Positions 1 to 59,142 of a stretch of 59,142 nt of DNA are shown in pieces (the stretch's first letter is position 1; every line of letters starts with the position of its first letter). Location of the stretch: the NCBI GenBank assembly GCA_024762935.1, contig JANTGK010000004.1, positions 1-59,142 on the forward strand, given 5' to 3'. Below the pieces are notes generated by a model. That model had not been told where the DNA came from, did no database searches, and was given only the letters and a program-made list of their open reading frames with translations. The position numbers and the translations under genes are program-made. The stretch is from Candidatus Peregrinibacteria bacterium. GTDB taxonomy: Bacteria; Patescibacteriota; Gracilibacteria; CAIRYL01; GCA-016699755.

Positions 1-683
1 CTTTGTAGGCAATATAAAGTTTACGAGGATTTTCCTCTATTTTTTGATCTGATTCTAAAGCAAAGATTTTTTCTTGAAGTGCAAAAAATAACTCTTGGAT
101 GTGTTCATTTTTATTTTTTAGATGATCTGCAACAGAATATTCGTCATAGTTTACTTTTGAAATTTGCTTTGCTGTCGTAGTTGTCTTTTTTGCCTGTGAA
201 CTGGCAATAAGTTTCAATTCAAAAATATTATTCTCATAACGAGAATATCCCCAAAGTTCAATATTCTCTGCCATTCTATTTATGGCATATTGATCGTATT
301 TGCTGAAAGTTTGTGCCACAAGCAAAACACGAGGAGAGCCAAAATCCACTTCAATATCTTTTCCAAGTTTCTTTTGTACTAAAAGTTGAAAATCTCCTGG
401 GTGATCCACAAGCCAATCAAGGTAAAAAAGTCCCTGATTGATAATGTTGTCTTTTTCTCCCCATTTGTACTCAATAATTACAGGTGAGTTATTTTCATCA
501 AGTCCAAGCGAATCGATTCTACCTCCATGCTGTTTTGAAGTTGTAAATTCTGAAGCCACAAAATGAATACCAAAAAGGCTTTTCATGTTTTGCTCTACAA
601 AACTCTGCAATTCCTTTTCATTACGAAAGTTTGACTTCTTCAATTGTTGTGCCGAGCTGTTTTCAGTTAGAAATATTGCCATA
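1..683 (-). CDS. PD-(D/E)XK-like / DUF5655 family protein (3' end cut by the window edge)
   Basis: Reading leftward from the ATG at 681-683 gives an open frame of about 227 codons that runs off the window. The N-terminal part has the layout of the DUF5655/nuclease-like family: an amphipathic start, FGIHFVASEF, then RIDSLGLDE followed by VIIEYKW. The spaced D and E-x-K residues in those last two motifs resemble a restriction-endonuclease-like active site. The tail seen before the edge (KLYIAYK) is where the DUF5655 domain would continue. The role in this family is not established; a nucleic-acid enzyme in defence or repair is possible but inferred. No neighbouring gene supports a specific system. 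Confidence 0.75.
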
Positions 684-1112
684 ATGTTTAGATTACCATG
701 TAAAGATTGTATCCCTTTTCCCCTAAATATTAAATCGTTTTCGTAGCGATAGCGAAGAAAACTCCTTATTTCCCCTCATTAAATTTAAGAAAAATTTTGT
801 TTTGCTTCCTTTTTCAAAAGCGAATCGGGAAATTCCTTATTCTCAAAAAAGATAAAAAATGTATGTCGGACAACTCGTTTCTATCAAAACTTTTGATATT
901 CTACAAACAGCTATTTGTATTCTATATGAACCTTGGAATGAGTTCTAAAAACTCATTTCTCCCACAGAGCACACTCAAAGATATGCAGCCACAATGAGGT
1001 ATTAATGTAATAAAAAAGAGACCTGTGGCTGCGAAGCTCCAGTAATCTGGAGCGAATAAGGAAGGTAGTCATGCTCTTTTTGTTTCTTTCATAGGAGAAA
1101 GATTGGAGTTTG

Positions 1113-1139
1113 AAATGCGAGATTTCTGTTCCGAAGCGA
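1113..1139 (-). repeat. 26-27 bp dispersed repeat (copy of the 15625-15702 array)
   Basis: The reverse complement starts TCGCTTCGGAACAGAAATCT and matches 15625-15651 at 26 of 27 positions by eye. Three diverged copies sit in tandem at 15625-15702. The unit lies next to a REP-like hairpin at both places, so the two repeat types seem to travel together. Confidence 0.75.
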
Positions 1140-1168
1140 CATGGCTGCCGTCAAGGCAGATATGAAGA

Positions 1169-1220
1169 GGAGGACAAGAGAAGAGAAAAATAGCGTAGTC
1201 TTTTTTCTTATTCTCTTGAG
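1169..1220 (-). repeat. REP-like hairpin element, copy 1
   Basis: The reverse complement reads CTCAAGAGAATAAGAAAAAA, then a TACG centre, then a pyrimidine arm ending CTTGTCCTCC. The outer arms pair (CAAGAGAA with TTCTCTTG), making a roughly 50-nt imperfect hairpin. Closely related copies lie at 15341-15391, 15448-15495 and 15717-15761. The flank at 1152-1167 is repeated exactly, inverted, at 12092-12107. Confidence 0.75.
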
Positions 1221-1362
1221 TAAATCCCATTTCTGACTGAGTCTGTAATCAGACGAAGGAGTTTTTGATTTTTAATGTTCCTGAATGTTTTCTTTCCAAT
1301 CTTCAGTCCTCGAAAAGAAAAGGTTTTTGTTACTTTTTGACTCTAAAAAGTAAAAATATCCT

Positions 1363-2640
1363 TTAGCAAAAAATCAAATCATCCCTGTCTGGTCCCACAC
1401 CAATTGAACTCATGGGCGCACCAGTCAGTTCTTCTATTTTTTGACAATATTTTTGAGCATTTTCTGGGAGATCAGAAAATTTTCGGCATTTACCAATATC
1501 TTCTGTCCAACCTGGAATTGTTATGGTCTCAAGTTCTATATCTTCGAGAACAGAAATATCTGCTGGAAAAGAGGAGAGTGTTTTTCCATTGAGCATGTAA
1601 TCAGTTACAATTTTAATTTCTTCGAGACCAGTAAGAACATCAAGTTTGGTAAAATTCCAGGCATCAATTCCAGAAATTTTTTGTGAATGTCTCGCTACAA
1701 CACAGTCAAACCATCCGCATTTTCGAGGGCGACCAGTAGTTGCCCCGTATTCATGTCCTTTGTCTTGAAGCCATTTTCCCGTTTTTCCCTCTACCTCACT
1801 GGGAAAAGGCCCTTCTCCAACACGAGTGGTGTATGATTTTATAATACCGAGGACAAAATCAATTTTGTTTGGTGGTATTCCGGTTCCAGTACATGCTCCT
1901 GCTGAATTCGTAACAGAGCTCGTTACAAATGGGTATGTACCAAAATCAATATCAAGGTGTGCTCCTTGTGCTCCTTCTACGAGTATTTTTTTTCCTTGGG
2001 AAATCGACTCATGGAGTATCTCTGAGGTATCAACAATGGTTTCTTGAAAGAGGTCTGCAAAATCTTTGTAGAGATTGATTTCTGTTGGAACATCCATCTC
2101 AAAACCATGCCTTTTCATTCGGTATTCAATGTTTTCTTTTAGTTTTTTCGTAAAAGAAGAAAAATCTCCCAAGAGCTCACCTGCTCGAATACCTCTTCGT
2201 GAAACTTTATCTTCATAGGCTGGCCCAATGCCCCGACACGTGGTACCTATTTTTTCGCCACGAACCTCTTCTTGCGCTTTATCTGCCAGAATATGATGCT
2301 CAAATAAGAGGTGTGCCCTGTTAGAAATAAGAATCCTGCCCTTTGGATCAATACCCGCCTCTCGAAGAGTATTCATTTCATCCAGGAGTGTTGGGAGGTG
2401 TACAACACATCCATTTCCTATAATACATGTGCCATGATCATGAAGGACTCCAGAAGGAATAAGATGGAACACAAATTTTTTATTATCAACAATGATGGTA
2501 TGTCCTGCATTAGCTCCACCTCCTCCTCGGGCAACAAAATCCATATTTTCCGCAAGTCTATCGACTATCTTCCCTTTTCCTTCATCTCCCCATTGGGCAC
2601 CTACCACCACTATTACCTGTGCGTCATTTATTCGAGTCAT
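1363..2640 (-). CDS. purA: Adenylosuccinate synthetase
   Basis: This cytoplasmic enzyme joins IMP and aspartate using GTP to form adenylosuccinate, the first committed step from IMP to AMP. The 425-residue product has the usual family length. The N-terminal P-loop GDEGKGKIVD is at about residues 17-26, followed by GGANAGHT, GIGPAYEDK and, near the C-terminus, TTGRPRKCGWFD, all characteristic blocks. The end SSIGVGPDRDDLI is also typical. No other purine gene is adjacent. It is divergent from nnrD, with about 110 bp holding both promoters. Confidence 0.97.
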   Translation of the reverse strand: MTRINDAQVIVVVGAQWGDEGKGKIVDRLAENMDFVARGGGGANAGHTIIVDNKKFVFHLIPSGVLHDHGTCIIGNGCVVHLPTLLDEMNTLREAGIDPKGRILISNRAHLLFEHHILADKAQEEVRGEKIGTTCRGIGPAYEDKVSRRGIRAGELLGDFSSFTKKLKENIEYRMKRHGFEMDVPTEINLYKDFADLFQETIVDTSEILHESISQGKKILVEGAQGAHLDIDFGTYPFVTSSVTNSAGACTGTGIPPNKIDFVLGIIKSYTTRVGEGPFPSEVEGKTGKWLQDKGHEYGATTGRPRKCGWFDCVVARHSQKISGIDAWNFTKLDVLTGLEEIKIVTDYMLNGKTLSSFPADISVLEDIELETITIPGWTEDIGKCRKFSDLPENAQKYCQKIEELTGAPMSSIGVGPDRDDLIFC

Positions 2641-2749
2641 TTTTTAGAAAAACATACATATTGAGTCTGCCGGAAAAATTATAAATTGTCATTTGAATTC
2701 ATTGCCTTCTGTCGACAAGTTTTATAAATTTCGCCACAATTGCCCCGTA

Positions 2750-3526
2750 ATGAAAATACCTGTTCGAGTTCAGTCGGCAAAAAAAGGCGACTCCGGAAAA
2801 GTACTTGTTATTGGGGGGAGTCCGACTATTCATGGCGCACCAATTTTAGCATCTCTTGGAGCACTTGCTGCAGGTGTTGATCTTGTTTCTTTAGCACTTC
2901 CAAAAATTCATGGAGTTGTGGCGCGACAAAAAAACCTCAATTTTATTGTGACTGAGTTTTTAGATGATGAATTTTCTCGGGCAGATGCGAGACAACTCGT
3001 TGAACATGCTCATCAATGGGCGGACAGTGTTTGTCTTGGGTGTGGATTTTTTGAAGAAGCACTTCCAGCTGTTCTTGAATTTCTTCAGGGGTACACAGGG
3101 GCAATCGTTCTCGATGCAGGTGCATTGCATAAAGAAATCCTTCCGTTTATTCGGAATAGGACAAATGTTATTATTACTCCCCATGCAGGTGAATTTCAGA
3201 GACTTTTTGGAAGAGAATCAACACCTGAAAATGTTCGACGAATGGCAAAAAAATGGCGTATTACTATTCTCAAAAAAGGACCTGTCGATTTTATATCGAA
3301 TGCAGAAGAAGATATAAGCAATGCAACAGGGTGTTCTGAAATGTCTATTGGCGGAACAGGTGATACTCTTGCAGGGATTTGTTCAGGCTTTCTTGCTCAA
3401 AAGCTATCACCATTGGAAGCCGCACAACTCGCAGCATATAAATGGGGGAAAACCGGAGAGATTCTCAAAAAACGAAAAAATGTTTTTTCTGCAGAGGAAA
3501 TGATATTTGAATTCACGCAACGGTAA
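2750..3526 (+). CDS. nnrD: ADP-dependent NAD(P)H-hydrate dehydratase
   Basis: Members of this ribokinase-fold family repair damaged NADHX/NADPHX by ADP-dependent dehydration. The start chosen is the ATG at 2750 (MKIPVRVQ), giving 258 residues; the frame is open back to 2693 but the extra residues are not family-like. Visible motifs are GKVLVIGGS near the start, NVIITPHAGEF in the middle and the GGTGDTLAG anion-hole/catalytic motif near residue 212. The NnrE epimerase domain that is often fused to it is absent. Divergent from purA; the next gene starts 18 bp downstream. Confidence 0.92.
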   Translation: MKIPVRVQSAKKGDSGKVLVIGGSPTIHGAPILASLGALAAGVDLVSLALPKIHGVVARQKNLNFIVTEFLDDEFSRADARQLVEHAHQWADSVCLGCGFFEEALPAVLEFLQGYTGAIVLDAGALHKEILPFIRNRTNVIITPHAGEFQRLFGRESTPENVRRMAKKWRITILKKGPVDFISNAEEDISNATGCSEMSIGGTGDTLAGICSGFLAQKLSPLEAAQLAAYKWGKTGEILKKRKNVFSAEEMIFEFTQR

Positions 3527-3544
3527 TATTTTTCCTTTTTGGTT

Positions 3545-4192
3545 ATGCCTCAGTATTACGAAAAATTTGATAATGATCCTTTTCAGGAGAATGATGGCGA
3601 TCATCCGCCACACAAAAGACTAAGTATTTTTTTTGTATTTGTTGTTTTTCTAGGGGGTATTACCATTCTGTTATCCTTGTTTTTTTGGTTTCAGGGGCAA
3701 AATTTTTATAATCGTTTTCAGGAAGCCTTTCTTACAAATCAACAGCAGGTCCTTCGCATTTCCAAGAACTCTTTTATGCCTCATTTTCATAAGCTCATTC
3801 TTCTTTTTCAGGAGGATCCAGAAGGGCCTGAGGTAATGAAACAAATGGATATTGTCATTAATATTTCGCATCAAATAAGAAAATTATTTGAAATTTCGAA
3901 ACAAAACTTTCCATATGAGTCATTTTCAGATGAAGAGCAAAAAAAAATATATACATTTTTTGATATTCTTACAGAAATAGATTCTGGACGTCACGAGCAT
4001 GTTTATGAGGTAAAAAAGTGTATTGTAAAAACTGCTATTGGAGAAGAAGATGCAAAACAATTTTGTCAAAATGAAGAAGTGGCCTGGAAACAAGAAGTCA
4101 CATCTCTTGTAAATCAACTGGTAGAGTCTCTTGATCTCAACACACAAGATGAAGAAGAGTTTAGAAAAGCATTTACCCAATCGATGCAGTAA
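3545..4192 (+). CDS. Single-pass membrane protein of unknown function
   Basis: The product is about 215 residues from the ATG at 3545; a TTG six bases earlier is the alternative start. Residues 1-26 are polar and acidic. One strongly hydrophobic segment follows (about residues 27-48, SIFFVFVVFLGGITILLSLF), and the rest is a polar, probably helical domain without recognisable catalytic motifs. The topology fits an inner-membrane anchor with a soluble C-terminal domain. It sits 18 bp after nnrD and 45 bp before carA, so it may share their transcript. I do not recognise the family. Confidence 0.7.
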   Translation: MPQYYEKFDNDPFQENDGDHPPHKRLSIFFVFVVFLGGITILLSLFFWFQGQNFYNRFQEAFLTNQQQVLRISKNSFMPHFHKLILLFQEDPEGPEVMKQMDIVINISHQIRKLFEISKQNFPYESFSDEEQKKIYTFFDILTEIDSGRHEHVYEVKKCIVKTAIGEEDAKQFCQNEEVAWKQEVTSLVNQLVESLDLNTQDEEEFRKAFTQSMQ

Positions 4193-4237
4193 TATAGACT
4201 GGTGTCGAGAGGCATTTCACTTTTTCTTCCCTAAAAA

Positions 4238-5332
4238 ATGAAAGGAACACTTTTGCTTGCCGATGGTACAAAATTTTCTGGTGAGCTTTATGGAGCTCAA
4301 ACTATGGCTCATGGTGAAGTGGTCTTTAATACAGGTATGACGGGATACGACCAGTCACTTACTGATCCGAGTTATCGAGGGCAAATTCTTGTCTTTACCT
4401 ATCCACTTATTGGGAATTATGGAATTGCTCCTGATGATGTGGATGAGTATGGTTTGGCAAGGTTTTTTGAATCAAATCAAACCCACATTCGTGCTGTAAT
4501 CGTAAGTGAGCTTTCTCAGGAATATTCACATCATTCTGCAAAAAAATCTCTCTCAGATTGGTTGGAACAAAAAGGAATTCCACTCCTTTCGGGGGTTGAT
4601 ACTCGTGCCCTCACACAAGTACTTCGTGAGCATGGGGTGATGCTTGGGCAAGTGGTGCCAGAGGGAAAAGTTCCAATGGAAGAAGTTCCAGATCCAAATA
4701 CAACAAACCTAGTGGCAGAAGTCTCATGCACAAATATCGAAGTGATTGAACCTAAGAATCCTTGTGGTATTACTATTGCGGCAATTGATACAGGAATAAA
4801 AAATAATATTCTCCGTAATTTTTTGCAGCGAGGAGTACGGATAATTCGATGCCCATGGGACACCGATATTTCTCAGATTGATGAAAAAATAGATGCTCTG
4901 TTTTTAAGTAATGGACCAGGTGATCCAGAAGCAGTGGGGGAAGTAATTGGAAAGAATGTCGGGTATGCTCGTCAACAAAAGATGCCTATTTTTGGAATTT
5001 GTCTTGGGAATCAAATTCTTTCACTCTCTGTCGGAGCAAAGACATTTAAACTCAAATACGGTCATCGTGGGGTAAATCAGCCTTGCCAGGACAAAAAAAC
5101 AGGAAAAGCTGTTATTACGAGTCAAAATCATGGATATGCTGTCGATACAGATTCCCTTCCTGATGATTTTGAGGTCTGGTTTACAAATCTTAATGATGGA
5201 ACAGTGGAAGGTGTTTCCCATAAGACCGAGCCAATTTTTTCTGTACAGTTTCATCCCGAAGCTTGCCCAGGGCCACAAGATACACAATATTTATTTGATG
5301 ATTTTTTAAACGTTATTCGAGAAAAAAAATAA
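4238..5332 (+). CDS. carA: Carbamoyl-phosphate synthase small (glutaminase) subunit
   Basis: This subunit hydrolyses glutamine and passes ammonia to the large subunit for carbamoyl phosphate, the precursor of pyrimidines and arginine. The 364 residues match the family length. The N-terminal CarA domain begins with LLLADGTKFSGELYG and contains FNTGMTGYDQSLTDPSY. The class I glutaminase domain has the nucleophile in FGICLGNQ (about residue 251) and the His/Glu pair in QFHPEA. CarB is not in the window, so the partner must lie elsewhere. A long gap (5333-5651) follows. Confidence 0.96.
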   Translation: MKGTLLLADGTKFSGELYGAQTMAHGEVVFNTGMTGYDQSLTDPSYRGQILVFTYPLIGNYGIAPDDVDEYGLARFFESNQTHIRAVIVSELSQEYSHHSAKKSLSDWLEQKGIPLLSGVDTRALTQVLREHGVMLGQVVPEGKVPMEEVPDPNTTNLVAEVSCTNIEVIEPKNPCGITIAAIDTGIKNNILRNFLQRGVRIIRCPWDTDISQIDEKIDALFLSNGPGDPEAVGEVIGKNVGYARQQKMPIFGICLGNQILSLSVGAKTFKLKYGHRGVNQPCQDKKTGKAVITSQNHGYAVDTDSLPDDFEVWFTNLNDGTVEGVSHKTEPIFSVQFHPEACPGPQDTQYLFDDFLNVIREKK

Positions 5333-5651
5333 TTTTTTTATCATGAAGAATACAGCACCCAATCAATTTATTTCTTATTGTGACCCCTGTCGTACTGGCA
5401 CGGTGACTGAGGATTAGACGAGTGAACCTGAAAACAAGCACTCTTGCCAGGGAAAAAGACCGACAGGACACATGTACGAGCAGGTTTCTTTTGGAGAAAA
5501 GAATGAAAACGAAGGGATCGATAAGAGACTCAAAAAGATTCTAGATACAATCGGTTAGATGCAGTTTCCTATTCATGAAAAACAATTTCCGTTATTTTGA
5601 CTTTCCTTCAAAAAAACGGCAAATTTTTAGAGTAATACTCTCTTTAAATCG
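5333..5651 (+). ncRNA. Candidate structured RNA in the carA/alpha-2-macroglobulin gap
   Basis: This 319-bp gap has no open frame worth calling. Three nested helices can be drawn by eye: CCTGTCG (5386-5392) with CGACAGG (5461-5467), CTGGCA (5395-5400) with TGCCAG (5445-5450), and GAGTG (5420-5424) with CACTC (5439-5443). The segment also looks richer in G+C than its surroundings. It does not match SRP RNA, RNase P RNA, tmRNA, or any riboswitch or ribozyme I know. It could be a small RNA or the leader of the downstream gene. Strand is assumed from the neighbours. Confidence 0.4.
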
Positions 5652-8600
5652 ATGCCAAAAAAAGCAAGTCAGGAGGGCGGTCATTCGTCTCATTCTTCTC
5701 CAAAGATTATTCGAAAGATTCTCCTTGTGTTAAGTCTTGTTTTTAGCGTGTTCGGACTTGTTCTTCTTGGTTTTTTTCTTTCACCTGAGCCACAGGTGCT
5801 CGGGAGTGATCAAACAGGAATTGTTCGAGAGATTGCTTCAAATGGAGTATTCGAGGTTCATTTTACTGGAAAAATGAATCGAGAATCAGTAGAAAAATCA
5901 CTCCTCTTTACCCCAGAAATTCCTGGAAAGTATGTGTGGAAGGCGGATGATTATGTACAGTTTGTTCCAACAGATGCTCTCCCATATGGGAAAAAAATTC
6001 TATTATCTATTTCTCCATCTGCAAAAGACATGTGGGGAAAAAATCTTCAAAAAGAAGTTGTATTTCAATACCTTGTTATAGGTCCACCTCAGGTAACCAT
6101 GATTTCACCAATTTCATCGGAAGACTGGGAGAATGTCCTTCGTATTCGAAAAGGGAATGAGGCAAAACTTCTTTCTGATCCAGTGCTTATCAAAAAGGGA
6201 CAACCAATCACTATTATGTTTGACAGACCTGTTCGCACTCTTGCTCTTGATGCTGTTTTGCCAGAAAATAAAGGGAATCCCCTCGATTTTCTTACTTTTG
6301 ATCCACCTCTTACTGGGGACATACGGTGGCTTGGAACAAGCGCATTCGAGTTTCTTATCCATGAAGAAGATTGGCCGAATGCCCAAGAGGTCACCGCAAC
6401 TCTAAAAAAAGGTTTTCCAAGTGTTGACGGAGGAAAAACAACAGAAGATATCAGTTGGAAACTTCGTACTCAATCGCCAAAACTTATTTCTGTTACTGCA
6501 GGAAAGACACCTCTTTTTGTAGAGAAGGATGGTTTTTCCGGAACAAATATCTTACCAGACTCAAGAATTGTCTTAGAATGGAATATGCCAGTGGAACTTG
6601 AAAGTTTTTTTGATCACCTCACAATAACTCCAGAGAGAAAGATAAAAGATGATTACATTATTCAAGATCAGAAGAATAAAAATCACGTATACCTTGATTT
6701 TACGCCTCCACTTGCACGGAATGAAAAGATTAATATATCTATTGATACACAAGTACTCCCTCTCGATGGGAAATTGGCGTCAGAAAAACCATACTCTATT
6801 TCATTTGAAACATTACCAAATACATGTGCAAAGCTTGTAAATGATTCGGGTGAGCAGGTCAAAGAATTGGAGATATATCCAGATGATTCTTTTTTCATAG
6901 AATTCTGTTCGTTTATGAATTGGTGGGATAGTGAAAAAGAAGAAGAGATTGATTTTAGTGAGAAACTAAAAGATCATATAACACTTTCTTCAGGTGCTTC
7001 ACTAGAAGATGCAGAGGTTTCATGTTCAGGAACAGGGTGTACTGTTTGGGTTCCAACGCTACCAGGAGAGGAATTTGATGTTTTTCTCTCTGAAGGTCTT
7101 ACTGATGTTTTTGGTCAGTCAATACCAGTATCAGATATATCTGCCCATATCTCAGTTCGTGATTATGCCCCAATGCTCTATCCCATGACTCGAGGTGGCT
7201 CACGTGGATTATATGATAGCGATGAGCCTCTGGGGGTCTTTTTTTCTGCACGGAATGTGTCTCAGGTACAAGTGACAACTTGTGAAGTTCCGAAAGAGAC
7301 TGTGCGAGATATTGAGGGGAAGGGCGGTTGGAAATGGTATGATTTTTCATGTAAGGAAGGAGGAAAAAATATCAGAAAAAAAACACAATCTGTACCTGGA
7401 GAAAAAAATGAGACAAATATTTTTGAGGTTTCCATTGAGAATGAAAATAGTGATACTTCTGTTATTTATTGGGAAGTATATTCTCCTGAAGTTCTCAGCC
7501 CTTGGGATAATGAACCGAGAAAATATTCTGGAGTAGCCTTTTCTGCTAATGCATCATTTACGGCAAAATCTGGAGATGGCTTTGTGACTGTTTGGGCGAC
7601 AGATTTTGAGACGGGGAAGCCTATTAGAAATTTCCCCGTAAAATTTTATGATGAATCTGGTGTAGCATTTGCTCAGGGAGTTACGGATGAAAAAGGACTT
7701 CTTACTGCAGAAAAACCTGATGGAGTACATGAATACTGGGCAGAAGGAATCTCACAAAAGTATAGGGCATATATCGGTTGGGATTGGGATTCAGGCGTAT
7801 CATCATGGGATTTTGGTATTTCACGTGATTGGCAAGAGAGTCCACGTATGATGGGAACAGTTTTTACAGATCGACCCATTTACCGACCCGGGCATACTGT
7901 ATTTTTTAAGGGAATCCTTCGAGAGGACAGAGATGTTCATTTTACGATTCCTAAAGACGAATCAGTATTTGTAGAAATCGAGAATAGTCGAGGGGAGAAG
8001 GTGTTTGAAAAAGAATTGGCACTATCTAAGTTCGGGACATTCGCAAGTTCATTTAAGATTAGTGATAAAAGTCCTACTGGAAGATTTTTTATTACAATAA
8101 AAAGACAAGAAGGGGAGAGACAGGTACCCTTTCTGCATTATACATTTTGGGTTGAAGAGTATAAAAAACCGGTCTTTCAGCTCAAATTTCTTTCAGAAAA
8201 AGAAGAATTTATATCTGGTGATGAATTTAATGTAGATATTTCCTCAGAATACTTTTTTGGAGCTCCACTTTCTGGCGCCGACATATCATGGTATGTGGTA
8301 GAGTCACCATTACATTTTGACAGGTGGTCCGGACAAGGGTGGTTCTCTTTTGGTGACGATCAGCAGTGGTGCTGGTGGGAGTGTTCGAGTGATGAGGAAG
8401 TAATTCATGAAGGGAGTGGAAAAACAGATGAGTCGGGCATGTTTCACATCTCTTTTAGTCCCGATGTGGGATCACATAAACTCTATACATTACGAGCAAC
8501 GGCAACAGATTCTGCCGGTCAATCTGTATCAGGAAGCAAAACATTTCCCTTCTTTGCTGGTGAATTTGTATTAGGGGTTCGAAGTCTTGATTTTTGGCTC

Positions 8601-11600
8601 GATGAAAGTGCAAAGCAGGCAAGGGCACAAGTGCTCGCAACAGATGTAGATGGAGAGGCCATTACGAGTAAAAAATTTCTTGCTACTTTGCAACATGTTA
8701 CGTGGAACAGCGTCAAGAAACGAGATATTGATGGGAATTATTATTGGGAAAGTGAGCAAGAACTTACTGATCTTGAGAGCATCACTGCCGTAACAAATGT
8801 GGGAGGAAAGGTTGATATTGCTTTTGATCTCAAAGATGAGGAAGAGTATTTTGGAGAATTGCGAATCTTTGTCCAATCAGAAGATGCAAGGGGGAATAAA
8901 ATCACGGCTTCTGATCGAGTTTGGCGAAGTTCTTCCAATTATTACTCTCCTTGGAGACAAGAAAATAATGATCGTATGGAAATTCATCTTGAAAAATCTG
9001 ATGTTTCACCAGGTGATACTATTATGCTTTTCCCTGCATCACCTTTTTCTGAAGAAGTTTCAGCCCTTATTACTGTAGAAAGAAGATCCATACTTTTTCA
9101 AGATGTTGTTTCATTAAAACCAGGTCAGCCTATTGTTCTTGATGTAACGCAGGAGATGGTACCCAATGCTTTTGTTTCAGTAGTTGCTTCAAAAGGGAAA
9201 GGGCCTTTGGGGAAAATTCACCGGTCTATACGTAAATTTGATGAATTAAAAGAAGATGAAAAGAGTCTCACTGAAAAAATGAATGTTCTGGAAGAGAAAA
9301 AGAATACTATTCTTGAAAAACTAGAAGGAGCAAATGATAATCTTGCTGCTTCTCTCAAAAAAGGGATGGGAAATATTGAAAAAGAACTCGACACCCTTCG
9401 GAGAAAGCTTGTCTCATCGCAGGAATCTTCTGAAAAATTGAAAGCAAAAATTATTGTTGAGTATGGGGATAAACCATTTCCAAAACTGGGCATAGAATCT
9501 CCACGTCCGGAAATAAAAGTGGGCATTGTTCCTGTTCGAGTATCTGCAGCCGAAAAACAGCTCAATGTTACTATTGTTCCCAATAAAGATGAATATATCC
9601 CTGGTGAAGACGTCTCTCTTATCTTTCGTGTAGAAGACTCTCTTGGGCAACCAGTACCAGAAGCTGATCTTTCTGTCGCCATTGTTGATGAATCCCTCTT
9701 GGCCCTCAAATCACGTCAAAATGAGAATATTTTTGATATATTTTTTCAACTGAGAGATTTAGGAGTCGAGACAGCGACATCTCTTACAAATTTTGTGGAT
9801 CGCCTTAATGTTACGGCCCAAAAAGGAGAAAAAGGTGGTGGTGGCGGTGGTGACCTGGACCTTTTAAAGAGAAAGAGGGGGGATTTTCGAGACACAGCAT
9901 TATGGGTTGCCAATCTTCATACAGATGAAAATGGATCTGCAAATGTCGATTTTACTCTTCCGGATAATACAACAACATGGCAGGCATGGGTAACGGCAAA
10001 TACTATTGATTCTCGTTTTGGAAGTAAAAAAAGGAATTTTATGAGTAGAAAACCTCTTTTGTTGTCCCCTCTGCTTCCACGGTTTCTCTTGGCAGGAGAT
10101 GAGGCTGTGGTGGGAGCTTCTGTTCACAATCAATCTGGTGGTGAGTTAGTAGTGAGTACAGAATTTTCAGCTGAAAATGTTGAGATTTTAAAGCGAGAAA
10201 CAACCAGTTTTCGCTTGAAGGATGGGGGGAGAAAAGACATATACTACACCATTCGAGCTCTTGGAAAAGAAGAAACTCCTCTCGCTGAATTTGATCCAGC
10301 TCTCTTTACCTTTTCTGTTCAAGGTGACAAAGAGACTGCGGTCGATACTCTTGAAATTTCAATTCCAATTCAGGCACCTGCAGTAGGAGAGACAGTGGCA
10401 GTGAGTGGATTTTTACGAGAAGAAGACTCTTCACAGAGAGAAAATATTTTTGTTCCGAACGGTATTTTGCAAGATATCGGCAGTTTTTTTGTCTCCCTGA
10501 CTGCTGGAGTAGTCGGAAACATCTCTGATGGACTTTCTTCTCTTGTGAGATTCCCTTATGGGTGTGCAGAGCAGATTATGAGTGCACATCTTCCAAATGT
10601 TGCACTTGTGCAAATGGAAAAGGAAATTGGACAAGAATTTATTGGAATTGATTCAGAAGAAGTGGGAAAGATGGTTAACGATGGTCTTCAGAAATTATAT
10701 CAGCTTCAGGAACCTGATGGTGGGTTTGGTTTTTGGCCAGACTCAATGCGAAGTTATCCATATCTTACAGCATATGTTCTTTTTGGACTTGAGCAAACTC
10801 GGGCAGCTGGATATACCGTTGATACCGATGTTATCCGTCAGGCACAGAGATATCTTGCGAAGAAGCTGATTGAAAGTATGTCAGAAGAAAAAATGGATTT
10901 GGAGTCTTCCTATTCATTTGCGGATTCTGATGCACGTGCTTTTGCAGCGTTAGCACTCAGTTATGCGAGTGATTTCGACAAATCTTTAATCTCTGTGCTT
11001 TTTGATGATAGATTCACGATGTCTCCGGAAGGAAAAGCATATCTTCTTATGGCTGCTGAGCGAGTCTTGGATGAAAATTCACAGATTCCCGAGAAGCTTA
11101 TAAGAAGTATTGAAAGTGCTGCAAAACAAAGTGATAGAACAGCATTTTTTCAATCTGGAGATAATCAGTGGAATTTCTCGTCTGACATTCGTTCCACGGC
11201 GGTAGTTCTTCTTTCTCTTCTGAAGGCTGAGCCAAATCATCCACTCATTCCAAAAATTGTTCAATTTTTGAGGGACAACAAACACTCTTCTGCAAAATAT
11301 ATAGGCGGTCCATGGGGAAGCACACAAAACACAGCATGGACACTTTTGGCACTTACCGAATTTATAAAACAAAACCCATCTGGGAAAAGTGATGTGCAAG
11401 TAGCCTTAAATATGAACCCCGTTATTACCGACGAACTTCTCCCTCATGGGAAGAGTGTAGACATCTCTCTTCCTATTGCAAATCTTCTTGTTGGAAAAAT
11501 AAATGGGGTAGATGTGAATAAAGAAGGATCTAGTATCGGGTATGATATGGTACTGAATTACTTCCTGCCTGTGGAAAAGGTATTTGAACGTAACCATGGA

Positions 11601-12053
11601 TTTGGAGTTGTTCGTCAGTATTTCACTTTGTCAGACGATGAGAAGCAATCACCTGTTACTTTCATAAAAAAAGGTTCTCTTCTAAAGGGAAAAGTAACTA
11701 TTCTTGTCCCAGAATCTCGTTTTTATACTGGGGTAACTATTCCATTACCGGCCGGCTTTGAAGCCATTAATTTCGCTCTAGAAACAGAAGATCAATCACT
11801 GAAGAAGCATATTGATACATGTGAAAATTGGTGGTGTCCTGGTGATAATCTCTGGAGATTTTCCCATAAGGAGTATCGTGATGATCGAATATTTCTTTTT
11901 GCCGATTATCTTCCTTCTGGAAGATATGAATTTGAATACCTTGTTCGAGCTACAACTGCTGGGAAGTTTCAGCAGTTGCCGGCAAAAGCAGAAGAAATAT
12001 ATCATCCTGAGATTTTCGGACATAGTGATGGAGACATGTTTATTGTAAAGTAG
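5652..12053 (+). CDS. Alpha-2-macroglobulin family protein, membrane anchored
   Basis: At 2133 residues this is the largest gene in the window. Residues about 19-42 form a signal anchor and the rest should be extracytoplasmic. A long series of beta-sandwich (MG-type) domains follows. Residues about 1196-1270 are a charged coiled coil (starting FDELKEDEKSLTEKMN), and a poly-Gly stretch lies near residue 1396, before the region typical of this fold (DTALWVANLHTDENG, LPDNTTTWQAWVTA). The thioester motif YGCAEQ is intact, with Cys1638, Glu1640 and Gln1641, followed by the alpha-helical thioester domain (LQEPDGGFGFWPDS). In this family the thioester traps attacking proteases. Most bacterial homologues sit beside a penicillin-binding protein gene (pbpC); none is here, which makes this a stand-alone copy. 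Confidence 0.93.
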   Translation: MPKKASQEGGHSSHSSPKIIRKILLVLSLVFSVFGLVLLGFFLSPEPQVLGSDQTGIVREIASNGVFEVHFTGKMNRESVEKSLLFTPEIPGKYVWKADDYVQFVPTDALPYGKKILLSISPSAKDMWGKNLQKEVVFQYLVIGPPQVTMISPISSEDWENVLRIRKGNEAKLLSDPVLIKKGQPITIMFDRPVRTLALDAVLPENKGNPLDFLTFDPPLTGDIRWLGTSAFEFLIHEEDWPNAQEVTATLKKGFPSVDGGKTTEDISWKLRTQSPKLISVTAGKTPLFVEKDGFSGTNILPDSRIVLEWNMPVELESFFDHLTITPERKIKDDYIIQDQKNKNHVYLDFTPPLARNEKINISIDTQVLPLDGKLASEKPYSISFETLPNTCAKLVNDSGEQVKELEIYPDDSFFIEFCSFMNWWDSEKEEEIDFSEKLKDHITLSSGASLEDAEVSCSGTGCTVWVPTLPGEEFDVFLSEGLTDVFGQSIPVSDISAHISVRDYAPMLYPMTRGGSRGLYDSDEPLGVFFSARNVSQVQVTTCEVPKETVRDIEGKGGWKWYDFSCKEGGKNIRKKTQSVPGEKNETNIFEVSIENENSDTSVIYWEVYSPEVLSPWDNEPRKYSGVAFSANASFTAKSGDGFVTVWATDFETGKPIRNFPVKFYDESGVAFAQGVTDEKGLLTAEKPDGVHEYWAEGISQKYRAYIGWDWDSGVSSWDFGISRDWQESPRMMGTVFTDRPIYRPGHTVFFKGILREDRDVHFTIPKDESVFVEIENSRGEKVFEKELALSKFGTFASSFKISDKSPTGRFFITIKRQEGERQVPFLHYTFWVEEYKKPVFQLKFLSEKEEFISGDEFNVDISSEYFFGAPLSGADISWYVVESPLHFDRWSGQGWFSFGDDQQWCWWECSSDEEVIHEGSGKTDESGMFHISFSPDVGSHKLYTLRATATDSAGQSVSGSKTFPFFAGEFVLGVRSLDFWLDESAKQARAQVLATDVDGEAITSKKFLATLQHVTWNSVKKRDIDGNYYWESEQELTDLESITAVTNVGGKVDIAFDLKDEEEYFGELRIFVQSEDARGNKITASDRVWRSSSNYYSPWRQENNDRMEIHLEKSDVSPGDTIMLFPASPFSEEVSALITVERRSILFQDVVSLKPGQPIVLDVTQEMVPNAFVSVVASKGKGPLGKIHRSIRKFDELKEDEKSLTEKMNVLEEKKNTILEKLEGANDNLAASLKKGMGNIEKELDTLRRKLVSSQESSEKLKAKIIVEYGDKPFPKLGIESPRPEIKVGIVPVRVSAAEKQLNVTIVPNKDEYIPGEDVSLIFRVEDSLGQPVPEADLSVAIVDESLLALKSRQNENIFDIFFQLRDLGVETATSLTNFVDRLNVTAQKGEKGGGGGGDLDLLKRKRGDFRDTALWVANLHTDENGSANVDFTLPDNTTTWQAWVTANTIDSRFGSKKRNFMSRKPLLLSPLLPRFLLAGDEAVVGASVHNQSGGELVVSTEFSAENVEILKRETTSFRLKDGGRKDIYYTIRALGKEETPLAEFDPALFTFSVQGDKETAVDTLEISIPIQAPAVGETVAVSGFLREEDSSQRENIFVPNGILQDIGSFFVSLTAGVVGNISDGLSSLVRFPYGCAEQIMSAHLPNVALVQMEKEIGQEFIGIDSEEVGKMVNDGLQKLYQLQEPDGGFGFWPDSMRSYPYLTAYVLFGLEQTRAAGYTVDTDVIRQAQRYLAKKLIESMSEEKMDLESSYSFADSDARAFAALALSYASDFDKSLISVLFDDRFTMSPEGKAYLLMAAERVLDENSQIPEKLIRSIESAAKQSDRTAFFQSGDNQWNFSSDIRSTAVVLLSLLKAEPNHPLIPKIVQFLRDNKHSSAKYIGGPWGSTQNTAWTLLALTEFIKQNPSGKSDVQVALNMNPVITDELLPHGKSVDISLPIANLLVGKINGVDVNKEGSSIGYDMVLNYFLPVEKVFERNHGFGVVRQYFTLSDDEKQSPVTFIKKGSLLKGKVTILVPESRFYTGVTIPLPAGFEAINFALETEDQSLKKHIDTCENWWCPGDNLWRFSHKEYRDDRIFLFADYLPSGRYEFEYLVRATTAGKFQQLPAKAEEIYHPEIFGHSDGDMFIVK

Positions 12054-12091
12054 AAAAAATCTTTTACTATTTTCACGTATCTCTCCCTCTG

Positions 12092-12107
12092 CTTCATATC
12101 TGCCTTG
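12092..12107 (+). repeat. 16-bp dispersed repeat fragment
   Basis: CTTCATATCTGCCTTG here is identical to the reverse complement of 1152-1167, which flanks REP-like copy 1. A diverged form (CTCCGCTTCATGCCTTCC) occurs just before the array at 15625. It lies in the 120-bp gap between the alpha-2-macroglobulin gene and the PerR operon. Confidence 0.6.
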
Positions 12108-12139
12108 TTGGTACTCTTTTACTTTTTATGAAAAAACGA

Positions 12140-12168
12140 TTGACAAATTATTATCCATGGATAATAAT
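12140..12168 (+). promoter_or_regulatory. Promoter with overlapping Fur/PerR-type palindrome
   Basis: A consensus TTGACA lies at 12140-12145. A perfect 22-bp palindrome (ATTATTATCCA plus its exact reverse complement) fills 12147-12168 and covers the spacer and -10 positions. A further half-site ATTATCCATG runs into the start codon. The AT-rich inverted repeat is of the Fur/PerR operator type, so it probably mediates autoregulation of the fur-dps-peroxiredoxin operon. The start codon is only a few bases beyond the -10 region, so the mRNA may have almost no leader. Confidence 0.8.
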
Positions 12169-12173
12169 TATCC

Positions 12174-12590
12174 ATGATGATTACTACAAAGGAAGTGAGT
12201 CGGCGAATAGAAGAGTTTTCCAATAAGTGTAAGGAAAAGAAATTTCCTCTTACTCCACAGAAAACAGCTATTTTTTCTTTTTTAGCCGGGACAACATCTC
12301 ATCCAACTGCAGAAGAGATTTATGGAGAAATGCAAAAGCAGTTTCCTACGCTTTCTTTTGCAACCGTTTATAAAAATCTTCAAAAGCTAAAAGATCTTTT
12401 ATTAATCCGTGAAATAAGGGTTGGAGGTCAGAAATCAAGATTTGATGCTCGGATGGATGACCACTCCCATCTTATTTATCCTAATGGAACCATTGTAGAC
12501 GCAGAACTGGATACAAAAAAAATTCCGGTTCCAGCAGGAATTCATCCGAAGGACATTAAAAAAATATCCGTTCATTTTTATCTTTCATAA
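12174..12590 (+). CDS. Fur-family regulator, PerR-like, lacking the CxxC zinc site
   Basis: This 138-residue winged-helix regulator begins MMITTKEV; the second ATG at 12177 is equally possible. The DNA-binding part contains LTPQKTAIFSFL, HPTAEEIY and the recognition-helix segment FATVYKNLQKL. Residues of the PerR sensing site are kept: the His of HPTAEEIY, the Asp in SRFD, HSH and the Asp in IVDAE. The usual CxxC structural-zinc motif after the HxH is replaced by IYPNG, and no second C-terminal CxxC is present. It probably senses peroxide or iron and represses its own operon through the 12147-12168 palindrome. Its stop overlaps the dps start by 1 nt. Confidence 0.88.
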   Translation: MMITTKEVSRRIEEFSNKCKEKKFPLTPQKTAIFSFLAGTTSHPTAEEIYGEMQKQFPTLSFATVYKNLQKLKDLLLIREIRVGGQKSRFDARMDDHSHLIYPNGTIVDAELDTKKIPVPAGIHPKDIKKISVHFYLS

Positions 12591-13057
12591 TGTATATGAC
12601 TTCTATAAATATTGGCATCAGTGAAGATGCCCGTAAGCAAATCTCTGATGAGCTCTTAATATTTCTCTCGGAAACATATGGTTTATACGCAAAGACACAC
12701 AATTTTCATTGGAACGTGACAGGTCCTGAGTTTGATGCTCTTCATAAAATGTTTGAGACCCATTACAATGAACTCTGGACAGCAACAGACGATATTGCTG
12801 AAAGAATTCGTGCGTTGGGACAATTTATTCCTGGCGATTATGCAGCGAAGACAACAATTACTCTATCAAATGATGTTCCCGTTGCGCATCAGATGATTCA
12901 GCAACTTATTGACGGACATGAGACAGTTCTTCGTGCTGCTCGAACAGTTCTCCCACTTGCTCAGCAAGCAGGTGATGAGGTGACAGTAGGACTTCTTGTT
13001 GACCGGATGGGTATTCATGAAAAAACAGCATGGATGCTCAGATCACTTTTAGAATAA
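12590..13057 (+). CDS. dps: Dps-family ferritin-like DNA-protection protein
   Basis: Dps dodecamers oxidise and store Fe(II) using hydrogen peroxide, which limits Fenton damage, and some bind DNA. The 155 residues match the family length. The ferroxidase region is clear: the His of AKTHNFHWNV, the His of FDALHKMF and the acidic pair in TATDDIAERIR. The start codon shares its A with the stop of the PerR-like gene (TAATG), so translation is probably coupled. A Lys/Arg-rich N-terminal DNA-binding tail is not evident. Confidence 0.95.
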   Translation: MYMTSINIGISEDARKQISDELLIFLSETYGLYAKTHNFHWNVTGPEFDALHKMFETHYNELWTATDDIAERIRALGQFIPGDYAAKTTITLSNDVPVAHQMIQQLIDGHETVLRAARTVLPLAQQAGDEVTVGLLVDRMGIHEKTAWMLRSLLE

Positions 13058-13098
13058 TCCCCTTAAGAAACCAAAAAACTTTTTCTTTTTTTTATCTT

Positions 13099-13650
13099 AT
13101 GACTGACGAAGTCAACCCTCTTTCAATTGGGAAACCAGCTCCCGATTTTACTGCGACTGCATATGATCCAAAAACGGATAATGTAGACGCAAAAATATCC
13201 CTTTCTGATTATAAAGGAAAATGGGTACTCCTTTTCTTTTATCCTCTTGATTTTACATTTGTATGTCCTACTGAGCTTATTAAACTCGGAAAAATGACGG
13301 AAGAATTTGAAAACAATAATTGCCAGATTATTGGGGCTTCAATTGATTCTGCATTTTCACATCAGGCTTGGTTTAAAGCTGATGCGCGACTTGAGAGTGT
13401 GAAATTTCCTATTATTGCCGATCTTACAAAAGAGGTCGGATTTGACTATCAATGTCTTCATGAAGATGGAATGCATTTCCGTGGAGCATTCCTCATTGAT
13501 CCTGATGGAGTACTACAATCAATGACTGTCAATAATCTTCCGGTCGGAAGAAATCCAGAAGAGCTTCTTCGAACTCTAAAAGCATTCCAAACCGGTGACC
13601 TTTGTCCTGTAGATTGGCATGAGGGAGAAGAGACTCTTGGAAAAGCATAA
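13099..13650 (+). CDS. 2-Cys peroxiredoxin (AhpC/Prx1 type)
   Basis: This thiol peroxidase reduces hydrogen peroxide and organic hydroperoxides. The start is the ATG at 13099 (MTDEVNPLSIGKPAPDFTA), giving 183 residues; the frame extends upstream into dps but without family similarity. The peroxidatic Cys is in DFTFVCPTEL and the resolving Cys near the C-terminus in GDLCPVDWHEG, so it is a typical 2-Cys enzyme. It follows dps by 41 bp and ends at a strong terminator, completing a peroxide-defence operon. The dedicated reductase (AhpF or thioredoxin reductase) is not in the window. Confidence 0.95.
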   Translation: MTDEVNPLSIGKPAPDFTATAYDPKTDNVDAKISLSDYKGKWVLLFFYPLDFTFVCPTELIKLGKMTEEFENNNCQIIGASIDSAFSHQAWFKADARLESVKFPIIADLTKEVGFDYQCLHEDGMHFRGAFLIDPDGVLQSMTVNNLPVGRNPEELLRTLKAFQTGDLCPVDWHEGEETLGKA

Positions 13651-13667
13651 AAGCTTTTGTATATGAA

Positions 13668-13697
13668 AAAAACCCATTCGAAAGAGTGGGTTTTTTT
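13668..13697 (+). terminator. Rho-independent terminator of the peroxide operon
   Basis: ACCCATTC-GAAA-GAGTGGGT (one G-U pair) forms an 8-bp stem followed by seven T. A run of A on the other side makes it usable in both directions, which suits the convergent gene ending at 13723. Confidence 0.9.
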
Positions 13698-13722
13698 ATG
13701 TGTATGATTATAAAATTTTCTA

Positions 13723-14367
13723 TTATTGTAGGTTATCCACTCTACATGAGACAGACCGACGTGAAGTGCAAATCCATGTCTCTCCCTTTTTCATAATCGG
13801 AAGATGAGCAATTTGTTTTACTACGTCATCTGGGGCACGAAGAACAATTCGCGGTCGTATAGAGCGCATAGCAAGTGGAATGGTGAGGGTTGTATGAGCA
13901 GCAAGTGTGATATCTGAAAACGTATGTTTTCCGCGTCGACTTGAAATGTTCCACTGGGAAAGATCTATAGGGAAGTCAGAAAAATTTTTAATGGTAATGT
14001 TTTTATCAGCAGGGTTCACATTCACTATTCTTAAATGTTCATACCCTTTCGTAGATTCTACAAAAAAAGTCATTTTCTGAAATTCAGTCGACTGAATATT
14101 TGGCTCAGGGGTAAAGGCAAAAAAATAAATACTGCTCGTTCGTCTGATGGGGATGGGCCCTTCATATATTTCTCCCATAGCAGGGGACTGATCAGGGTGT
14201 TTTGTCCAAAAAATACGTGCATCTTTTTGATTTGAGAAAATTTTGAGCGTAAAAGCAGATTGAAATACTCCTTCCTGAAGGTTTGTCCATACTTCAAGAT
14301 TGTTTGCAAATGCAATATACGGGAAGAAAAAAAGCGCAGTAATAAAAATAAAAATATTTTTTTTCAT
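13723..14367 (-). CDS. Secreted protein with chitobiase-C-like and lamin-tail-like domains
   Basis: The 214-residue product starts with a clear signal peptide (about residues 1-21, MKKNIFIFITALFFFPYIAFA). Residues about 30-105 resemble the CHB_HEX_C beta-sandwich found at the ends of bacterial glycosidases (FTLKIFSNQKDARIFWT, with YEGPIPI). Residues about 115-190 resemble a lamin-tail domain (LRIVNVNPADKNITIKNFSD, LSQWNIS). No catalytic residues are apparent, so an adhesive or structural surface role is an inference. It follows the small membrane protein upstream with 3 nt between them. Confidence 0.7.
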   Translation of the reverse strand: MKKNIFIFITALFFFPYIAFANNLEVWTNLQEGVFQSAFTLKIFSNQKDARIFWTKHPDQSPAMGEIYEGPIPIRRTSSIYFFAFTPEPNIQSTEFQKMTFFVESTKGYEHLRIVNVNPADKNITIKNFSDFPIDLSQWNISSRRGKHTFSDITLAAHTTLTIPLAMRSIRPRIVLRAPDDVVKQIAHLPIMKKGETWICTSRRSVSCRVDNLQ

Positions 14368-14370
14368 ACA

Positions 14371-14616
14371 CTATTGTTCAAGAGAAGCATCATCGATATC
14401 TTTTGCACTCCCCATAAACATATATCGAAGAGAGAAAACAAAAAGAATACCAATGCACATTCCTAGACAAGCAAATCCAAGAAATGGAAGAGCGAGAGTT
14501 TTTCCTTCAAGAGGCATAAGAAAAAAGAAGTCTCCTGTATAGCTCATGTTTCCGATAATAAGAACTCCTGTTAAAATAAGAAAGGTAAGAAATAGGATTG
14601 TTGTAATGGCTTTCAT
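14371..14616 (-). CDS. Small two-helix membrane protein, LapA/DUF1049-like
   Basis: The start chosen is the ATG at 14616 (MKAITTILFLTF), giving 81 residues; the frame is open further back but that would overlap the divergent yggS promoter. There are two membrane segments, about residues 4-24 and 43-65, with a loop between them containing a beta-like FFFLMPLEGKTLALP and a polar C-terminus. This is the layout of LapA-domain proteins, but sequence similarity is weak by eye. It is co-directional with the next gene, 3 nt away. Confidence 0.6.
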   Translation of the reverse strand: MKAITTILFLTFLILTGVLIIGNMSYTGDFFFLMPLEGKTLALPFLGFACLGMCIGILFVFSLRYMFMGSAKDIDDASLEQ

Positions 14617-14699
14617 CTCAAGAGAAATCGACGAACGGATTGTTGCACAAAAGTTTGATTCAATGCAATCTCTCTTTCCCTCTTTCATTTCTAAATATT

Positions 14700-15353
14700 A
14701 TGAGCATAGAAGAGCAATATCGTATGATTTGTAGAAAAATTTCAAAATTTCCAAACGCAAAACTCATTTCAGTAGTAAAGAACCAGCTTGTAAATGATAT
14801 ACAAGACCTTATTGATGCCGGAGCAAAAATTATTGCCTTTGGAAGAGTTCAAGAGGCAGAAGAGAAAATGCAAAAATTATATTTCTCTGGCAAGAAGCAT
14901 TTTATTGGACGGTTACAAAGCAACAAAGTAAAAAAAGCAGTTGTGTTATTTGATATGATTGAATCTGTGACAAGCTTTCCTCTTGCAGAAAAAATTTCGC
15001 TTGAGGCAGGGAAGAAAGGAAAAGTGATGGATATCCTTTTACAGGTAAACATTTCAAATGATTCGAACAAGGCAGGATTCTCCCTGGAAGAATTAACAAA
15101 AAGAGCTTCAGAATTACATCTTCTCCCCTTTGTGAGGGTGTGTGGGCTGATGACTATTGGAAAACGAAATGTTCTGGAATCAGAAACAAGAAAGGAATTT
15201 CAACAACTTCGGAAACTATGTGATAGAATGCGCAGTATTTTTGGTGATAATTTTACAGAATGCTCAATGGGAATGAGTAATGATTTTGTAATAGCACTTG
15301 AAGAGGGGGCGACGATGGTGCGCATCGGAAAAGGACTTTTCTCAAGAGAATAA
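14700..15353 (+). CDS. yggS: YggS-family pyridoxal-phosphate homeostasis protein
   Basis: This alanine-racemase-fold protein binds PLP and maintains its balance but has no known catalytic activity. The ATG at 14700 (MSIEEQYRMI) gives 217 residues, the usual length. The PLP lysine lies in LISVVKNQ; other landmarks are AFGRVQEAEEK, HFIGRLQSNK, the VNISNDSNKAGF segment, GLMTIG and the C-terminal CSMGMSNDF plus MVRIGKGLF. Its last codons and stop are part of a repeat that recurs at 15706. Confidence 0.93.
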   Translation: MSIEEQYRMICRKISKFPNAKLISVVKNQLVNDIQDLIDAGAKIIAFGRVQEAEEKMQKLYFSGKKHFIGRLQSNKVKKAVVLFDMIESVTSFPLAEKISLEAGKKGKVMDILLQVNISNDSNKAGFSLEELTKRASELHLLPFVRVCGLMTIGKRNVLESETRKEFQQLRKLCDRMRSIFGDNFTECSMGMSNDFVIALEEGATMVRIGKGLFSRE

Positions 15354-15391
15354 AGAAAAGACTTCGCTCTTTCTTTTTTCTCTTGTCCTCC
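15330..15391 (+). repeat. REP-like hairpin element, copy 2, overlapping the yggS 3' end
   Basis: Starting in the last codons of yggS, the 31 bases at 15330-15360 recur exactly at 15706-15736. The element proper (15341-15391, CTCAAGAGAATAAAG to CTTGTCCTCC) aligns closely with the reverse complement of 1169-1220. Purine and pyrimidine arms pair around a short TTCG/TACG-like centre. Placed here it could act as the yggS terminator. Confidence 0.75.
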
Positions 15392-15447
15392 ACTTCGTAT
15401 ACGACGTAATACAGTCGTCTTCTCCGTTGCGAATAGGAATTTCCTGA

Positions 15448-15495
15448 AAAGAATAAGAAAAAAGACTACGCTATTTCTCTTCTTTTCTTCTTCAT
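15448..15495 (+). repeat. REP-like hairpin element, copy 3 (partial)
   Basis: AAGAATAAGAAAAAAGACTA, then CGCTATTT and a CTCTTCTTTTC arm, match the core of copy 1 almost base for base. The outer CTCAAGAG arm is degraded. It lies in the 520-bp gene-free stretch after yggS. Confidence 0.65.
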
Positions 15496-15624
15496 TACGC
15501 ATTCGTCTTAGTAAAGCCGACTGCTCCATTACAGAAAAGGGGTTTTTTGAAATCATTTAAAAATAACTACCGTTATTTTTTCTGATTTCTCCTCCGCTTC
15601 ATGCCTTCCTATCGGAAGTCATTT

Positions 15625-15702
15625 TCGCTTCGGAACAAAAATCTCGCATTTGTCTCGAAACAGAAATCTCGCATTTGTTTCGGAACGAAAAGTTCGCATT
15701 TG
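15625..15702 (+). repeat. Three tandem copies of a 25-28 bp unit
   Basis: The units start near 15626, 15654 and 15679 and share a TTCGGAACnAAAATCTCGCA-like core ending in CATTTG. The first unit matches the reverse complement of 1113-1139 at 26 of 27 positions. Spacing is too short and too few units are present for a CRISPR array. Confidence 0.75.
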
Positions 15703-15705
15703 ATG

Positions 15706-15761
15706 AAAGGACTTTTCTCAAGAGAATAAAGAAAAGAGTACGCTCTTTCTTCTCTTTTGAG
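15706..15761 (+). repeat. REP-like hairpin element, copy 4
   Basis: The first 31 bases are an exact copy of 15330-15360, including the 3' end of yggS, although no yggS sequence precedes them. From 15717 (CTCAAGAGAA) the element folds into a long hairpin with a TACG centre and a closing TCTTTTGAGG arm. It lies about 115 bp upstream of the next gene. Confidence 0.75.
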
Positions 15762-15874
15762 GGAATATTCCTTGTACAATGAAACACCCTTCAGTATAAA
15801 TCGTTTTATATACTTGGGGGCGTATTTTTCAAAAAAAAGAAAATAAGGTACCCTTTTTCTAATTTTGAGGTCTT

Positions 15875-18592
15875 ATGAATATTACATTACAAAAGAGTAT
15901 GAGAGTTCATATTTTTTTAAGAAGTATATGTGGGATATTTTTATTTTTGGCATGTCTTCCATCATCGAGTGCTGCACGTCTTTTTTCTGATGTACCGCCA
16001 GATAATCAGTATTTTGAGGCTATCTCTGCTTTGGAACAAAGAGGAATCATTAATGGTTTTTCTGATGGAACATTCCGACCGAATCATCCAGTTGTTCGCG
16101 CAGCAGCATTAAAGATAGTCCTTCTCTCGGCAGGTGTGGAGCTCAGTGGTGTAGCAACAAAAGATCCATTTCCAGATGTGCCTCGTCACGAATGGTTTGC
16201 ACCTATTGCAAAAAAGGGAAGAGACATTGGTATTGTAAAAGGTGATGGAAACGGATATTTCCTTCCTTCCAAAAATGTATCACGTTCTGAGGCACTGGCA
16301 ATGCTTTTTCGAACGAATGGTGATTCCTTAAAGGATCCTATTAAGAAGCCATTTTCTGATGTCCCACTTACCGCATGGTACGCAAAATATTTCTCTGCGG
16401 CAAAGAACTCAGGTCTTTTGCAGAGTAATCCTGTACAGCCAGATCATCTCCTTACACGAGGGGAACTTTCAGATCTTACATATCGGTTTTTTAGGGGAGA
16501 CTGGAATTCAAGTGAAACAAGAGGAAAAGCCAGTTACTATGGAAATCAATTTGAAGGACGCACTACTGCAAACGGAGAAAAGTTCTCAAATGCAGAGTTT
16601 ACTGCCGCTCATCGAACATTACCGTTTGGAACTCGAGTGCGTGTAACAAATGCAGATACATTGCAATCTATTGTTGTTCGGATAAATGATCGTGGACCAT
16701 TTGCAGATGGGCGAATTATTGATCTCTCTTCAGCAGCTTTTCAGGCTCTCGCTCCACTTTCTCGGGGGGTAATTCCTGTATCATTACAGGTAGTTCCTGA
16801 ATCTACTCCTCTGGGGTATGCACAAGAATGTGCCATTCCAGAAGTAAAAAAATCCATTGCTATTGATGCTTACGATAATGTGATACTCGATCAGCCCCTC
16901 CCTGATACTTTTCGAAAAAATGAAGTATATGTTGTTTCTGGGAAAGTAGTAGGAGACTCTATTCCTGAAATTGTCTCAATTTTTTATGGAACAGAGGATG
17001 GAAAACGACTTTTTCGAGGAGAAACAAAAGGAGATACATTTTCTATTCCTGTTTCTTTTCCTGAAGAAGGAAAATTTCTTTTTTCTGTGCTTGCTGGTCA
17101 GTCGGGACATTCAAATGCAGAAACGGTGCACGTAAAAAGTCTGGAATGTGAGCCAAATACAGATATGGTGACATCTCCTCCTACAGATTTATTTGCCCAG
17201 GTGCAGGATGGAGATACTGTTTTTTCTTGGACTGACTCGGTGAATAATCTCTTTCGACTTGAGTTTACTCAAGAGGGAAAAACAGTTGAATTTTTTGTCT
17301 TTGATAAAAAAAAATTTTTCCCTCCTCCAACAGCATTTGAATATTTCTCTGAAGGATTGGCTTCTGTGAAGATTTGGGGTAGCCAGGCCGAGGGAGATGC
17401 GTTTCATCGCCGTTCATCCTGGAAAGGGGGAGAAGATCAGAAAATATTTATTAGTAAGCGTGTTTCACGCCATGACAACCTCATATCAAATGTTTCTCTT
17501 TCTGATCAGTTTTCTCTTGGTGAGTCTTTTGCCTTTAGTGGTACAACAGAGAGGCCACTTGATAGGAAGGCACTTATTGTAGACCCCAATGAAAATATTA
17601 TTGAAGTCGAGATGACTGTTTCAGGGAATTCCTTCTCGGGAAAATTCAAACCAACTCTTCTCGGTACACACATTGTAGAGATAAATCAATCTGACGGTAT
17701 TACACTTTTTGTTGGAGCATCTGTTCCAAAAGGAACACTTCCTCTTCTTCCAGATTTTTTTGATATCGATACTGAATTTCGTGATAATCCAGACAAAATT
17801 ATTCCAGATAATAAAATTTCAGAAACACTTCTTCGTCTTGTTAATCGTGAGAGAAGAATACGACAGCTCTCTCTCTTAAAAGAGGATCCATCCCTTACGA
17901 ATCTGGCACAATTTCGTGCTGATGATATGTGCGAACGAAAATATTTTTCTCATATTGATCCAGATGGGAAAGGAGCAAAAGATTATAGGGTTCTCTATAA
18001 TGTTCAGACATATGTTGCAGAAAATATAGTAAAAGACATGAGTGTAGAAAGGTCTCATGAGCGACTCATGCGTTCTCCAGCACACCGTGCAAGTATTATT
18101 GATCCTGGTCATTCAAGAGTCGGGTTTGGATACTGTCGTCCTGATGATGAGCCAGATATTCTTGTGATTACTGAGATTTTTGGTGGAGATACTTTTTCAT
18201 CAGATTCTGTACCTCAATGGCGAGAGCAAATACTTCAGGATATTAATAGTGTGCGAGGGGAAGATGCAATTGTACCAAATGCAACTATTGAGAGTGTTGC
18301 ACAACAATGGGCAGCTCGTATGGCAAAGAAAAATTTTTGGAGTTTTCAAGATGGTGATGATTCACTAGAGTCATCACTTCGTGATGCAGGAATAAAAAAT
18401 TATGCTCGCGGTATTGTTCTTAAGCTTGGGAGTATATCTGATCTTGAAGGAGAGTTTGTAAAAAAATCAATTTCTTTGGGGGGTGAAGTCCAAGATAATT
18501 TTTTACTCGATACAAGCTTTAAAAAAATGGGCATTGGTATTGCTCAGAATGATGTATGGGAAATTTTTATTGTTATTTTAGCTATCCAATAA
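15875..18592 (+). CDS. Surface protein: S-layer homology, RlpA-like barrel and CAP domains
   Basis: The 905-residue product has a signal peptide (about residues 1-33; the ATG at 15902 is an alternative start). Three SLH repeats follow (about 37-200; NGFSDGTFRPNHPVVRA is a clear one) and should bind cell-wall polymer. Residues about 218-305 form an RlpA-like double-psi barrel (GKASYYGNQFEGRTTANGE, RINDRGPF, IIDLSSAAF). Beta-sandwich segments occupy about 320-640. A CAP/SCP domain at about 650-770 has LVNRERR, FSHIDPDGK, RSPAHRASI and GFGYC. A second, degenerate CAP-like segment fills 785-905. The mix of wall-binding, RlpA and CAP parts suggests cell-envelope remodelling. lgt follows with a 1-nt overlap. 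Confidence 0.9.
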   Translation: MNITLQKSMRVHIFLRSICGIFLFLACLPSSSAARLFSDVPPDNQYFEAISALEQRGIINGFSDGTFRPNHPVVRAAALKIVLLSAGVELSGVATKDPFPDVPRHEWFAPIAKKGRDIGIVKGDGNGYFLPSKNVSRSEALAMLFRTNGDSLKDPIKKPFSDVPLTAWYAKYFSAAKNSGLLQSNPVQPDHLLTRGELSDLTYRFFRGDWNSSETRGKASYYGNQFEGRTTANGEKFSNAEFTAAHRTLPFGTRVRVTNADTLQSIVVRINDRGPFADGRIIDLSSAAFQALAPLSRGVIPVSLQVVPESTPLGYAQECAIPEVKKSIAIDAYDNVILDQPLPDTFRKNEVYVVSGKVVGDSIPEIVSIFYGTEDGKRLFRGETKGDTFSIPVSFPEEGKFLFSVLAGQSGHSNAETVHVKSLECEPNTDMVTSPPTDLFAQVQDGDTVFSWTDSVNNLFRLEFTQEGKTVEFFVFDKKKFFPPPTAFEYFSEGLASVKIWGSQAEGDAFHRRSSWKGGEDQKIFISKRVSRHDNLISNVSLSDQFSLGESFAFSGTTERPLDRKALIVDPNENIIEVEMTVSGNSFSGKFKPTLLGTHIVEINQSDGITLFVGASVPKGTLPLLPDFFDIDTEFRDNPDKIIPDNKISETLLRLVNRERRIRQLSLLKEDPSLTNLAQFRADDMCERKYFSHIDPDGKGAKDYRVLYNVQTYVAENIVKDMSVERSHERLMRSPAHRASIIDPGHSRVGFGYCRPDDEPDILVITEIFGGDTFSSDSVPQWREQILQDINSVRGEDAIVPNATIESVAQQWAARMAKKNFWSFQDGDDSLESSLRDAGIKNYARGIVLKLGSISDLEGEFVKKSISLGGEVQDNFLLDTSFKKMGIGIAQNDVWEIFIVILAIQ

Positions 18593-19371
18593 TGGAATCT
18601 CTCGCACATATTTCTCTTGGTCCAATCACTCTTCATTTTTATGGACTTATGTACGCCACGGCCGCTGTGTCGGGGTACTTTGTAACGAAGTGGTTTGCAA
18701 ATCGTATGGGCGCAAAAATATCACCTGATGCTATTGCAGATATCATTTTTTGGACTATGATTGGCGGTGTTCTTGGTGGTCGTATTTTTTATGTTCTTGT
18801 ATATGATTTTTCATATTTTTTGCTATCGCCTTTGCAAATATTTGCGGTCTGGAACGGGGGAATGTCAATTCATGGCGGACTTTTAGGTGGTGCTGTTGCT
18901 CTCTATTTTGTCATAAAAAAACACGGACTTGATTTTCGCAGAGGAGTAGATTTCTTTATGCCAGCACTTGCTCTTGGCCTTGCATTTGGAAGGCTTGGAA
19001 ATTTTGTAAATGGAGAGCTTCCAGGAAGGGTTACAGATGTTATTTGGGGAATGGATTTTGGTGATGGGATGAATCGACACCCTTCATCACTCTATGCTGT
19101 GTGTAAGGATCTTCTTCTCTGCTTCATTATTGTTATACTAGGGGTTAAAAAGCAGCTTGCTCCAGGAGTTCTTACAGGGTTATTTTTTGTTTTATTGGGG
19201 GTTTTTAGATTTATTGTTGAGTTTTTTCGCGAACCAGATCCTCAATTGGGGTTGTTGGCATTTGGTCTTTCCATGGGGCAATGGCTCTCTTTTGGAGTTT
19301 TCTTTTTTGGAGTGGGGTATATATTTGTGGCAGGAAAAATAGATAAATACAAAAAAACATCAGCGAACTGA
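18592..19371 (+). CDS. lgt: Prolipoprotein diacylglyceryl transferase
   Basis: Lgt transfers diacylglycerol from phosphatidylglycerol to the lipobox Cys of prelipoproteins in the cytoplasmic membrane. The start chosen is the ATG at 18592, overlapping the stop of the preceding gene (TAATG); it gives 259 residues beginning MESLAHISLGPITLHFYGLM. Diagnostic motifs are MSIHGGLLGG, GRLGNFVNGELPGRVTD and RHPSSLYAV. About seven hydrophobic segments are visible. The terminator stem begins before the stop codon. LspA is not in the window. Confidence 0.96.
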   Translation: MESLAHISLGPITLHFYGLMYATAAVSGYFVTKWFANRMGAKISPDAIADIIFWTMIGGVLGGRIFYVLVYDFSYFLLSPLQIFAVWNGGMSIHGGLLGGAVALYFVIKKHGLDFRRGVDFFMPALALGLAFGRLGNFVNGELPGRVTDVIWGMDFGDGMNRHPSSLYAVCKDLLLCFIIVILGVKKQLAPGVLTGLFFVLLGVFRFIVEFFREPDPQLGLLAFGLSMGQWLSFGVFFFGVGYIFVAGKIDKYKKTSAN

Positions 19372-19380
19372 TGTTTTTTT
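19351..19380 (+). terminator. Rho-independent terminator overlapping the lgt stop
   Basis: ACATCAG-CGAA-CTGATGT (19357-19374) is a perfect 7-bp stem with a stable CGAA loop, followed by seven T and preceded by seven A. The TGA stop of lgt lies in the descending arm. Confidence 0.9.
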
Positions 19381-19385
19381 GTATT

Positions 19386-19896
19386 TGTGTTTCGCGAACC
19401 GATTCCTTCCTGACGATGAAATTAACGTTTTATCGTGGGGAACCGCACTGGCGATATGAGCTGAACCGGGCTCTTATTTTCTTGCCTTCCTCCGGAGGTA
19501 TTTTTGGTCGTTCCTGCGACCTGTCCAGTTTCATATGATCGAAAAATTTACATCACAAGGGTATAAAAATTTGCCACATGCAGACGATTTAGAGTTGGGG
19601 TTAAAGGGGGGTCCGAGGGCCAAGAAACCTTCTTGGAAAGCGAAGAAAGGGAAGTCTTCAAAATTTTTTTGAATATTTCCCTTTTTCCGTTTCAGGTATG
19701 AAAACAGGCCCAGAGTTTTCTGTGTTTTTAATGTGCATTACCCTTTTCTGTTGGGCTGATTTTTTGTTTTTGATTTTTCAATCATCTGAATCAAACTATA
19801 ATAGCGGAAGTAAATAATTTTTTCAAGAAGAATTTTTTTGAGTACGAAAAGCACTCCTGGTTTTCTTTGAAGCGTGAATAAAATGGTAAGAATCAG
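19386..19896. other. Gene-free 510 bp with several hairpins; unassigned
   Basis: No gene is seen. Inverted repeats include the palindrome CCTCCGGAGG (19489-19498), GGTCG/CGACC (19506-19521), CCAAGAA/TTCTTGG (19620-19636) and a nested hairpin at 19646-19684 (AAAGGGAA/TTCCCTTT around TTCAAAA/TTTTGAA). The G-rich stretch at 19598-19620 stands out. The nested hairpin could end transcripts from either side. The middle may encode a structured RNA, but it lacks RNase P, SRP RNA and tmRNA hallmarks that I can recognise. Confidence 0.4.
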
Positions 19897-22800
19897 CTAT
19901 TTTTTGATGGTCCGATAGTACAGAACAGGAAAGACAATGAGGGTAAGAAGGGTTGAGAATGAGAGGCCAAAAACAATCGTCCATGCAAGACCAGACCATA
20001 CGGGGTCAGCAACAATGGTAAGGCTCCCCAATACTGTTGTGAGAGAAGTAAGAAGAATCGGTCGAAGTCGTATTTTCCCTGCTTCTGCAAGTGCCATTTT
20101 AATCTCCATGCCTCTTTTTTTTAGGACTTCTAAATATTCCAGATAAATGATGGCATTATTCACAACAATTCCCATGAGGGCGATAAAACCAATAAGTGCT
20201 GTTGCTGTGAGCATTGTTCCATTTATCATCTGAAGCAGTGCAAAGCCTGGAAGAATACCAATGAAGGCAAGAAAGATAGTTGCCATGATCAGTGGTGGAA
20301 GGAGGAAACTTCGGAATTGAAGCACGAGGACAATATAAATAAGAAAGAATGCTGCCATCATGGCAAGACCAAGATCCCGAAAATTTTCAAGAGTCATTTT
20401 CCACTCTCCTCCCCATTGAAGGGAGACCTTCTTCCCGCTTTCATGTCGGAAATTTATATGAAATAAATTCCAATTCTCTACGGTAAAACCACTCCCTTTT
20501 GTTTTTTGAAGGAGGTTTGATATGAGATCGATGGCTGCATAGACAACACTTCTTTTTTCCATTTCTGCCGTAACGTAAATCACATTTTCTTGTTCATCGA
20601 TAAAAAGAGTCTCATTACGGAATCCCTCGGTTTTATAGACAAATTCTGAAACAGGAAGCATTTCTCCGTCTTTATTTTTTAAGAATATTTCAGAGAGACT
20701 CTGAGGATTTTGACGGTCTTCTTGGGGAAAAGAAAGCTGAACAAAAGCAAGTTCATGGGTATTTTTTGGATGGAACTCTGATATTTTTCTTTCTGCACCT
20801 GAAAGTTTGAGAGCATCAATAAGTTCTATTTCCGATATATTTGCATTTTTTGCTTTTTCGTAATCAATTTTATAAGTTACTTTAGGAGCCTGTTCTTCCA
20901 TCGATGTATTAATATCGACGACTCCAGAAGTCAAATGAAATCGGTCTTCCACAAGATGGGCCAATTCTTTTTGTATGAGTAAATCTTCTCCTTTTATTTT
21001 TGCAATAAGGGTTGCCTGAACGGGAGGACCTGGCGGGTCTTCAACAACACGAATATCGATATCGCTATTAGGGGGGAAAGTGGCATGGAGCATTTTTCTT
21101 ATTTGCAGGGCAACATCTTCAGTAGCTTCACTGCGTTCTTCTCCTGCACGACTGAGATTTGCTTTTATAGTGGCCTGATAATCTGCACCTCTGTCACCAA
21201 AACCTCTAAAAAGACCATTAAAATCAATGACAGGTGGTGCTCCAGCATATGTTTGTATGCTTTTTACTTCTGGATGAGAGAGTATTGTCTCTCCTGCTTT
21301 TTTAGCAGCTTCTTTTGTTTGAGAGACACTTTTTGATTCCGGAAGGTCTATTGTGATGAATATTTTGTTTTGGTCAGACTTTGGAAGCATCTGAAAATGA
21401 ACAATCTTAAAAATGGGAAAGAGGAAAACAAGAAAAAGAAGAGAAAAAACAGAAAAGAGAAGAATTCTTTGTTTTCGATCACTGTTCAAAAGATTTTTGA
21501 TGAGTTTTGAGTATGTATCTGTAAGACGGTTAAAAAGAGTTCTCTTACTCTGAGAATCTTTTTCTGGTGTATATTTCAAAAAAATACTGCTGAGAAAGGG
21601 GGTGATAATATAGGCTACAAAAAGTGAAAATATGAGTGCCATTGGCACAAAGAAAGCTATTGGCCCCATATATGATCCCATCATTCCTCCTACTTTTGAG
21701 ACAGGGAGAAAGACAATAACCGATGTTATTGTTGAAAGAAGAAGACCAATACTTACTTCTGATACTGCAAAAGGAATACTCATTCCATCGCCTTTGGATT
21801 TTTTTATATGTCGATAGATATTTTCTACAATAACTGTGGCACTATCGACCAAAAGTCCAAGAGAGAGAATAAGTGCAAAAAGTGTAATTCTATTGATAGT
21901 TTGCCCTGCAATATATCCAGCAAAAAATACAAGAAGAAGCGTTATGGGAATGGAAAGTGCTACCAAAAATGCTGCGCGACCTCCTAAAAAAAGAAAAAGA
22001 ACAAACCCAACAATAATGATACTCTGTATGAGATTGCCTCCAAGGCCAGAGATGGCTTCTTGGGCTTTTTTTGCATCATCTCGTACTATCGAATATGATA
22101 CAGACGCATACTCTGGTTCTTTTATCTCTGAGAAAAATTCCTTGTAGAGTGCTTTTGCAACATGGGACGCATTTTCTTTCTTTCGTTTTGCAATATGAAG
22201 GAATACTGCTTTTTCTTCTTTCATTCCTTTTTTCTGGAAGCTGATTTGTCGATCATCTTGGAGGTAGCCATCAGAAACTTCAGCAATGTCTCCCAAATAG
22301 ATTCCTGGAAAGACAATGATTTTTTTCGCATCTTCAGCTGATAAAATCTGAGGATCAACTTCGATTTCATACGTTCCACCTGATGACTCCAATTGGCCTA
22401 AAGGAGTCCTATTAATGTTGTGTGTAATAGCTCTTTCTACTTCTCCGGCTGAAATTTTCCGAACTTTTAATTTTTTTGGGTCCAAAACAATACGCAGAGC
22501 TTTTCGCTCTCCACCAGTTACGTCTATATTGGCGACCCCCTTTACTGTTTGAAGAGAGTGTGAGAGAAGGAGTGCCTTTTCTCGAACTTCATTCTGTGAG
22601 AGATACGGGGATGTAAGAGCAAAAACAATAATAGGAACATCATCAGGAGATATAGTCTGAATAAGAGGATCTCCAATATTTCCAATCTGTTTATTAAGGT
22701 TCTCACTTACCTTTGTAAAAAGTTTTACTTTTGATGCTTGAAAATCTTCTCCTATTAAAAATGTAACACGAACAACTGCAACACCTCCATCAAGAGATGC

Positions 22801-23070
22801 AGAAGATATTGTGTCGACACCTGGGATTTCAAGAATTTTTTCTTCAAGTTCTCGAATGATAAAGTCTCGGACCTCTATGGGTGTTGCTCCGGGATATGGA
22901 ATTGTTATTTCAAAGGCAGGGAGAGTTATTTCAGGATTATATTGCTTTGGTGTTAAGAGGTATCCAAATATGCCGAGTAAGAAGATGCTTATCAGGAGAA
23001 GTATAGATATTGGCTTGTTTCGAAGAAAAAAAGCCGTCACATTTCCGAAGATATTTATGCGTTCATTCAT
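19897..23070 (-). CDS. RND-family efflux pump inner-membrane transporter
   Basis: The 1057-residue protein has the AcrB/CusA layout: one N-terminal helix (about residues 17-36), a large periplasmic-type loop, a helix bundle, a second loop and a closing bundle. The N-terminal PEITLPAFEITIPYPGATP motif is diagnostic. In helix 4 the proton-relay site reads LLVDSATVIVENIYRH, with one Asp where drug pumps usually have two, closer to heavy-metal members such as CusA. No membrane-fusion or outer-membrane gene is adjacent, which is unusual. The upstream CsoR-type operator hints at metal or sulfur stress control. Substrate unknown. Confidence 0.9.
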   Translation of the reverse strand: MNERINIFGNVTAFFLRNKPISILLLISIFLLGIFGYLLTPKQYNPEITLPAFEITIPYPGATPIEVRDFIIRELEEKILEIPGVDTISSASLDGGVAVVRVTFLIGEDFQASKVKLFTKVSENLNKQIGNIGDPLIQTISPDDVPIIVFALTSPYLSQNEVREKALLLSHSLQTVKGVANIDVTGGERKALRIVLDPKKLKVRKISAGEVERAITHNINRTPLGQLESSGGTYEIEVDPQILSAEDAKKIIVFPGIYLGDIAEVSDGYLQDDRQISFQKKGMKEEKAVFLHIAKRKKENASHVAKALYKEFFSEIKEPEYASVSYSIVRDDAKKAQEAISGLGGNLIQSIIIVGFVLFLFLGGRAAFLVALSIPITLLLVFFAGYIAGQTINRITLFALILSLGLLVDSATVIVENIYRHIKKSKGDGMSIPFAVSEVSIGLLLSTITSVIVFLPVSKVGGMMGSYMGPIAFFVPMALIFSLFVAYIITPFLSSIFLKYTPEKDSQSKRTLFNRLTDTYSKLIKNLLNSDRKQRILLFSVFSLLFLVFLFPIFKIVHFQMLPKSDQNKIFITIDLPESKSVSQTKEAAKKAGETILSHPEVKSIQTYAGAPPVIDFNGLFRGFGDRGADYQATIKANLSRAGEERSEATEDVALQIRKMLHATFPPNSDIDIRVVEDPPGPPVQATLIAKIKGEDLLIQKELAHLVEDRFHLTSGVVDINTSMEEQAPKVTYKIDYEKAKNANISEIELIDALKLSGAERKISEFHPKNTHELAFVQLSFPQEDRQNPQSLSEIFLKNKDGEMLPVSEFVYKTEGFRNETLFIDEQENVIYVTAEMEKRSVVYAAIDLISNLLQKTKGSGFTVENWNLFHINFRHESGKKVSLQWGGEWKMTLENFRDLGLAMMAAFFLIYIVLVLQFRSFLLPPLIMATIFLAFIGILPGFALLQMINGTMLTATALIGFIALMGIVVNNAIIYLEYLEVLKKRGMEIKMALAEAGKIRLRPILLTSLTTVLGSLTIVADPVWSGLAWTIVFGLSFSTLLTLIVFPVLYYRTIKK

Positions 23071-23116
23071 AACAATTCTGCTTGCAAAAGAGTGTCATCA
23101 AAAGGAATGGTCCTTC

Positions 23117-23145
23117 ACTATACATATACCCCCAGGGGGTGTCAA
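23117..23145 (-). promoter_or_regulatory. RND promoter with CsoR-type palindrome in the spacer
   Basis: On the minus strand TTGACA (23145-23140) and TATAGT (23122-23117) are separated by exactly 17 bp. The spacer begins with C5-T-G5, so ACCCCCTGGGGGT spans 23140-23128 as a near-perfect palindrome. G/C-tract palindromes of this form are the operators of CsoR/RcnR/CstR-family repressors. A bound repressor would block RNA polymerase. The pump start codon lies 47 bp downstream. Confidence 0.8.
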
Positions 23146-23198
23146 GATTGGGTTTGTTGAGCAGACTGTGATTTTTTCTATATGATGAACACTTACTG

Positions 23199-24647
23199 TC
23201 ATTCTCCACGGATTTCAAACCAATACTCTCCCTTTTTCTGAAAGAGTTCTTCTATCCCTGGCGGTGAGGTAGACCCTTTTGGATAGACGTGGACTGGCTG
23301 TTTCTTTCGACTGAGAAAATACAATATTTTATCAGTTATATTCCAACTGGCGAGAATTTCTGGAAAACTGAGGAAATGAAGTTTTTCATTTTTTAGAACA
23401 TCAAGAAGAAGGTGTGCATGCTCTGGGAGACAGTCTTCCCCCCGACATGCAATAGATTCACTCGTTCCAATTTCATGGTATTCTGATGATTCACCATATT
23501 GGTTTATGAGTTTGATATGAATCATTTCACGGGGCTGCAGTTCTATGATGAGTCGATTGGGTTCGATATTTTTTTGAAAGGGAAGCTTTTTAAATTCAAT
23601 GACGGCAGTCGTCAATTTTTTTGCCAATTTTTTTCCTGTCCGAACAAAAATTGGAACTCCATACCAAGTCTCCCTATCGATTTTCAGTTTTGTTGCGAAG
23701 TATGTTTCTGTTCGCGAATTTTTTTTCACCCCTTTTATCTTTTGGTATCCTTCATATTGTCCGATAAAAACATTGGCTGGTCTTGGAGAAAAATCGAGAG
23801 CTGAGAGAATCGCCTCCTTTTCACGATGAAAACTTTGTGCATCTGCTGTAATGGGGATAGACATGGTAATCATCGCTAATATCTGTGTGAGATGTGATTG
23901 AAACATATCTTTGATGATACCAACTTCATCAAAATATCCAGCTCTTTCTTCAACTCCTACCTCTTCATGTGCTGTTATTTGTATACTTGATATTTCACGA
24001 CCCTTGAGGAGCATGTTTAAAATCATATTATTATGACGAAGTGTGAGAATGCTCTGAACAGATGTTTTTCCAAGATAGTGATCTAAAAGAAAAATCTGAT
24101 CCTCTCTGTAGAATCGAGATATAAAATGAAAGAGTTTCTTTGCAGAAGATTCATCTTCTCCGAAAGGTTTTTCAAGAACAACTCGAAGATCATCTTTTTC
24201 TGATTTTCTTGCGAGGGCAAGGTTTTGTAGTATTGGTTGAAAAACAGAAGGAGGGACAGAAAAATAGGTGATATGTATTTTTGGAATGTGAATTTTCTGT
24301 TTTTTGGCAATAAACTCTATAAATTCGAGGTATGCATCAAAATCTTCAAGTTCATCATATTGTCCGGAAAAATAATGAACATGTTTTATTAGGTTATTTA
24401 TGGTTGTTTCGCAATATGGAATCTTACTATCCTTATGCTCACACGCCTTTTTGGCACTTTTGATAAAATCGTTTCGAAATTCTTCTTGTGTTTTTTTACT
24501 TCGAGCATATCCAATAATAATCAAATCTTTTGGAAATCGTTTCTGAGATGCGAGAGCAAAGAGAGAGGGGAATATTTTTAGTTTAGCAAGATCTCCAGAA
24601 GCTCCGAAAATCGTAAAAATAAACGGTGATGTAATTTTTTCAAACAT
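23199..24647 (-). CDS. zwf: Glucose-6-phosphate 1-dehydrogenase
   Basis: Zwf oxidises glucose 6-phosphate to 6-phosphogluconolactone and makes NADPH, the entry to the oxidative pentose phosphate pathway. The 482 residues match the family. The Rossmann motif FGASGDLAKLK is at about residues 14-24 and the substrate/catalytic motif LDHYLGK is present with its Lys. It is the last gene of the leftward tal-pgi-gnd-zwf cluster, 19 bp after gnd. No 6-phosphogluconolactonase gene is in the cluster. Confidence 0.96.
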   Translation of the reverse strand: MFEKITSPFIFTIFGASGDLAKLKIFPSLFALASQKRFPKDLIIIGYARSKKTQEEFRNDFIKSAKKACEHKDSKIPYCETTINNLIKHVHYFSGQYDELEDFDAYLEFIEFIAKKQKIHIPKIHITYFSVPPSVFQPILQNLALARKSEKDDLRVVLEKPFGEDESSAKKLFHFISRFYREDQIFLLDHYLGKTSVQSILTLRHNNMILNMLLKGREISSIQITAHEEVGVEERAGYFDEVGIIKDMFQSHLTQILAMITMSIPITADAQSFHREKEAILSALDFSPRPANVFIGQYEGYQKIKGVKKNSRTETYFATKLKIDRETWYGVPIFVRTGKKLAKKLTTAVIEFKKLPFQKNIEPNRLIIELQPREMIHIKLINQYGESSEYHEIGTSESIACRGEDCLPEHAHLLLDVLKNEKLHFLSFPEILASWNITDKILYFLSRKKQPVHVYPKGSTSPPGIEELFQKKGEYWFEIRGE

Positions 24648-24666
24648 GAGGTTTAATAATTAAAAA

Positions 24667-26073
24667 TTATTCATTCTTACTCTCCCATTCTGAATGAAAG
24701 CTCCCTTCTGCATCAATGCGTTTGTAAGTATGGGCACCAAATGCGTCTCGAAGGCCTTGTATAAAATTGGCTGATCCTCGGCTGCGATGAATTTGTATGA
24801 GGTGGTTAAGGGCAGCAGATAAACCAGGAACCGCAATATTTCTCAAGAGACTACTTGTCGTTACCTGTGAGAGTTGGGGAAGGTGTCGAAGAACCTTCTT
24901 GTTGATTTCTGGTATAGTAAGAAGAGCCGTATCAGGAGAGGAGGTGCGAAAGTTATTTTCTAAAAATTTCAGGAGTTCAGCACGAATAATACAACCACCT
25001 TGCCAAATGCGAGAAAGTTCCGCGAAATCTATGTTCCAGCCCTGCTCTTTTGCGGCAGTTGCAATAAGCCAAAAGCCCTCAGAGTATGCAGTAATCATGG
25101 CAATGTATATGGCACCTTCTAGATTTTCCAATTCGATAGGAGTCGTTCTGCTATCATCCATATGCATTGATGCGGATAATTGTTCTCGAAGTTTTTTTTG
25201 AGCAGAAAAAATTCGTGCATCTACTGCTGCAGATATAGTGGGTACTGCCACTGCTCTACTTGTGGCGTCTATTGCAGTCCATCGTCCAGTCCCTTTTTGT
25301 CCGGCACTATCTAAGATTTTATCGAGCAAAAATTGACCATCTTTATCTTCTTTTTTTGAAATGATTGCAGAAAGTTCAACAAGAAACGAAGCAAGGGGTC
25401 CTCTATTCCATTTTTCAAATGTTTCTGAAATCTGAATATTGTTCATTTCGGAAGACCTCATGATATCATATGCTTCTGCTAAAAACTGCATTACGGCATA
25501 TTCAATACCGTTGTGAACCATTTTCACGTAGTGCCCAGCACCATCTGTCCCCACATTTGTAACACATGCATTGCCGGAGAAGTCTTTAGCGGCAATTTTT
25601 TTGAGATACGGAAGGACCTCTTCTACTGCTTGTTTTTGTCCACCAGGCATAATGCTTGGTCCGAGTAGTGCCCCTTCTTCACCTCCAGAAACACCACAGC
25701 CGATAAATCGGATTTCTTTTTCTTTTAATTCTTTTTCTCGACGAATAGTATCGGGAAAGTGTGAGTTTCCGCCATCAATAATAATATCGTTTTTATCGAG
25801 GAGGGGGAGGAGCTGGTCAATAACTGCATCTACTGGTTTCCCTGCTTTTACCATGAGAAATATTTTTCGCGGCTTTGCTATTGATTCAACAAAATTTTCA
25901 AGTGTTTCTTCTCCCGTTAAAAAGCTGTTTCCATGCTCAGAGAGAAAGGTCTCCATTGTTGTTGTGGTCCTGTTGTAGACAACGGTTTTGATATTTCGAC
26001 TCGCGAAGTTTCGAGCAAGATTTTGTCCCATTACAGCGAGTCCAATGAGTCCGATAGTATTTTTTGTGGTCAT
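24667..26073 (-). CDS. gnd: 6-phosphogluconate dehydrogenase (decarboxylating)
   Basis: Gnd converts 6-phosphogluconate to ribulose 5-phosphate and carbon dioxide with NADP reduction. The 468 residues are the length of the long, dimeric class. The nucleotide-binding motif GLAVMGQNLARN is at the N-terminus; further blocks are DGGNSHFPDT, GVSGGEEGALLGPSIMPGG, KMVHNGIEYAVMQ and GQKGTGRW. It lies between pgi and zwf in one transcription unit. Confidence 0.97.
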   Translation of the reverse strand: MTTKNTIGLIGLAVMGQNLARNFASRNIKTVVYNRTTTTMETFLSEHGNSFLTGEETLENFVESIAKPRKIFLMVKAGKPVDAVIDQLLPLLDKNDIIIDGGNSHFPDTIRREKELKEKEIRFIGCGVSGGEEGALLGPSIMPGGQKQAVEEVLPYLKKIAAKDFSGNACVTNVGTDGAGHYVKMVHNGIEYAVMQFLAEAYDIMRSSEMNNIQISETFEKWNRGPLASFLVELSAIISKKEDKDGQFLLDKILDSAGQKGTGRWTAIDATSRAVAVPTISAAVDARIFSAQKKLREQLSASMHMDDSRTTPIELENLEGAIYIAMITAYSEGFWLIATAAKEQGWNIDFAELSRIWQGGCIIRAELLKFLENNFRTSSPDTALLTIPEINKKVLRHLPQLSQVTTSSLLRNIAVPGLSAALNHLIQIHRSRGSANFIQGLRDAFGAHTYKRIDAEGSFHSEWESKNE

Positions 26074-26122
26074 AAGCTGTTGAAAAGATGTGATTGAGCA
26101 ATGCTGTTCTGAGGTATAAAAT

Positions 26123-27442
26123 TTACTTTTTCCTCTTCAAGAGAAGTTCTCGTGTAATATTTTTACTGAGCTCTACTCCTGGTTGATCAAATGCATTAAT
26201 GTTGAGAAATTCCCCGAGAAATGCCGTAGCACCTTCAAAGAGGAGAAAGAGTTCTCCAATATCCTCTTCTGAGATGCTCGATATCGAAATCGTGATATGT
26301 GGGCGGTCGACCTCAGTGAGCGCCCCTTTTGTTCCTTCCATTTCAAGGAGAAGGAGCTCACCAAAATCAGTGTCTTTTAAATATTCCAGGTTTTTTCTCT
26401 TTGGAACAGGAATATGAACAGTATTTTCAAAAGATTCTGATTTTACAAATAAAAAGAGTTTATCATTTGGCCCCTCAAAATAGAGCTGATTCTGACTATG
26501 CTGGTCTGTTGCTCCAAGAGCAGCAATAGGTGTGATGCCAGTAAAAACCTCTTCCCCATTTTCAGCATGTCTTTTTCCAGTGCTTTCGGCGAGAAGTTGA
26601 CGGAACCAATCCGCTACTCGATAGAGCTTATGTGCATATGGATACATGACATTTATATTCTTCTTTTTTTGAAGAAGAAGGTATTGAATACTGGCGAGTT
26701 GAAAGGGAAGATTCACTTTTGCATCTTTGTTGAGAAAAATATCCCGCATTTTTTTTGCTCCCCGAATTAATTTGCGGATATCAATTCCTACGAGTGCTGC
26801 AGGGAGAAGTCCTACTGAGGTGAGAACAGAAAATCGCCCTCCTACATTTTCTGGAATAGGAAATGTTTGTATACCCTTTTCATTTGCCTCTTCTCGTAAA
26901 ATTCCTTTCGGTCCTGTGATAAAAACAAAATGCTGTCTTACGGGAAGCTGTGCATCTTTAATCACTTTTGAGAAAAAGAAGTACTCTGAAATAATTTCTG
27001 GAGTACCACCAGATTTACTGATAACAAGAAAAAGTGTTTTCTCGAGTTCTACACTTTCGAGAGTTTCAGTAATAAGATCAGGATCAATATTATCGAGAAC
27101 AATCAGTTCAGGAAACGTTCCGCCGACGCTATGACCAAAGGCTTCTCGTAAAGCAATAGATCCGAGAGAAGATCCTCCAATTCCTAATACTACAATACTT
27201 TCATATTTTCCTTCTACTGAATCAGCGAAAAATTGAATTTTCTCAAAAAGTTCTTCAGCAGAATCATCCACAGAAGATGCAAGAGAGCTCCCAAGGACTT
27301 CGTCGGAATAAAATCCTTGTTGTCGATTGTGAATGTTTTGGAGATACTTTGGAAGTCGAGGGGCAACAGAATCGAGTTCTGCCGGTGAGAGCCCGTGACT
27401 TGGATGTATTTTATTGAGAGCAGTAGTGGAAAGTGAAATCAT
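26123..27442 (-). CDS. pgi: Glucose-6-phosphate isomerase
   Basis: Pgi interconverts glucose 6-phosphate and fructose 6-phosphate and links glycolysis to the pentose phosphate genes beside it. At 439 residues it belongs to the shorter bacterial type. VLGIGGSSLGS, the sugar-phosphate-binding SKSGGTPEI, the catalytic-region AENGEEVFTGI and GATDQHSQNQLY are all present. A 49-bp gap separates it from gnd. Confidence 0.95.
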   Translation of the reverse strand: MISLSTTALNKIHPSHGLSPAELDSVAPRLPKYLQNIHNRQQGFYSDEVLGSSLASSVDDSAEELFEKIQFFADSVEGKYESIVVLGIGGSSLGSIALREAFGHSVGGTFPELIVLDNIDPDLITETLESVELEKTLFLVISKSGGTPEIISEYFFFSKVIKDAQLPVRQHFVFITGPKGILREEANEKGIQTFPIPENVGGRFSVLTSVGLLPAALVGIDIRKLIRGAKKMRDIFLNKDAKVNLPFQLASIQYLLLQKKKNINVMYPYAHKLYRVADWFRQLLAESTGKRHAENGEEVFTGITPIAALGATDQHSQNQLYFEGPNDKLFLFVKSESFENTVHIPVPKRKNLEYLKDTDFGELLLLEMEGTKGALTEVDRPHITISISSISEEDIGELFLLFEGATAFLGEFLNINAFDQPGVELSKNITRELLLKRKK

Positions 27443-27466
27443 GGTTTGAGAAATTTTGAATATGAA

Positions 27467-28117
27467 TTATGTATTTGCCTTCATCCCTTCCCAGTCTTTC
27501 AGAAAAGCAGCGAGACCTTTATCGGTGAGAGGGTGAGCAATCATTTTATCAAGGAGTTTTGGAGGAATGGTGGCAACATCTGATCCTACACGCATGGCCT
27601 GAAGGATATGCTGATTACTCCGGATACTCGCAGCAAGGACTTTTGTTTTTATGCCATAGATTTGGAAGATATTCACAATTTCTGCAACAACTTCCATTCC
27701 ATCTTCACCGATATCATCGAGTCGTCCTGCAAAAGGGCTTACAAAGGTTGCCCCTGCTTTAGCGGCAAGCATTGCTTGTGCTGGTGAGAAAATAAGGGTG
27801 ACATTTGTCATTATTTTTTCCGCAGAAATTACCTTTAGAGCCTTAAGCCCTTCTTCGATAAAAGGGATTTTTACTACTACATTTGGTGCCCAGGTGGCGA
27901 TATTCCGCGCTTCTGCAATCATCTCATCAGCCGTTATGCTGACGACTTCTGCACTGACAGGACCGTCAACAACATTGCAAATCTCTTGTACTCGAGTCTT
28001 AAAATCAACATTTTCTTTTGCCACAAGGCTTGGATTTGTTGTGACCCCATCAACTATTCCCCATGAGGCATATTTTTTAATATCTTCTATATTGGCTGAA
28101 TCAAGGAATATTTTCAT
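27467..28117 (-). CDS. tal: Transaldolase, small TalC/fructose-6-phosphate-aldolase-like class
   Basis: The 216-residue TIM barrel belongs to the short transaldolase/Fsa class. It opens MKIFLDSANIEDIKKY, then GIVDGVTTNPSLVAKE. The Schiff-base lysine lies in VVKIPFIEEGLKAL. FVSPFAGRLDDIG and AASIRSNQHI are typical. Family members act either as transaldolases (moving dihydroxyacetone) or fructose-6-phosphate aldolases. It is first in the leftward cluster; a TATAAT occurs about 20 bp upstream on the minus strand. Confidence 0.94.
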   Translation of the reverse strand: MKIFLDSANIEDIKKYASWGIVDGVTTNPSLVAKENVDFKTRVQEICNVVDGPVSAEVVSITADEMIAEARNIATWAPNVVVKIPFIEEGLKALKVISAEKIMTNVTLIFSPAQAMLAAKAGATFVSPFAGRLDDIGEDGMEVVAEIVNIFQIYGIKTKVLAASIRSNQHILQAMRVGSDVATIPPKLLDKMIAHPLTDKGLAAFLKDWEGMKANT

Positions 28118-28160
28118 TTTTTTTGAATAAGAAATTATATAAATCCTAGCATATGATCAT

Positions 28161-28208
28161 GAGGAGCTAAAGGGCATTCGGTAGTCTTGGTAACAAGAAG
28201 GACTCCTC
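28161..28208 (+). promoter_or_regulatory. Hairpin between divergent tal and glutaredoxin genes
   Basis: GAGGAG (28161-28166) pairs with CTCCTC (28203-28208). Inside, TCTTG-GTAA-CAAGA (28185-28198) is a perfect stem capped by a GNRA-type loop. The arrangement could be a leader element for the glutaredoxin gene, whose start is 45 bp on. A T-run follows at 28216-28223. It resembles no riboswitch I know. Confidence 0.4.
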
Positions 28209-28252
28209 AGAACTTTATTTTTTCGGTATGATGATGTTGATTTTTATAAACT

Positions 28253-28516
28253 ATGATTACTATTTACGGAAAGGCAGGCTGCCCCTATTGTGTTGCTGCA
28301 AAAGCAATGTGCCAGACACTTAGTGTGGAGCACGAGTATGTTGATATCTTTTCTTCTCCAGACTCTGAAAAGGAATATAAGCAGCTATCCGAAAAGTATT
28401 CTCATTTTTCTGTACCTCTTATATTGGCAGGAGGTGAATTTATTGGTGGGTTTACCGAGCTCCAAGCATCACAGAAATCTGGGGAATTGGATCAACTTAT
28501 AAAGAAAGATTCATAA
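28253..28516 (+). CDS. Glutaredoxin
   Basis: This small thiol-disulfide oxidoreductase (87 residues) has the active site GCPYC at about residues 9-13, the classical dithiol form. The VPLILAGGEFIGGFTEL segment supplies the cis-Pro and the GG motif of the glutathione-binding groove. It is transcribed alone between a 5' hairpin and a bidirectional terminator. No glutathione synthesis gene is in view, so the electron donor is unknown. Confidence 0.93.
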   Translation: MITIYGKAGCPYCVAAKAMCQTLSVEHEYVDIFSSPDSEKEYKQLSEKYSHFSVPLILAGGEFIGGFTELQASQKSGELDQLIKKDS

Positions 28517-28534
28517 AAAGAATTATGATGATAT

Positions 28535-28562
28535 AAAAAAACCGACAGAGATGTCGGTTTTT
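28535..28562. terminator. Bidirectional terminator between glutaredoxin and rplU
   Basis: ACCGACA-GAGA-TGTCGGT (28541-28558) is a perfect stem with A-run on the left and T-run on the right. It serves the convergent glutaredoxin and L21 genes. Confidence 0.92.
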
Positions 28563-28583
28563 AGAGTATCAATTTTGAGGAGT

Positions 28584-28940
28584 TTATTTCTTTTCTTCAG
28601 TCTTTTTTGGAGCTGCTTTTTTTACAGTGGGCTTAGAAATTCCTGTTATTTCTACTTCAGTAAAATGTTGTCTGTGACCACGAATAGATTTTACACGTTT
28701 TTTTGCTTGAAATTTCACAACCCGAATTTTGTCATTTCGATCATGTTTGACGACTTTTCCTGTTACTTTTACGCCTTCAACGAATGGCATGCCAACAGAT
28801 GTATTCTTACCATCATGAAAAAGAAATACTCGGTCAAAGGTAACGTTTTTCCCTTCTTCTTCAGGAAGTTTTTCAATCTGAAGTATCGCACCTTTCTCGG
28901 CTCGATATTGTTTACCTCCGGTTTCAATAATTGCGAACAT
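28584..28940 (-). CDS. rplU: Ribosomal protein bL21
   Basis: The 118-residue protein starts MFAIIETGGKQYRAEKG, the standard L21 opening, and contains VKVTGKVVKHDRNDKIRVVKFQAKKR with the typical basic RGHRQ that follows. A Lys-rich C-terminal tail of about 15 residues is an addition. The partner rpmA (L27), normally next to rplU, is not here. Confidence 0.95.
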   Translation of the reverse strand: MFAIIETGGKQYRAEKGAILQIEKLPEEEGKNVTFDRVFLFHDGKNTSVGMPFVEGVKVTGKVVKHDRNDKIRVVKFQAKKRVKSIRGHRQHFTEVEITGISKPTVKKAAPKKTEEKK

Positions 28941-29050
28941 TTCCTCAAAAAAATAGCCGATTAATCTTGTCTCATAGCGTATGTTCTGTCAAGTTGACTT
29001 TCTGAAAAAGAAAGGTGAAAATTCATCAGCTCTTGTTTTTTTTCAATAAC

Positions 29051-30715
29051 ATGAAGGAAAGAGTATTTATAGGCATCTTTATCTTCTTCCTCAGCAGTGT
29101 ATCTGCCTTAGCAAATGAAGCATCATCGTTTTCTCCTCCAGTGTTAACTCCATCGCTTGGGTTTACTGCTGAATACGACCAAGAGAAGAATACAGTGCAT
29201 ATGTCTTGGGAAAAGTGGCAAAAGGATTTTATGTGGTATAAGGTTATACGATCTCAAGTAAACCCAGACCCCGTATATCCAGAAGATGGATACATCTACT
29301 ACAGTGATAATCCCTCAGTTCAGGAATATACCGATAGGTCTCCACCTCGTGGGAAGACCTTCTATCGGATTTGTGCGATTACGTTTTCAAAGGATCGATA
29401 CTGCAGTAATGTTGTTTCAATCGATACTTCTCTAGAAGATTTGGAGTCAAAAAGCAATTTTCCTATTTGCATACAGGTTGTTACTCCAGCTAAAAACCCC
29501 CAAACGGGAGTGTGTAAGGAGTTTCCAACTCCTTGTGATGTTCCTGATGACTGGGATGTTGTAGATATTTGTCAGCAGCCAGAATGTATTGAAGGGGAGT
29601 TTTACGCAGAGGACCCAGAAAACAGCAAGTGCCAAGAATTCAAAACCACTTGTGAGATTCCGCAAGGGTGGATTGAAAAAGATACGTGTGATGAAGAACT
29701 TCTTTGTGATGATGTTCCCGTTTCTGCGGTAAATGCGTCGGGTATCTGTAAAGATTTTCCGTCATCATGTGAAGTGCCAGAAAATTGGACGGTAATTCCT
29801 GATCTCAAAGATTGTAGAAATTCTGGCTCTTTTTCCCTATCTGTTCGAGAAGGAGAAGAGAGCGCGTTGGTCTCATGGGACCCTAAAAATATTATGGGGG
29901 AAATAATAGGATACAAAATTCTCAAGAGTACTATTCATCCCAGTCCGGTTTTTCCGCCACTAGAGGGGGATGAATTTATATATATAACAAACCCAGAAGA
30001 GATGACATATGAAGATAAAGATCTCACTTCCGAGACGGTCTATTATCGAATATGTGCGTATCGATCTCAGGGGCTTTGTTTTCCATATTCTGATACATTT
30101 GCATTTACATATTCAAAAACTCTTGAAGAAGAAGGTGAGGAGGATGTAAAAAAATTCTCAGATATTTCTCCTTCTAATGAAATAGGAGAGGCTGTTCTCA
30201 GATATGCGAATGACGGTGTTGTTCAGGGGTTTTCAGATGGATCCTTTAAGCCAGAAAAGGGAATTACCCGTGCAGAAATGGCAAAAATTGCCACCTTAGC
30301 TGTTCATGCGAATCCTGATGCAGTGTCGAATGCTATCTTTTGTGATGTTTCCCCTGATGAGTGGTTTGCTCCATATGTACAATATTTTTTTCAGAATGGA
30401 TTTGCTGAAGGATTTGTTGGAGGAGACTGTCCTTTGAACCGTTTTTTCTCTCCTCATAACCCTGTGTTACGGAGTGAGGCTCTAAAGATGATGTTTGAGG
30501 TTGTTGGTGTGGATGTGCAGCTCTTACAGGAAAATGATACTACTGGATTCTCAGATGTTGCTTCGGATCATTGGCTTGCGCCTTATGCAAAAAAAGCTTG
30601 GGAGATGGGGGTTTTTCGAGGGTTTGATGATGGGACCTTTCGTCCTGATATTCCGGCCACACGTGGGGAGGTTTTACTCTATTTTAAGCGTATTCAAGAC
30701 GCCATGAAGGAGTAG
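29051..30715 (+). CDS. Secreted Cys-rich protein with C-terminal S-layer homology domains
   Basis: The ATG at 29051 (MKERVFIGIFIFFLSSVSALA) gives a clean signal peptide and 554 residues; the frame is open back to 29015. Residues about 30-120 form a fibronectin-III-like strand set ending YYRICA-like (FYRICAITF). Residues about 135-260 hold three Cys-rich repeats of the type CKEFPTPCDVPDDW, CQEFKTTCEIPQGW and CKDFPSSCEVPENW. A second FN3-like segment follows (YYRICAYRS). The final 180 residues are three SLH repeats (GFSDGSFKPEKGITRAEMAK; GFDDGTFRPDIPATRGE). It is probably wall-anchored by the C-terminus; what the Cys repeats bind is unknown. Confidence 0.88.
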   Translation: MKERVFIGIFIFFLSSVSALANEASSFSPPVLTPSLGFTAEYDQEKNTVHMSWEKWQKDFMWYKVIRSQVNPDPVYPEDGYIYYSDNPSVQEYTDRSPPRGKTFYRICAITFSKDRYCSNVVSIDTSLEDLESKSNFPICIQVVTPAKNPQTGVCKEFPTPCDVPDDWDVVDICQQPECIEGEFYAEDPENSKCQEFKTTCEIPQGWIEKDTCDEELLCDDVPVSAVNASGICKDFPSSCEVPENWTVIPDLKDCRNSGSFSLSVREGEESALVSWDPKNIMGEIIGYKILKSTIHPSPVFPPLEGDEFIYITNPEEMTYEDKDLTSETVYYRICAYRSQGLCFPYSDTFAFTYSKTLEEEGEEDVKKFSDISPSNEIGEAVLRYANDGVVQGFSDGSFKPEKGITRAEMAKIATLAVHANPDAVSNAIFCDVSPDEWFAPYVQYFFQNGFAEGFVGGDCPLNRFFSPHNPVLRSEALKMMFEVVGVDVQLLQENDTTGFSDVASDHWLAPYAKKAWEMGVFRGFDDGTFRPDIPATRGEVLLYFKRIQDAMKE

Positions 30716-30781
30716 CATATATTGTATATGTGCTAGTGGTAAAATGCCTTTTTTGGTATTATAGAAAAAATAACAAGAAAT

Positions 30782-31960
30782 ATGAATACCCAACTGGGCA
30801 TCAGAAAAACTCTGCTTAATCAGCTGAAAAATAAGAAATCTCCTGCTCAAGTGCTCGATTTAGCAGTTTCAGCGGGAGTATCAAAAGATGATGCACTGAG
30901 AGAACTGGAGGCAATTTTTCGGTCTGAGAGTGAATATACATTTCTGCCGGTATTGGGAAGTTTTTTACAGCAACAGAAAAAAATATCTCCACTAAATACT
31001 CCAGTGTCTTTTTCAGAGGTATGGGATCCAGCAGGGGAAAAGATTACAAAAAAAACATTTATTGGAGCCACAAAAAAGCTTCTCACTAAATATCAGGTAT
31101 ATAAAGAAAATCCTGGTCTGATTCGGCGCAATGCAATACTTCTTGGACTGATTCCAATTGGATTTTTTGTACTCATGCCTCTTGTTCCAGCTCTGAGAGA
31201 ACTTCTTTTTTCAGGAAATGATTTTAATTGGATTGGTTTCTTATTTTTACCAGTGATTATCTATTTGGCACGGATACATCAGCTTCAGAGAGATTTGGTT
31301 AAAATGGTTGTTGCAGATGAATATGGCTGGGTCTATTCTTCGGAAAAGCAGAAGGATAGATGGAGTAAACTTGCAGGTATCTATCCTCATCTCTTTGACA
31401 AGGGAAGTGACCAGAATATACAAGATGAATTTTGGGGAAAATTTCGAGGGAAAAAACAAACGGTTGATTTTTGGAGTGGAATCTTTGAATATACAACTGG
31501 CTCAGGAAAACAGAAAACAGTTCACAAAAAAACAGCCTTTGCCCTCCATTTAAATACTGTTCTGAAAAGTAATTTTCGACTTGAGCCAGAGGGGGATAGC
31601 TCATCATTTTTTAGGTTTTTTAGGCGAAAGAAAGAGATTGATACCGAATCGAATGCATTTAATAAAACCTTTGCCGTGTTTTATAATGGGAAAAAGCAAG
31701 AAAAACAACTTGAGATCATTAAAATTCTTTCCCCTTCAGTACAGGTGAGGCTTCTTGAAATTGCAAATCGTGAAGGAAAATTCATAATCCAATTTCAAAA
31801 AGATACGGTAGTCTTTATTTTTCAGGGACTTCTTTTACAAAATATGAAGTCAAATTTCTTTAAAAAAGTGTCCCTTGATGCTCGTGATAAAAAGGCAATC
31901 AATGAACGTATAAATAGAATCCTAGATATCACCAGTGACATTCTCCCGTTTCTCGATTAA
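30782..31960 (+). CDS. DUF3137-like membrane protein
   Basis: The 392-residue product has a helical N-terminal third, two adjacent membrane segments (about residues 115-138 and 147-164) and a soluble C-terminal domain containing WGKFRGKKQTVDFWSGIFEY, which resembles DUF3137. Members of that family are often encoded beside LemA, as here, but their role is unknown. The LemA start follows 38 bp after the stop. Confidence 0.7.
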   Translation: MNTQLGIRKTLLNQLKNKKSPAQVLDLAVSAGVSKDDALRELEAIFRSESEYTFLPVLGSFLQQQKKISPLNTPVSFSEVWDPAGEKITKKTFIGATKKLLTKYQVYKENPGLIRRNAILLGLIPIGFFVLMPLVPALRELLFSGNDFNWIGFLFLPVIIYLARIHQLQRDLVKMVVADEYGWVYSSEKQKDRWSKLAGIYPHLFDKGSDQNIQDEFWGKFRGKKQTVDFWSGIFEYTTGSGKQKTVHKKTAFALHLNTVLKSNFRLEPEGDSSSFFRFFRRKKEIDTESNAFNKTFAVFYNGKKQEKQLEIIKILSPSVQVRLLEIANREGKFIIQFQKDTVVFIFQGLLLQNMKSNFFKKVSLDARDKKAINERINRILDITSDILPFLD

Positions 31961-31997
31961 AATTTTTGAGAAAAATATTTTTCTTTCTCCTCTTCTT

Positions 31998-32567
31998 ATG
32001 AACTTTTTTCTGTTTATTCTCGGTCTAGTAGCTCTTGTTGGTGTTATATATACAATTTTGTATAACGGGCTTGTTTCTGCTCGCCAAAAGGTAAAAGAGG
32101 CTTGGTCAGGAATTGATGTGCAATTGAAGCGCCGGTATGATCTTATCCCGAATCTTGTCAAAACAGTAAAAGGGTATGCTGCTCACGAAAAAGGAACATT
32201 GGAAAGTCTTACTCAAGCTCGAGCTGCTGCAATGGCAGTTCCAAAGGGACATATTGCAGAAAAGGCATCTGCAGAAAATGCTATCTCTGGAACCTTAAAA
32301 ACTCTATTCGCTCTTGCGGAAAATTATCCAGACTTGAAGGCAAGTAGTAATTTTCATGAGCTTCAGGTTCAACTTGCTGAGACAGAAGATCAAATTGCTT
32401 CTTCTCGGCGAATTTATAATGGTAATGTGACAGAGATGAATGTAAAAGTAGAAAGTTTTCCTTCAAATATTGTGGCAAAAAAACATGGATTCACAAAAGA
32501 GGAGTTTTTTGATCTTGATGAAGGTGAAAAAGAAGGAGTGAAAAATGTTCCTCAAGTGAAGTTTTAA
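31998..32567 (+). CDS. LemA family protein
   Basis: The ATG at 31998 (MNFFLFILGLVALVGVIY) gives 189 residues with one N-terminal membrane helix and a coiled helical body facing outward. The family signature is clear: YNGLVSARQKVKEAWSGIDVQ, then LKRRYDLIPNLVKTVKGYA, and later RRIYNGNVTEMNVKVESFPSN. The biochemical role of LemA is unknown. It is paired with the DUF3137-like gene and ends at a strong terminator. Confidence 0.95.
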   Translation: MNFFLFILGLVALVGVIYTILYNGLVSARQKVKEAWSGIDVQLKRRYDLIPNLVKTVKGYAAHEKGTLESLTQARAAAMAVPKGHIAEKASAENAISGTLKTLFALAENYPDLKASSNFHELQVQLAETEDQIASSRRIYNGNVTEMNVKVESFPSNIVAKKHGFTKEEFFDLDEGEKEGVKNVPQVKF

Positions 32568-32582
32568 TTTTATTCAGAAACA

Positions 32583-32613
32583 AAAAACCCCTGTCAATAA
32601 CAGGGGTTTTTTT
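32583..32613. terminator. Bidirectional terminator between lemA and the RRM gene
   Basis: ACCCCTGT-CAATA-ACAGGGGT (32587-32607) forms a perfect 8-bp stem with flanking A and T runs, between two convergent genes. Confidence 0.92.
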
Positions 32614-32635
32614 AAAGTTCAAGAGTATTGCTTGA

Positions 32636-32926
32636 TTAGTATTGAGGACGATCAAAGTCTCGTCGAGGTCGCTCTTCTCGTGGTCGAGCAACGTTAACAA
32701 TAACTCGTCGACCATGGAGCTCTTGCTCATGGTATTTTTCAATAGCTGCTTGAGCTGCTTCTTCGGTTTCCATTTCTACGAAACCAAATCCTTTTGATCG
32801 ACCGCTATCACGATCTTTAATAATGGTAGCAGAAACCACTGGTCCTACTTCAGCAAATGCTGCTTCGAGGTCTTGATCAGACATCGCGTAAGCGAGTCCG
32901 CCTACAAAGAGTTTTTTGTTATCCAT
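32636..32926 (-). CDS. RRM-type RNA-binding protein
   Basis: This 96-residue protein is one RNA-recognition motif with a short Arg/Pro-rich tail (REERPRRDFDRPQY). RNP2 is KLFVGGLA (about residues 5-12) and RNP1 is KGFGFVEM (about 45-52). It resembles the small cold-inducible RNA-binding proteins of cyanobacteria and other bacteria; RNA chaperoning is likely but inferred. It is alone, with an inverted repeat in its leader. Confidence 0.94.
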   Translation of the reverse strand: MDNKKLFVGGLAYAMSDQDLEAAFAEVGPVVSATIIKDRDSGRSKGFGFVEMETEEAAQAAIEKYHEQELHGRRVIVNVARPREERPRRDFDRPQY

Positions 32927-32953
32927 GTTATGGAATAAAGAGAAAATGTAAAT

Positions 32954-32987
32954 CAGGGTTATCTTCGACCTTCTGCACAGAACCCTG
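32954..32987 (-). promoter_or_regulatory. Inverted repeat in the leader of the RRM gene
   Basis: CAGGGTT (32954-32960) and AACCCTG (32981-32987) are exact reverse complements 20 nt apart, ending 27 nt before the start codon. As RNA this would fold into a stem upstream of the ribosome site, a plausible place for temperature or autogenous control. No function is shown. Confidence 0.5.
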
Positions 32988-33080
32988 ACGGCTTGACAAG
33001 AAACTCTACGATGATAAATTTACAATATGCACTTTAACGCCTTTCATAGGAATTTGTAAAGGGATAATTTTTTTGAAAAT

Positions 33081-33161
33081 TCATTCAAATCCCTTCCCTT
33101 AAGAGATATGTAGTGAGAGCAAACTAAGAGTTTCTTAAAATGGCGGAGAGAACGGGATTTG
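33081..33161 (-). repeat. 81-bp direct repeat, copy A, carrying a tRNA-Ser 3' fragment
   Basis: These 81 bases are identical to 33257-33337. The right end reproduces the acceptor 3' strand, CCA and part of the T arm of the tRNA-Ser gene, but stops before the rest of the tRNA. Between the two copies lie 95 bp with no gene. The pattern is that of a tRNA attachment-site remnant or of a tandem duplication. Confidence 0.9.
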
Positions 33162-33256
33162 GCGTCAGCTCACTATCATTCATACTTCGCCCTATCGGAA
33201 CTCGTATTCATGAAGTGGCTCCTGCCCGGACTCACCATGCTTATCGCAAGGTTCCG

Positions 33257-33337
33257 TCATTCAAATCCCTTCCCTTAAGAGATATGTAGTGAGAGCAAAC
33301 TAAGAGTTTCTTAAAATGGCGGAGAGAACGGGATTTG
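33257..33337 (-). repeat. 81-bp direct repeat, copy B, overlapping tRNA-Ser
   Basis: This is the second copy of 33081-33161, joined here to the complete tRNA-Ser gene. Identity ends at 33337, inside the T arm. The 60 bases beyond the CCA end are also duplicated, so the repeat includes downstream flank as well as tRNA. Confidence 0.9.
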
Positions 33338-33404
33338 AACCCGTGGAGGCTTGCGCCTCACACGCTTTCCAAGCGTGCGCATTCGACCACTCTGCCATCT
33401 CTCC
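33317..33404 (-). tRNA. tRNA-Ser (GGA)
   Basis: On the minus strand acceptor strands GGAGAGA and TCTCTCC pair, the anticodon loop is CTTGGAAAG-like with anticodon GGA, and a long variable arm (GAGGC...GCCTC) marks a class II serine tRNA. The T loop is GGGTTCAAATCCC. CCA is encoded at 33317-33319 after discriminator G. Confidence 0.96.
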
Positions 33405-33536
33405 AGAGATTACCGATACTCTATCAGTATTTGTTTTTGCTGCAAAATAGATTTTTTTTCAAAAAATCTTTGGAGTCTTTTGAGATAATACCTCGTAAAA
33501 TTCGTAATTCTTTCTTCTGTGATTACTAATTCTTTT

Positions 33537-33782
33537 TTATGAATTCTTATTTTTTGCCATCTTCCTCTCGAGTTTTTTCGCTTCGTGTTTTGATGGTTCT
33601 TTTGCAAGAGTTCGCATTGCAGAAGCACACACTCGAAGACGAATCCAAGTTTTTGTGGCGGGATCAAAAAATCTTTTCCACTGAAGATTTGGAAGAAAAC
33701 GTCGATTTGTTCTTCTGACAGAATGCGAGACATTATGTCCAGTGGTTGGTTTTTTTCCGGTAAGCTGGCATACTTTTGCCAT
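33537..33782 (-). CDS. rpmB: Ribosomal protein bL28
   Basis: The 81-residue protein has the L28 signature [21 protein letters not shown] and the [12 protein letters not shown] block, followed by [11 protein letters not shown]. It is transcribed alone, divergent from the site-2 protease gene 67 bp away. A 132-codon frame on the same strand (33410-33808) is an out-of-frame shadow. Confidence 0.96.
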
Positions 33783-33849
33783 AGACGTTCGAAATAGAAA
33801 TTCATCAAATTTGCCGAACGAGTCTCCCTATTTTCTTCCCTTTTGTCAA

Positions 33850-34503
33850 ATGTTTTTCTCTCTTGATATCACTGGAATCATTATTGTTGGTATAGTTTTT
33901 CTCATTGCTCTTTCGTGTCATGAAGCAGCACATGCCTACGTTGCCTTTAAACTTGGTGATCCAACACCAAAATTGGAAGGCCGTCTCACTCTAAATCCTG
34001 CAGCACATTTAGATCTTATGGGTACAATTGCTATATTAGTCATTCAATTCGGGTGGGGGAAACCTGTGCGTATAAACCCAAGTTTCTTTCGGGATAAAAG
34101 ACGAGATATGATGCTTGTAGCTCTGGCTGGTCCAGGTGCAAATTTTTTACTTGGTTTTTTAGCAGCTGGTTTAGTAAGCCTTATTTCTTCTTTTGGTGCT
34201 AGCAGTGTACTAGCAGAAAGTCTTTTATTTCAATTTTTGCAGACACTCTTGTGGATTAATATTTTTTTGGGTGTCTTTAACCTTATTCCCCTCCCTCCTC
34301 TTGATGGAGGGAGCGTGTTATTAGGAATTCTCCCAAAACGTCTGGTTCCACCAGTGCGAGATTTTCTTTTGGTTCATGGTCAAGTTACGTTTTTTGTTCT
34401 TCTTGCTGTTAATCTTTTCTTTAATATTCCTATTATAACCGGTCCGGTTTTGTATATTGCGGAAAAAATTATTCTTTTCTTCCGTCTTGTGTTTGCATTT
34501 TAA
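33850..34503 (+). CDS. Site-2 protease family (M50) membrane metalloprotease
   Basis: The ATG at 33850 (MFFSLDITGIIIVGIVF) gives 217 residues, a minimal core without a PDZ domain. The zinc motif HEAAH is at residues 24-28 within the first helix, and the third ligand motif NLIPLPPLDGG lies near residue 145. The LVALAGPGANFLLG segment between them is also typical. Members cleave substrates inside the membrane, often releasing transcription factors. No partner gene is adjacent, so the substrate is unknown. Confidence 0.94.
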   Translation: MFFSLDITGIIIVGIVFLIALSCHEAAHAYVAFKLGDPTPKLEGRLTLNPAAHLDLMGTIAILVIQFGWGKPVRINPSFFRDKRRDMMLVALAGPGANFLLGFLAAGLVSLISSFGASSVLAESLLFQFLQTLLWINIFLGVFNLIPLPPLDGGSVLLGILPKRLVPPVRDFLLVHGQVTFFVLLAVNLFFNIPIITGPVLYIAEKIILFFRLVFAF

Positions 34504-34854
34504 GATCTAAAGAATATATGGTTTTTATAAGTATATAGCTACGTTTGACTCTTATTTGCGAAAAAGAAATTTCTTGTAATTATTAGGGATAATCGTAATA
34601 CTAACGGTACGCTCTGTGCTGTTCGGTTATTCTTAGGATTACAATTTTCTCTAACAACCTGCACTCGGGAAGTTGGTTTACGATTGCATCGTGGTGTACT
34701 CATGGCCTTTTCCACCTTAAATTTCGCAGGGAAATGTGACCAAGATGAGCACGGCAGGACGGAGCCGATTAAATAAGGAATAAATACTAATTAATAAAGA
34801 GCTATTTTTTTGTATAGTTTTTCTTATTTTTCATTTGTCATTCTCCCTGTTTTG
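34504..34854 (+). ncRNA. Candidate structured RNA downstream of the site-2 protease
   Basis: This 350-bp gap has no gene. By eye an outer helix CCTGC (34658-34662) / GCAGG (34754-34758) encloses the perfect hairpin ACGAT-TGC-ATCGT (34680-34692), a longer arm CTCATGG (34699-34705) / CCA and ATGAG (34740-34749), and an inner TTTC/GAAA stem (34722-34734). This multi-branched fold and the relatively high G+C suggest a conserved RNA. It does not match tRNA, tmRNA, SRP RNA, RNase P RNA or 6S RNA features I can recognise. The strand is not certain. Confidence 0.4.
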
Positions 34855-35841
34855 TCATTGTATTTGCCCTCCACAGCTGCTTCCACAACCAGCGGTGCAG
34901 CCATAACAATAATCCTTGAGTGGAATACTCTTTATTATATTCAGATTGTCTTGTTGAAGAAGGAAATCAAGAGTTATTGGTTCTCCCTCTTGAGATAGAG
35001 CTGGAATTTTTTCCATTTGATGAAAATCACAATCATAGACATTTCCATCATAATCAATTGAGAGTTGAGTTTTACACATGAGTCCAGAGACGGTTTTTGG
35101 ATTAAAGTGTCGAGCAAGAAATGAGATATATTTTTCCAGCAGTCCTTTTCTTTTGAGGTATGACTTCATTCGTCCAATAGGGATATTGGAGATGGTCAGG
35201 AGGTTATTAAAAGAAATATGAAAGTGTTTCATCAGAAATTTTTTATATTCCTTTTCAAGGTTTTCTTGAGGGGGAGGGAGGCTAAATTTTTCTTCCGAAG
35301 AAGGAAGCTGTGGATTATAAACGAGATCAAGGATGAGGTCTTTTCCATACCCAAGACTGTTGAGCTGTTTGATAGCATCAACAGATTCCTCGAAAACCCC
35401 TTTTCCTCTCATAGTATCAACGTTATCTTTGAGGTAGCAGGGGAGGCTCGCAACAACTCGAACTTTTTGTTTTGCAAAGTATTCCGGAAGATGCTCGTAT
35501 CCGACCACATAAAATATGGTGAGATTGCTTCGCACAATGACTTCCATATTTTTTGATCGTGCTTTTTCGACAATCCTCTCAAATCCATTATTCATTTCTG
35601 GGGCTCCTCCAGTGAGATCGATTGTTTTTATTTGTGGGGAGTGGTCGATAATTTCTAAAATTTGTGCGAGCACTTTTTCTGAAAGCTCTTCTGTTCGATG
35701 CGGTCCTGCTTCCACATGACAATGAGAGCAGGCAAGGTTACATCTTCTCCCGAGATTGATTTGAAGAGTTGATACGTTCTCTTTTGTAAGCGGTTTGCCA
35801 AGAGTGTGGGCAAAACTTTTTTGCTTTGAACTTTTGGTCAT
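34855..35841 (-). CDS. Radical SAM/Cys-rich protein, ArsS-like
   Basis: The 328-residue protein has the radical SAM cluster motif CNLACSHC (Cys 34, 38, 41), followed by DLTGGAPEM (the GGE-like SAM motif) and, in the C-terminal Cys-rich part, CKTQLSIDYDGNVYDCDFHQ and the terminal CYGCTAGCGSSCGG. This is the layout of the radical SAM/Cys-rich family that includes ArsS, which attaches the 5'-deoxyadenosyl group of SAM to methylated arsenic in arsenosugar formation. Whether this one uses arsenic is unproven. Its ATG overlaps the stop of the phosphorylase gene (ATGA), indicating coupled translation. Confidence 0.88.
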   Translation of the reverse strand: MTKSSKQKSFAHTLGKPLTKENVSTLQINLGRRCNLACSHCHVEAGPHRTEELSEKVLAQILEIIDHSPQIKTIDLTGGAPEMNNGFERIVEKARSKNMEVIVRSNLTIFYVVGYEHLPEYFAKQKVRVVASLPCYLKDNVDTMRGKGVFEESVDAIKQLNSLGYGKDLILDLVYNPQLPSSEEKFSLPPPQENLEKEYKKFLMKHFHISFNNLLTISNIPIGRMKSYLKRKGLLEKYISFLARHFNPKTVSGLMCKTQLSIDYDGNVYDCDFHQMEKIPALSQEGEPITLDFLLQQDNLNIIKSIPLKDYCYGCTAGCGSSCGGQIQ

Positions 35842-36605
35842 GATGCAAAACGATATACAAAATTGTCAAAAGAGTAGGTCTTCTTCAGTTGAGTAAAATG
35901 AGAGATAACCGTATGAAAGGCATTTTTTGATTTTTCAAGATTTTTACTGAGCTGATCAAGAGGAGTTGGATTCTCAAGTACTCCATTTGCATAGTCGATA
36001 GGGAACGTCATTAGTCCGTATGCCATTTCGAGTTCATTTGCCAAGACAGCTTCTGGTCCACACGTTTGGGAGAGGATTGTTCCTCCGACCGATTGGAAAA
36101 ATTTGATTTCTGATTGAGTATTAAATCTTGGTCCATTGGCATGAACATACGTTCCTCCCTTTTGGGCGTCAGGAAAAATATCAAATATATCTTTCTGAAT
36201 TTGAGAATGTAAAAGTGACCCAGCAATAAGGTGTCCGCGATCTTTTCCCGGTGTCTGGAAAACAGAACATATGGAGCCATCTGGGAATCGATTCTCCGGA
36301 AAGAAAATATCATCTGGTATAAGTGGCTTTGCTAGTTGAACTTCTGGAGAAAGGGCACCAACGACTGAGAGGGAGATAACTTCTGTTACCCCTTCTTGTT
36401 TGAGAGCACTAAAATGGGCCAAATGATTTATTTGGCTCGAGAGTGTGCGATGATCTTCCCCGTGCCTCGGAAGAACAATAAAATCATCATGAGTACCATC
36501 TCCTTTTCCAAACAGAAAATCTCCCTCTCCATAGGGAGTTGTCACTCTTTTTTTTGTGGTATGAGGGAAATCATAACATCCAGAACCGACAAGAAATGCA
36601 ATCAT
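35838..36605 (-). CDS. MTA/purine nucleoside phosphorylase-like protein
   Basis: The 255-residue protein belongs to the methylthioadenosine/purine nucleoside phosphorylase family: VTTPYGEGDFLFGK, VLPRHGEDH (phosphate site), NGPRFNTQSEIKFF, then SQTCGPEAVLANELEMAYGLMTFPIDYANG, the base-binding stretch. Members split 5'-modified adenosines with phosphate. Coupling by a 4-nt overlap to the ArsS-like gene suggests it acts on that enzyme's 5'-deoxyadenosyl product or on SAM by-products (5'-deoxyadenosine, MTA). Confidence 0.92.
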   Translation of the reverse strand: MIAFLVGSGCYDFPHTTKKRVTTPYGEGDFLFGKGDGTHDDFIVLPRHGEDHRTLSSQINHLAHFSALKQEGVTEVISLSVVGALSPEVQLAKPLIPDDIFFPENRFPDGSICSVFQTPGKDRGHLIAGSLLHSQIQKDIFDIFPDAQKGGTYVHANGPRFNTQSEIKFFQSVGGTILSQTCGPEAVLANELEMAYGLMTFPIDYANGVLENPTPLDQLSKNLEKSKNAFHTVISHFTQLKKTYSFDNFVYRFAS

Positions 36606-36714
36606 TGTTTAAAAAAATCAGCATTAGTGTGGCGCATTATGCTCTGGAATAAAAGATATTCTTGTAGTAGAGGTTACTCGTGCAGTTCTTTTTGTGGTTT
36701 GTTATTCTGATGAT

Positions 36715-37401
36715 ATGAATCGTTCTCAAATCTTTTTTTCTTATGGGGTACTGCCAGCACTTTTTTTGAATTTTATTGGTTCATATTTTTATTTTATTCT
36801 TTTTGCAGATTCAGGATTTGCGAATGTTCTCTATGGAAGTATGAAGGGAATTCTTCTGGTATGGCCGTTTATATGGCTTGTTTATATTCAAAAACTTCCA
36901 AAATTTACATCCCAGAAAAAGATTCTTCAGTCGCTCTTGTTTGGACTTATGACAGGGGTGGGAATAACTTTTGCTGGACTTTTTGTTTTTTTTCTTGCGG
37001 AAGACTATTTTCGAACATTTACTCCTCTTATTTTACAAAAGGTTGTTCAAATGGGTGTACTAGAACACTATATTCTTTTTGCAGCAGTGATTTGTACACT
37101 TCACTCACTCTTTGAAGAATTCTTTTGGCGATGCTTTGTGTTTCGAGGCCTTCTTCTTCAACTGGCAGTAGTACCAGCAGCAATTGCTTCGAGTATTGGG
37201 TTTTCACTTCATCATTTTGTAATCCTCTCTCAGTATTTTCCGCCTGTAACGACTCTTTTGCTTGGTATCGCTGTCTTTGTTGGAGGGATGATTTGGTGCC
37301 TGATATATGCGAAAACAAATTCTATTCTTGGGAGTTGGCTGAGTCATTTTTTTATTGATATGGGAATCTTTTATATTGGGTATGTGATGCTGTTTTCTTA
37401 G
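36715..37401 (+). CDS. CPBP-family intramembrane metalloprotease
   Basis: The ATG at 36715 (MNRSQIFFSYG) gives 228 residues with about seven hydrophobic segments. Family motifs are present: EEFFWRCFVFRG (the EExxxR motif), SIGFSLHHFV (FxxxH) and SWLSHFFIDM in the last helices. Such Abi/CAAX-type proteases process peptides or membrane proteins; the substrate here is unknown. It stands alone. Confidence 0.92.
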   Translation: MNRSQIFFSYGVLPALFLNFIGSYFYFILFADSGFANVLYGSMKGILLVWPFIWLVYIQKLPKFTSQKKILQSLLFGLMTGVGITFAGLFVFFLAEDYFRTFTPLILQKVVQMGVLEHYILFAAVICTLHSLFEEFFWRCFVFRGLLLQLAVVPAAIASSIGFSLHHFVILSQYFPPVTTLLLGIAVFVGGMIWCLIYAKTNSILGSWLSHFFIDMGIFYIGYVMLFS

Positions 37402-37467
37402 GAGCCTGAAAAGTATTTGTAAAAATATTATAAGAGTATACAGTAGCATACTTTTATAGTATTTTTT

Positions 37468-38469
37468 GTGGATACCCCTAAGACATCACCGGAAGGAAGT
37501 GATTTGCTGACTGATTCAAGACAGCAGAGAGAGATGTATTTTGTTCAACGAATAAAAGGTGCACTTCGTGTTGGAGTATGTCTTGCACTGAGTACGACAT
37601 TTTCAGGGGATTCTCATCCGGGGAAAAAGCAGCCTCTTGAGGATATACGGAATCTTTTTGAGAGAGATCCTTTTTCTCTATGTGAAAAACAAATATCTCC
37701 GATTATTGGCATGACAACAGAGTGTTCTTCAATGGTGAATGGAGAAAATAATACAGAAAAAATACCACATAATCCGTTTGTTGATGCCCTTGATATTTCT
37801 CCTGAGGTGAAGGCTTTTTTACGAGCTGAAGATTACTCTTCTCGGAATATTTATTATAATTCTCTGACAGCAAATGGGGAGCAAGAGGGGGTGAATCGTT
37901 GTAAGGTCATTACCTCCTTTCCCAGTTCAGAGAGGTGTATTCCAGGGAATGGTTGTCGACCACATAAAGGGATTGATATTGATAGCCTCGAGCTGAAGAA
38001 GCCATTTTTATACTATCCATTTTCACTCGGAAAAGTATTGGAGGCAGAAAATTCAGGATCAGGAAGTCGAGGAAAATATGTTGTTATTGAACTTCTTGAT
38101 AAAGATGAGGGTTCAACTGGAGTGGTGATTTCTATTTTTCATGCAGCAGGAATATATACGCAAGAAGGAGATATTCTTAAAAAGGGAGATAAATTTGCTG
38201 CACAAGGTAACACTGGGCGATCAACAGGAACACACGTACACATTGAAGCAGCCATTAGCAAAAGCGTTACTCATGTTGAGCCTGATATATATAAGGCGGG
38301 AGATTATGAAACTGTTGATGTTGTAAAAATGTTCCCCTGGCTTTTTGCTCGAAATACAACTTTTATCCTCAAGAAGCAGCTCTCAACGTATAAAAAAAAT
38401 TACAAAACGCTTTTTCAAGAGATGGGTATTGAAGGGGTGACATGTGAAGAAAAAGAAGGAGGGGAATAG
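37468..38469 (+). CDS. M23 (LytM-like) peptidase
   Basis: The frame begins with GTG at 37468 (333 residues). The ATG at 37534 (MYFVQRIKGALRVGVCL) would place a basic-hydrophobic export signal at the very start and may be the true start. The zinc site is complete: CRPHKGIDIDS supplies HxxGxD and THVHIEA supplies HxH. The LLKK-like DILKKGDKFAAQGNTGRSTG segment is typical of the fold. Members cut peptidoglycan cross-bridges. The stop abuts the stop of trpB on the other strand. Confidence 0.92.
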   Translation: MDTPKTSPEGSDLLTDSRQQREMYFVQRIKGALRVGVCLALSTTFSGDSHPGKKQPLEDIRNLFERDPFSLCEKQISPIIGMTTECSSMVNGENNTEKIPHNPFVDALDISPEVKAFLRAEDYSSRNIYYNSLTANGEQEGVNRCKVITSFPSSERCIPGNGCRPHKGIDIDSLELKKPFLYYPFSLGKVLEAENSGSGSRGKYVVIELLDKDEGSTGVVISIFHAAGIYTQEGDILKKGDKFAAQGNTGRSTGTHVHIEAAISKSVTHVEPDIYKAGDYETVDVVKMFPWLFARNTTFILKKQLSTYKKNYKTLFQEMGIEGVTCEEKEGGE

Positions 38470-39711
38470 TTAGATTTGTTTCTTCAGAAAATCTCTGAAT
38501 TTTTCATCTCCCATGGCTTTTGTAGTAATAAAAAGGTCTTTGTCTCCACGCCCAGAGACATTAATGACAAGGGTCTCATCCTCATTCATCTGTTGAGCCC
38601 GTTTCATTCCCTCAGCAACAGCATGGGCTGATTCAAGTGCTGGAAAAATTCCTTCGGTCTGAGCAAGAGTCTTCCATGCGTGGAGGACTTCGTCATCGGT
38701 GGCATAAGAAAATTCCACACGGTTTTTCTCTTTGAGCCAACTGTGAATAGGAGAGACACCAGTGTAATCAAGCCCGGCAGAAATAGAGTGGGTATCTTCC
38801 ATTTGTCCATCACTATTTTGGAGGAAATATGATTTCATTCCCTCAGAAACACCAATTGATCCCCCAGTTTTTCCAGCAGCAAATCGGGCGGCATGTTCGT
38901 GTCCATCAACCCCTTTCCCCCCCGCTTCAACACCAATAAGTTGAACATCGTCATCAAGAAAATCAAAGAACGCACCAATAGCGTTGCTCCCTCCTCCAAC
39001 GCAGGCAACAATAGCTTCAGGAATCTCTTTGCCAGTTTGCTCTTTGAGTTGCATCTTTATCTCTTCAGAAATAATTTTTTGAAAAAAAGTATTCATTTTT
39101 GGATACGGATGGGGTCCGCATACAGTACCGAGAAGATAATGTGTATCTATTGGGTTGGTGACAAGGTCTCGGAGTGCCTCGTTAATAGCATCACGGAGTA
39201 TTTGTCCTCCAACGGTAACAGGAACAACTGTGGCACCCAGATTTTCCATCCAAAAAACATTCGGGCGTTGACGCTCTACATCTTTTGCTCCCATATATAC
39301 AACACACTCAAGTCCAAGTTTCGCACACATGGTTGCGGTAGCAAGTCCGTGTTGCCCAGCACCGGTTTCGGCAATGACTCTTGTTTTTCCCATGCGTTTG
39401 GCAAGAATACCTTGCCCAAGGCAATGATTCATTTTGTGTGCTCCGGTATGAACGAGCCCTTCGTTTTTGAGAAATATTTTTGCCCCACCCATTTTTTTTG
39501 TGAGATTTTTTGCATAATAGAGTGGTGTTGGTCGTCCCGCGTAATTATTTTGGAGATCCTTGAGTTCATTAATGAATGTTTTGTCTTTTACGGCCTGCTC
39601 AAAAGCATTGGACAGATCAATCATAACCGGCATAAGCATTTCTGAAACATACGTTCCTCCAAATTTTTCAAAATGACCGTCAGATTCTAATATGGTTTTT
39701 TTAAGAGACAC
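38470..39711 (-). CDS. trpB: Tryptophan synthase beta chain
   Basis: TrpB condenses indole and serine to tryptophan with PLP. The GTG at 39711 is the chosen start (about 413 residues); the frame extends to 39804 but that would overlap the divergent rlmH start and lacks similarity. The PLP lysine is in TGAHKMNHCLGQ, the phosphate-binding loop is VGGGSNAIGAF, and ETGAGQHGLATA is conserved. Neither trpA nor other trp genes are nearby, so it may salvage free indole. Confidence 0.95.
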   Translation of the reverse strand: MSLKKTILESDGHFEKFGGTYVSEMLMPVMIDLSNAFEQAVKDKTFINELKDLQNNYAGRPTPLYYAKNLTKKMGGAKIFLKNEGLVHTGAHKMNHCLGQGILAKRMGKTRVIAETGAGQHGLATATMCAKLGLECVVYMGAKDVERQRPNVFWMENLGATVVPVTVGGQILRDAINEALRDLVTNPIDTHYLLGTVCGPHPYPKMNTFFQKIISEEIKMQLKEQTGKEIPEAIVACVGGGSNAIGAFFDFLDDDVQLIGVEAGGKGVDGHEHAARFAAGKTGGSIGVSEGMKSYFLQNSDGQMEDTHSISAGLDYTGVSPIHSWLKEKNRVEFSYATDDEVLHAWKTLAQTEGIFPALESAHAVAEGMKRAQQMNEDETLVINVSGRGDKDLFITTKAMGDEKFRDFLKKQI

Positions 39712-39793
39712 TTCGCTATAAAAAAGTAGTCTGATTATGCGGAAGGAGTGATAAAATGTACAGAGCTGACAACTATATGTATTCTTGGATTCC

Positions 39794-40261
39794 ATGAATA
39801 TCACTCTCCTTACTGCCGGAAAAATGAAACATCGCTTTTTTTCTGAAGCAGGGTTTGAATATGTCGGGCGATTAAAACCCTTTTGTTCTTTTCAGGTACA
39901 AGAGGTTCCGGAGGAAAAATTGACAAAAAATACAGATATTTCTGTTGTGAAAAAGAAAGAGGCAAAACGATTTCAAGAGAAAATTCCCAAAAATGCTCTC
40001 GTTATTGCTCTTGATGAACGGGGGAAGGAAATGACCGCTTCTGAGTTTGCCAAGAGCTTAGAAAAATTTGAATGTTCCGGAAAACCAATTATTTTTGTTA
40101 TTGGGGGAGCAAATGGCCTCGATAAAAATCTGGTACAATCAGCTGATTATACCTACTCTATGGGAAAAATGACCCTTACTCAAGATCTCGCTCGAGTGGT
40201 TTTTCTCGAAACGCTCTTTCGCGGATTTTGTATTCGAAAAAATTTACCATTTCATCGATAA
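39794..40261 (+). CDS. rlmH: 23S rRNA (pseudouridine1915-N3)-methyltransferase
   Basis: This SPOUT-class enzyme methylates pseudouridine 1915 in helix 69 of 23S rRNA. The ATG at 39794 (MNITLLTAGKMK) gives 155 residues, the family length. FVIGGANGLDKNL is the knot SAM-binding motif, and the end CIRKNLPFHR matches the conserved C-terminal tail with its near-terminal YHR-like motif. It diverges from trpB. Confidence 0.96.
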   Translation: MNITLLTAGKMKHRFFSEAGFEYVGRLKPFCSFQVQEVPEEKLTKNTDISVVKKKEAKRFQEKIPKNALVIALDERGKEMTASEFAKSLEKFECSGKPIIFVIGGANGLDKNLVQSADYTYSMGKMTLTQDLARVVFLETLFRGFCIRKNLPFHR

Positions 40262-40312
40262 CTGCGGAGGTGAAAGGTGTTATCTATCAAATGTGAAAAA
40301 CGAGATTGGGAC

Positions 40313-40334
40313 AATGCAAATTTTTATTTGCATT
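40313..40334 (+). terminator. Perfect hairpin after rlmH
   Basis: AATGCAAAT-TTTT-ATTTGCATT is a perfect 9-bp stem 52 bp past the rlmH stop. It is followed by a pyrimidine-rich tract (CCTCTCTTTCTT) rather than a pure T-run, so it may be a weak terminator or protect the mRNA end. Confidence 0.6.
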
Positions 40335-40375
40335 CCTCTCTTTCTTATGAAAAAATGCTTTCGCTAACAAGACGA

Positions 40376-40451
40376 GCGGGTATAGCTCAGTTGGCTAGAG
40401 CCCCGGCCTTCCAAGCCGGTTGCACGGGTTCGAGTCCCGTTACCCGCTCCA
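40376..40451 (+). tRNA. tRNA-Gly (TCC)
   Basis: Acceptor GCGGGTA pairs with TACCCGC; the D arm is GCTCAGTTGGCTAGAGC; the anticodon stem CCGGC/GCCGG carries loop CTTCCAA-like with anticodon TCC; the T arm is CGGGTTCGAGTCCCG. CCA is encoded at 40449-40451 after discriminator T. Confidence 0.97.
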
Positions 40452-40462
40452 TTTCAAAAAGC

Positions 40463-40485
40463 CAGGATAAGATCCTGTCTTTTTT
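40463..40485 (+). terminator. Terminator of tRNA-Gly
   Basis: CAGGAT-AAG-ATCCTG is a perfect 6-bp stem followed by TCTTTTTT, 12 bp after the tRNA. Confidence 0.8.
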
Positions 40486-40740
40486 AAATAGTGGAGAACG
40501 GTTTACTCGAACCCGTATAGGTTCGTGTCGCGATATTGATTCACCCAACGAGCAAGGAGTGAAACGACGTGGCGAGTTGAGGTGAACCTTAATGCCCATG
40601 GGTATTACCCGCTCCAAGCTTCGAGATACGAACGAAGTGAGTTTTCGAGGAGGTTGGACGGGGGAACGACCTCTGCGATTGTTACCCGTCACGTCGTTCG
40701 CGAACGACGTGACCAGCTCCATCCTATTCCACCTTTGTAA
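40486..40740. repeat. Inverted-repeat-rich segment with degenerate copies of the tRNA-Gly 3' end
   Basis: ACTCGAACCCG (40505-40515) is an inverted copy of part of the tRNA T arm. TTACCCGCTCCA (40605-40616) is an exact direct copy of the tRNA's last 12 bases (40440-40451). GTTACCCG (40681-40688) and CTCCA (40717-40721) look like a third copy split by a perfect 26-bp palindrome at 40688-40713. TTCACC-CAAC pairs with GTTGAGGTGAA around 40541-40586. No open frame is convincing. The end CTCCATCCTATT is shared with the segment after tRNA-Thr. Confidence 0.8.
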
Positions 40741-40864
40741 ATTCTTTGAGGGGTATACTGTGTGGTATTACAAAATCTGATTCTACACTTTGCCAAGAAA
40801 CAGTTTTTCATGTATCAAAATTGTTAATGGCACTAAAGAGATGCTTAGAAAGAAGAGTTGTATT

Positions 40865-41875
40865 TTAACTGGCTCTTGATCGTATTTGTGCAGCCCTTTT
40901 TGCAGCAGCTTGTTGAGCTTTTTTTTGCTGAGCAAGAAGTTCTGCCTGTTTTTTTGCTTTTGCTTCCGCTTTTGCTTGTTGTTCCTGAGCTGCCTTTTCT
41001 GCTGCTTTTTGTCGTTCTTTTTCCTGATCTGCAGCTATCTGTGCTAATCGTTTTTGTTCTTGCTCTGCCTGTAGTTCAGCTAATCGTGCTGCTTCTTGCT
41101 CTGCTTGTTTTTTCTGTTCTCGTGCTGCTATGCGCTGATTCTTCACATTTTCTGCTGTCAAGAGACCTAATCGTTTTTTTTCTTCTCTCTCTGATTCTTC
41201 TTTTTTTTGTTTTCTCGCTGCATCAGCTGCAATTTTCTTTTCCATATTTTTTATTTTCTCTAAAGCTTCAGCTTCTGCTTGATCTGCAATGCGTTTTTGT
41301 TTTTCTTCTTCCTCGGCTGATTCCTTCGTTTCTTCTTGATTTTGCTCAAACTCTATCTGCTCAAACTCTAAGGGTTGCCTCTCCTCTTCTCGTTGTTGTT
41401 CGATGACAATACTTGTTGTTTCTTTTTCTGCAATTTTTTCTGTTTGAGCCCGTTCTTTATTCCAAGCAGTAAATGTGATATTTTTTTCTTCTGGTAGTAC
41501 AGCTAAAGAAGACTTAATAATTTTTCCAGTAAAAGCATTCACTGTAATTTCTCTTTTTTTATAGTTTTCCTGCACTTTTATTGTGATTGCTGGTTGTAAA
41601 TTTCTGAATTCATACCATGAATAGAGTGATATGACTCCAAATTTTTCTGCTACAAAATCTTCCGCAATATATTTTTCTATTTTTCCATCAAATTCATAAT
41701 TCGCGAGTACTCTGTTCCCGATCATATGAGAAAAAATAAGAAGTGTGCCAAGGCATAGAGTAGAAAAGAGAATCCCAATATGAGTGAGGACCTTTTTCTC
41801 TCGTATTGGAGAGAAAAAGTATGATCCGATAGCAAAAATGAGCACTCCACCGGTAACAAGAAGGAACGTATTCAT
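40865..41875 (-). CDS. Membrane protein with long Glu/Lys/Ala/Gln coiled coil
   Basis: The 336 residues begin with two membrane segments (about 3-20 and 30-50). A small domain follows (about 55-125; ITIKVQENYKKREITVNAFTGKI resembles the end of a PepSY domain, a weak call). Then comes a long charged coiled coil from about 165 to the end, built of E/K/R/A/Q runs. It follows the ferric-reductase-like gene with a 4-nt ATGA overlap, so the two are translated together. It could be a scaffold for that redox protein; this is inference. A hydrophobic 182-codon frame on the other strand is a shadow of the repeats. Confidence 0.75.
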   Translation of the reverse strand: MNTFLLVTGGVLIFAIGSYFFSPIREKKVLTHIGILFSTLCLGTLLIFSHMIGNRVLANYEFDGKIEKYIAEDFVAEKFGVISLYSWYEFRNLQPAITIKVQENYKKREITVNAFTGKIIKSSLAVLPEEKNITFTAWNKERAQTEKIAEKETTSIVIEQQREEERQPLEFEQIEFEQNQEETKESAEEEEKQKRIADQAEAEALEKIKNMEKKIAADAARKQKKEESEREEKKRLGLLTAENVKNQRIAAREQKKQAEQEAARLAELQAEQEQKRLAQIAADQEKERQKAAEKAAQEQQAKAEAKAKKQAELLAQQKKAQQAAAKRAAQIRSRAS

Positions 41876-42540
41876 GGTTTTTTATTTATAAAAAGCGTGA
41901 GAATCGGAATTTTTATTTTTGCAAATGAAACTCCCCATAGAACTATCAATGCAAGGGCTGGTAATACGCTATTCCATACCTCAAATGCCATAAATGTACC
42001 CTCATTAAATGCCCGAATGAGAACTATATGTATGATAATTACGAAAAAAAATATATATGTAAGACGGTGCAATTTTTTCCAATATCTTTTGAGGATTTTT
42101 ATTGAAAATATATTTGATGTGAGCGTCAGAATGAGAGCAATAATAAACCCAATCATTCCCCAAAAGTAATAATCTGAAATGTTCCATATTTCTGAATCCA
42201 AAAACCCACTCGGTAAAGTGATATTTCCATTAAGAAAATACCCAATACTATGAGCTACTGCAAAAGATCCACATAAAATTCCTAATTCTTTTCTCAGTGG
42301 CATAAGCCCGCGAAAGATCTTTAGATCAGTGAAAATTTCTGAGAGTGGTCTGATAAAGAGGATAAAAAGAAGTATTTGCCAACTTATCTCTCCCAAGCTA
42401 CGAAAAGACTCTGGAAAAATGAATATCCCGGCCATTGGTATTATGGAAAGGAAGATAAGTATTTGCTTTATAAGAGGAAGATGGGGGATTCTCCCGTTTA
42501 CAATGGGATTAACAAGATATGTAGATAGAAATTCTGACAT
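41872..42540 (-). CDS. Ferric-reductase-like (MsrQ/YedZ-type) haem membrane protein
   Basis: The 222-residue protein has about six hydrophobic helices. The arrangement fits the ferric reductase transmembrane domain: an AVAHSIGYF His in one helix, then WKKLHRLTYIF and VIIIHIVLI supplying further His positions for b-type haem. There is no NAD- or flavin-binding C-terminal domain, so it should pass electrons across the membrane from a separate donor. It lies 62 bp after apbE and overlaps the next gene by 4 nt. Confidence 0.8.
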   Translation of the reverse strand: MSEFLSTYLVNPIVNGRIPHLPLIKQILIFLSIIPMAGIFIFPESFRSLGEISWQILLFILFIRPLSEIFTDLKIFRGLMPLRKELGILCGSFAVAHSIGYFLNGNITLPSGFLDSEIWNISDYYFWGMIGFIIALILTLTSNIFSIKILKRYWKKLHRLTYIFFFVIIIHIVLIRAFNEGTFMAFEVWNSVLPALALIVLWGVSFAKIKIPILTLFINKKP

Positions 42541-42602
42541 TAATGAATATATTTTTAAATACTATTAGTATAGCAAAAAATCTGAAGAAAAGCTTTAGAT
42601 TA

Positions 42603-43493
42603 TTATGCAAAATATCCCATCACATTTTCTTCAATGCAAAAATTACGCCCCTGTTCTTCCCCAAGCAAAAAACAAGTTGTTGCAAAACTATCTGCCTCTA
42701 TACAGGTATCAGCAATAATACTGACACTTTGCAATGGGTTTTCCTGAGATGAAGGATTTTTATTATTTTTTCCTGATACGAGATGATGGAAACATTTTTC
42801 TTGATTATTTTCTGTAATATTCCATCTTCTTTTATATGATCCACTTGTTGCCAGTGCTTGATCTTCAATTTCTATCCAAAATATATTTTTCTCTTCATTG
42901 GTAAAATCGCTTGGATCCGCAATACCAATGCTCCATTTTTCAAGAGAAGAAAATCGTCCTCTGGCAAATATATCTCCTCCCGCATTGATGCAAAAATTAT
43001 TGTAAGAAGTATCTAAAATTTTCACACCCCTATCTACGGCATATCCTTTGACGCACCCTCCTAAATCGAGAAATGCATGTGGGGGAAGGGAGATTTCTCT
43101 CAACTGTTTATCTCGTTGTATTGCCTCATAATCCAGTGAAATGTGTTGACCCTTTTTAGGAAATTTTTTGGAAAATTTCCCTGAGTAAAAATCTGTACTG
43201 TATCCAAGTGAAGCAAGAGAGATAAGAGGGTTAAAAACCCCATCAGTTTTCTGAGCGAGTTGCAGGGCAAATTCAAGAACTTCAAAAAATTCTGGAGAAA
43301 CTCTTTTTTTGCGCTGCGTATTTACAGAGGAAAGCTGAGAATCTGCATCAAATCGGGAAAATATTTTCTCAAGTCTGTTGAATTCATGAAAAACTTTGTG
43401 AGCATTTCTTTGTGCTTCAATTTTTTTTCCCTCGGAAAGAGGGATAAAAATTTCTATTTCCGTTCCCATGATTTTATTTTGGAATGTGTACAT
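42603..43493 (-). CDS. apbE: ApbE-family FAD:protein FMN transferase
   Basis: ApbE splits FAD and attaches FMN covalently to a Thr/Ser of exported flavoproteins. The 296 residues contain the family blocks: IMGTEIEIFIP at the start, RFDADSQLSSVN, FLDLGGCVKGYAVDRG, INAGGDIFARG and, near the end, ATSGSYKRRW and HHLVSG; the Asp/Thr metal-site region is TCIEADSFATTCFLLG. No lipobox or clear signal peptide is visible, so it may act inside or be exported by another route. It is first in a leftward operon with the haem protein and the coiled-coil protein. Confidence 0.93.
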   Translation of the reverse strand: MYTFQNKIMGTEIEIFIPLSEGKKIEAQRNAHKVFHEFNRLEKIFSRFDADSQLSSVNTQRKKRVSPEFFEVLEFALQLAQKTDGVFNPLISLASLGYSTDFYSGKFSKKFPKKGQHISLDYEAIQRDKQLREISLPPHAFLDLGGCVKGYAVDRGVKILDTSYNNFCINAGGDIFARGRFSSLEKWSIGIADPSDFTNEEKNIFWIEIEDQALATSGSYKRRWNITENNQEKCFHHLVSGKNNKNPSSQENPLQSVSIIADTCIEADSFATTCFLLGEEQGRNFCIEENVMGYFA

Positions 43494-43526
43494 AAGAAAA
43501 ATCTACGATAACTCTAGTATAGACTC

Positions 43527-43880
43527 TTAATATGAAGATTTACTGAAAAAAAGAAAATCTTTTTTTAGCGAACACTTAATAATAAAGGTACTCCCGTTTT
43601 CCTCTGCGCTCTCTACCGAGATATTCCAATGATTTGCATCACATTTTTTTACTATTGATAATCTGAGTCCAGAACGTTGCTTTGATGAGAACTTCTCGGT
43701 GCATCTCCTTTATAAAATCATTCAAAAATATGAGAAATTTTTGTTTCAGGAGGCCCTTTCCAAAATCTTGCACAGAGATCTTTTCAGATTTCTGAAGCGA
43801 AACACGTATCTTTCTTCTTGTATGCGAAAATTTTATTGCGTTATGGAGAGGGGTAGATATTCTATTTCTCCATTTTTTTG
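43527..43880 (-). pseudogene. Remnant of a sensor histidine kinase (HATPase domain)
   Basis: Reading the minus strand in pieces gives an N-box (LHNAIKFSHTRRKIRVSLQK), then SVQDFGKG, then in a second frame PETKISHIFE, a TGA, FYKGDAPRSSHQSN, and in a third frame SGLRLSIVKKCDANHWNISV with AEENGSTFIIK, ending at TAA (43529-43527). These match the order of the N, F and G boxes of histidine kinases, but frameshifts and one in-frame TGA (where the family has Arg) break it. The dimerisation and sensor parts are missing. It lies between apbE and tRNA-Thr. Confidence 0.8.
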
Positions 43881-43979
43881 ATCTGCTTCTCGCGAGTATT
43901 TTCTCCAGAGAGTCCTATGGGTATTTTGTTATGTCATTTTCTTTTTTTTAAAAAAGGACAGACTGTTTGAAAAAAACTT

Positions 43980-43985
43980 TATAAT
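43980..43985 (+). promoter_or_regulatory. -10 element of tRNA-Thr
   Basis: A perfect TATAAT lies 29 bp before the tRNA. The -35 region (GGACAG area) is poor. Transcription would start about 20 bp before the mature tRNA. Confidence 0.6.
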
Positions 43986-44014
43986 CGGAACATTAATATT
44001 TAGAATAGTTTTGT

Positions 44015-44090
44015 GCCACCATAGCTCAGTTGGTAGAGCGGTCGCTTCGTAAGTGATAGGTCACCGGTTCAATCCCGGTTGGTGGCTCCA
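44015..44090 (+). tRNA. tRNA-Thr (CGT)
   Basis: Acceptor GCCACCA pairs with TGGTGGC; D arm GCTCAGTTGGTAGAGC; anticodon stem GTCGC/GTGAT (with G-U pairs) around loop TTCGTAA, anticodon CGT; T arm CCGGTTCAATCCCGG. CCA is encoded at 44088-44090 after discriminator T. Confidence 0.96.
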
Positions 44091-44250
44091 TTTTTCGCTT
44101 TGCTGTGAAGTATGAACAGGTAATGGAAGAATGCCCTTCGAAGCTTCAGCGAAGAATGGGCAAAGCTTTGAACAAAAACTCAGGAAATGCCTTGGACAGC
44201 AATTCCGCTTTGCGGTGATTACTCACTCCATCCTATTGCGCTTTGGCGAA
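44091..44250. repeat. tRNA-Thr downstream segment with repeated tail
   Basis: The tRNA end CTCCA plus the following TTTTTCGCTTTGCTGTGAA is echoed at 44226-44251 as CTCCATCCTATTGCGCTTTG then GCGAA, and partly at about 44208-44219 (CGCTTTGCGGTGA). The final CTCCATCCTATT (44226-44237) is identical to 40717-40728 after tRNA-Gly. A hairpin TGCCCTTCG/CGAAGAATGGGCA lies between. No gene is seen. Confidence 0.75.
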
Positions 44251-44355
44251 TTTTTTTGTGATTAAAATATGGCATTGCAAGACCTGACCCAAAATTTGTG
44301 TAGAAACGACTTTTTTGGTGGCACTTCTCAAATAAATTCCTGTTATAATAACATC

Positions 44356-44532
44356 ATGACTTTTGAATATGTTTATGTGGCAATAATCCTTTCAACTTAT
44401 TTGTGGTTTATTACTGCACCTCTTACAGTTTTATTAGTGGTGTTTATTTTCTTGCAATATAAAAGGAAGAGATGGCTTCCAAAGAAAATAGCTCTTTTTT
44501 TATCGAATTCATATACTCTGTATTTCTCATAA
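44356..44532 (+). CDS. Possible small membrane protein (58 aa)
   Basis: From the ATG at 44356 (MTFEYVYVAIILSTYLWFI) one long hydrophobic stretch is followed by a basic KRKRWLPKK. An in-frame upstream ATG (44269) is less likely. The layout of one helix plus a positive flank looks protein-like, but there is no family match. The next small frame overlaps it, so a frameshifted larger gene is also possible. Confidence 0.4.
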   Translation: MTFEYVYVAIILSTYLWFITAPLTVLLVVFIFLQYKRKRWLPKKIALFLSNSYTLYFS

Positions 44533-44624
44533 TCTATGGAAAGGGATACCGCCTTTTTTTGTTTTCATTTCTTGGTATCTGGCTTGTTTATTGTCTTTTT
44601 GTGGTGCTATTCACATTTGATTGA
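44472..44624 (+). CDS. Possible small membrane protein (50 aa), overlapping the previous frame
   Basis: The ATG at 44472 follows a good ribosome-binding sequence (AGGAAGAG). The product MASKENSSFFIEFIYSVFLI continues as a second hydrophobic segment (LFLFSFLGIWLVYCLFVVLF). It overlaps the preceding small frame by 61 bp in another frame. It may be a genuine small protein or the second half of a broken one. Confidence 0.4.
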   Translation: MASKENSSFFIEFIYSVFLIIYGKGYRLFLFSFLGIWLVYCLFVVLFTFD

Positions 44625-44783
44625 TTCTTGGATAGGAAGAATTCTGGGGACACGTAACAGATATAGACAAAATTTAATATTGTTGTCACCAAAATACTCA
44701 TATTTCATTCTCCAATAAGCTCTACGAAAGAGCTCCAGTACATCATTTGTTTGATGGGCCAATACATAAAAAATTCCTTTATG

Positions 44784-44812
44784 TTGTGTTATATATAAAA
44801 TAATTGTATAAT
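44784..44812 (+). promoter_or_regulatory. Promoter before a 44-codon frame
   Basis: TTGTGT (44784-44789), a 17-bp spacer and a perfect TATAAT (44807-44812). The start codon of the small frame is 22 bp downstream. Confidence 0.6.
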
Positions 44813-44833
44813 AATATGATTTAAAACAAACAC

Positions 44834-44968
44834 ATGAAAAAAAAGGAAAATCAACGTTCATCATCTCAGCAGCAAAAAAAAATAAATCGACCAGGTGTGG
44901 CCCCAGTAAAAGTACTTCTCTCTGTTCGTCGAAATATTCGTGGCACTTTTGGTCTGAGAGGTGTGTAG
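44834..44968 (+). CDS. Small basic protein (44 aa), unknown
   Basis: The frame starts MKKKENQRSSSQQQKKINRP and ends VRRNIRGTFGLRGV. It is rich in Lys, Arg, Gln and Ser and has no hydrophobic helix, so a nucleic-acid-binding peptide is conceivable. A good promoter precedes it. I recognise no family; it does not look like a known ribosomal protein. Confidence 0.45.
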   Translation: MKKKENQRSSSQQQKKINRPGVAPVKVLLSVRRNIRGTFGLRGV

Positions 44969-45067
44969 AGGAAGTGATGCGCAATAATCTGGTTTCTTTG
45001 TATTCCGGAAGTGTCGATTATTTCTTGGCTTTCTTTTTAAAAATACTTTGTAAAAATTGTATTGCTA

Positions 45068-45095
45068 TTGAATTGTTGTTCAATTTTTGTATACT
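45068..45095 (+). promoter_or_regulatory. Promoter of the 185-aa membrane protein gene
   Basis: TTGAAT (45068-45073), 16-bp spacer, TATACT (45090-45095). The start codon at 45117 is 22 bp after the -10. The -35 overlaps an inverted repeat TTGAA...TTCAA (45068-45083). Confidence 0.6.
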
Positions 45096-45116
45096 TTCAG
45101 GTGTTATTTTCCAAAA

Positions 45117-45674
45117 ATGGAACTCACATTAACCTGGGACCTCTTCGTACTTGTTTTCTTTATGATCATTGTCTCGTACAGTGTAATGATTGGGAAAGAT
45201 CAAACCATTAAGGTTATATTGAGTTCATATATTGCTATTCTCGCAAGTGATGCCATTGGAAATCTCGTCTCTCGTCTTATTGGTGGTGGGACAGTTTCAA
45301 ATGTTTTAGTGATTCCTTCAGAAAATAAGGCAGTCATTATGGTAAAAATTGGGATATTTATTCTCCTAACGGTTGCACTGACAACCCGTGGGGCATTTGA
45401 TATTCTCATTTCAGATGAAAAATCACCCTTTATGAGAATAATGATGTTGGTAGCATATGGAATTCTCTCTGCTGGACTTATTATTTCAACAATACTGGTT
45501 TATGTTTCTGGTGTATCACTTTTGTCTACTGGGAGTCTTTTCTCTCAAAATCCAGTCCAAGATATGGCAGAGGGGAGTCGGCTTGTAAAACTTATGGTTG
45601 AGAATTACTCTATATGGTTTTCTCTACCAGCAGTTGCTTTTGTAATCTCTAGTCTTTTTGGAAGAGAGGATTAG
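45117..45674 (+). CDS. Multi-pass membrane protein of unknown function
   Basis: The ATG at 45117 (MELTLTWDLFVLVFFMIIV) gives 185 residues with about four hydrophobic segments (near 8-27, 35-60, 77-95, 108-135) and a final one near the C-terminus. The first two helices, with an intervening GKDQTIKVILSSYIAILAS, faintly recall CvpA-type proteins, but I would not assign it. It stands alone with its own promoter, followed by convergent tRNAs. Confidence 0.7.
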   Translation: MELTLTWDLFVLVFFMIIVSYSVMIGKDQTIKVILSSYIAILASDAIGNLVSRLIGGGTVSNVLVIPSENKAVIMVKIGIFILLTVALTTRGAFDILISDEKSPFMRIMMLVAYGILSAGLIISTILVYVSGVSLLSTGSLFSQNPVQDMAEGSRLVKLMVENYSIWFSLPAVAFVISSLFGRED

Positions 45675-45793
45675 TCCTAATTGTAAGAGAAAAAGAGACA
45701 ATAATCGTTATATTTTATTTGACAAAAACTGTTCCTGCTCAGCTTATTAAACCCCTTTTGATACAACAGAAATAATTGTAGATGAAGAAGTTA

Positions 45794-45868
45794 TGGTAGC
45801 CCGTAGGGGAATCGAACCCCTGTTACCAGGATGAGAACCTGGCGTCCTAACCCCTAGACGAACGGGCC
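45794..45868 (-). tRNA. tRNA-Glu (CTC)
   Basis: On the minus strand GGCCCGT pairs with ACGGGCT; the anticodon stem CCAGG/CCTGG encloses loop TTCTCAT, anticodon CTC; T arm AGGGGTTCGATTCCCCT. Discriminator A and encoded CCA (45794-45796). It is 26 bp downstream of tRNA-Lys, probably in one transcript. Confidence 0.95.
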
Positions 45869-45894
45869 ATGTATTGTTATATAGAATATCTCTC

Positions 45895-45969
45895 TGGTGG
45901 GTGAGGTGGGACTCGAACCCACGGCCAATGGCTTAAAAGGCCACTGCTCTACCACTGAGCTACTCACCC
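45895..45969 (-). tRNA. tRNA-Lys (TTT)
   Basis: On the minus strand GGGTGAG pairs with CTCACCC; D arm GCTCAGTGGTAGAGC; anticodon stem GTGGC/GCCAT with loop CTTTTAA, anticodon TTT; T arm GTGGGTTCGAGTCCCAC. Discriminator A and encoded CCA (45895-45897). Confidence 0.96.
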
Positions 45970-46336
45970 ATGTATGAAGATATTTTAAGGTCGGAAGCCA
46001 TGATCATCATTTTAGAGGGCTATTATCTCGCATCTGCGAGACTATCTGCTTGTATGACCATATGAAACCTCTGAATAGGAAAGGCGTCAAAAACGCCGAA
46101 AGATTGTACAAGGATTTTTTTTAATTGTGCAAGTCTTTTCTTCTTCGTTTGCATACACTTCCTGAAAACTTTTCAATGTCAGGTATTGAATGTGTTGGTG
46201 TGAGTAGTAATGATTTTGTTCAATGCTGAGAGTGTCCACTTGAGAATGCAAAAAAGAGAAAAGGCCATGTGGAAATTATGGCTGTTCTAGGGCAGGAAAT
46301 CTTTAGTACGGGATAGGGCACAAAAGGAAAGGAATA
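45970..46336. other. Gene-free 367 bp with two hairpins
   Basis: No gene is seen. TCTCGCA-TC-TGCGAGA (near 46027-46042) and GGCGT-CAAAA-ACGCC (near 46084-46098) are perfect small stems. The stretch should hold the promoter of the leftward tRNA pair; TTGACG in the second hairpin (minus strand) is a possible -35 without a clear -10. Confidence 0.5.
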
Positions 46337-47170
46337 TTATTTTTTGATGATTTTACCGATAAAGACGGCGATACTTGTTACAAGAGTGGCTGCAAGGGCT
46401 GGATGAGAAGAAATAAGAGAAGGCACACCTCCCTGGGTCAGAAAAAATGCAAAAAGAAATCCACCAAAAATACCAGCAGCAATTTGACTTTTTTGTTCTG
46501 ATGGAGAAGTGCGAGGGTTTGTAAAAAGAAAAAGAATAATAAAAAGAAGAATAGGGCTCATGAGGACTTCTTGTATATTTCCAATCCCATATCGGAAGAA
46601 CCCAAGAAAAAGAAATGCTGAACAATAGAAAAAGAGAATGAGGTGTATTTTTTCCCATTTTGCAATATTCATGTAGAGCCATCCCAGTAGGAGGAGGGTA
46701 GTAAGAGGAAGAACAAGGCTTCCAATGGTAATATCTGGTAACTGAAGACCCCACCAAGTGATATCATATTTTTCTTTCGAAATAAAAGGAGCGAGAGCTA
46801 ATATAGCCAGTATACTTGCAGAGATACTATCGAGGACTGGTTGTCCTTTTATAAAGAAAAAATATTGAATAAAAAGACCAATAAAAACTGCGGCAGACCC
46901 GAACAGATACCCTTGCCATCCAAATTGATAGTCAAGTATTAAAAAGAAAAGGAGGGCAATGCTCATTCCTTGCTCTGGTGAAACTGTTTGTTTAAATATT
47001 TTTGTAAAAAGAATAATTGGGAGTGCAGAAAAACCTATAATGGATGTAAAATGAAATAGAAGATCAGATGAAATACCATTTTTCATAAAAGTATATACGA
47101 CAGTAATAAACGTAAAACTACCAAGAAAATAAAGTGTTTTTCCAAAAGGGGTAGGCACGGAAATGTTCAT
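46337..47170 (-). CDS. RnfD/NqrB-like multi-pass membrane protein
   Basis: The 277 residues contain about nine hydrophobic segments. Two stretches recall the RnfD/NqrB family: GQPVLDSISASILAILAL in the middle and ILFLFTNPRTSPSEQKSQIA near residue 215, which parallels the FFMATDxVTSPxTxxG block. The SGAT flavinylation site of true RnfD/NqrB is not seen, and no other Rnf or Nqr gene is nearby. It is divergent from the FMN-binding-domain gene with about 150 bp between. The call rests on motif resemblance by eye. Confidence 0.65.
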   Translation of the reverse strand: MNISVPTPFGKTLYFLGSFTFITVVYTFMKNGISSDLLFHFTSIIGFSALPIILFTKIFKQTVSPEQGMSIALLFFLILDYQFGWQGYLFGSAAVFIGLFIQYFFFIKGQPVLDSISASILAILALAPFISKEKYDITWWGLQLPDITIGSLVLPLTTLLLLGWLYMNIAKWEKIHLILFFYCSAFLFLGFFRYGIGNIQEVLMSPILLFIILFLFTNPRTSPSEQKSQIAAGIFGGFLFAFFLTQGGVPSLISSHPALAATLVTSIAVFIGKIIKK

Positions 47171-47273
47171 AAGACACTAAAAAGTAATGAGTTCTATTTA
47201 TTCTATCTTATAGAAAAATTCATTTTTGAGAAACGTGCTCTGGTGGAGTTTTGAGAAGTTCTTACAGAGCTTC

Positions 47274-47303
47274 TATTGATTATTTTGGGAAAAATGATAC
47301 AAT
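47274..47303 (+). promoter_or_regulatory. Promoter of the FMN-binding-domain gene
   Basis: TTGATT (47274-47279), 18-bp spacer, TACAAT (47298-47303). The transcript would begin near 47310, after the first ATG (47304), which favours the second ATG at 47322 as the start. Confidence 0.55.
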
Positions 47304-47321
47304 ATGGGGAAAATAAGTTTT

Positions 47322-48458
47322 ATGGATATAAAAAATATTACTATCGCAGTGCTCTCATTGATGCTTTTTGGAGTCTTTATTGCCTCTAATATGCCAGAGA
47401 AAAAAGAATTGGTGGTAAACAATAGTCCTGAGATACAAGATGTTTTATCAACAGAAGAATATCCTCTTCTTCAAAATCAGGAAGTGGCTATAAGCAGGGG
47501 TGACATATGGAAATCAGAAAATTTTGATACTGATCATATGACAGAAGAAGAGATGGTAGCTTTATTTGAGAGTCTTTGGGGACCTTCAGAGGAAGATGAT
47601 TTTAATGAGGATGTTTTCTTTAATGATCTTGACGAAAATACTTTTCCTGACGAAGCAGTCAAGCAAGACTCACTTCAGGAAGAAGGGGGGAATAATCAAA
47701 AAGAAAGGAGCGAAAAAACCACTCGGACTCCAGTTCTTACAGCATCTATTCTTCATTTAGAAAATGCTACCATTAATTCTCAAAAAAAAGAGAATATAGC
47801 AAAACCATTAAAAAGAAGTGAGGCAGGAAAAGAAAAAAAACATACCGCAGATCAGGAAGAACTTTCCTTCCCTCCATTAGAAGTGCGGACAACAACAGGG
47901 ATACAACCAGAAACCCTTCTTCCGCAACAAAAAGAAGAGTTGGTATCTCCAGAATCAAACACTCTTCATCTCTTACCCGATGATTTTAAGGATCAATTAC
48001 AAGAAACTCACCCTCCAGATATTGTTCCTGCACAAGTCTCAGATGCAAAACAACCACCTCCTCAAAAAGATATTCAAAAACCTCTGATGTCTCAAGAAAG
48101 GAGTCAGGAGTCTGGTTCTCCCGAATCCAAAGAAGATGAAGCTCTTTTCCAATATAAAAATGGAACATATCGTGGATATGGTGCGTATAAGAGTGGAAAC
48201 CATGGAGAACAAATAGGGGTTGAGATTGTTATTTCTAATGATATTGTAGAAAGCTTTCACATCATCTTGAGTGGATCGACGCAAAAGGAAAAAGAACTTC
48301 AAAAACAATTTGAAACGGATATCATTTCATATGTACTGAATCAGTATTTATTAAATATTCCTCGATTTACAGCTCTCGATTCTGATTCTGCAGTTCCTCT
48401 TGGTTTCTATAGAGCCATTGAATCTGTGAGGGCACAGGCAAAAAATGAACTTTTTTAG
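47322..48458 (+). CDS. Membrane-anchored protein with C-terminal FMN-binding-like domain
   Basis: From the ATG at 47322 (MDIKNITIAVLSLMLFGVF) the 378 residues begin with one membrane anchor (about 5-22). A long acidic, Gln/Pro/Ser-rich linker follows (about 25-280). The C-terminal 95 residues look like an FMN_bind domain: YKNGTYRGYGAYKSG, then IGVEIVISNDIVESFHIIL, and the end TALDSDSAVPLGFYRAIESV. In canonical domains the last block reads D-x-x-S-G-A-T, where Thr receives FMN from ApbE; here it reads DSDSAVP, without Thr. It may be a degenerate domain, may bind flavin non-covalently or may use a Ser. Confidence 0.75.
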   Translation: MDIKNITIAVLSLMLFGVFIASNMPEKKELVVNNSPEIQDVLSTEEYPLLQNQEVAISRGDIWKSENFDTDHMTEEEMVALFESLWGPSEEDDFNEDVFFNDLDENTFPDEAVKQDSLQEEGGNNQKERSEKTTRTPVLTASILHLENATINSQKKENIAKPLKRSEAGKEKKHTADQEELSFPPLEVRTTTGIQPETLLPQQKEELVSPESNTLHLLPDDFKDQLQETHPPDIVPAQVSDAKQPPPQKDIQKPLMSQERSQESGSPESKEDEALFQYKNGTYRGYGAYKSGNHGEQIGVEIVISNDIVESFHIILSGSTQKEKELQKQFETDIISYVLNQYLLNIPRFTALDSDSAVPLGFYRAIESVRAQAKNELF

Positions 48459-48487
48459 AAATTAAGAAAAAAATAATTAAAAAAGGT

Positions 48488-48517
48488 TTGACAAAATTCA
48501 GAGAGCTCTCGTAAAAT
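48488..48517 (+). promoter_or_regulatory. Promoter of the infA ribosomal-protein operon
   Basis: Perfect TTGACA (48488-48493), 18-bp spacer, TAAAAT (48512-48517). The spacer contains the palindrome GAGAGCTCTC (48501-48510), which could be an operator. The TTG start of infA is 27 bp on. Confidence 0.75.
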
Positions 48518-48543
48518 GCTTGGGCTATTTTTGTATTATTAAC

Positions 48544-48807
48544 TTGGCGAAACAAGATGATGTTATTGAGGCAGAAGGGGTTGTAGAGGAGTGTCTGCCG
48601 AATGCGATGTTTCGTGTTGTACTTACAAAAGGCCCATTTCCGGAAGGACATGAGATTCTTGCCAGGGCTGGTGGTCGTCTCAAAAAATACTCCATCAGAG
48701 TAATACCGGGCGATGAGGTAACAGTGGAGGTGTCTCCGTATGACCTCAAAAAGGGAAGAATCGTGTTTCGACAGTCAGGTTCTGGTCCCAGGAAATTCCA
48801 TTCTTAA
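48544..48807 (+). CDS. infA: Translation initiation factor IF-1
   Basis: IF-1 binds the ribosomal A site during initiation. The family N-terminus (M)[15 protein letters not shown] aligns only if translation starts at the TTG at 48544; an earlier in-frame start at 48520 would add eight non-family residues. The OB-fold continues [12 protein letters not shown] and [21 protein letters not shown]. At 87 residues it is about 15 longer than usual, with a C-terminal tail [12 protein letters not shown] non-ATG start is notable for an initiation factor gene. First gene of the operon. Confidence 0.95.
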
Positions 48808-48812
48808 TTCCT

Positions 48813-48926
48813 ATGAAAGTAAGATCTTCCGTTAAAAAAATCTGCAGAAACTGTAAAATCGTCATCCGAAAGGGTGTTGTGAGAGTTATATGCTCTGAAC
48901 CAAAGCATAAACAGCGCCAAGGTTAA
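48813..48926 (+). CDS. rpmJ: Ribosomal protein bL36
   Basis: This 37-residue zinc-ribbon protein reads [20 protein letters not shown] and ends [13 protein letters not shown]. The zinc ligands Cys11, Cys14, Cys27 and His32 are all kept. It lies 5 bp after infA and 20 bp before rpsM, its usual place. Confidence 0.97.
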
Positions 48927-48946
48927 TTTTCATTTTTTTTCTCTTC

Positions 48947-49312
48947 GTGCCCGCACGTATCTCAGGAGTTACATTACCGAATAAACGAATTGAGGTTGCC
49001 CTTACGTATGTATTTGGGGTTGGACGTCCTTTATCAAAAGCTATTCTCGAAAAAGCAAAAATACCTTTTGATAAGCGAGCTGATGACCTTGAAGAAGAAG
49101 AACTTGTAAAAATTCGTACTGCTCTCGATTCTATTCCTCATGAAGGTGATTTAAGACGAAAAGTTCAAAATGACTTAAAGCGTCTTGGTGAAATTGGATG
49201 TTACAGAGGGTATCGACACAGGAGAAGGCTTCCCTGTCGTGGGCAACGAACACAAACAAATGCTCGAACACGAAAGGGGAAGAAAATAACGATTGCTAAT
49301 AAGAAAAAATAA
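48947..49312 (+). CDS. rpsM: Ribosomal protein uS13
   Basis: The 121-residue protein starts at GTG (48947): [20 protein letters not shown], the typical opening with the first residue after Met varying. [29 protein letters not shown] is the conserved C-terminal rRNA-binding block. It contacts the head of the small subunit and P-site tRNA. Confidence 0.97.
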
Positions 49313-49325
49313 TTTTTGAATTTGA

Positions 49326-49730
49326 ATGGCTATTACTAAGAAAAACTCAGGCAAAGGATCAAAAAAGAAGGTACGTCGTACCGTCCTATCAGGTCTGGCT
49401 CACATACAAGCAAGTTATAATAATACAATTATTACTATTTCAGACGAAGAGGGTGGGGTATTGTCTTGGTCAAGTGCCGGTGCTTCTGGGTTTAAAGGAG
49501 CAAGAAAAAGTACGCCATATGCTGCTCAAGTAGCTGCAGAAAAAGCTGCAGAAACAGCAAAAATCGCGACAGGTCTCGAGCGGGTCAAGGTTTTCGTAAA
49601 AGGAGTTGGTCCTGGGAGAGAACAAGCTGTTCGTGGTCTTCATGCAGCAGGACTAGATCTCACATCAATTGTCGATCGAACACCTGTGCCTCATGGAGGA
49701 TGCAGACCAAAGAAACCACGACGAGTTTAA
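49326..49730 (+). CDS. rpsK: Ribosomal protein uS11
   Basis: The 134 residues include a basic N-terminal extension and the conserved core [37 protein letters not shown] and the C-terminal [11 protein letters not shown]. It follows rpsM by 13 bp. Confidence 0.97.
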
Positions 49731-49747
49731 TTTTTATTGAAGTTCTA

Positions 49748-50356
49748 ATGCGTTACACTGGACCAAAAGCACGGCTTTGCAGAAGAGAAGGGGTAAATCT
49801 CTTCGGACCTGAAAAATACACGAAAATCATGCAGCGACGAAATAGCGCTCCTGGAGCGACAGCTACTGCACGTCCAAAAAAACTCTCTGAGTTTGGGAAG
49901 CAGCTTCGAGAAAAACAGAAGGTGAAACGAATGTATGGTATTTCAGAAAAACAATTTAGAAAGTATTTTCAAAAGGCCGCTCGATCAAAAGGGGTGACTG
50001 GTAATAGACTGCTACAACTTCTAGAACTTCGGATTGACAATGTACTCTTTAGAGCTGGATTTGCCCTTACTCGACCTCAGTCACGACAATTTGTTTCTCA
50101 TCGACAGTTTCTCCTTAATGGAAAGAGAGTAGATGTTCCCTCCATTTTTGTGAAACCAGGAGATGTTATTTCTGTGCGAGATCGATTTGATAATAATCCT
50201 GTTTTAACAAACTTGTCAGACCGACAAAAATTTGTACCGCAGTGGATGCAAGTTGATCCGAGCAAAAAGACGATTACTATAACTCGTCTTCCAGAGAATA
50301 CTGAGCTTGAAGCAGCTATTGCTATCCATCTTATCGTAGAGTTTTACTCTCGTTAA
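49748..50356 (+). CDS. rpsD: Ribosomal protein uS4
   Basis: The ATG at 49748 (MRYTGPKARLCRREGVNLF) gives 202 residues; the frame is open to 49700 but the extra residues overlap rpsK. RQFVSHRQFLLNGKRVDVPS is the S4 RNA-binding domain, and RRNSAPGATATARPKKLSEFG replaces the usual N-terminal insert. Family members also act as repressors of this operon; no binding site was identified. Confidence 0.97.
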   Translation: MRYTGPKARLCRREGVNLFGPEKYTKIMQRRNSAPGATATARPKKLSEFGKQLREKQKVKRMYGISEKQFRKYFQKAARSKGVTGNRLLQLLELRIDNVLFRAGFALTRPQSRQFVSHRQFLLNGKRVDVPSIFVKPGDVISVRDRFDNNPVLTNLSDRQKFVPQWMQVDPSKKTITITRLPENTELEAAIAIHLIVEFYSR

Positions 50357-50377
50357 ATTTTCACTTTTAGTGGTTCC

Positions 50378-51361
50378 ATGCACATCATTCACGATGAAAT
50401 TGGTCTTCCAAAGATCACTTCCAAACAATTAGGCGACCATTCTGCCATATTTACCATTTCCCCACTTCCGAGTGGATACGGTATGACTCTCGGGAATGCC
50501 TTGAGGAGAGTACTCCTTTCTTCCGTTCCGGGTGCAGCCATTACTGCAGTACGTATTGAAGGGCTCTCACATGAATATACCACAATGAAGGGTATGAAAG
50601 AGACATGTCTCGATTTGTGCCTTAATCTTAAACAGATCGCACTGAGAAAACATTCTGCAGGTGTAGAAGTTGCTTCTCTCAGTAAAAAAGGAGCGGGGGA
50701 CGTTGTTGCCAAAGATATTGCTGTTTCAAGTGATGTCGATATTTTAAATCCAGATGTTGTATTAGCAACTCTTGGGAAAAAGTCTGACGGTCTTCATTTT
50801 GAAGCTCGAATTGATAAAGGTGTTGGATTTGTTACAGCTGCTGAGCAACAAAAAAATGCCGAAGAGGGAGAAAACTGGATTTATCTTGATGCTACTTTTT
50901 CACCTGTTCTTCGCGTACGATATGAGGTATCAGCAACTCGTGTAGGAGAAAACACAAATCTTGATAAGCTTGAAATCGAAATCGAAACGAACGGATCTCT
51001 TGATCCTGAAGAAGCAATGAAATTTTCTGCAGAAATATTAAAATCATATTTTGATCTTTTTCAGAAAAGTGAGGAAGAACTTATTGAGCCTGAATTTATG
51101 GCGACTGTAGCTTCGGCTTCAGCATCTTTAGATGAGGAAGAGGAAGAGACTCCCCAAGAAAGTTATACTCCAATTGAAGTTTTAAATCTTTCTCCTCGTA
51201 CCTTGAATGCACTTATTAATGGAGAAATAGGGTCTATTGAAGAGTTAGTTAAGTGTACATCAGCTAAATTAGAGAATTTGAGAGGATTCGGAAAAAAAGC
51301 GATGGATGAGGTATATGAAGTTCTATCAACAAGAAATCTTTCTTTGTCAGAAGATGAATAA
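50378..51361 (+). CDS. rpoA: RNA polymerase alpha subunit
   Basis: The 327 residues hold an N-terminal assembly domain (LPSGYGMTLGNALRRVLLSS, the classic alpha motif) and a C-terminal DNA/activator-binding domain (IEVLNLSPRTLNALINGEI, with LENLRGFGKKAMDEV). An acidic linker (DEEEEETPQE) joins them. It retains a full alpha-CTD, so UP-element recognition is possible. The stop overlaps the rplQ start by 1 nt (TAATG). Confidence 0.98.
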   Translation: MHIIHDEIGLPKITSKQLGDHSAIFTISPLPSGYGMTLGNALRRVLLSSVPGAAITAVRIEGLSHEYTTMKGMKETCLDLCLNLKQIALRKHSAGVEVASLSKKGAGDVVAKDIAVSSDVDILNPDVVLATLGKKSDGLHFEARIDKGVGFVTAAEQQKNAEEGENWIYLDATFSPVLRVRYEVSATRVGENTNLDKLEIEIETNGSLDPEEAMKFSAEILKSYFDLFQKSEEELIEPEFMATVASASASLDEEEEETPQESYTPIEVLNLSPRTLNALINGEIGSIEELVKCTSAKLENLRGFGKKAMDEVYEVLSTRNLSLSEDE

Positions 51362-51717
51362 TGAAACATAGAGTTAAAAAGAAACGTTTAGGCAGAATTA
51401 CACCACAGCGTAAAGCTATTGTTCGAAGTCTTCTCACGAGCCTTGTAACAACAGGTCGATTACAAACTACTGAATCGAGAGCAAAGATTGCTGTATCTGA
51501 ATTGGGCAAGCTCATTACTACAGTTGGTAGACAAGGTGAAAAACGTGAACAGATTCGAAGAGCAAAGCAAGTGCTCTACACTGAGGCTGCTCAAAGAATA
51601 TTGATTGAAAAAGTGATACCAAGTATGAAACAGAACTTTGGAGTTACTCATTCTACACGACTCGGTCCTCGAAAAGGGGATGGTGCAGAAATGATTCAAG
51701 TTGAATTGTATAATTAA
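51361..51717 (+). CDS. rplQ: Ribosomal protein bL17
   Basis: The 118-residue protein begins MKHRVKKKRLGRITPQRKAI and contains LLTSLVTTGRLQTTESRAK, both standard L17 blocks, ending GDGAEMIQVEL. Translation is probably coupled to rpoA. Confidence 0.97.
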   Translation: MKHRVKKKRLGRITPQRKAIVRSLLTSLVTTGRLQTTESRAKIAVSELGKLITTVGRQGEKREQIRRAKQVLYTEAAQRILIEKVIPSMKQNFGVTHSTRLGPRKGDGAEMIQVELYN

Positions 51718-51719
51718 TT

Positions 51720-52148
51720 ATGAAAACATTTTTACCAAATAAATCAACCCTCGAGAGAAAATGGTATATTGTAGATGCTGAAGGCCAGACTCTTGGTCGA
51801 ATTGCTACTGAAATAGCTGTTGTCTTACGTGGAAAAGGGAAGCCTGATTTTACCCCGCATCTTGATACTGGAGATGGCGTCATTGTAATAAATGCTGAAA
51901 AAATTTCTCTTTCTGGTGATAAATGGGCTCAAAAAAAGTATTATTCCCATTCTGGTTACCTTGGTTCATTAAAAGAAGTAGCTGCAGAAAAATTAATGGA
52001 AAAAAAACCTACTGAAATTATTCGCAGAGCGGTGGCGGGCATGATTCCAAAAAATAGACTCAAGAAAGATATACTTTTACGGCTGAGAATATTTGTTGGT
52101 CCAGAGCATAACCTTTCTGCTCAAAATCCTGAATCACTATCCTTTTAA
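51720..52148 (+). CDS. rplM: Ribosomal protein uL13
   Basis: The 142 residues contain KWYIVDAEGQTLGRIATEIA, GKGKPDFTPHLDTGDGVIVI and MIPKNRLKKDILLRLRIFVG, the standard L13 blocks. It starts 2 bp after rplQ. Confidence 0.97.
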   Translation: MKTFLPNKSTLERKWYIVDAEGQTLGRIATEIAVVLRGKGKPDFTPHLDTGDGVIVINAEKISLSGDKWAQKKYYSHSGYLGSLKEVAAEKLMEKKPTEIIRRAVAGMIPKNRLKKDILLRLRIFVGPEHNLSAQNPESLSF

Positions 52149-52160
52149 TTTTTTGAAACT

Positions 52161-52772
52161 ATGGCAACGAAAAAAGATGAAAAAAAAGTTGTAAAAAAGA
52201 CAACCTCTAAAAAAACTCCTGTAAAGGCGAGCAAAGCGAGTAATAAAAAAATTGAAAAAAAAGCTGTAGTTAAGAAAGAAGTTAAGAAAGTAGTAAAAAA
52301 GGTGACAAAAACCACTGCAAAATCACCAATCATTGCCTCAAAGGGGAAGCAACGAAAAATACGAATTGAAGATAAATTTGCTGGCACCCAATATCATCTT
52401 GGTGTTGGAAAAAGAAAAACAGCTATTGCTCTCGTACGCATGCATGAAAAAGGCAAGGGGGAAATTTTTGTTAATAATCATAAATTTGAAGACTATTTCT
52501 TTGGAAACCTTATAGAAAATGCCCTTCAGCCACTTCAATTAACCGGCAAAGAGACAGAATTTAACATATCTATCAAGGTAATGGGTGGAGGTGTGTCTTC
52601 TCAAGCAGAAGCTATTCGTCATGGTATTGCTCGTGCGCTTGTACTCTTTGATTCTGAATTAAGAGGTGTTTTGAAAAAGGCGGGGCTTCTCACACGAGAT
52701 GCTCGAGTAAAAGAACGAAAGAAACCAGGACTCAAGCGTGCTCGAAGGGCACCACAGTGGAAGAAAAGATAA
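52161..52772 (+). CDS. rpsI: Ribosomal protein uS9 with long Lys-rich N-terminal extension
   Basis: The core (about residues 75-203) is a normal S9: YHLGVGKRKTAIALVRMHEK, MGGGVSSQAEAIRHGIARAL and the C-terminal ERKKPGLKRARRAPQWKKR. In front lies an extension of about 73 residues made almost only of Lys, Val, Thr, Ala and Ser, which roughly half again lengthens the protein. The extension begins at a normal ATG 12 bp after rplM and has no internal Met in frame, so it is probably translated. It resembles histone-like basic tails and may contact rRNA or be disordered. Confidence 0.96.
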   Translation: MATKKDEKKVVKKTTSKKTPVKASKASNKKIEKKAVVKKEVKKVVKKVTKTTAKSPIIASKGKQRKIRIEDKFAGTQYHLGVGKRKTAIALVRMHEKGKGEIFVNNHKFEDYFFGNLIENALQPLQLTGKETEFNISIKVMGGGVSSQAEAIRHGIARALVLFDSELRGVLKKAGLLTRDARVKERKKPGLKRARRAPQWKKR

Positions 52773-52780
52773 TCATTTTG

Positions 52781-52824
52781 TGTCGAATAAAAAAAGAGTT
52801 GTAATAAGCCTTTTTTTATTCGAC
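52781..52824 (+). terminator. Terminator of the ribosomal-protein operon
   Basis: TGTCGAATAAAAAAAG pairs exactly with CTTTTTTTATTCGACA around a 13-nt loop, a 16-bp stem starting 8 bp after rpsI. The T-run lies within the descending arm. Confidence 0.85.
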
Positions 52825-52841
52825 ATTATTGAAGTGATATA

Positions 52842-52871
52842 TTTACAGAATACTTAAAAAGATGTTATAAT
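52842..52871 (+). promoter_or_regulatory. Promoter of the TPR gene
   Basis: TTTACA (52842-52847), 18-bp spacer and perfect TATAAT (52866-52871). Transcription would begin at about 52877-52880, almost on top of the possible start codons, so a leaderless message is possible. Confidence 0.65.
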
Positions 52872-52884
52872 AGTATGATGTTTT

Positions 52885-54822
52885 TTGCTTCATCTGGATA
52901 TTCCAATAAGGTACCTTGGCACGAATATTACTCAGGATTTTTCTACTACTGTAGAAGTCTATTCACAGTATACTAATTTTTTGCTTGCAATATTAACTTT
53001 ATCCCTTTGTATAGCATTTTTTGGTATTCTGATGAATAAGTGGAATCAGTTCCACAAGAGAAAAAAAGCACATAAAAAATATGTTGAGGAGAGCATTGTA
53101 TTTATGAACAGAAAAAACCATCATCTTGTTGGGTATAATGGGGGGACCTACGACATATACATAAAATTTGCAAATCATATGATTATTTCTAGTAAGAAGA
53201 ATAATTTCTTTTTACATATGAAATCCGTTGCTGGGTATGAGTATGCTGAACAACTTAAAAAAATTGATACTCTTCTTGATAAAAAAACCATTACCTCTAC
53301 TGAGTATTTCACTCTAAAGATGATCCTTTACCGTGTTACAAAACAAGTGCAAAAGAACTCTGCCATCCTCAAAAAACTTTCTGTCGTAAAGGGTTCATCT
53401 TTTGTAGAGGCTTTTTCAAAAATTAATCTTCTTCTCTTAGAAGGAAACCTTCTCGAAATAGAAAAAGTTTTTTTGTCGGCTCTTCAAGATATGCATGAGT
53501 CAGGTGAATATTCTTTTGATGAGGAAGTTTTTTTGAGGAAAGTCGTTGCTAAGGGGTTTTTCTTATCTTGTGATTTTAAAAATGCAGAGAAGCATTATCT
53601 TATTGCACGAGAAATGCAGCAGAAACAATACGGATCTAAAAATAATATTTTTATAGAAATTCAGCATGAGTATGGTTATATGTTGTATCTTTTGGGACGA
53701 TATAAAGAGTCTCTTCAGTGTCAAAAAAGTGCACTTGTAGCTGCACTTCGCTCATTACAAAAAAATCATCCCAATATAGGTGTGGCATATAATGCTGTTG
53801 GTATTGTTCATCTTGCGAGAAATGCACCCGAAAAAGCTATTCCATATTTTGATAAAGCTCTTGGTATTTTACAGGTGGCTTTGTTGCCTGAGCACCCAAG
53901 TGTCGGAGCGACACACATTAATTTGGCTCTTGGTTGGCAAAAAATGTTCAATTATGGATTAGCTAATAGGCATTTTATGAAAGGACTTCAGATAAAAACG
54001 GATACATTTGGTCATAGTCATCTTAGTATTGCACTTATATATGAACTACTCGGTAATTTCTATTCAGAAATACAGAAATATGAACAGGCATTTTCTTATT
54101 TCAACAAGAGCTTTGATGTTATTCTTGATACGCTTGGTGAAGAACATCCGATTCTTGCACGTCTCCATATTTCCATTGGCGACGTGTTCTTTTATAGTAA
54201 AAAATACGATGAAGCAATTAATCATTATAAAATGGCCCTGTCTCTTAAACTAAACACATATGGTGAAGATTCTCTTGATATTGTACCGGTTTATAATAAG
54301 ATTGGGGATGTTCTGAAAATAACAGCTCTTTATGGAGATGCTATCACTTTCTACACAAAAGCCCTTCATGTATGTATGAATAATACCGATTCTACGTCAG
54401 ACCAAATTATAAGTGCCCATGTGAATCTTGCCGGTGCTCTTCGAGAAAAAGAAGATTATGACCTTGCTTTATCTACATACAGAAAGGCTCGGTCTCTTAA
54501 TGTTGATGAGCATGGAGAGAAACATGTTATGACCGCCAATTGTTATAGCGGTATTGGAAAAACATATTGCCAAATGGGTGAAATAAAACGAGCAGAAGAA
54601 TACCACAGAAAGGCACTTGAGATATCAAATGTGTTCACTGGTGAGGATATGGTTGAGCTTGCAAAAATATATTTTAATTACGGAGAAACACTGATAAAGA
54701 TGCATAATTATTTGGAAGCAAAATCTTATCTAGAAAAATCAAGAGAGATCTTTGGGAAGGATTATAGAAATCACTCCATTCGTATTGAAAAAATTGATGA
54801 ATTCTTAAAAAGTATGGAATAA
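52885..54822 (+). CDS. Membrane-anchored tetratricopeptide-repeat protein
   Basis: The frame begins at TTG (52885) and gives 645 residues; an ATG pair at 52875/52878 is out of frame. One membrane segment (about 31-52, TNFLLAILTLSLCIAFFGIL) precedes a helical domain. From about residue 250 to 640 there are TPRs of the kinesin-light-chain style with 42-residue spacing (ALGILQVALLPEHPSVGATH; ALSLKLNTYGEDSLDIVPVY; ARSLNVDEHGEKHVMTANCY). It should be a cytoplasmic protein-binding scaffold held at the membrane. It has its own promoter; no partner is evident. Confidence 0.85.
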   Translation: MLHLDIPIRYLGTNITQDFSTTVEVYSQYTNFLLAILTLSLCIAFFGILMNKWNQFHKRKKAHKKYVEESIVFMNRKNHHLVGYNGGTYDIYIKFANHMIISSKKNNFFLHMKSVAGYEYAEQLKKIDTLLDKKTITSTEYFTLKMILYRVTKQVQKNSAILKKLSVVKGSSFVEAFSKINLLLLEGNLLEIEKVFLSALQDMHESGEYSFDEEVFLRKVVAKGFFLSCDFKNAEKHYLIAREMQQKQYGSKNNIFIEIQHEYGYMLYLLGRYKESLQCQKSALVAALRSLQKNHPNIGVAYNAVGIVHLARNAPEKAIPYFDKALGILQVALLPEHPSVGATHINLALGWQKMFNYGLANRHFMKGLQIKTDTFGHSHLSIALIYELLGNFYSEIQKYEQAFSYFNKSFDVILDTLGEEHPILARLHISIGDVFFYSKKYDEAINHYKMALSLKLNTYGEDSLDIVPVYNKIGDVLKITALYGDAITFYTKALHVCMNNTDSTSDQIISAHVNLAGALREKEDYDLALSTYRKARSLNVDEHGEKHVMTANCYSGIGKTYCQMGEIKRAEEYHRKALEISNVFTGEDMVELAKIYFNYGETLIKMHNYLEAKSYLEKSREIFGKDYRNHSIRIEKIDEFLKSME

Positions 54823-54844
54823 TCGGTAATAGTGATAGGAGGAT

Positions 54845-54934
54845 TTATGTACTTGGTCCAAAAAGGAACATAACAAGGGCCATACCGCAAAAAAAAATGA
54901 AAAAGATAATCAGTAGTGTTTTTAAGTTGTCCAT
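54845..54934 (-). CDS. Possible 29-aa membrane peptide
   Basis: On the minus strand, between the TPR gene and the glycosyltransferase gene, an ATG at 54934 opens MDNLKTLLIIFFIFFCGMAL and closes with VMFLFGPST. The product would be one hydrophobic helix with short polar ends. There is no good ribosome-binding sequence directly upstream. The rest of the 336-bp gap shows nothing else. Confidence 0.35.
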   Translation of the reverse strand: MDNLKTLLIIFFIFFCGMALVMFLFGPST

Positions 54935-55159
54935 GGAGGATAAGAAAAATCCTTTTATATAATGAGTTTTGGATTTTATTTTGTCTATTTTTTTGAATAT
55001 GAAAGAACATTAAAAATACTTGAATAAATGACACTATGTATTATTATATGCTATAACATAATATATGCTGTATTTTCTTTTTTTCTAGAAATTTGAAAGA
55101 AATTCACAGAAAAAGACGTATTAGATAAGACGTCCTTATATTTAATTTTAAGTACCTCT

Positions 55160-57727
55160 GTGAGCAATGATTCAAAAATGATCTTCTATGATAAGCGGCA
55201 GAAACGAAAGTGGTATTTTCGAGGTATTACTCTTACATTTTTTGGTCTTCTTCTTAGTGGTTTTATAATCATCGCTCTTAGCATTGTCAATGCAAAGTCT
55301 GCCCTAGATTTTTTGGATCAAACTGCTGAATATTATGATTATTATTATACTCCAGTAAACAATAAAAAAATTGTACTTACTTTTGATGATGGTCCACATC
55401 CAGTGCATACAGAGCAAATAATGGAAATTCTCAAGAATCAGAATGTCCCCGCAACATTTTTTTTCCTTGGTGAAAATGCCCTTAGGTATGCGGATATAGT
55501 TAAAGAAGCCTCAGATAATGGGTTTACAATCGGTACACATTCTTTTACGCATTCTAAAGATGTTCATGAGTCAGAACAGCGTTTAAAGTTGGAGCTTGTA
55601 ACCAGTGGAAAGGTTATTGAAAAAATCACTGGAGAGACCCCTTTATTTTATCGTCCACCTTTTCTTTTAAATATTGGGAACGATCCCACGATGAATCCAT
55701 ATATTGATTCACAGAAGCCTTTGATATGGTCAACACGACAAGGATTTATCCCTATCGGAGCAGATATTGATTCAAAAGATTGGCTTGTCTCTAGTTCAGA
55801 GGCAGCACTCGAGAATGTTCGAAAGGGTCTTGATGCGGGGCACATTCTTCTTCTTCATGATGGATTTGGAGGGGGACCCAATAATACAATTCCCATTCTA
55901 GAAGAACTTATTTTAGAATTAAAAGCAGATGGCTATGAATTCTCTAGTCTTTCGGAAGTATTGGGAATCACGAAGAATATTAATATTCGGCATGATTTTT
56001 TCTCTGGCACGAGTGATGAAACATCTGGAGGTCGGGTGTCTGAATTGCAAAAGTTTCTTCGGGAGGAAGAGGGTCAAAATATAAAAGTTACAGGATATTA
56101 TGATATTCCTACATCAGAGGCAGTGTTGAAATGGGAAAAAAAATATGGGATCGATCTCAAACATGATTATCAGCTCCCAAGTCATGATGAGAATACTGAG
56201 GGAGAAGTGTCTGTTTTGCAGCGATTTTTAAAAGATCAAGGGGCAAAGGGGCTTGCTGTCACTGGATATTATGATCCACAAACAATGAATGCGGTTCGTC
56301 AGTGGCAAGAAGTCCATACGAATATAACATCTGATTCTTCAGAATATGGGCTTGTCGGTGAAAAAACACGCTCTGCAATTGCAGAAATTTCTCGTACTCT
56401 ACCCAATTATTATGAGCACCAGAAGGATTCTGTGCAGCATTATATGCATAGAATCTTTACGAGTTTAGAATATGGATATATGGATTTTATAACTTCTATA
56501 GGCCCGGTTGTGCTTATGATTATTGAACTGATTTTTGCCTTGGTTATTTTTCGTACTTCATTTGTTTTTCTTCTCCTGGCCTACTCATTTATAAAAAAGA
56601 GAAGAGTACCAAAAGTTCCATATAGAGGTCCTGTTACCGCAATCGTTCCGGCATACAATGAAGAGGATAATGTTGCTTCTACCATTTATAGTTTACTTCA
56701 AAATAAGGTACACCAATTAGAAATAATAGTAGTTGATGATGGGTCGACAGATAATACCGCTTCTGTTGTAAAGGAAATTCAAAAGAGGCACCCCCATATT
56801 GTTCGCTTAATACAAGTTGAAAATGGTGGGAAAGCCCGTGCCCTTAATATTGGGTTTCAGGAGGCATCACATGAAGTTATTGTTGCAATGGATGGGGATA
56901 CGATCTATACAGAAAATACTATTGAAAAACTTGTTCGACATTTTTCAGATGAAACCATAGGAGCAGTGGCAGGAAAAGTCTGTGTTGTTGAGCATAACAA
57001 CATATTGGGTATGTTTCAGGCTATTGAATACATAATAGGTCAGAATATAGAGAAACAGGCCTTTGCTGCTGCAAATGCCGTTGGTGTTGTCCCTGGCCCA
57101 GTAGGTGCATGGCGAAAATCTGCCGTCATTGCTGTAGGGGGGTATAGTACTGATACACTTGTTGAGGATCAAGATTTGACTCTTTCGATTCTTCACTCTG
57201 GGATGAAGGTTTTATATGAGCCAGAAGCTATTGCACTTACAGAAACACCGCCTACCGTTCGAGATTTTATAAAGCAAAGATTCCGTTGGGTGTTTGGGAC
57301 AATGCAGTGTTTTTGGAAATATAAAAAATCTATCGGTACACTGAAAACACCTTCTCTTGGTTGGCTCGTTCTTCCCAATATTGCTTTGTATAACACCGTT
57401 ATTCCACTTTTTTCACCTCTTGCCGATATTCTTGCCATTATTACTATTATTTTTGGTGGTGGAGATGGTGTTCTTGAAGTATACCTCTTATTTACATTGT
57501 TTGACCTTTTCTATGCATCTCTTGCATTTCGTGGAGAAAGAAAAAATATAAAACTTCTTTTTGTTCTGCCATTTCAGAGACTCTTCTATCGTCAGATTAT
57601 GTACTATATTATTATTAAAAGTATTATTAAAGCCATTGAAGGGACACATGCACTTTGGAATAAGGTACGTCGTACTGGGCAGGCACAAAAATATTTTAAT
57701 GAAGCGGCATCTCAACAAAAAGCCTAA
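55160..57727 (+). CDS. Fused polysaccharide deacetylase, PG-binding domains and family 2 glycosyltransferase
   Basis: The frame begins at GTG (55160) and gives 855 residues. A membrane helix lies at about 23-44. The NodB deacetylase domain (about 65-270) has all five motifs: TFDDGPH (74-80), HSFTHS, RPPF, DSKDW and LLHDG. Two peptidoglycan-binding-like repeats follow (about 295-410; KVTGYYDIPTSEAV and AVTGYYDPQTMNAV). After another membrane segment (about 448-478) comes a processive GT2 domain (about 490-730): PAYNEED, DDGSTDNT, DGDTI, VEDQDL and QRFRW. Further helices close it. It combines the activities of PgaC (polymerising N-acetylglucosamine-like sugars) and PgaB (deacetylating them) in one protein; the substrate is inferred. 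Confidence 0.94.
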   Translation: MSNDSKMIFYDKRQKRKWYFRGITLTFFGLLLSGFIIIALSIVNAKSALDFLDQTAEYYDYYYTPVNNKKIVLTFDDGPHPVHTEQIMEILKNQNVPATFFFLGENALRYADIVKEASDNGFTIGTHSFTHSKDVHESEQRLKLELVTSGKVIEKITGETPLFYRPPFLLNIGNDPTMNPYIDSQKPLIWSTRQGFIPIGADIDSKDWLVSSSEAALENVRKGLDAGHILLLHDGFGGGPNNTIPILEELILELKADGYEFSSLSEVLGITKNINIRHDFFSGTSDETSGGRVSELQKFLREEEGQNIKVTGYYDIPTSEAVLKWEKKYGIDLKHDYQLPSHDENTEGEVSVLQRFLKDQGAKGLAVTGYYDPQTMNAVRQWQEVHTNITSDSSEYGLVGEKTRSAIAEISRTLPNYYEHQKDSVQHYMHRIFTSLEYGYMDFITSIGPVVLMIIELIFALVIFRTSFVFLLLAYSFIKKRRVPKVPYRGPVTAIVPAYNEEDNVASTIYSLLQNKVHQLEIIVVDDGSTDNTASVVKEIQKRHPHIVRLIQVENGGKARALNIGFQEASHEVIVAMDGDTIYTENTIEKLVRHFSDETIGAVAGKVCVVEHNNILGMFQAIEYIIGQNIEKQAFAAANAVGVVPGPVGAWRKSAVIAVGGYSTDTLVEDQDLTLSILHSGMKVLYEPEAIALTETPPTVRDFIKQRFRWVFGTMQCFWKYKKSIGTLKTPSLGWLVLPNIALYNTVIPLFSPLADILAIITIIFGGGDGVLEVYLLFTLFDLFYASLAFRGERKNIKLLFVLPFQRLFYRQIMYYIIIKSIIKAIEGTHALWNKVRRTGQAQKYFNEAASQQKA

Positions 57728-57761
57728 TCCTCTCTGTGCTATTAAAAGAAAACAATGGTAT

Positions 57762-57788
57762 CCTTCTGAGAATTATATCCCCAGAAGG
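57762..57788. other. Hairpin after the deacetylase/glycosyltransferase gene
   Basis: CCTTCTG (57762-57768) pairs exactly with CAGAAGG (57782-57788) across a 13-nt loop, 35 bp past the stop. No T-run follows, so termination is uncertain. The remaining 100 bp to the convergent SLH gene show nothing else. Confidence 0.45.
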
Positions 57789-57896
57789 TAGTATTTCGTT
57801 TAAGAGATTTTATATTCTTGGGGAAACTCTGTTTTGATTCTTATGTGAAGGATTATTCATATACTCTCTCAGCGTTATGAGTAGGAAAAAACATGA

Positions 57897-59096
57897 TTAC
57901 CACATAACGTCTGTTGTAGTCTCTCTTACGGTCCATGGACCTTCGGGAACATCTTTTCTATCCACAAATCTCCATGAGGTTTTACTGTTTGTGCGGAGAC
58001 CGAGACAGTCCCAAAAAGCAGGTGATATATCAAGTCCAGCACCAACTCCATAGGTATTTTTATGTTCTTGATTCCCAAAGACATATTCGTAATCGTCTTC
58101 ATAAAAAGGCCCGACATCTTCCCATTGTCCATAACAGGTTTTTCCATTATATGTCACTTCAATCCATCGATTTTTAATGACAGATTTCTTATTTTTTTCT
58201 TCTTCATACCAAGGGATATCGTGCGCTGATGCCTTTCTTTTTCCCGACTCGTCAAAATCGTTGTATGGAAGAGCAAAATAGAAAGCATTTTCATTTGGAA
58301 TAAAGTCACAAGGGCGAAATCCACATCTATTATCGGGATCATCTACGCCTCCAAAATGCTTTCCCCAATCTTCGTCCCATGCACTTTCTGCATTTGAGAT
58401 AAATCCATTAGAATCATCAGCGCTTTCACCCGCCCAAAAAACAGTAGTCATAACTGTTTTTAATGATTTTGATAGAGGGGGATTGCTTGGTTTTTTTGGA
58501 ATTTTTGTTGAATCAGGGAGGAGAGAATCCATGAGAAATATAAATTCAGCCATTTCTCCTCGAGTAATCATATATGTTGGGTTTCCAGAAATATTTGCGA
58601 GAAGTCCGAGTTCATTTGCTTTTTCCCGATATGGCTCGTACCACTCCTCACTTTCTCCTTTTGGAGGAATATCCAATTGATAGGCTTCAAGTATTATTTT
58701 TAGAGCCTCTGGTGAAGTGATATTATTTTTTCCTCGGAAAAAACCATCTTGATACCCATTAATAACATTGAATTTTTTTGCTGTACAAACATATGGGGTA
58801 AACCACTCATTTCGAGGAACATCTGGAAATGTATATTTTTGAGTTTCACATGATTCTATTTCTCCGAGAGTAAACCGTGAGGCAATAATAATCTTTGTAA
58901 AATCATAACGATTTATTTTATTCCATGGTTTATATGTACCATCTTTATACCCTTGAACGATTCCCTTTGCTTCAACATACGATATGGCCTCTTGAAAAGA
59001 TGTTCTCTCTTGAACATCAGAAAAAGCGATACATGTGCTGGATATCATTCCGATTCCAAGAAGAATACCAAAGGTTTTTTTTATATATGAATTCAT
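57897..59096 (-). CDS. S-layer homology protein with C-terminal RlpA-like barrel
   Basis: The 399 residues start with a signal peptide (about 1-24, MNSYIKKTFGILLGIGMISS). SLH repeats occupy about 25-195 (GYKDGTYKPWNKINRYDFTK; GYQDGFFRGKNNITSPEALK). The C-terminal part (about 215-399) contains RWIEVTYNGKTCYGQWEDVG, PFYEDDYEYVFG and GAGLDISPAFWDCLG, which parallels the DRGPF and DLS landmarks of RlpA-like double-psi barrels, with several Cys that could pair. A wall-bound sugar-cleaving or binding role is an inference. It converges on the deacetylase/glycosyltransferase gene. Confidence 0.82.
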   Translation of the reverse strand: MNSYIKKTFGILLGIGMISSTCIAFSDVQERTSFQEAISYVEAKGIVQGYKDGTYKPWNKINRYDFTKIIIASRFTLGEIESCETQKYTFPDVPRNEWFTPYVCTAKKFNVINGYQDGFFRGKNNITSPEALKIILEAYQLDIPPKGESEEWYEPYREKANELGLLANISGNPTYMITRGEMAEFIFLMDSLLPDSTKIPKKPSNPPLSKSLKTVMTTVFWAGESADDSNGFISNAESAWDEDWGKHFGGVDDPDNRCGFRPCDFIPNENAFYFALPYNDFDESGKRKASAHDIPWYEEEKNKKSVIKNRWIEVTYNGKTCYGQWEDVGPFYEDDYEYVFGNQEHKNTYGVGAGLDISPAFWDCLGLRTNSKTSWRFVDRKDVPEGPWTVRETTTDVMW

Positions 59097-59142
59097 TGTG
59101 AAAGAAAAATCTATTTTATCTCAGTGTATTTTTTCATACTTA

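Follow-up and report, generated by a model that had tools for sequence, protein, structure and literature searches.

The window, i.e. the whole stretch of 59,142 nucleotides that was analysed, holds five genes that form two separate electron-transfer modules and not one split system. The first module (module B) is an MsrQ-like flavinylation system, and the second (module A) looks like a compact version of the Nqr/Rnf-like systems in the literature. What is new is the link of a C-terminal tail, similar to the ApbE flavinylation motif, to those ferric-reductase-linked ApbE loci that lack FMN_bind genes. The long-helix protein of module B carries an ending of this kind and is most likely the substrate of the neighbouring ApbE; it would then act as a stalk that holds a flavin at its tip and takes electrons from the haem protein.

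The genes of the two modules

The host is a small-genome bacterium, a relative of Peregrinibacteria. An open reading frame check of the window located all five genes at the positions given in the first-pass annotation, and all five are real. The features are as follows:

40865-43493, reverse strand: module B, operon of ApbE, ferric-reductase-like and stalk ("coiled-coil") genes
42603..43493, reverse strand: ApbE1, an FAD:protein FMN transferase whose gene opens the ferric-reductase operon (PF02424)
41872..42540, reverse strand: ferric-reductase/MsrQ-like haem membrane protein (PF01794, invariant His)
40865..41875, reverse strand: stalk protein, built of two membrane helices, a small region of beta structure, a disordered linker, a long helix and a C-terminal tail (hydropathy, single-sequence model)
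40871..41314, reverse strand: residues 188-335, modelled as one unbroken helix that would span about 22 nm when straight (AlphaFold2)
40865..40888, reverse strand: C-terminal tail QIRSRAS-stop, putative flavinylation site at the last Ser (class-wide tail, likeness to the ApbE motif)
46337-48458: module A, RnfD/NqrB-like and divergent FMN_bind-like pair
46337..47170, reverse strand: compact RnfD/NqrB-like membrane protein with neither NAD-binding domain nor SGAT motif (PF03116, alignment, RnfD chains by profile)
47304..48458, forward strand: membrane-anchored protein with one N-terminal helix, long linker and C-terminal FMN_bind-like domain (hydropathy, homology)
48144..48458, forward strand: FMN_bind-like domain (alignment with class homologues)
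48378-48389, forward strand: acceptor region, DSDS replacing SGAT (alignment)

Extracytoplasmic flavin/haem electron transfer, the field proposed at first pass, was the right one. The ApbE, ferric-reductase-like and RnfD/NqrB-like assignments were borne out by Pfam matches above the cut-offs: PF02424 for ApbE1 (E=1e-51, 176 bits; cut-off 25.6), Ferric_reduct PF01794 for the product of the gene next to it (E=2e-11), and NQR2_RnfD_RnfE PF03116 (E=8e-8, 32.4 bits; cut-off 27.7). Moreover, a profile of eight class homologues of the RnfD-like protein matches solved RnfD chains (7zc6_D, E=2e-7). The protein itself (277 residues) has no PF00175 match in Pfam; forms fused to this NAD-binding domain are present in other class genomes.

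The FMN_bind assignment holds via homology only. The window protein has no direct Pfam match to PF04205, but its C-terminal domain has a homologue in a lipoprotein encoded on contig C37 of the same host (29% identity, E=6e-10) and further ones in class lipoproteins, and 6 of the 13 aligned members of this domain family do match PF04205. Judged by this sequence kinship, the domain is a divergent FMN_bind-like domain. Its Ser82 is invariant in the 13 aligned sequences. The ApbE motif D-x-x-[ST]-G-A-[ST] is absent from the domain, which reads TALDSDS at this place and keeps only the acceptor Ser. Folded alone, the domain gave a pLDDT of 53 and no meaningful PDB match, and its profile found chance matches only in the PDB.

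Module A shares with the two-subunit Nqr/Rnf-like systems (PMC8238504; PMC11334425), which also occur in candidate-phyla bacteria, an RnfD/NqrB-like protein devoid of a flavinylation site, an extracytosolic FMN_bind-type protein and an ApbE. It differs from them in that the C-terminal NAD-binding domain is missing, the ApbE is displaced and the FMN_bind-like domain is degenerate.

The ferric-reductase operon and its stalk protein

His97 and His171 are invariant across nine homologues of the haem membrane protein, and relatives of it are present in 46 of 145 class genomes; a scan of genome contigs with the ferric reductase sequence alone found no relative. Its score against the MsrQ equivalog NF003831 is 47.3 bits (cut-off 130), so it does not qualify as the MsrQ subunit proper. 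Like the MsrQ-like flavinylation systems (Meheust et al. 2021, PMC8238504), module B has a PF01794 haem membrane protein beside ApbE, and in relatives the haem protein carries fused NAD-binding domains. Unlike in those systems, where an FMN_bind gene is typical though not obligatory, the operon has none; the nearest such domain belongs to module A and is encoded on the opposite strand. The candidate substrate of module B ends in a C-terminal tail and lacks a flavin-binding domain.

The coiled-coil partner, noted at first pass as unfamiliar from known systems, proved to be the informative part, since it ends in this ApbE-motif-like tail. The start of the stalk reading frame overlaps the ferric-reductase stop by 4 bases (41872-41875), and in two relatives, G001 and G109, the gene that follows the ferric reductase directly downstream encodes a stalk homologue. 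The order ApbE - ferric reductase - stalk is common to the window operon and G109. In the AlphaFold2 single-sequence model the pLDDT is about 82-96 from residue 200 onward. A PepSY identity for the protein was dropped, the score of 13.1 bits being below the cut-off of 24.

ApbE1 has neither a signal peptide nor a hydrophobic N-terminus, and the latter is absent from 109 of 112 class ApbEs. This weakens the case for ApbE action outside the cell; family membership is unaffected. In other words, the class ApbEs look cytoplasmic, whereas their candidate substrates are exported.

A C-terminal tail at ApbE loci of the class

The tail [D/N]-T-x-[S/T]-x-A-S stands at the very C terminus of exported proteins encoded beside ferric-reductase-linked ApbEs that lack FMN_bind genes, and fits the ApbE motif D-x-x-[S/T]-G-A-[S/T] apart from the Gly. 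It was first seen in five proteins, then at further loci and then at 60 fresh ApbE loci; the search form was [ST]-x-A-S-stop at ApbE loci, and a strict pattern was used on whole genomes. At the 60 unseen loci, 28 of 840 reading frames with a hydrophobic N-terminus carried the tail, as against 0-3 for control tails. Over 112 ApbE loci the tail is associated with the ferric reductase (27/44 vs 5/68, p=7e-10), and among the ferric-reductase loci with the absence of FMN_bind (22/27 vs 4/16, p=4e-4). This anticorrelation is what an alternative ApbE substrate would predict. On the whole-genome scale, 19 of the 24 strict matches are at an ApbE locus, and ApbE occurs in 18 of 19 tail genomes, including some in which the tail gene lies elsewhere, compared to 110 of 353 (31%) class-wide. 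Outside the class the frequency of the tail is at chance level, and we rejected it as a phylum-wide signal; it was not seen in the more distant relatives obtained from an ApbE-alignment scan of genome contigs.

The position -6, which was outside the search pattern, is D or N in 31 of 48 tails and thus fits the ApbE motif, and -2 is Arg or Lys instead of Gly in 34 of 48. Near- or fully canonical forms also exist (NSASGAS in G047, DTTTAAS in G144). Many carriers are lipoproteins of 56-66 residues; one such small lipoprotein, in G144, ends in DTKTRAS. A tail-like reading frame in G101 (SFLTNAS) was taken as a chance one.

Alternative explanations and the proposed electron path

Several observations count against flavinylation of the stalk tail: the basic residue at -2 in most tails, the lack of D/N at -6 in QIRSRAS, the cytoplasmic look of the ApbEs, and ferric-reductase ApbE loci at which neither tail nor FMN_bind was detected. 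Replacing Gly by Ala in the motif already lowers the flavinylation of a tested enzyme (PMC12052999). The tail might instead be a docking or sorting signal, its C-terminal Ala-Ser being read by another envelope component, e.g. the haem protein, while ApbE modifies FMN_bind-type proteins only. The strictly C-terminal position and the two points on -2 and ApbE location would suit such a signal, as would the proteins of G084 and G144 that combine the tail with an FMN_bind domain, where the tail may serve something else. We nevertheless find it somewhat unlikely, given that the tail agrees with the ApbE motif in D/N at -6, T/S at -3, A at -1 and S at 0, that it replaces FMN_bind at ferric-reductase loci, and that ApbE accompanies it even at a distance. 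It is less probable still that the tail is real and the window ending a chance resemblance, the coiled-coil protein being a structural stalk or an assembly factor of the haem protein. QIRSRAS keeps Ser at -3, Ala at -1 and Ser at 0, but lacks Asp at -6 and Gly at -2 as well as T at -5, and the homologue from G001 lacks the tail and is extended by an Ig-like part. Against this, the G109 homologue ends in SRSRAS although only the N-terminal parts were aligned, the stalk is the sole convincing exported tail-bearing reading frame in a 292-kb sample of the host genome, and in G001 an A/Q-rich extension sits on an adjacent protein, the gene of which is cut short by the contig edge.

The first-pass annotation had read the two loci as one split system. 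In such a system the window ApbE would flavinylate the FMN_bind-like protein, with the ferric reductase and the RnfD-like protein acting jointly. The loci are 3.4 kb apart, and the RnfD/FMN_bind pair has no adjacent ApbE here; in relatives it has one of its own. This reading failed the co-occurrence check in related genomes: of 25 other genomes with an RnfD-like gene, 5 have PF01794, in no case adjacent to that gene, which is no enrichment over the class (46/145), and co-evolution of the two loci was rejected. Moreover, the FMN_bind-like gene and the operon are on opposite strands with tRNA genes between the loci, and the acceptor region is degenerate. The host has a second ApbE on contig C37, and in a quick tree, itself a point of caution for the stalk tail, this one groups with RnfD/FMN_bind-linked ApbEs while the window ApbE falls within the ferric-reductase/tail-linked set. 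We therefore regard a single system as improbable; by sequence, the C37 ApbE is more likely the cognate enzyme of module A than the window ApbE.

Two modules, with a stalk tail flavinylated by ApbE and fed by the haem protein, is the explanation that we consider reasonably probable. The genes, their homologies, the conservation of the module and the class-wide tail with its ApbE link were observed directly, and from them we infer a covalent flavin on the stalk tail. ApbE would attach FMN to the final Ser of IRSRAS, and an FMN-binding domain would play no part in this; the two predicted membrane helices would anchor the stalk, and linker and long helix would carry the flavin away from the membrane. 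The source of the electrons would be a cytoplasmic NAD(P)H/ferredoxin donor, putative in the host and part of the same polypeptide as the haem protein in relatives. The haem protein would hand them to the tethered flavin, which would reduce an acceptor outside, for example ferric iron or quinones. In module A, the RnfD/NqrB-like subunit would work with its divergent FMN_bind-like partner. Haem protein and stalk together suggest an undescribed way to hold an electron carrier outside the cell.

For the class as a whole, the chances seem to us about even that the tag [D/N]-T-x-[S/T]-x-A-S, borne by stalks, linkers or 56-66-residue lipoproteins, is a minimal, non-domain ApbE substrate, flavinylated by a cytoplasm-type ApbE before export, whose tethered flavins take electrons from the ferric-reductase-like haem protein and reach across the envelope. 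The substrates in the ApbE literature considered are folded proteins (FMN_bind, NqrB/RnfD, DUF2271, DUF3570, Flavodoxin_4, FMN_red), and a free C-terminal tag, if true, would be the simplest natural flavin carrier. Candidate-phyla bacteria were found to be strikingly underrepresented (PMC8238504); surveys by FMN_bind domains and signal peptides would then miss flavinylation there, and the tag would suggest that even very small genomes provide for electron transfer to the outside. Precedent comes from FMN_red proteins, in which ApbE modifies a C-terminal extension that is unstructured (Huang et al. 2024, PMC11334425). The motif on a flexible extension is as proposed here, but there the flavin docks into the FMN_red domain of the same protein. 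Most tail proteins lack such a domain; one, in G087, has it. Multi-flavinylated proteins (PMC8238504) are likewise proposed to carry electrons across the envelope, and SLH proteins are in some of their clusters, as in the G109 operon; they have several FMN_bind domains, whereas the stalks and linkers here bear a single putative tag. We also note that in G124, of the same genus as the host, DATTGAS occurs close to the end of a lipoprotein.

Genes of the two modules

The source genome is a 1.376-Mb draft, 96% complete, and the window is its contig C4. TGA is read as sense in other families of the class, which fits the Gracilibacteria of the Patescibacteria; G001 is a relative from the same order. 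The five open reading frames claimed by the first-pass annotation are all present as described:

40865-41875, minus strand, coiled-coil (stalk) protein
41872-42540, minus strand, ferric-reductase-like membrane protein
42603-43493, minus strand, ApbE
46337-47170, minus strand, RnfD/NqrB-like membrane protein
47304-48458, plus strand, protein ending in an FMN_bind-like domain

The stalk and ferric-reductase frames overlap by four bases. The ApbE, Ferric_reduct and NQR2_RnfD_RnfE calls lie above the curated cut-offs in profile searches, and the RnfD-like call is reinforced by a profile built from eight homologues of the class, seven of which match PF03116; this profile retrieves solved RnfD chains (E=2e-7). 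The FMN_bind reading received no direct profile call, but it is retained by homology. The protein at 47304-48458 is related in its C-terminal domain to a lipoprotein encoded on C37, another contig of the source genome, as well as to lipoproteins of the class, and some of the latter match PF04205. In the alignment the acceptor Ser is kept, with DSDS where SGAT is expected. The C37 paralogue has NGSS at this place.

The first-pass annotation had also joined the two modules into a single split system, a proposal that is not borne out: a class-wide search found the RnfD-like gene in 25 other genomes, and Ferric_reduct occurs in 5 of these and is adjacent in none. Of 145 class genomes, 46 have a relative of the window ferric reductase. 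The first seven other RnfD-like genomes to be found share one layout, in which the RnfD-like gene and an FMN_bind lipoprotein gene point away from each other and ApbE follows the latter. Some of the 25 are of a fused type (RnfD plus NAD-binding), known from the literature as the Nqr/Rnf-like system (PMC8238504, PMC11334425). The RnfD pair of the window, which has no adjoining ApbE of its own, is a compact variant of the published system; an ApbE and the FMN_bind-like lipoprotein are located on C37. Convergent with the C37 ApbE is a membrane-transporter-like frame (L084 11856-12539) that runs off the contig end and is NhaD-like, as judged by eye only.

A C-terminal tail on exported proteins near ApbE

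Five proteins of these modules were first seen to end in [S/T]-x-A-S, and further loci were then scanned.

Table. Tails from the scan of further loci (genomes of the same class)
G047: NSASGAS, NSTTSAS
G060: NTRTRAS, HTRTRAS
G084: NTTTAAS
G111: NTRSRAS
G144: DTTTAAS

In a fresh set of 60 previously unexamined ApbE loci (2695 six-frame ORFs) the tail is found on 32 ORFs. A hydrophobic N-terminus is present in 840 of the ORFs, and these include 28 of the 32; control tails of similar composition occur on 0-3 of the 840. Among the carriers are many lipoproteins of 56-66 residues, made up of signal peptide, linker and tail. The tail as such is present in 8 or more families of the class. A G087 protein that ends in the tail SRLSQAS (L145 4569-5750) combines an FMN_red domain with a ferric-reductase-like membrane segment in one chain.

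Over 112 ApbE loci the tail is associated with the ferric reductase (27 of 44 loci with it vs. 5 of 68 others, p=7e-10), and at ferric-reductase loci other than the window it is more frequent without an FMN_bind gene (22/27) than with one (4/16, p=4e-4); these p-values are guides only, because the loci are related by descent. When 341 class genomes were scanned for the strict DNA pattern D/N-T-x-T-x-A-S-stop, there were 24 matches, spread over 19 genomes. ApbE is present in 18 of these 19, against a class rate of 110/353, and 19 of the matches are at an ApbE locus; of the other five, four form the C termini of short exported proteins (G144, G189, G090, G212). The reversed pattern gave 18 matches in 17 genomes, 6 of which have ApbE. 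Elsewhere in the phylum the strict pattern occurs no more often than expected by chance (6 matches), and the window's own tail does not match it.

In a quick ApbE tree, in which some rows are long, the window ApbE joins those of G109 and G001 (SH-aLRT 100) inside a 47-row set (96), to which all but two of the 32 tail-linked ApbEs belong (30 of 32). The C37 ApbE is placed with ApbEs linked to RnfD and FMN_bind (98).

The tail as a putative flavin site

ApbE modifies the last residue of D-x-x-[S/T]-G-A-[S/T]; seven residues are enough, and terminal flavinylation tags perform best (PMC12052999). For FMN_red proteins, flavinylation is described on a C-terminal extension that is unstructured (PMC11334425). 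Counting the last Ser as position 0, 48 tails have N or D at -6 in 31, T at -5 in 35 and R or K at -2 in 34, while the conservation of Ser/Thr -3, Ala -1 and Ser 0 is not evidence, because these residues defined the search pattern. The change of Gly to Arg/Lys at -2 is the chief doubt over the tail as a flavin site. A literature search, which covered few subscription papers, found no paper describing such a tail. Beside ApbE in G124 there is a 112-residue lipoprotein with no recognised domain and the canonical motif, DATTGAS, near its C terminus (L183 7585-7923).

The stalk protein is the sole convincing exported tail-bearing ORF within the 292 kb sampled of the source genome. Besides two membrane helices it contains a small beta region and a disordered stretch, and a single-sequence AlphaFold2 model gives it one 148-residue helix that reaches the tail. 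Judging by the charged loop that follows membrane helix one, the long part would lie outside. The window protein ends in QIRSRAS and its G109 homologue in QSRSRAS, although the two could be aligned in their N-terminal parts only.

It is conspicuous that 109 of 112 class ApbEs have no hydrophobic N-terminus, i.e. a signal peptide or membrane helix is almost never present, unlike their candidate substrates, which are exported. Either flavinylation takes place in the cytoplasm and precedes export, or ApbE itself leaves the cytoplasm via an unrecognised route. Candidate-phyla bacteria were strikingly underrepresented in a survey that used signal peptides (PMC8238504), which ApbEs of this kind may explain.

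The ferric-reductase operon and other genes of the window

The window and its relatives have the three genes in one order, with ApbE first, then the ferric reductase and then the stalk protein. In G109 this order spans two contigs that overlap by ~240 bases; in G001 ApbE and the ferric reductase are on separate contigs, for which a search found no overlap, so the adjacency there is only inferred. Neighbours in the relatives include a response regulator, a histidine kinase and an SLH protein. The operon is an MsrQ-like system whose candidate ApbE substrate appears to be of a new type. In G109 and G009 the ferric-reductase-like membrane protein carries fused ferredoxin, FAD and NAD domains (the G009 ferric-reductase segment was called from similarity and a purpose-built profile only). 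These fusions point to cytoplasmic NAD(P)H or ferredoxin as the likely electron donor to the haem membrane protein; a donor partner of the window protein was not found.

At 45087-45674 the window encodes a conserved four-helix membrane protein to which no function was assigned; a 51% identical homologue in G076 (L092 2921-3478) lies ~900 bases from a ferric-reductase gene. At 34855-36605 the gene of an arsenosugar-biosynthesis radical SAM protein, ArsS (415 bits, cut-off 300), adjoins an MTA-phosphorylase-like gene, a pair that is unexpected in a small genome. The ORF at 5652-12053, with 2133 codons, is very large for such a genome.
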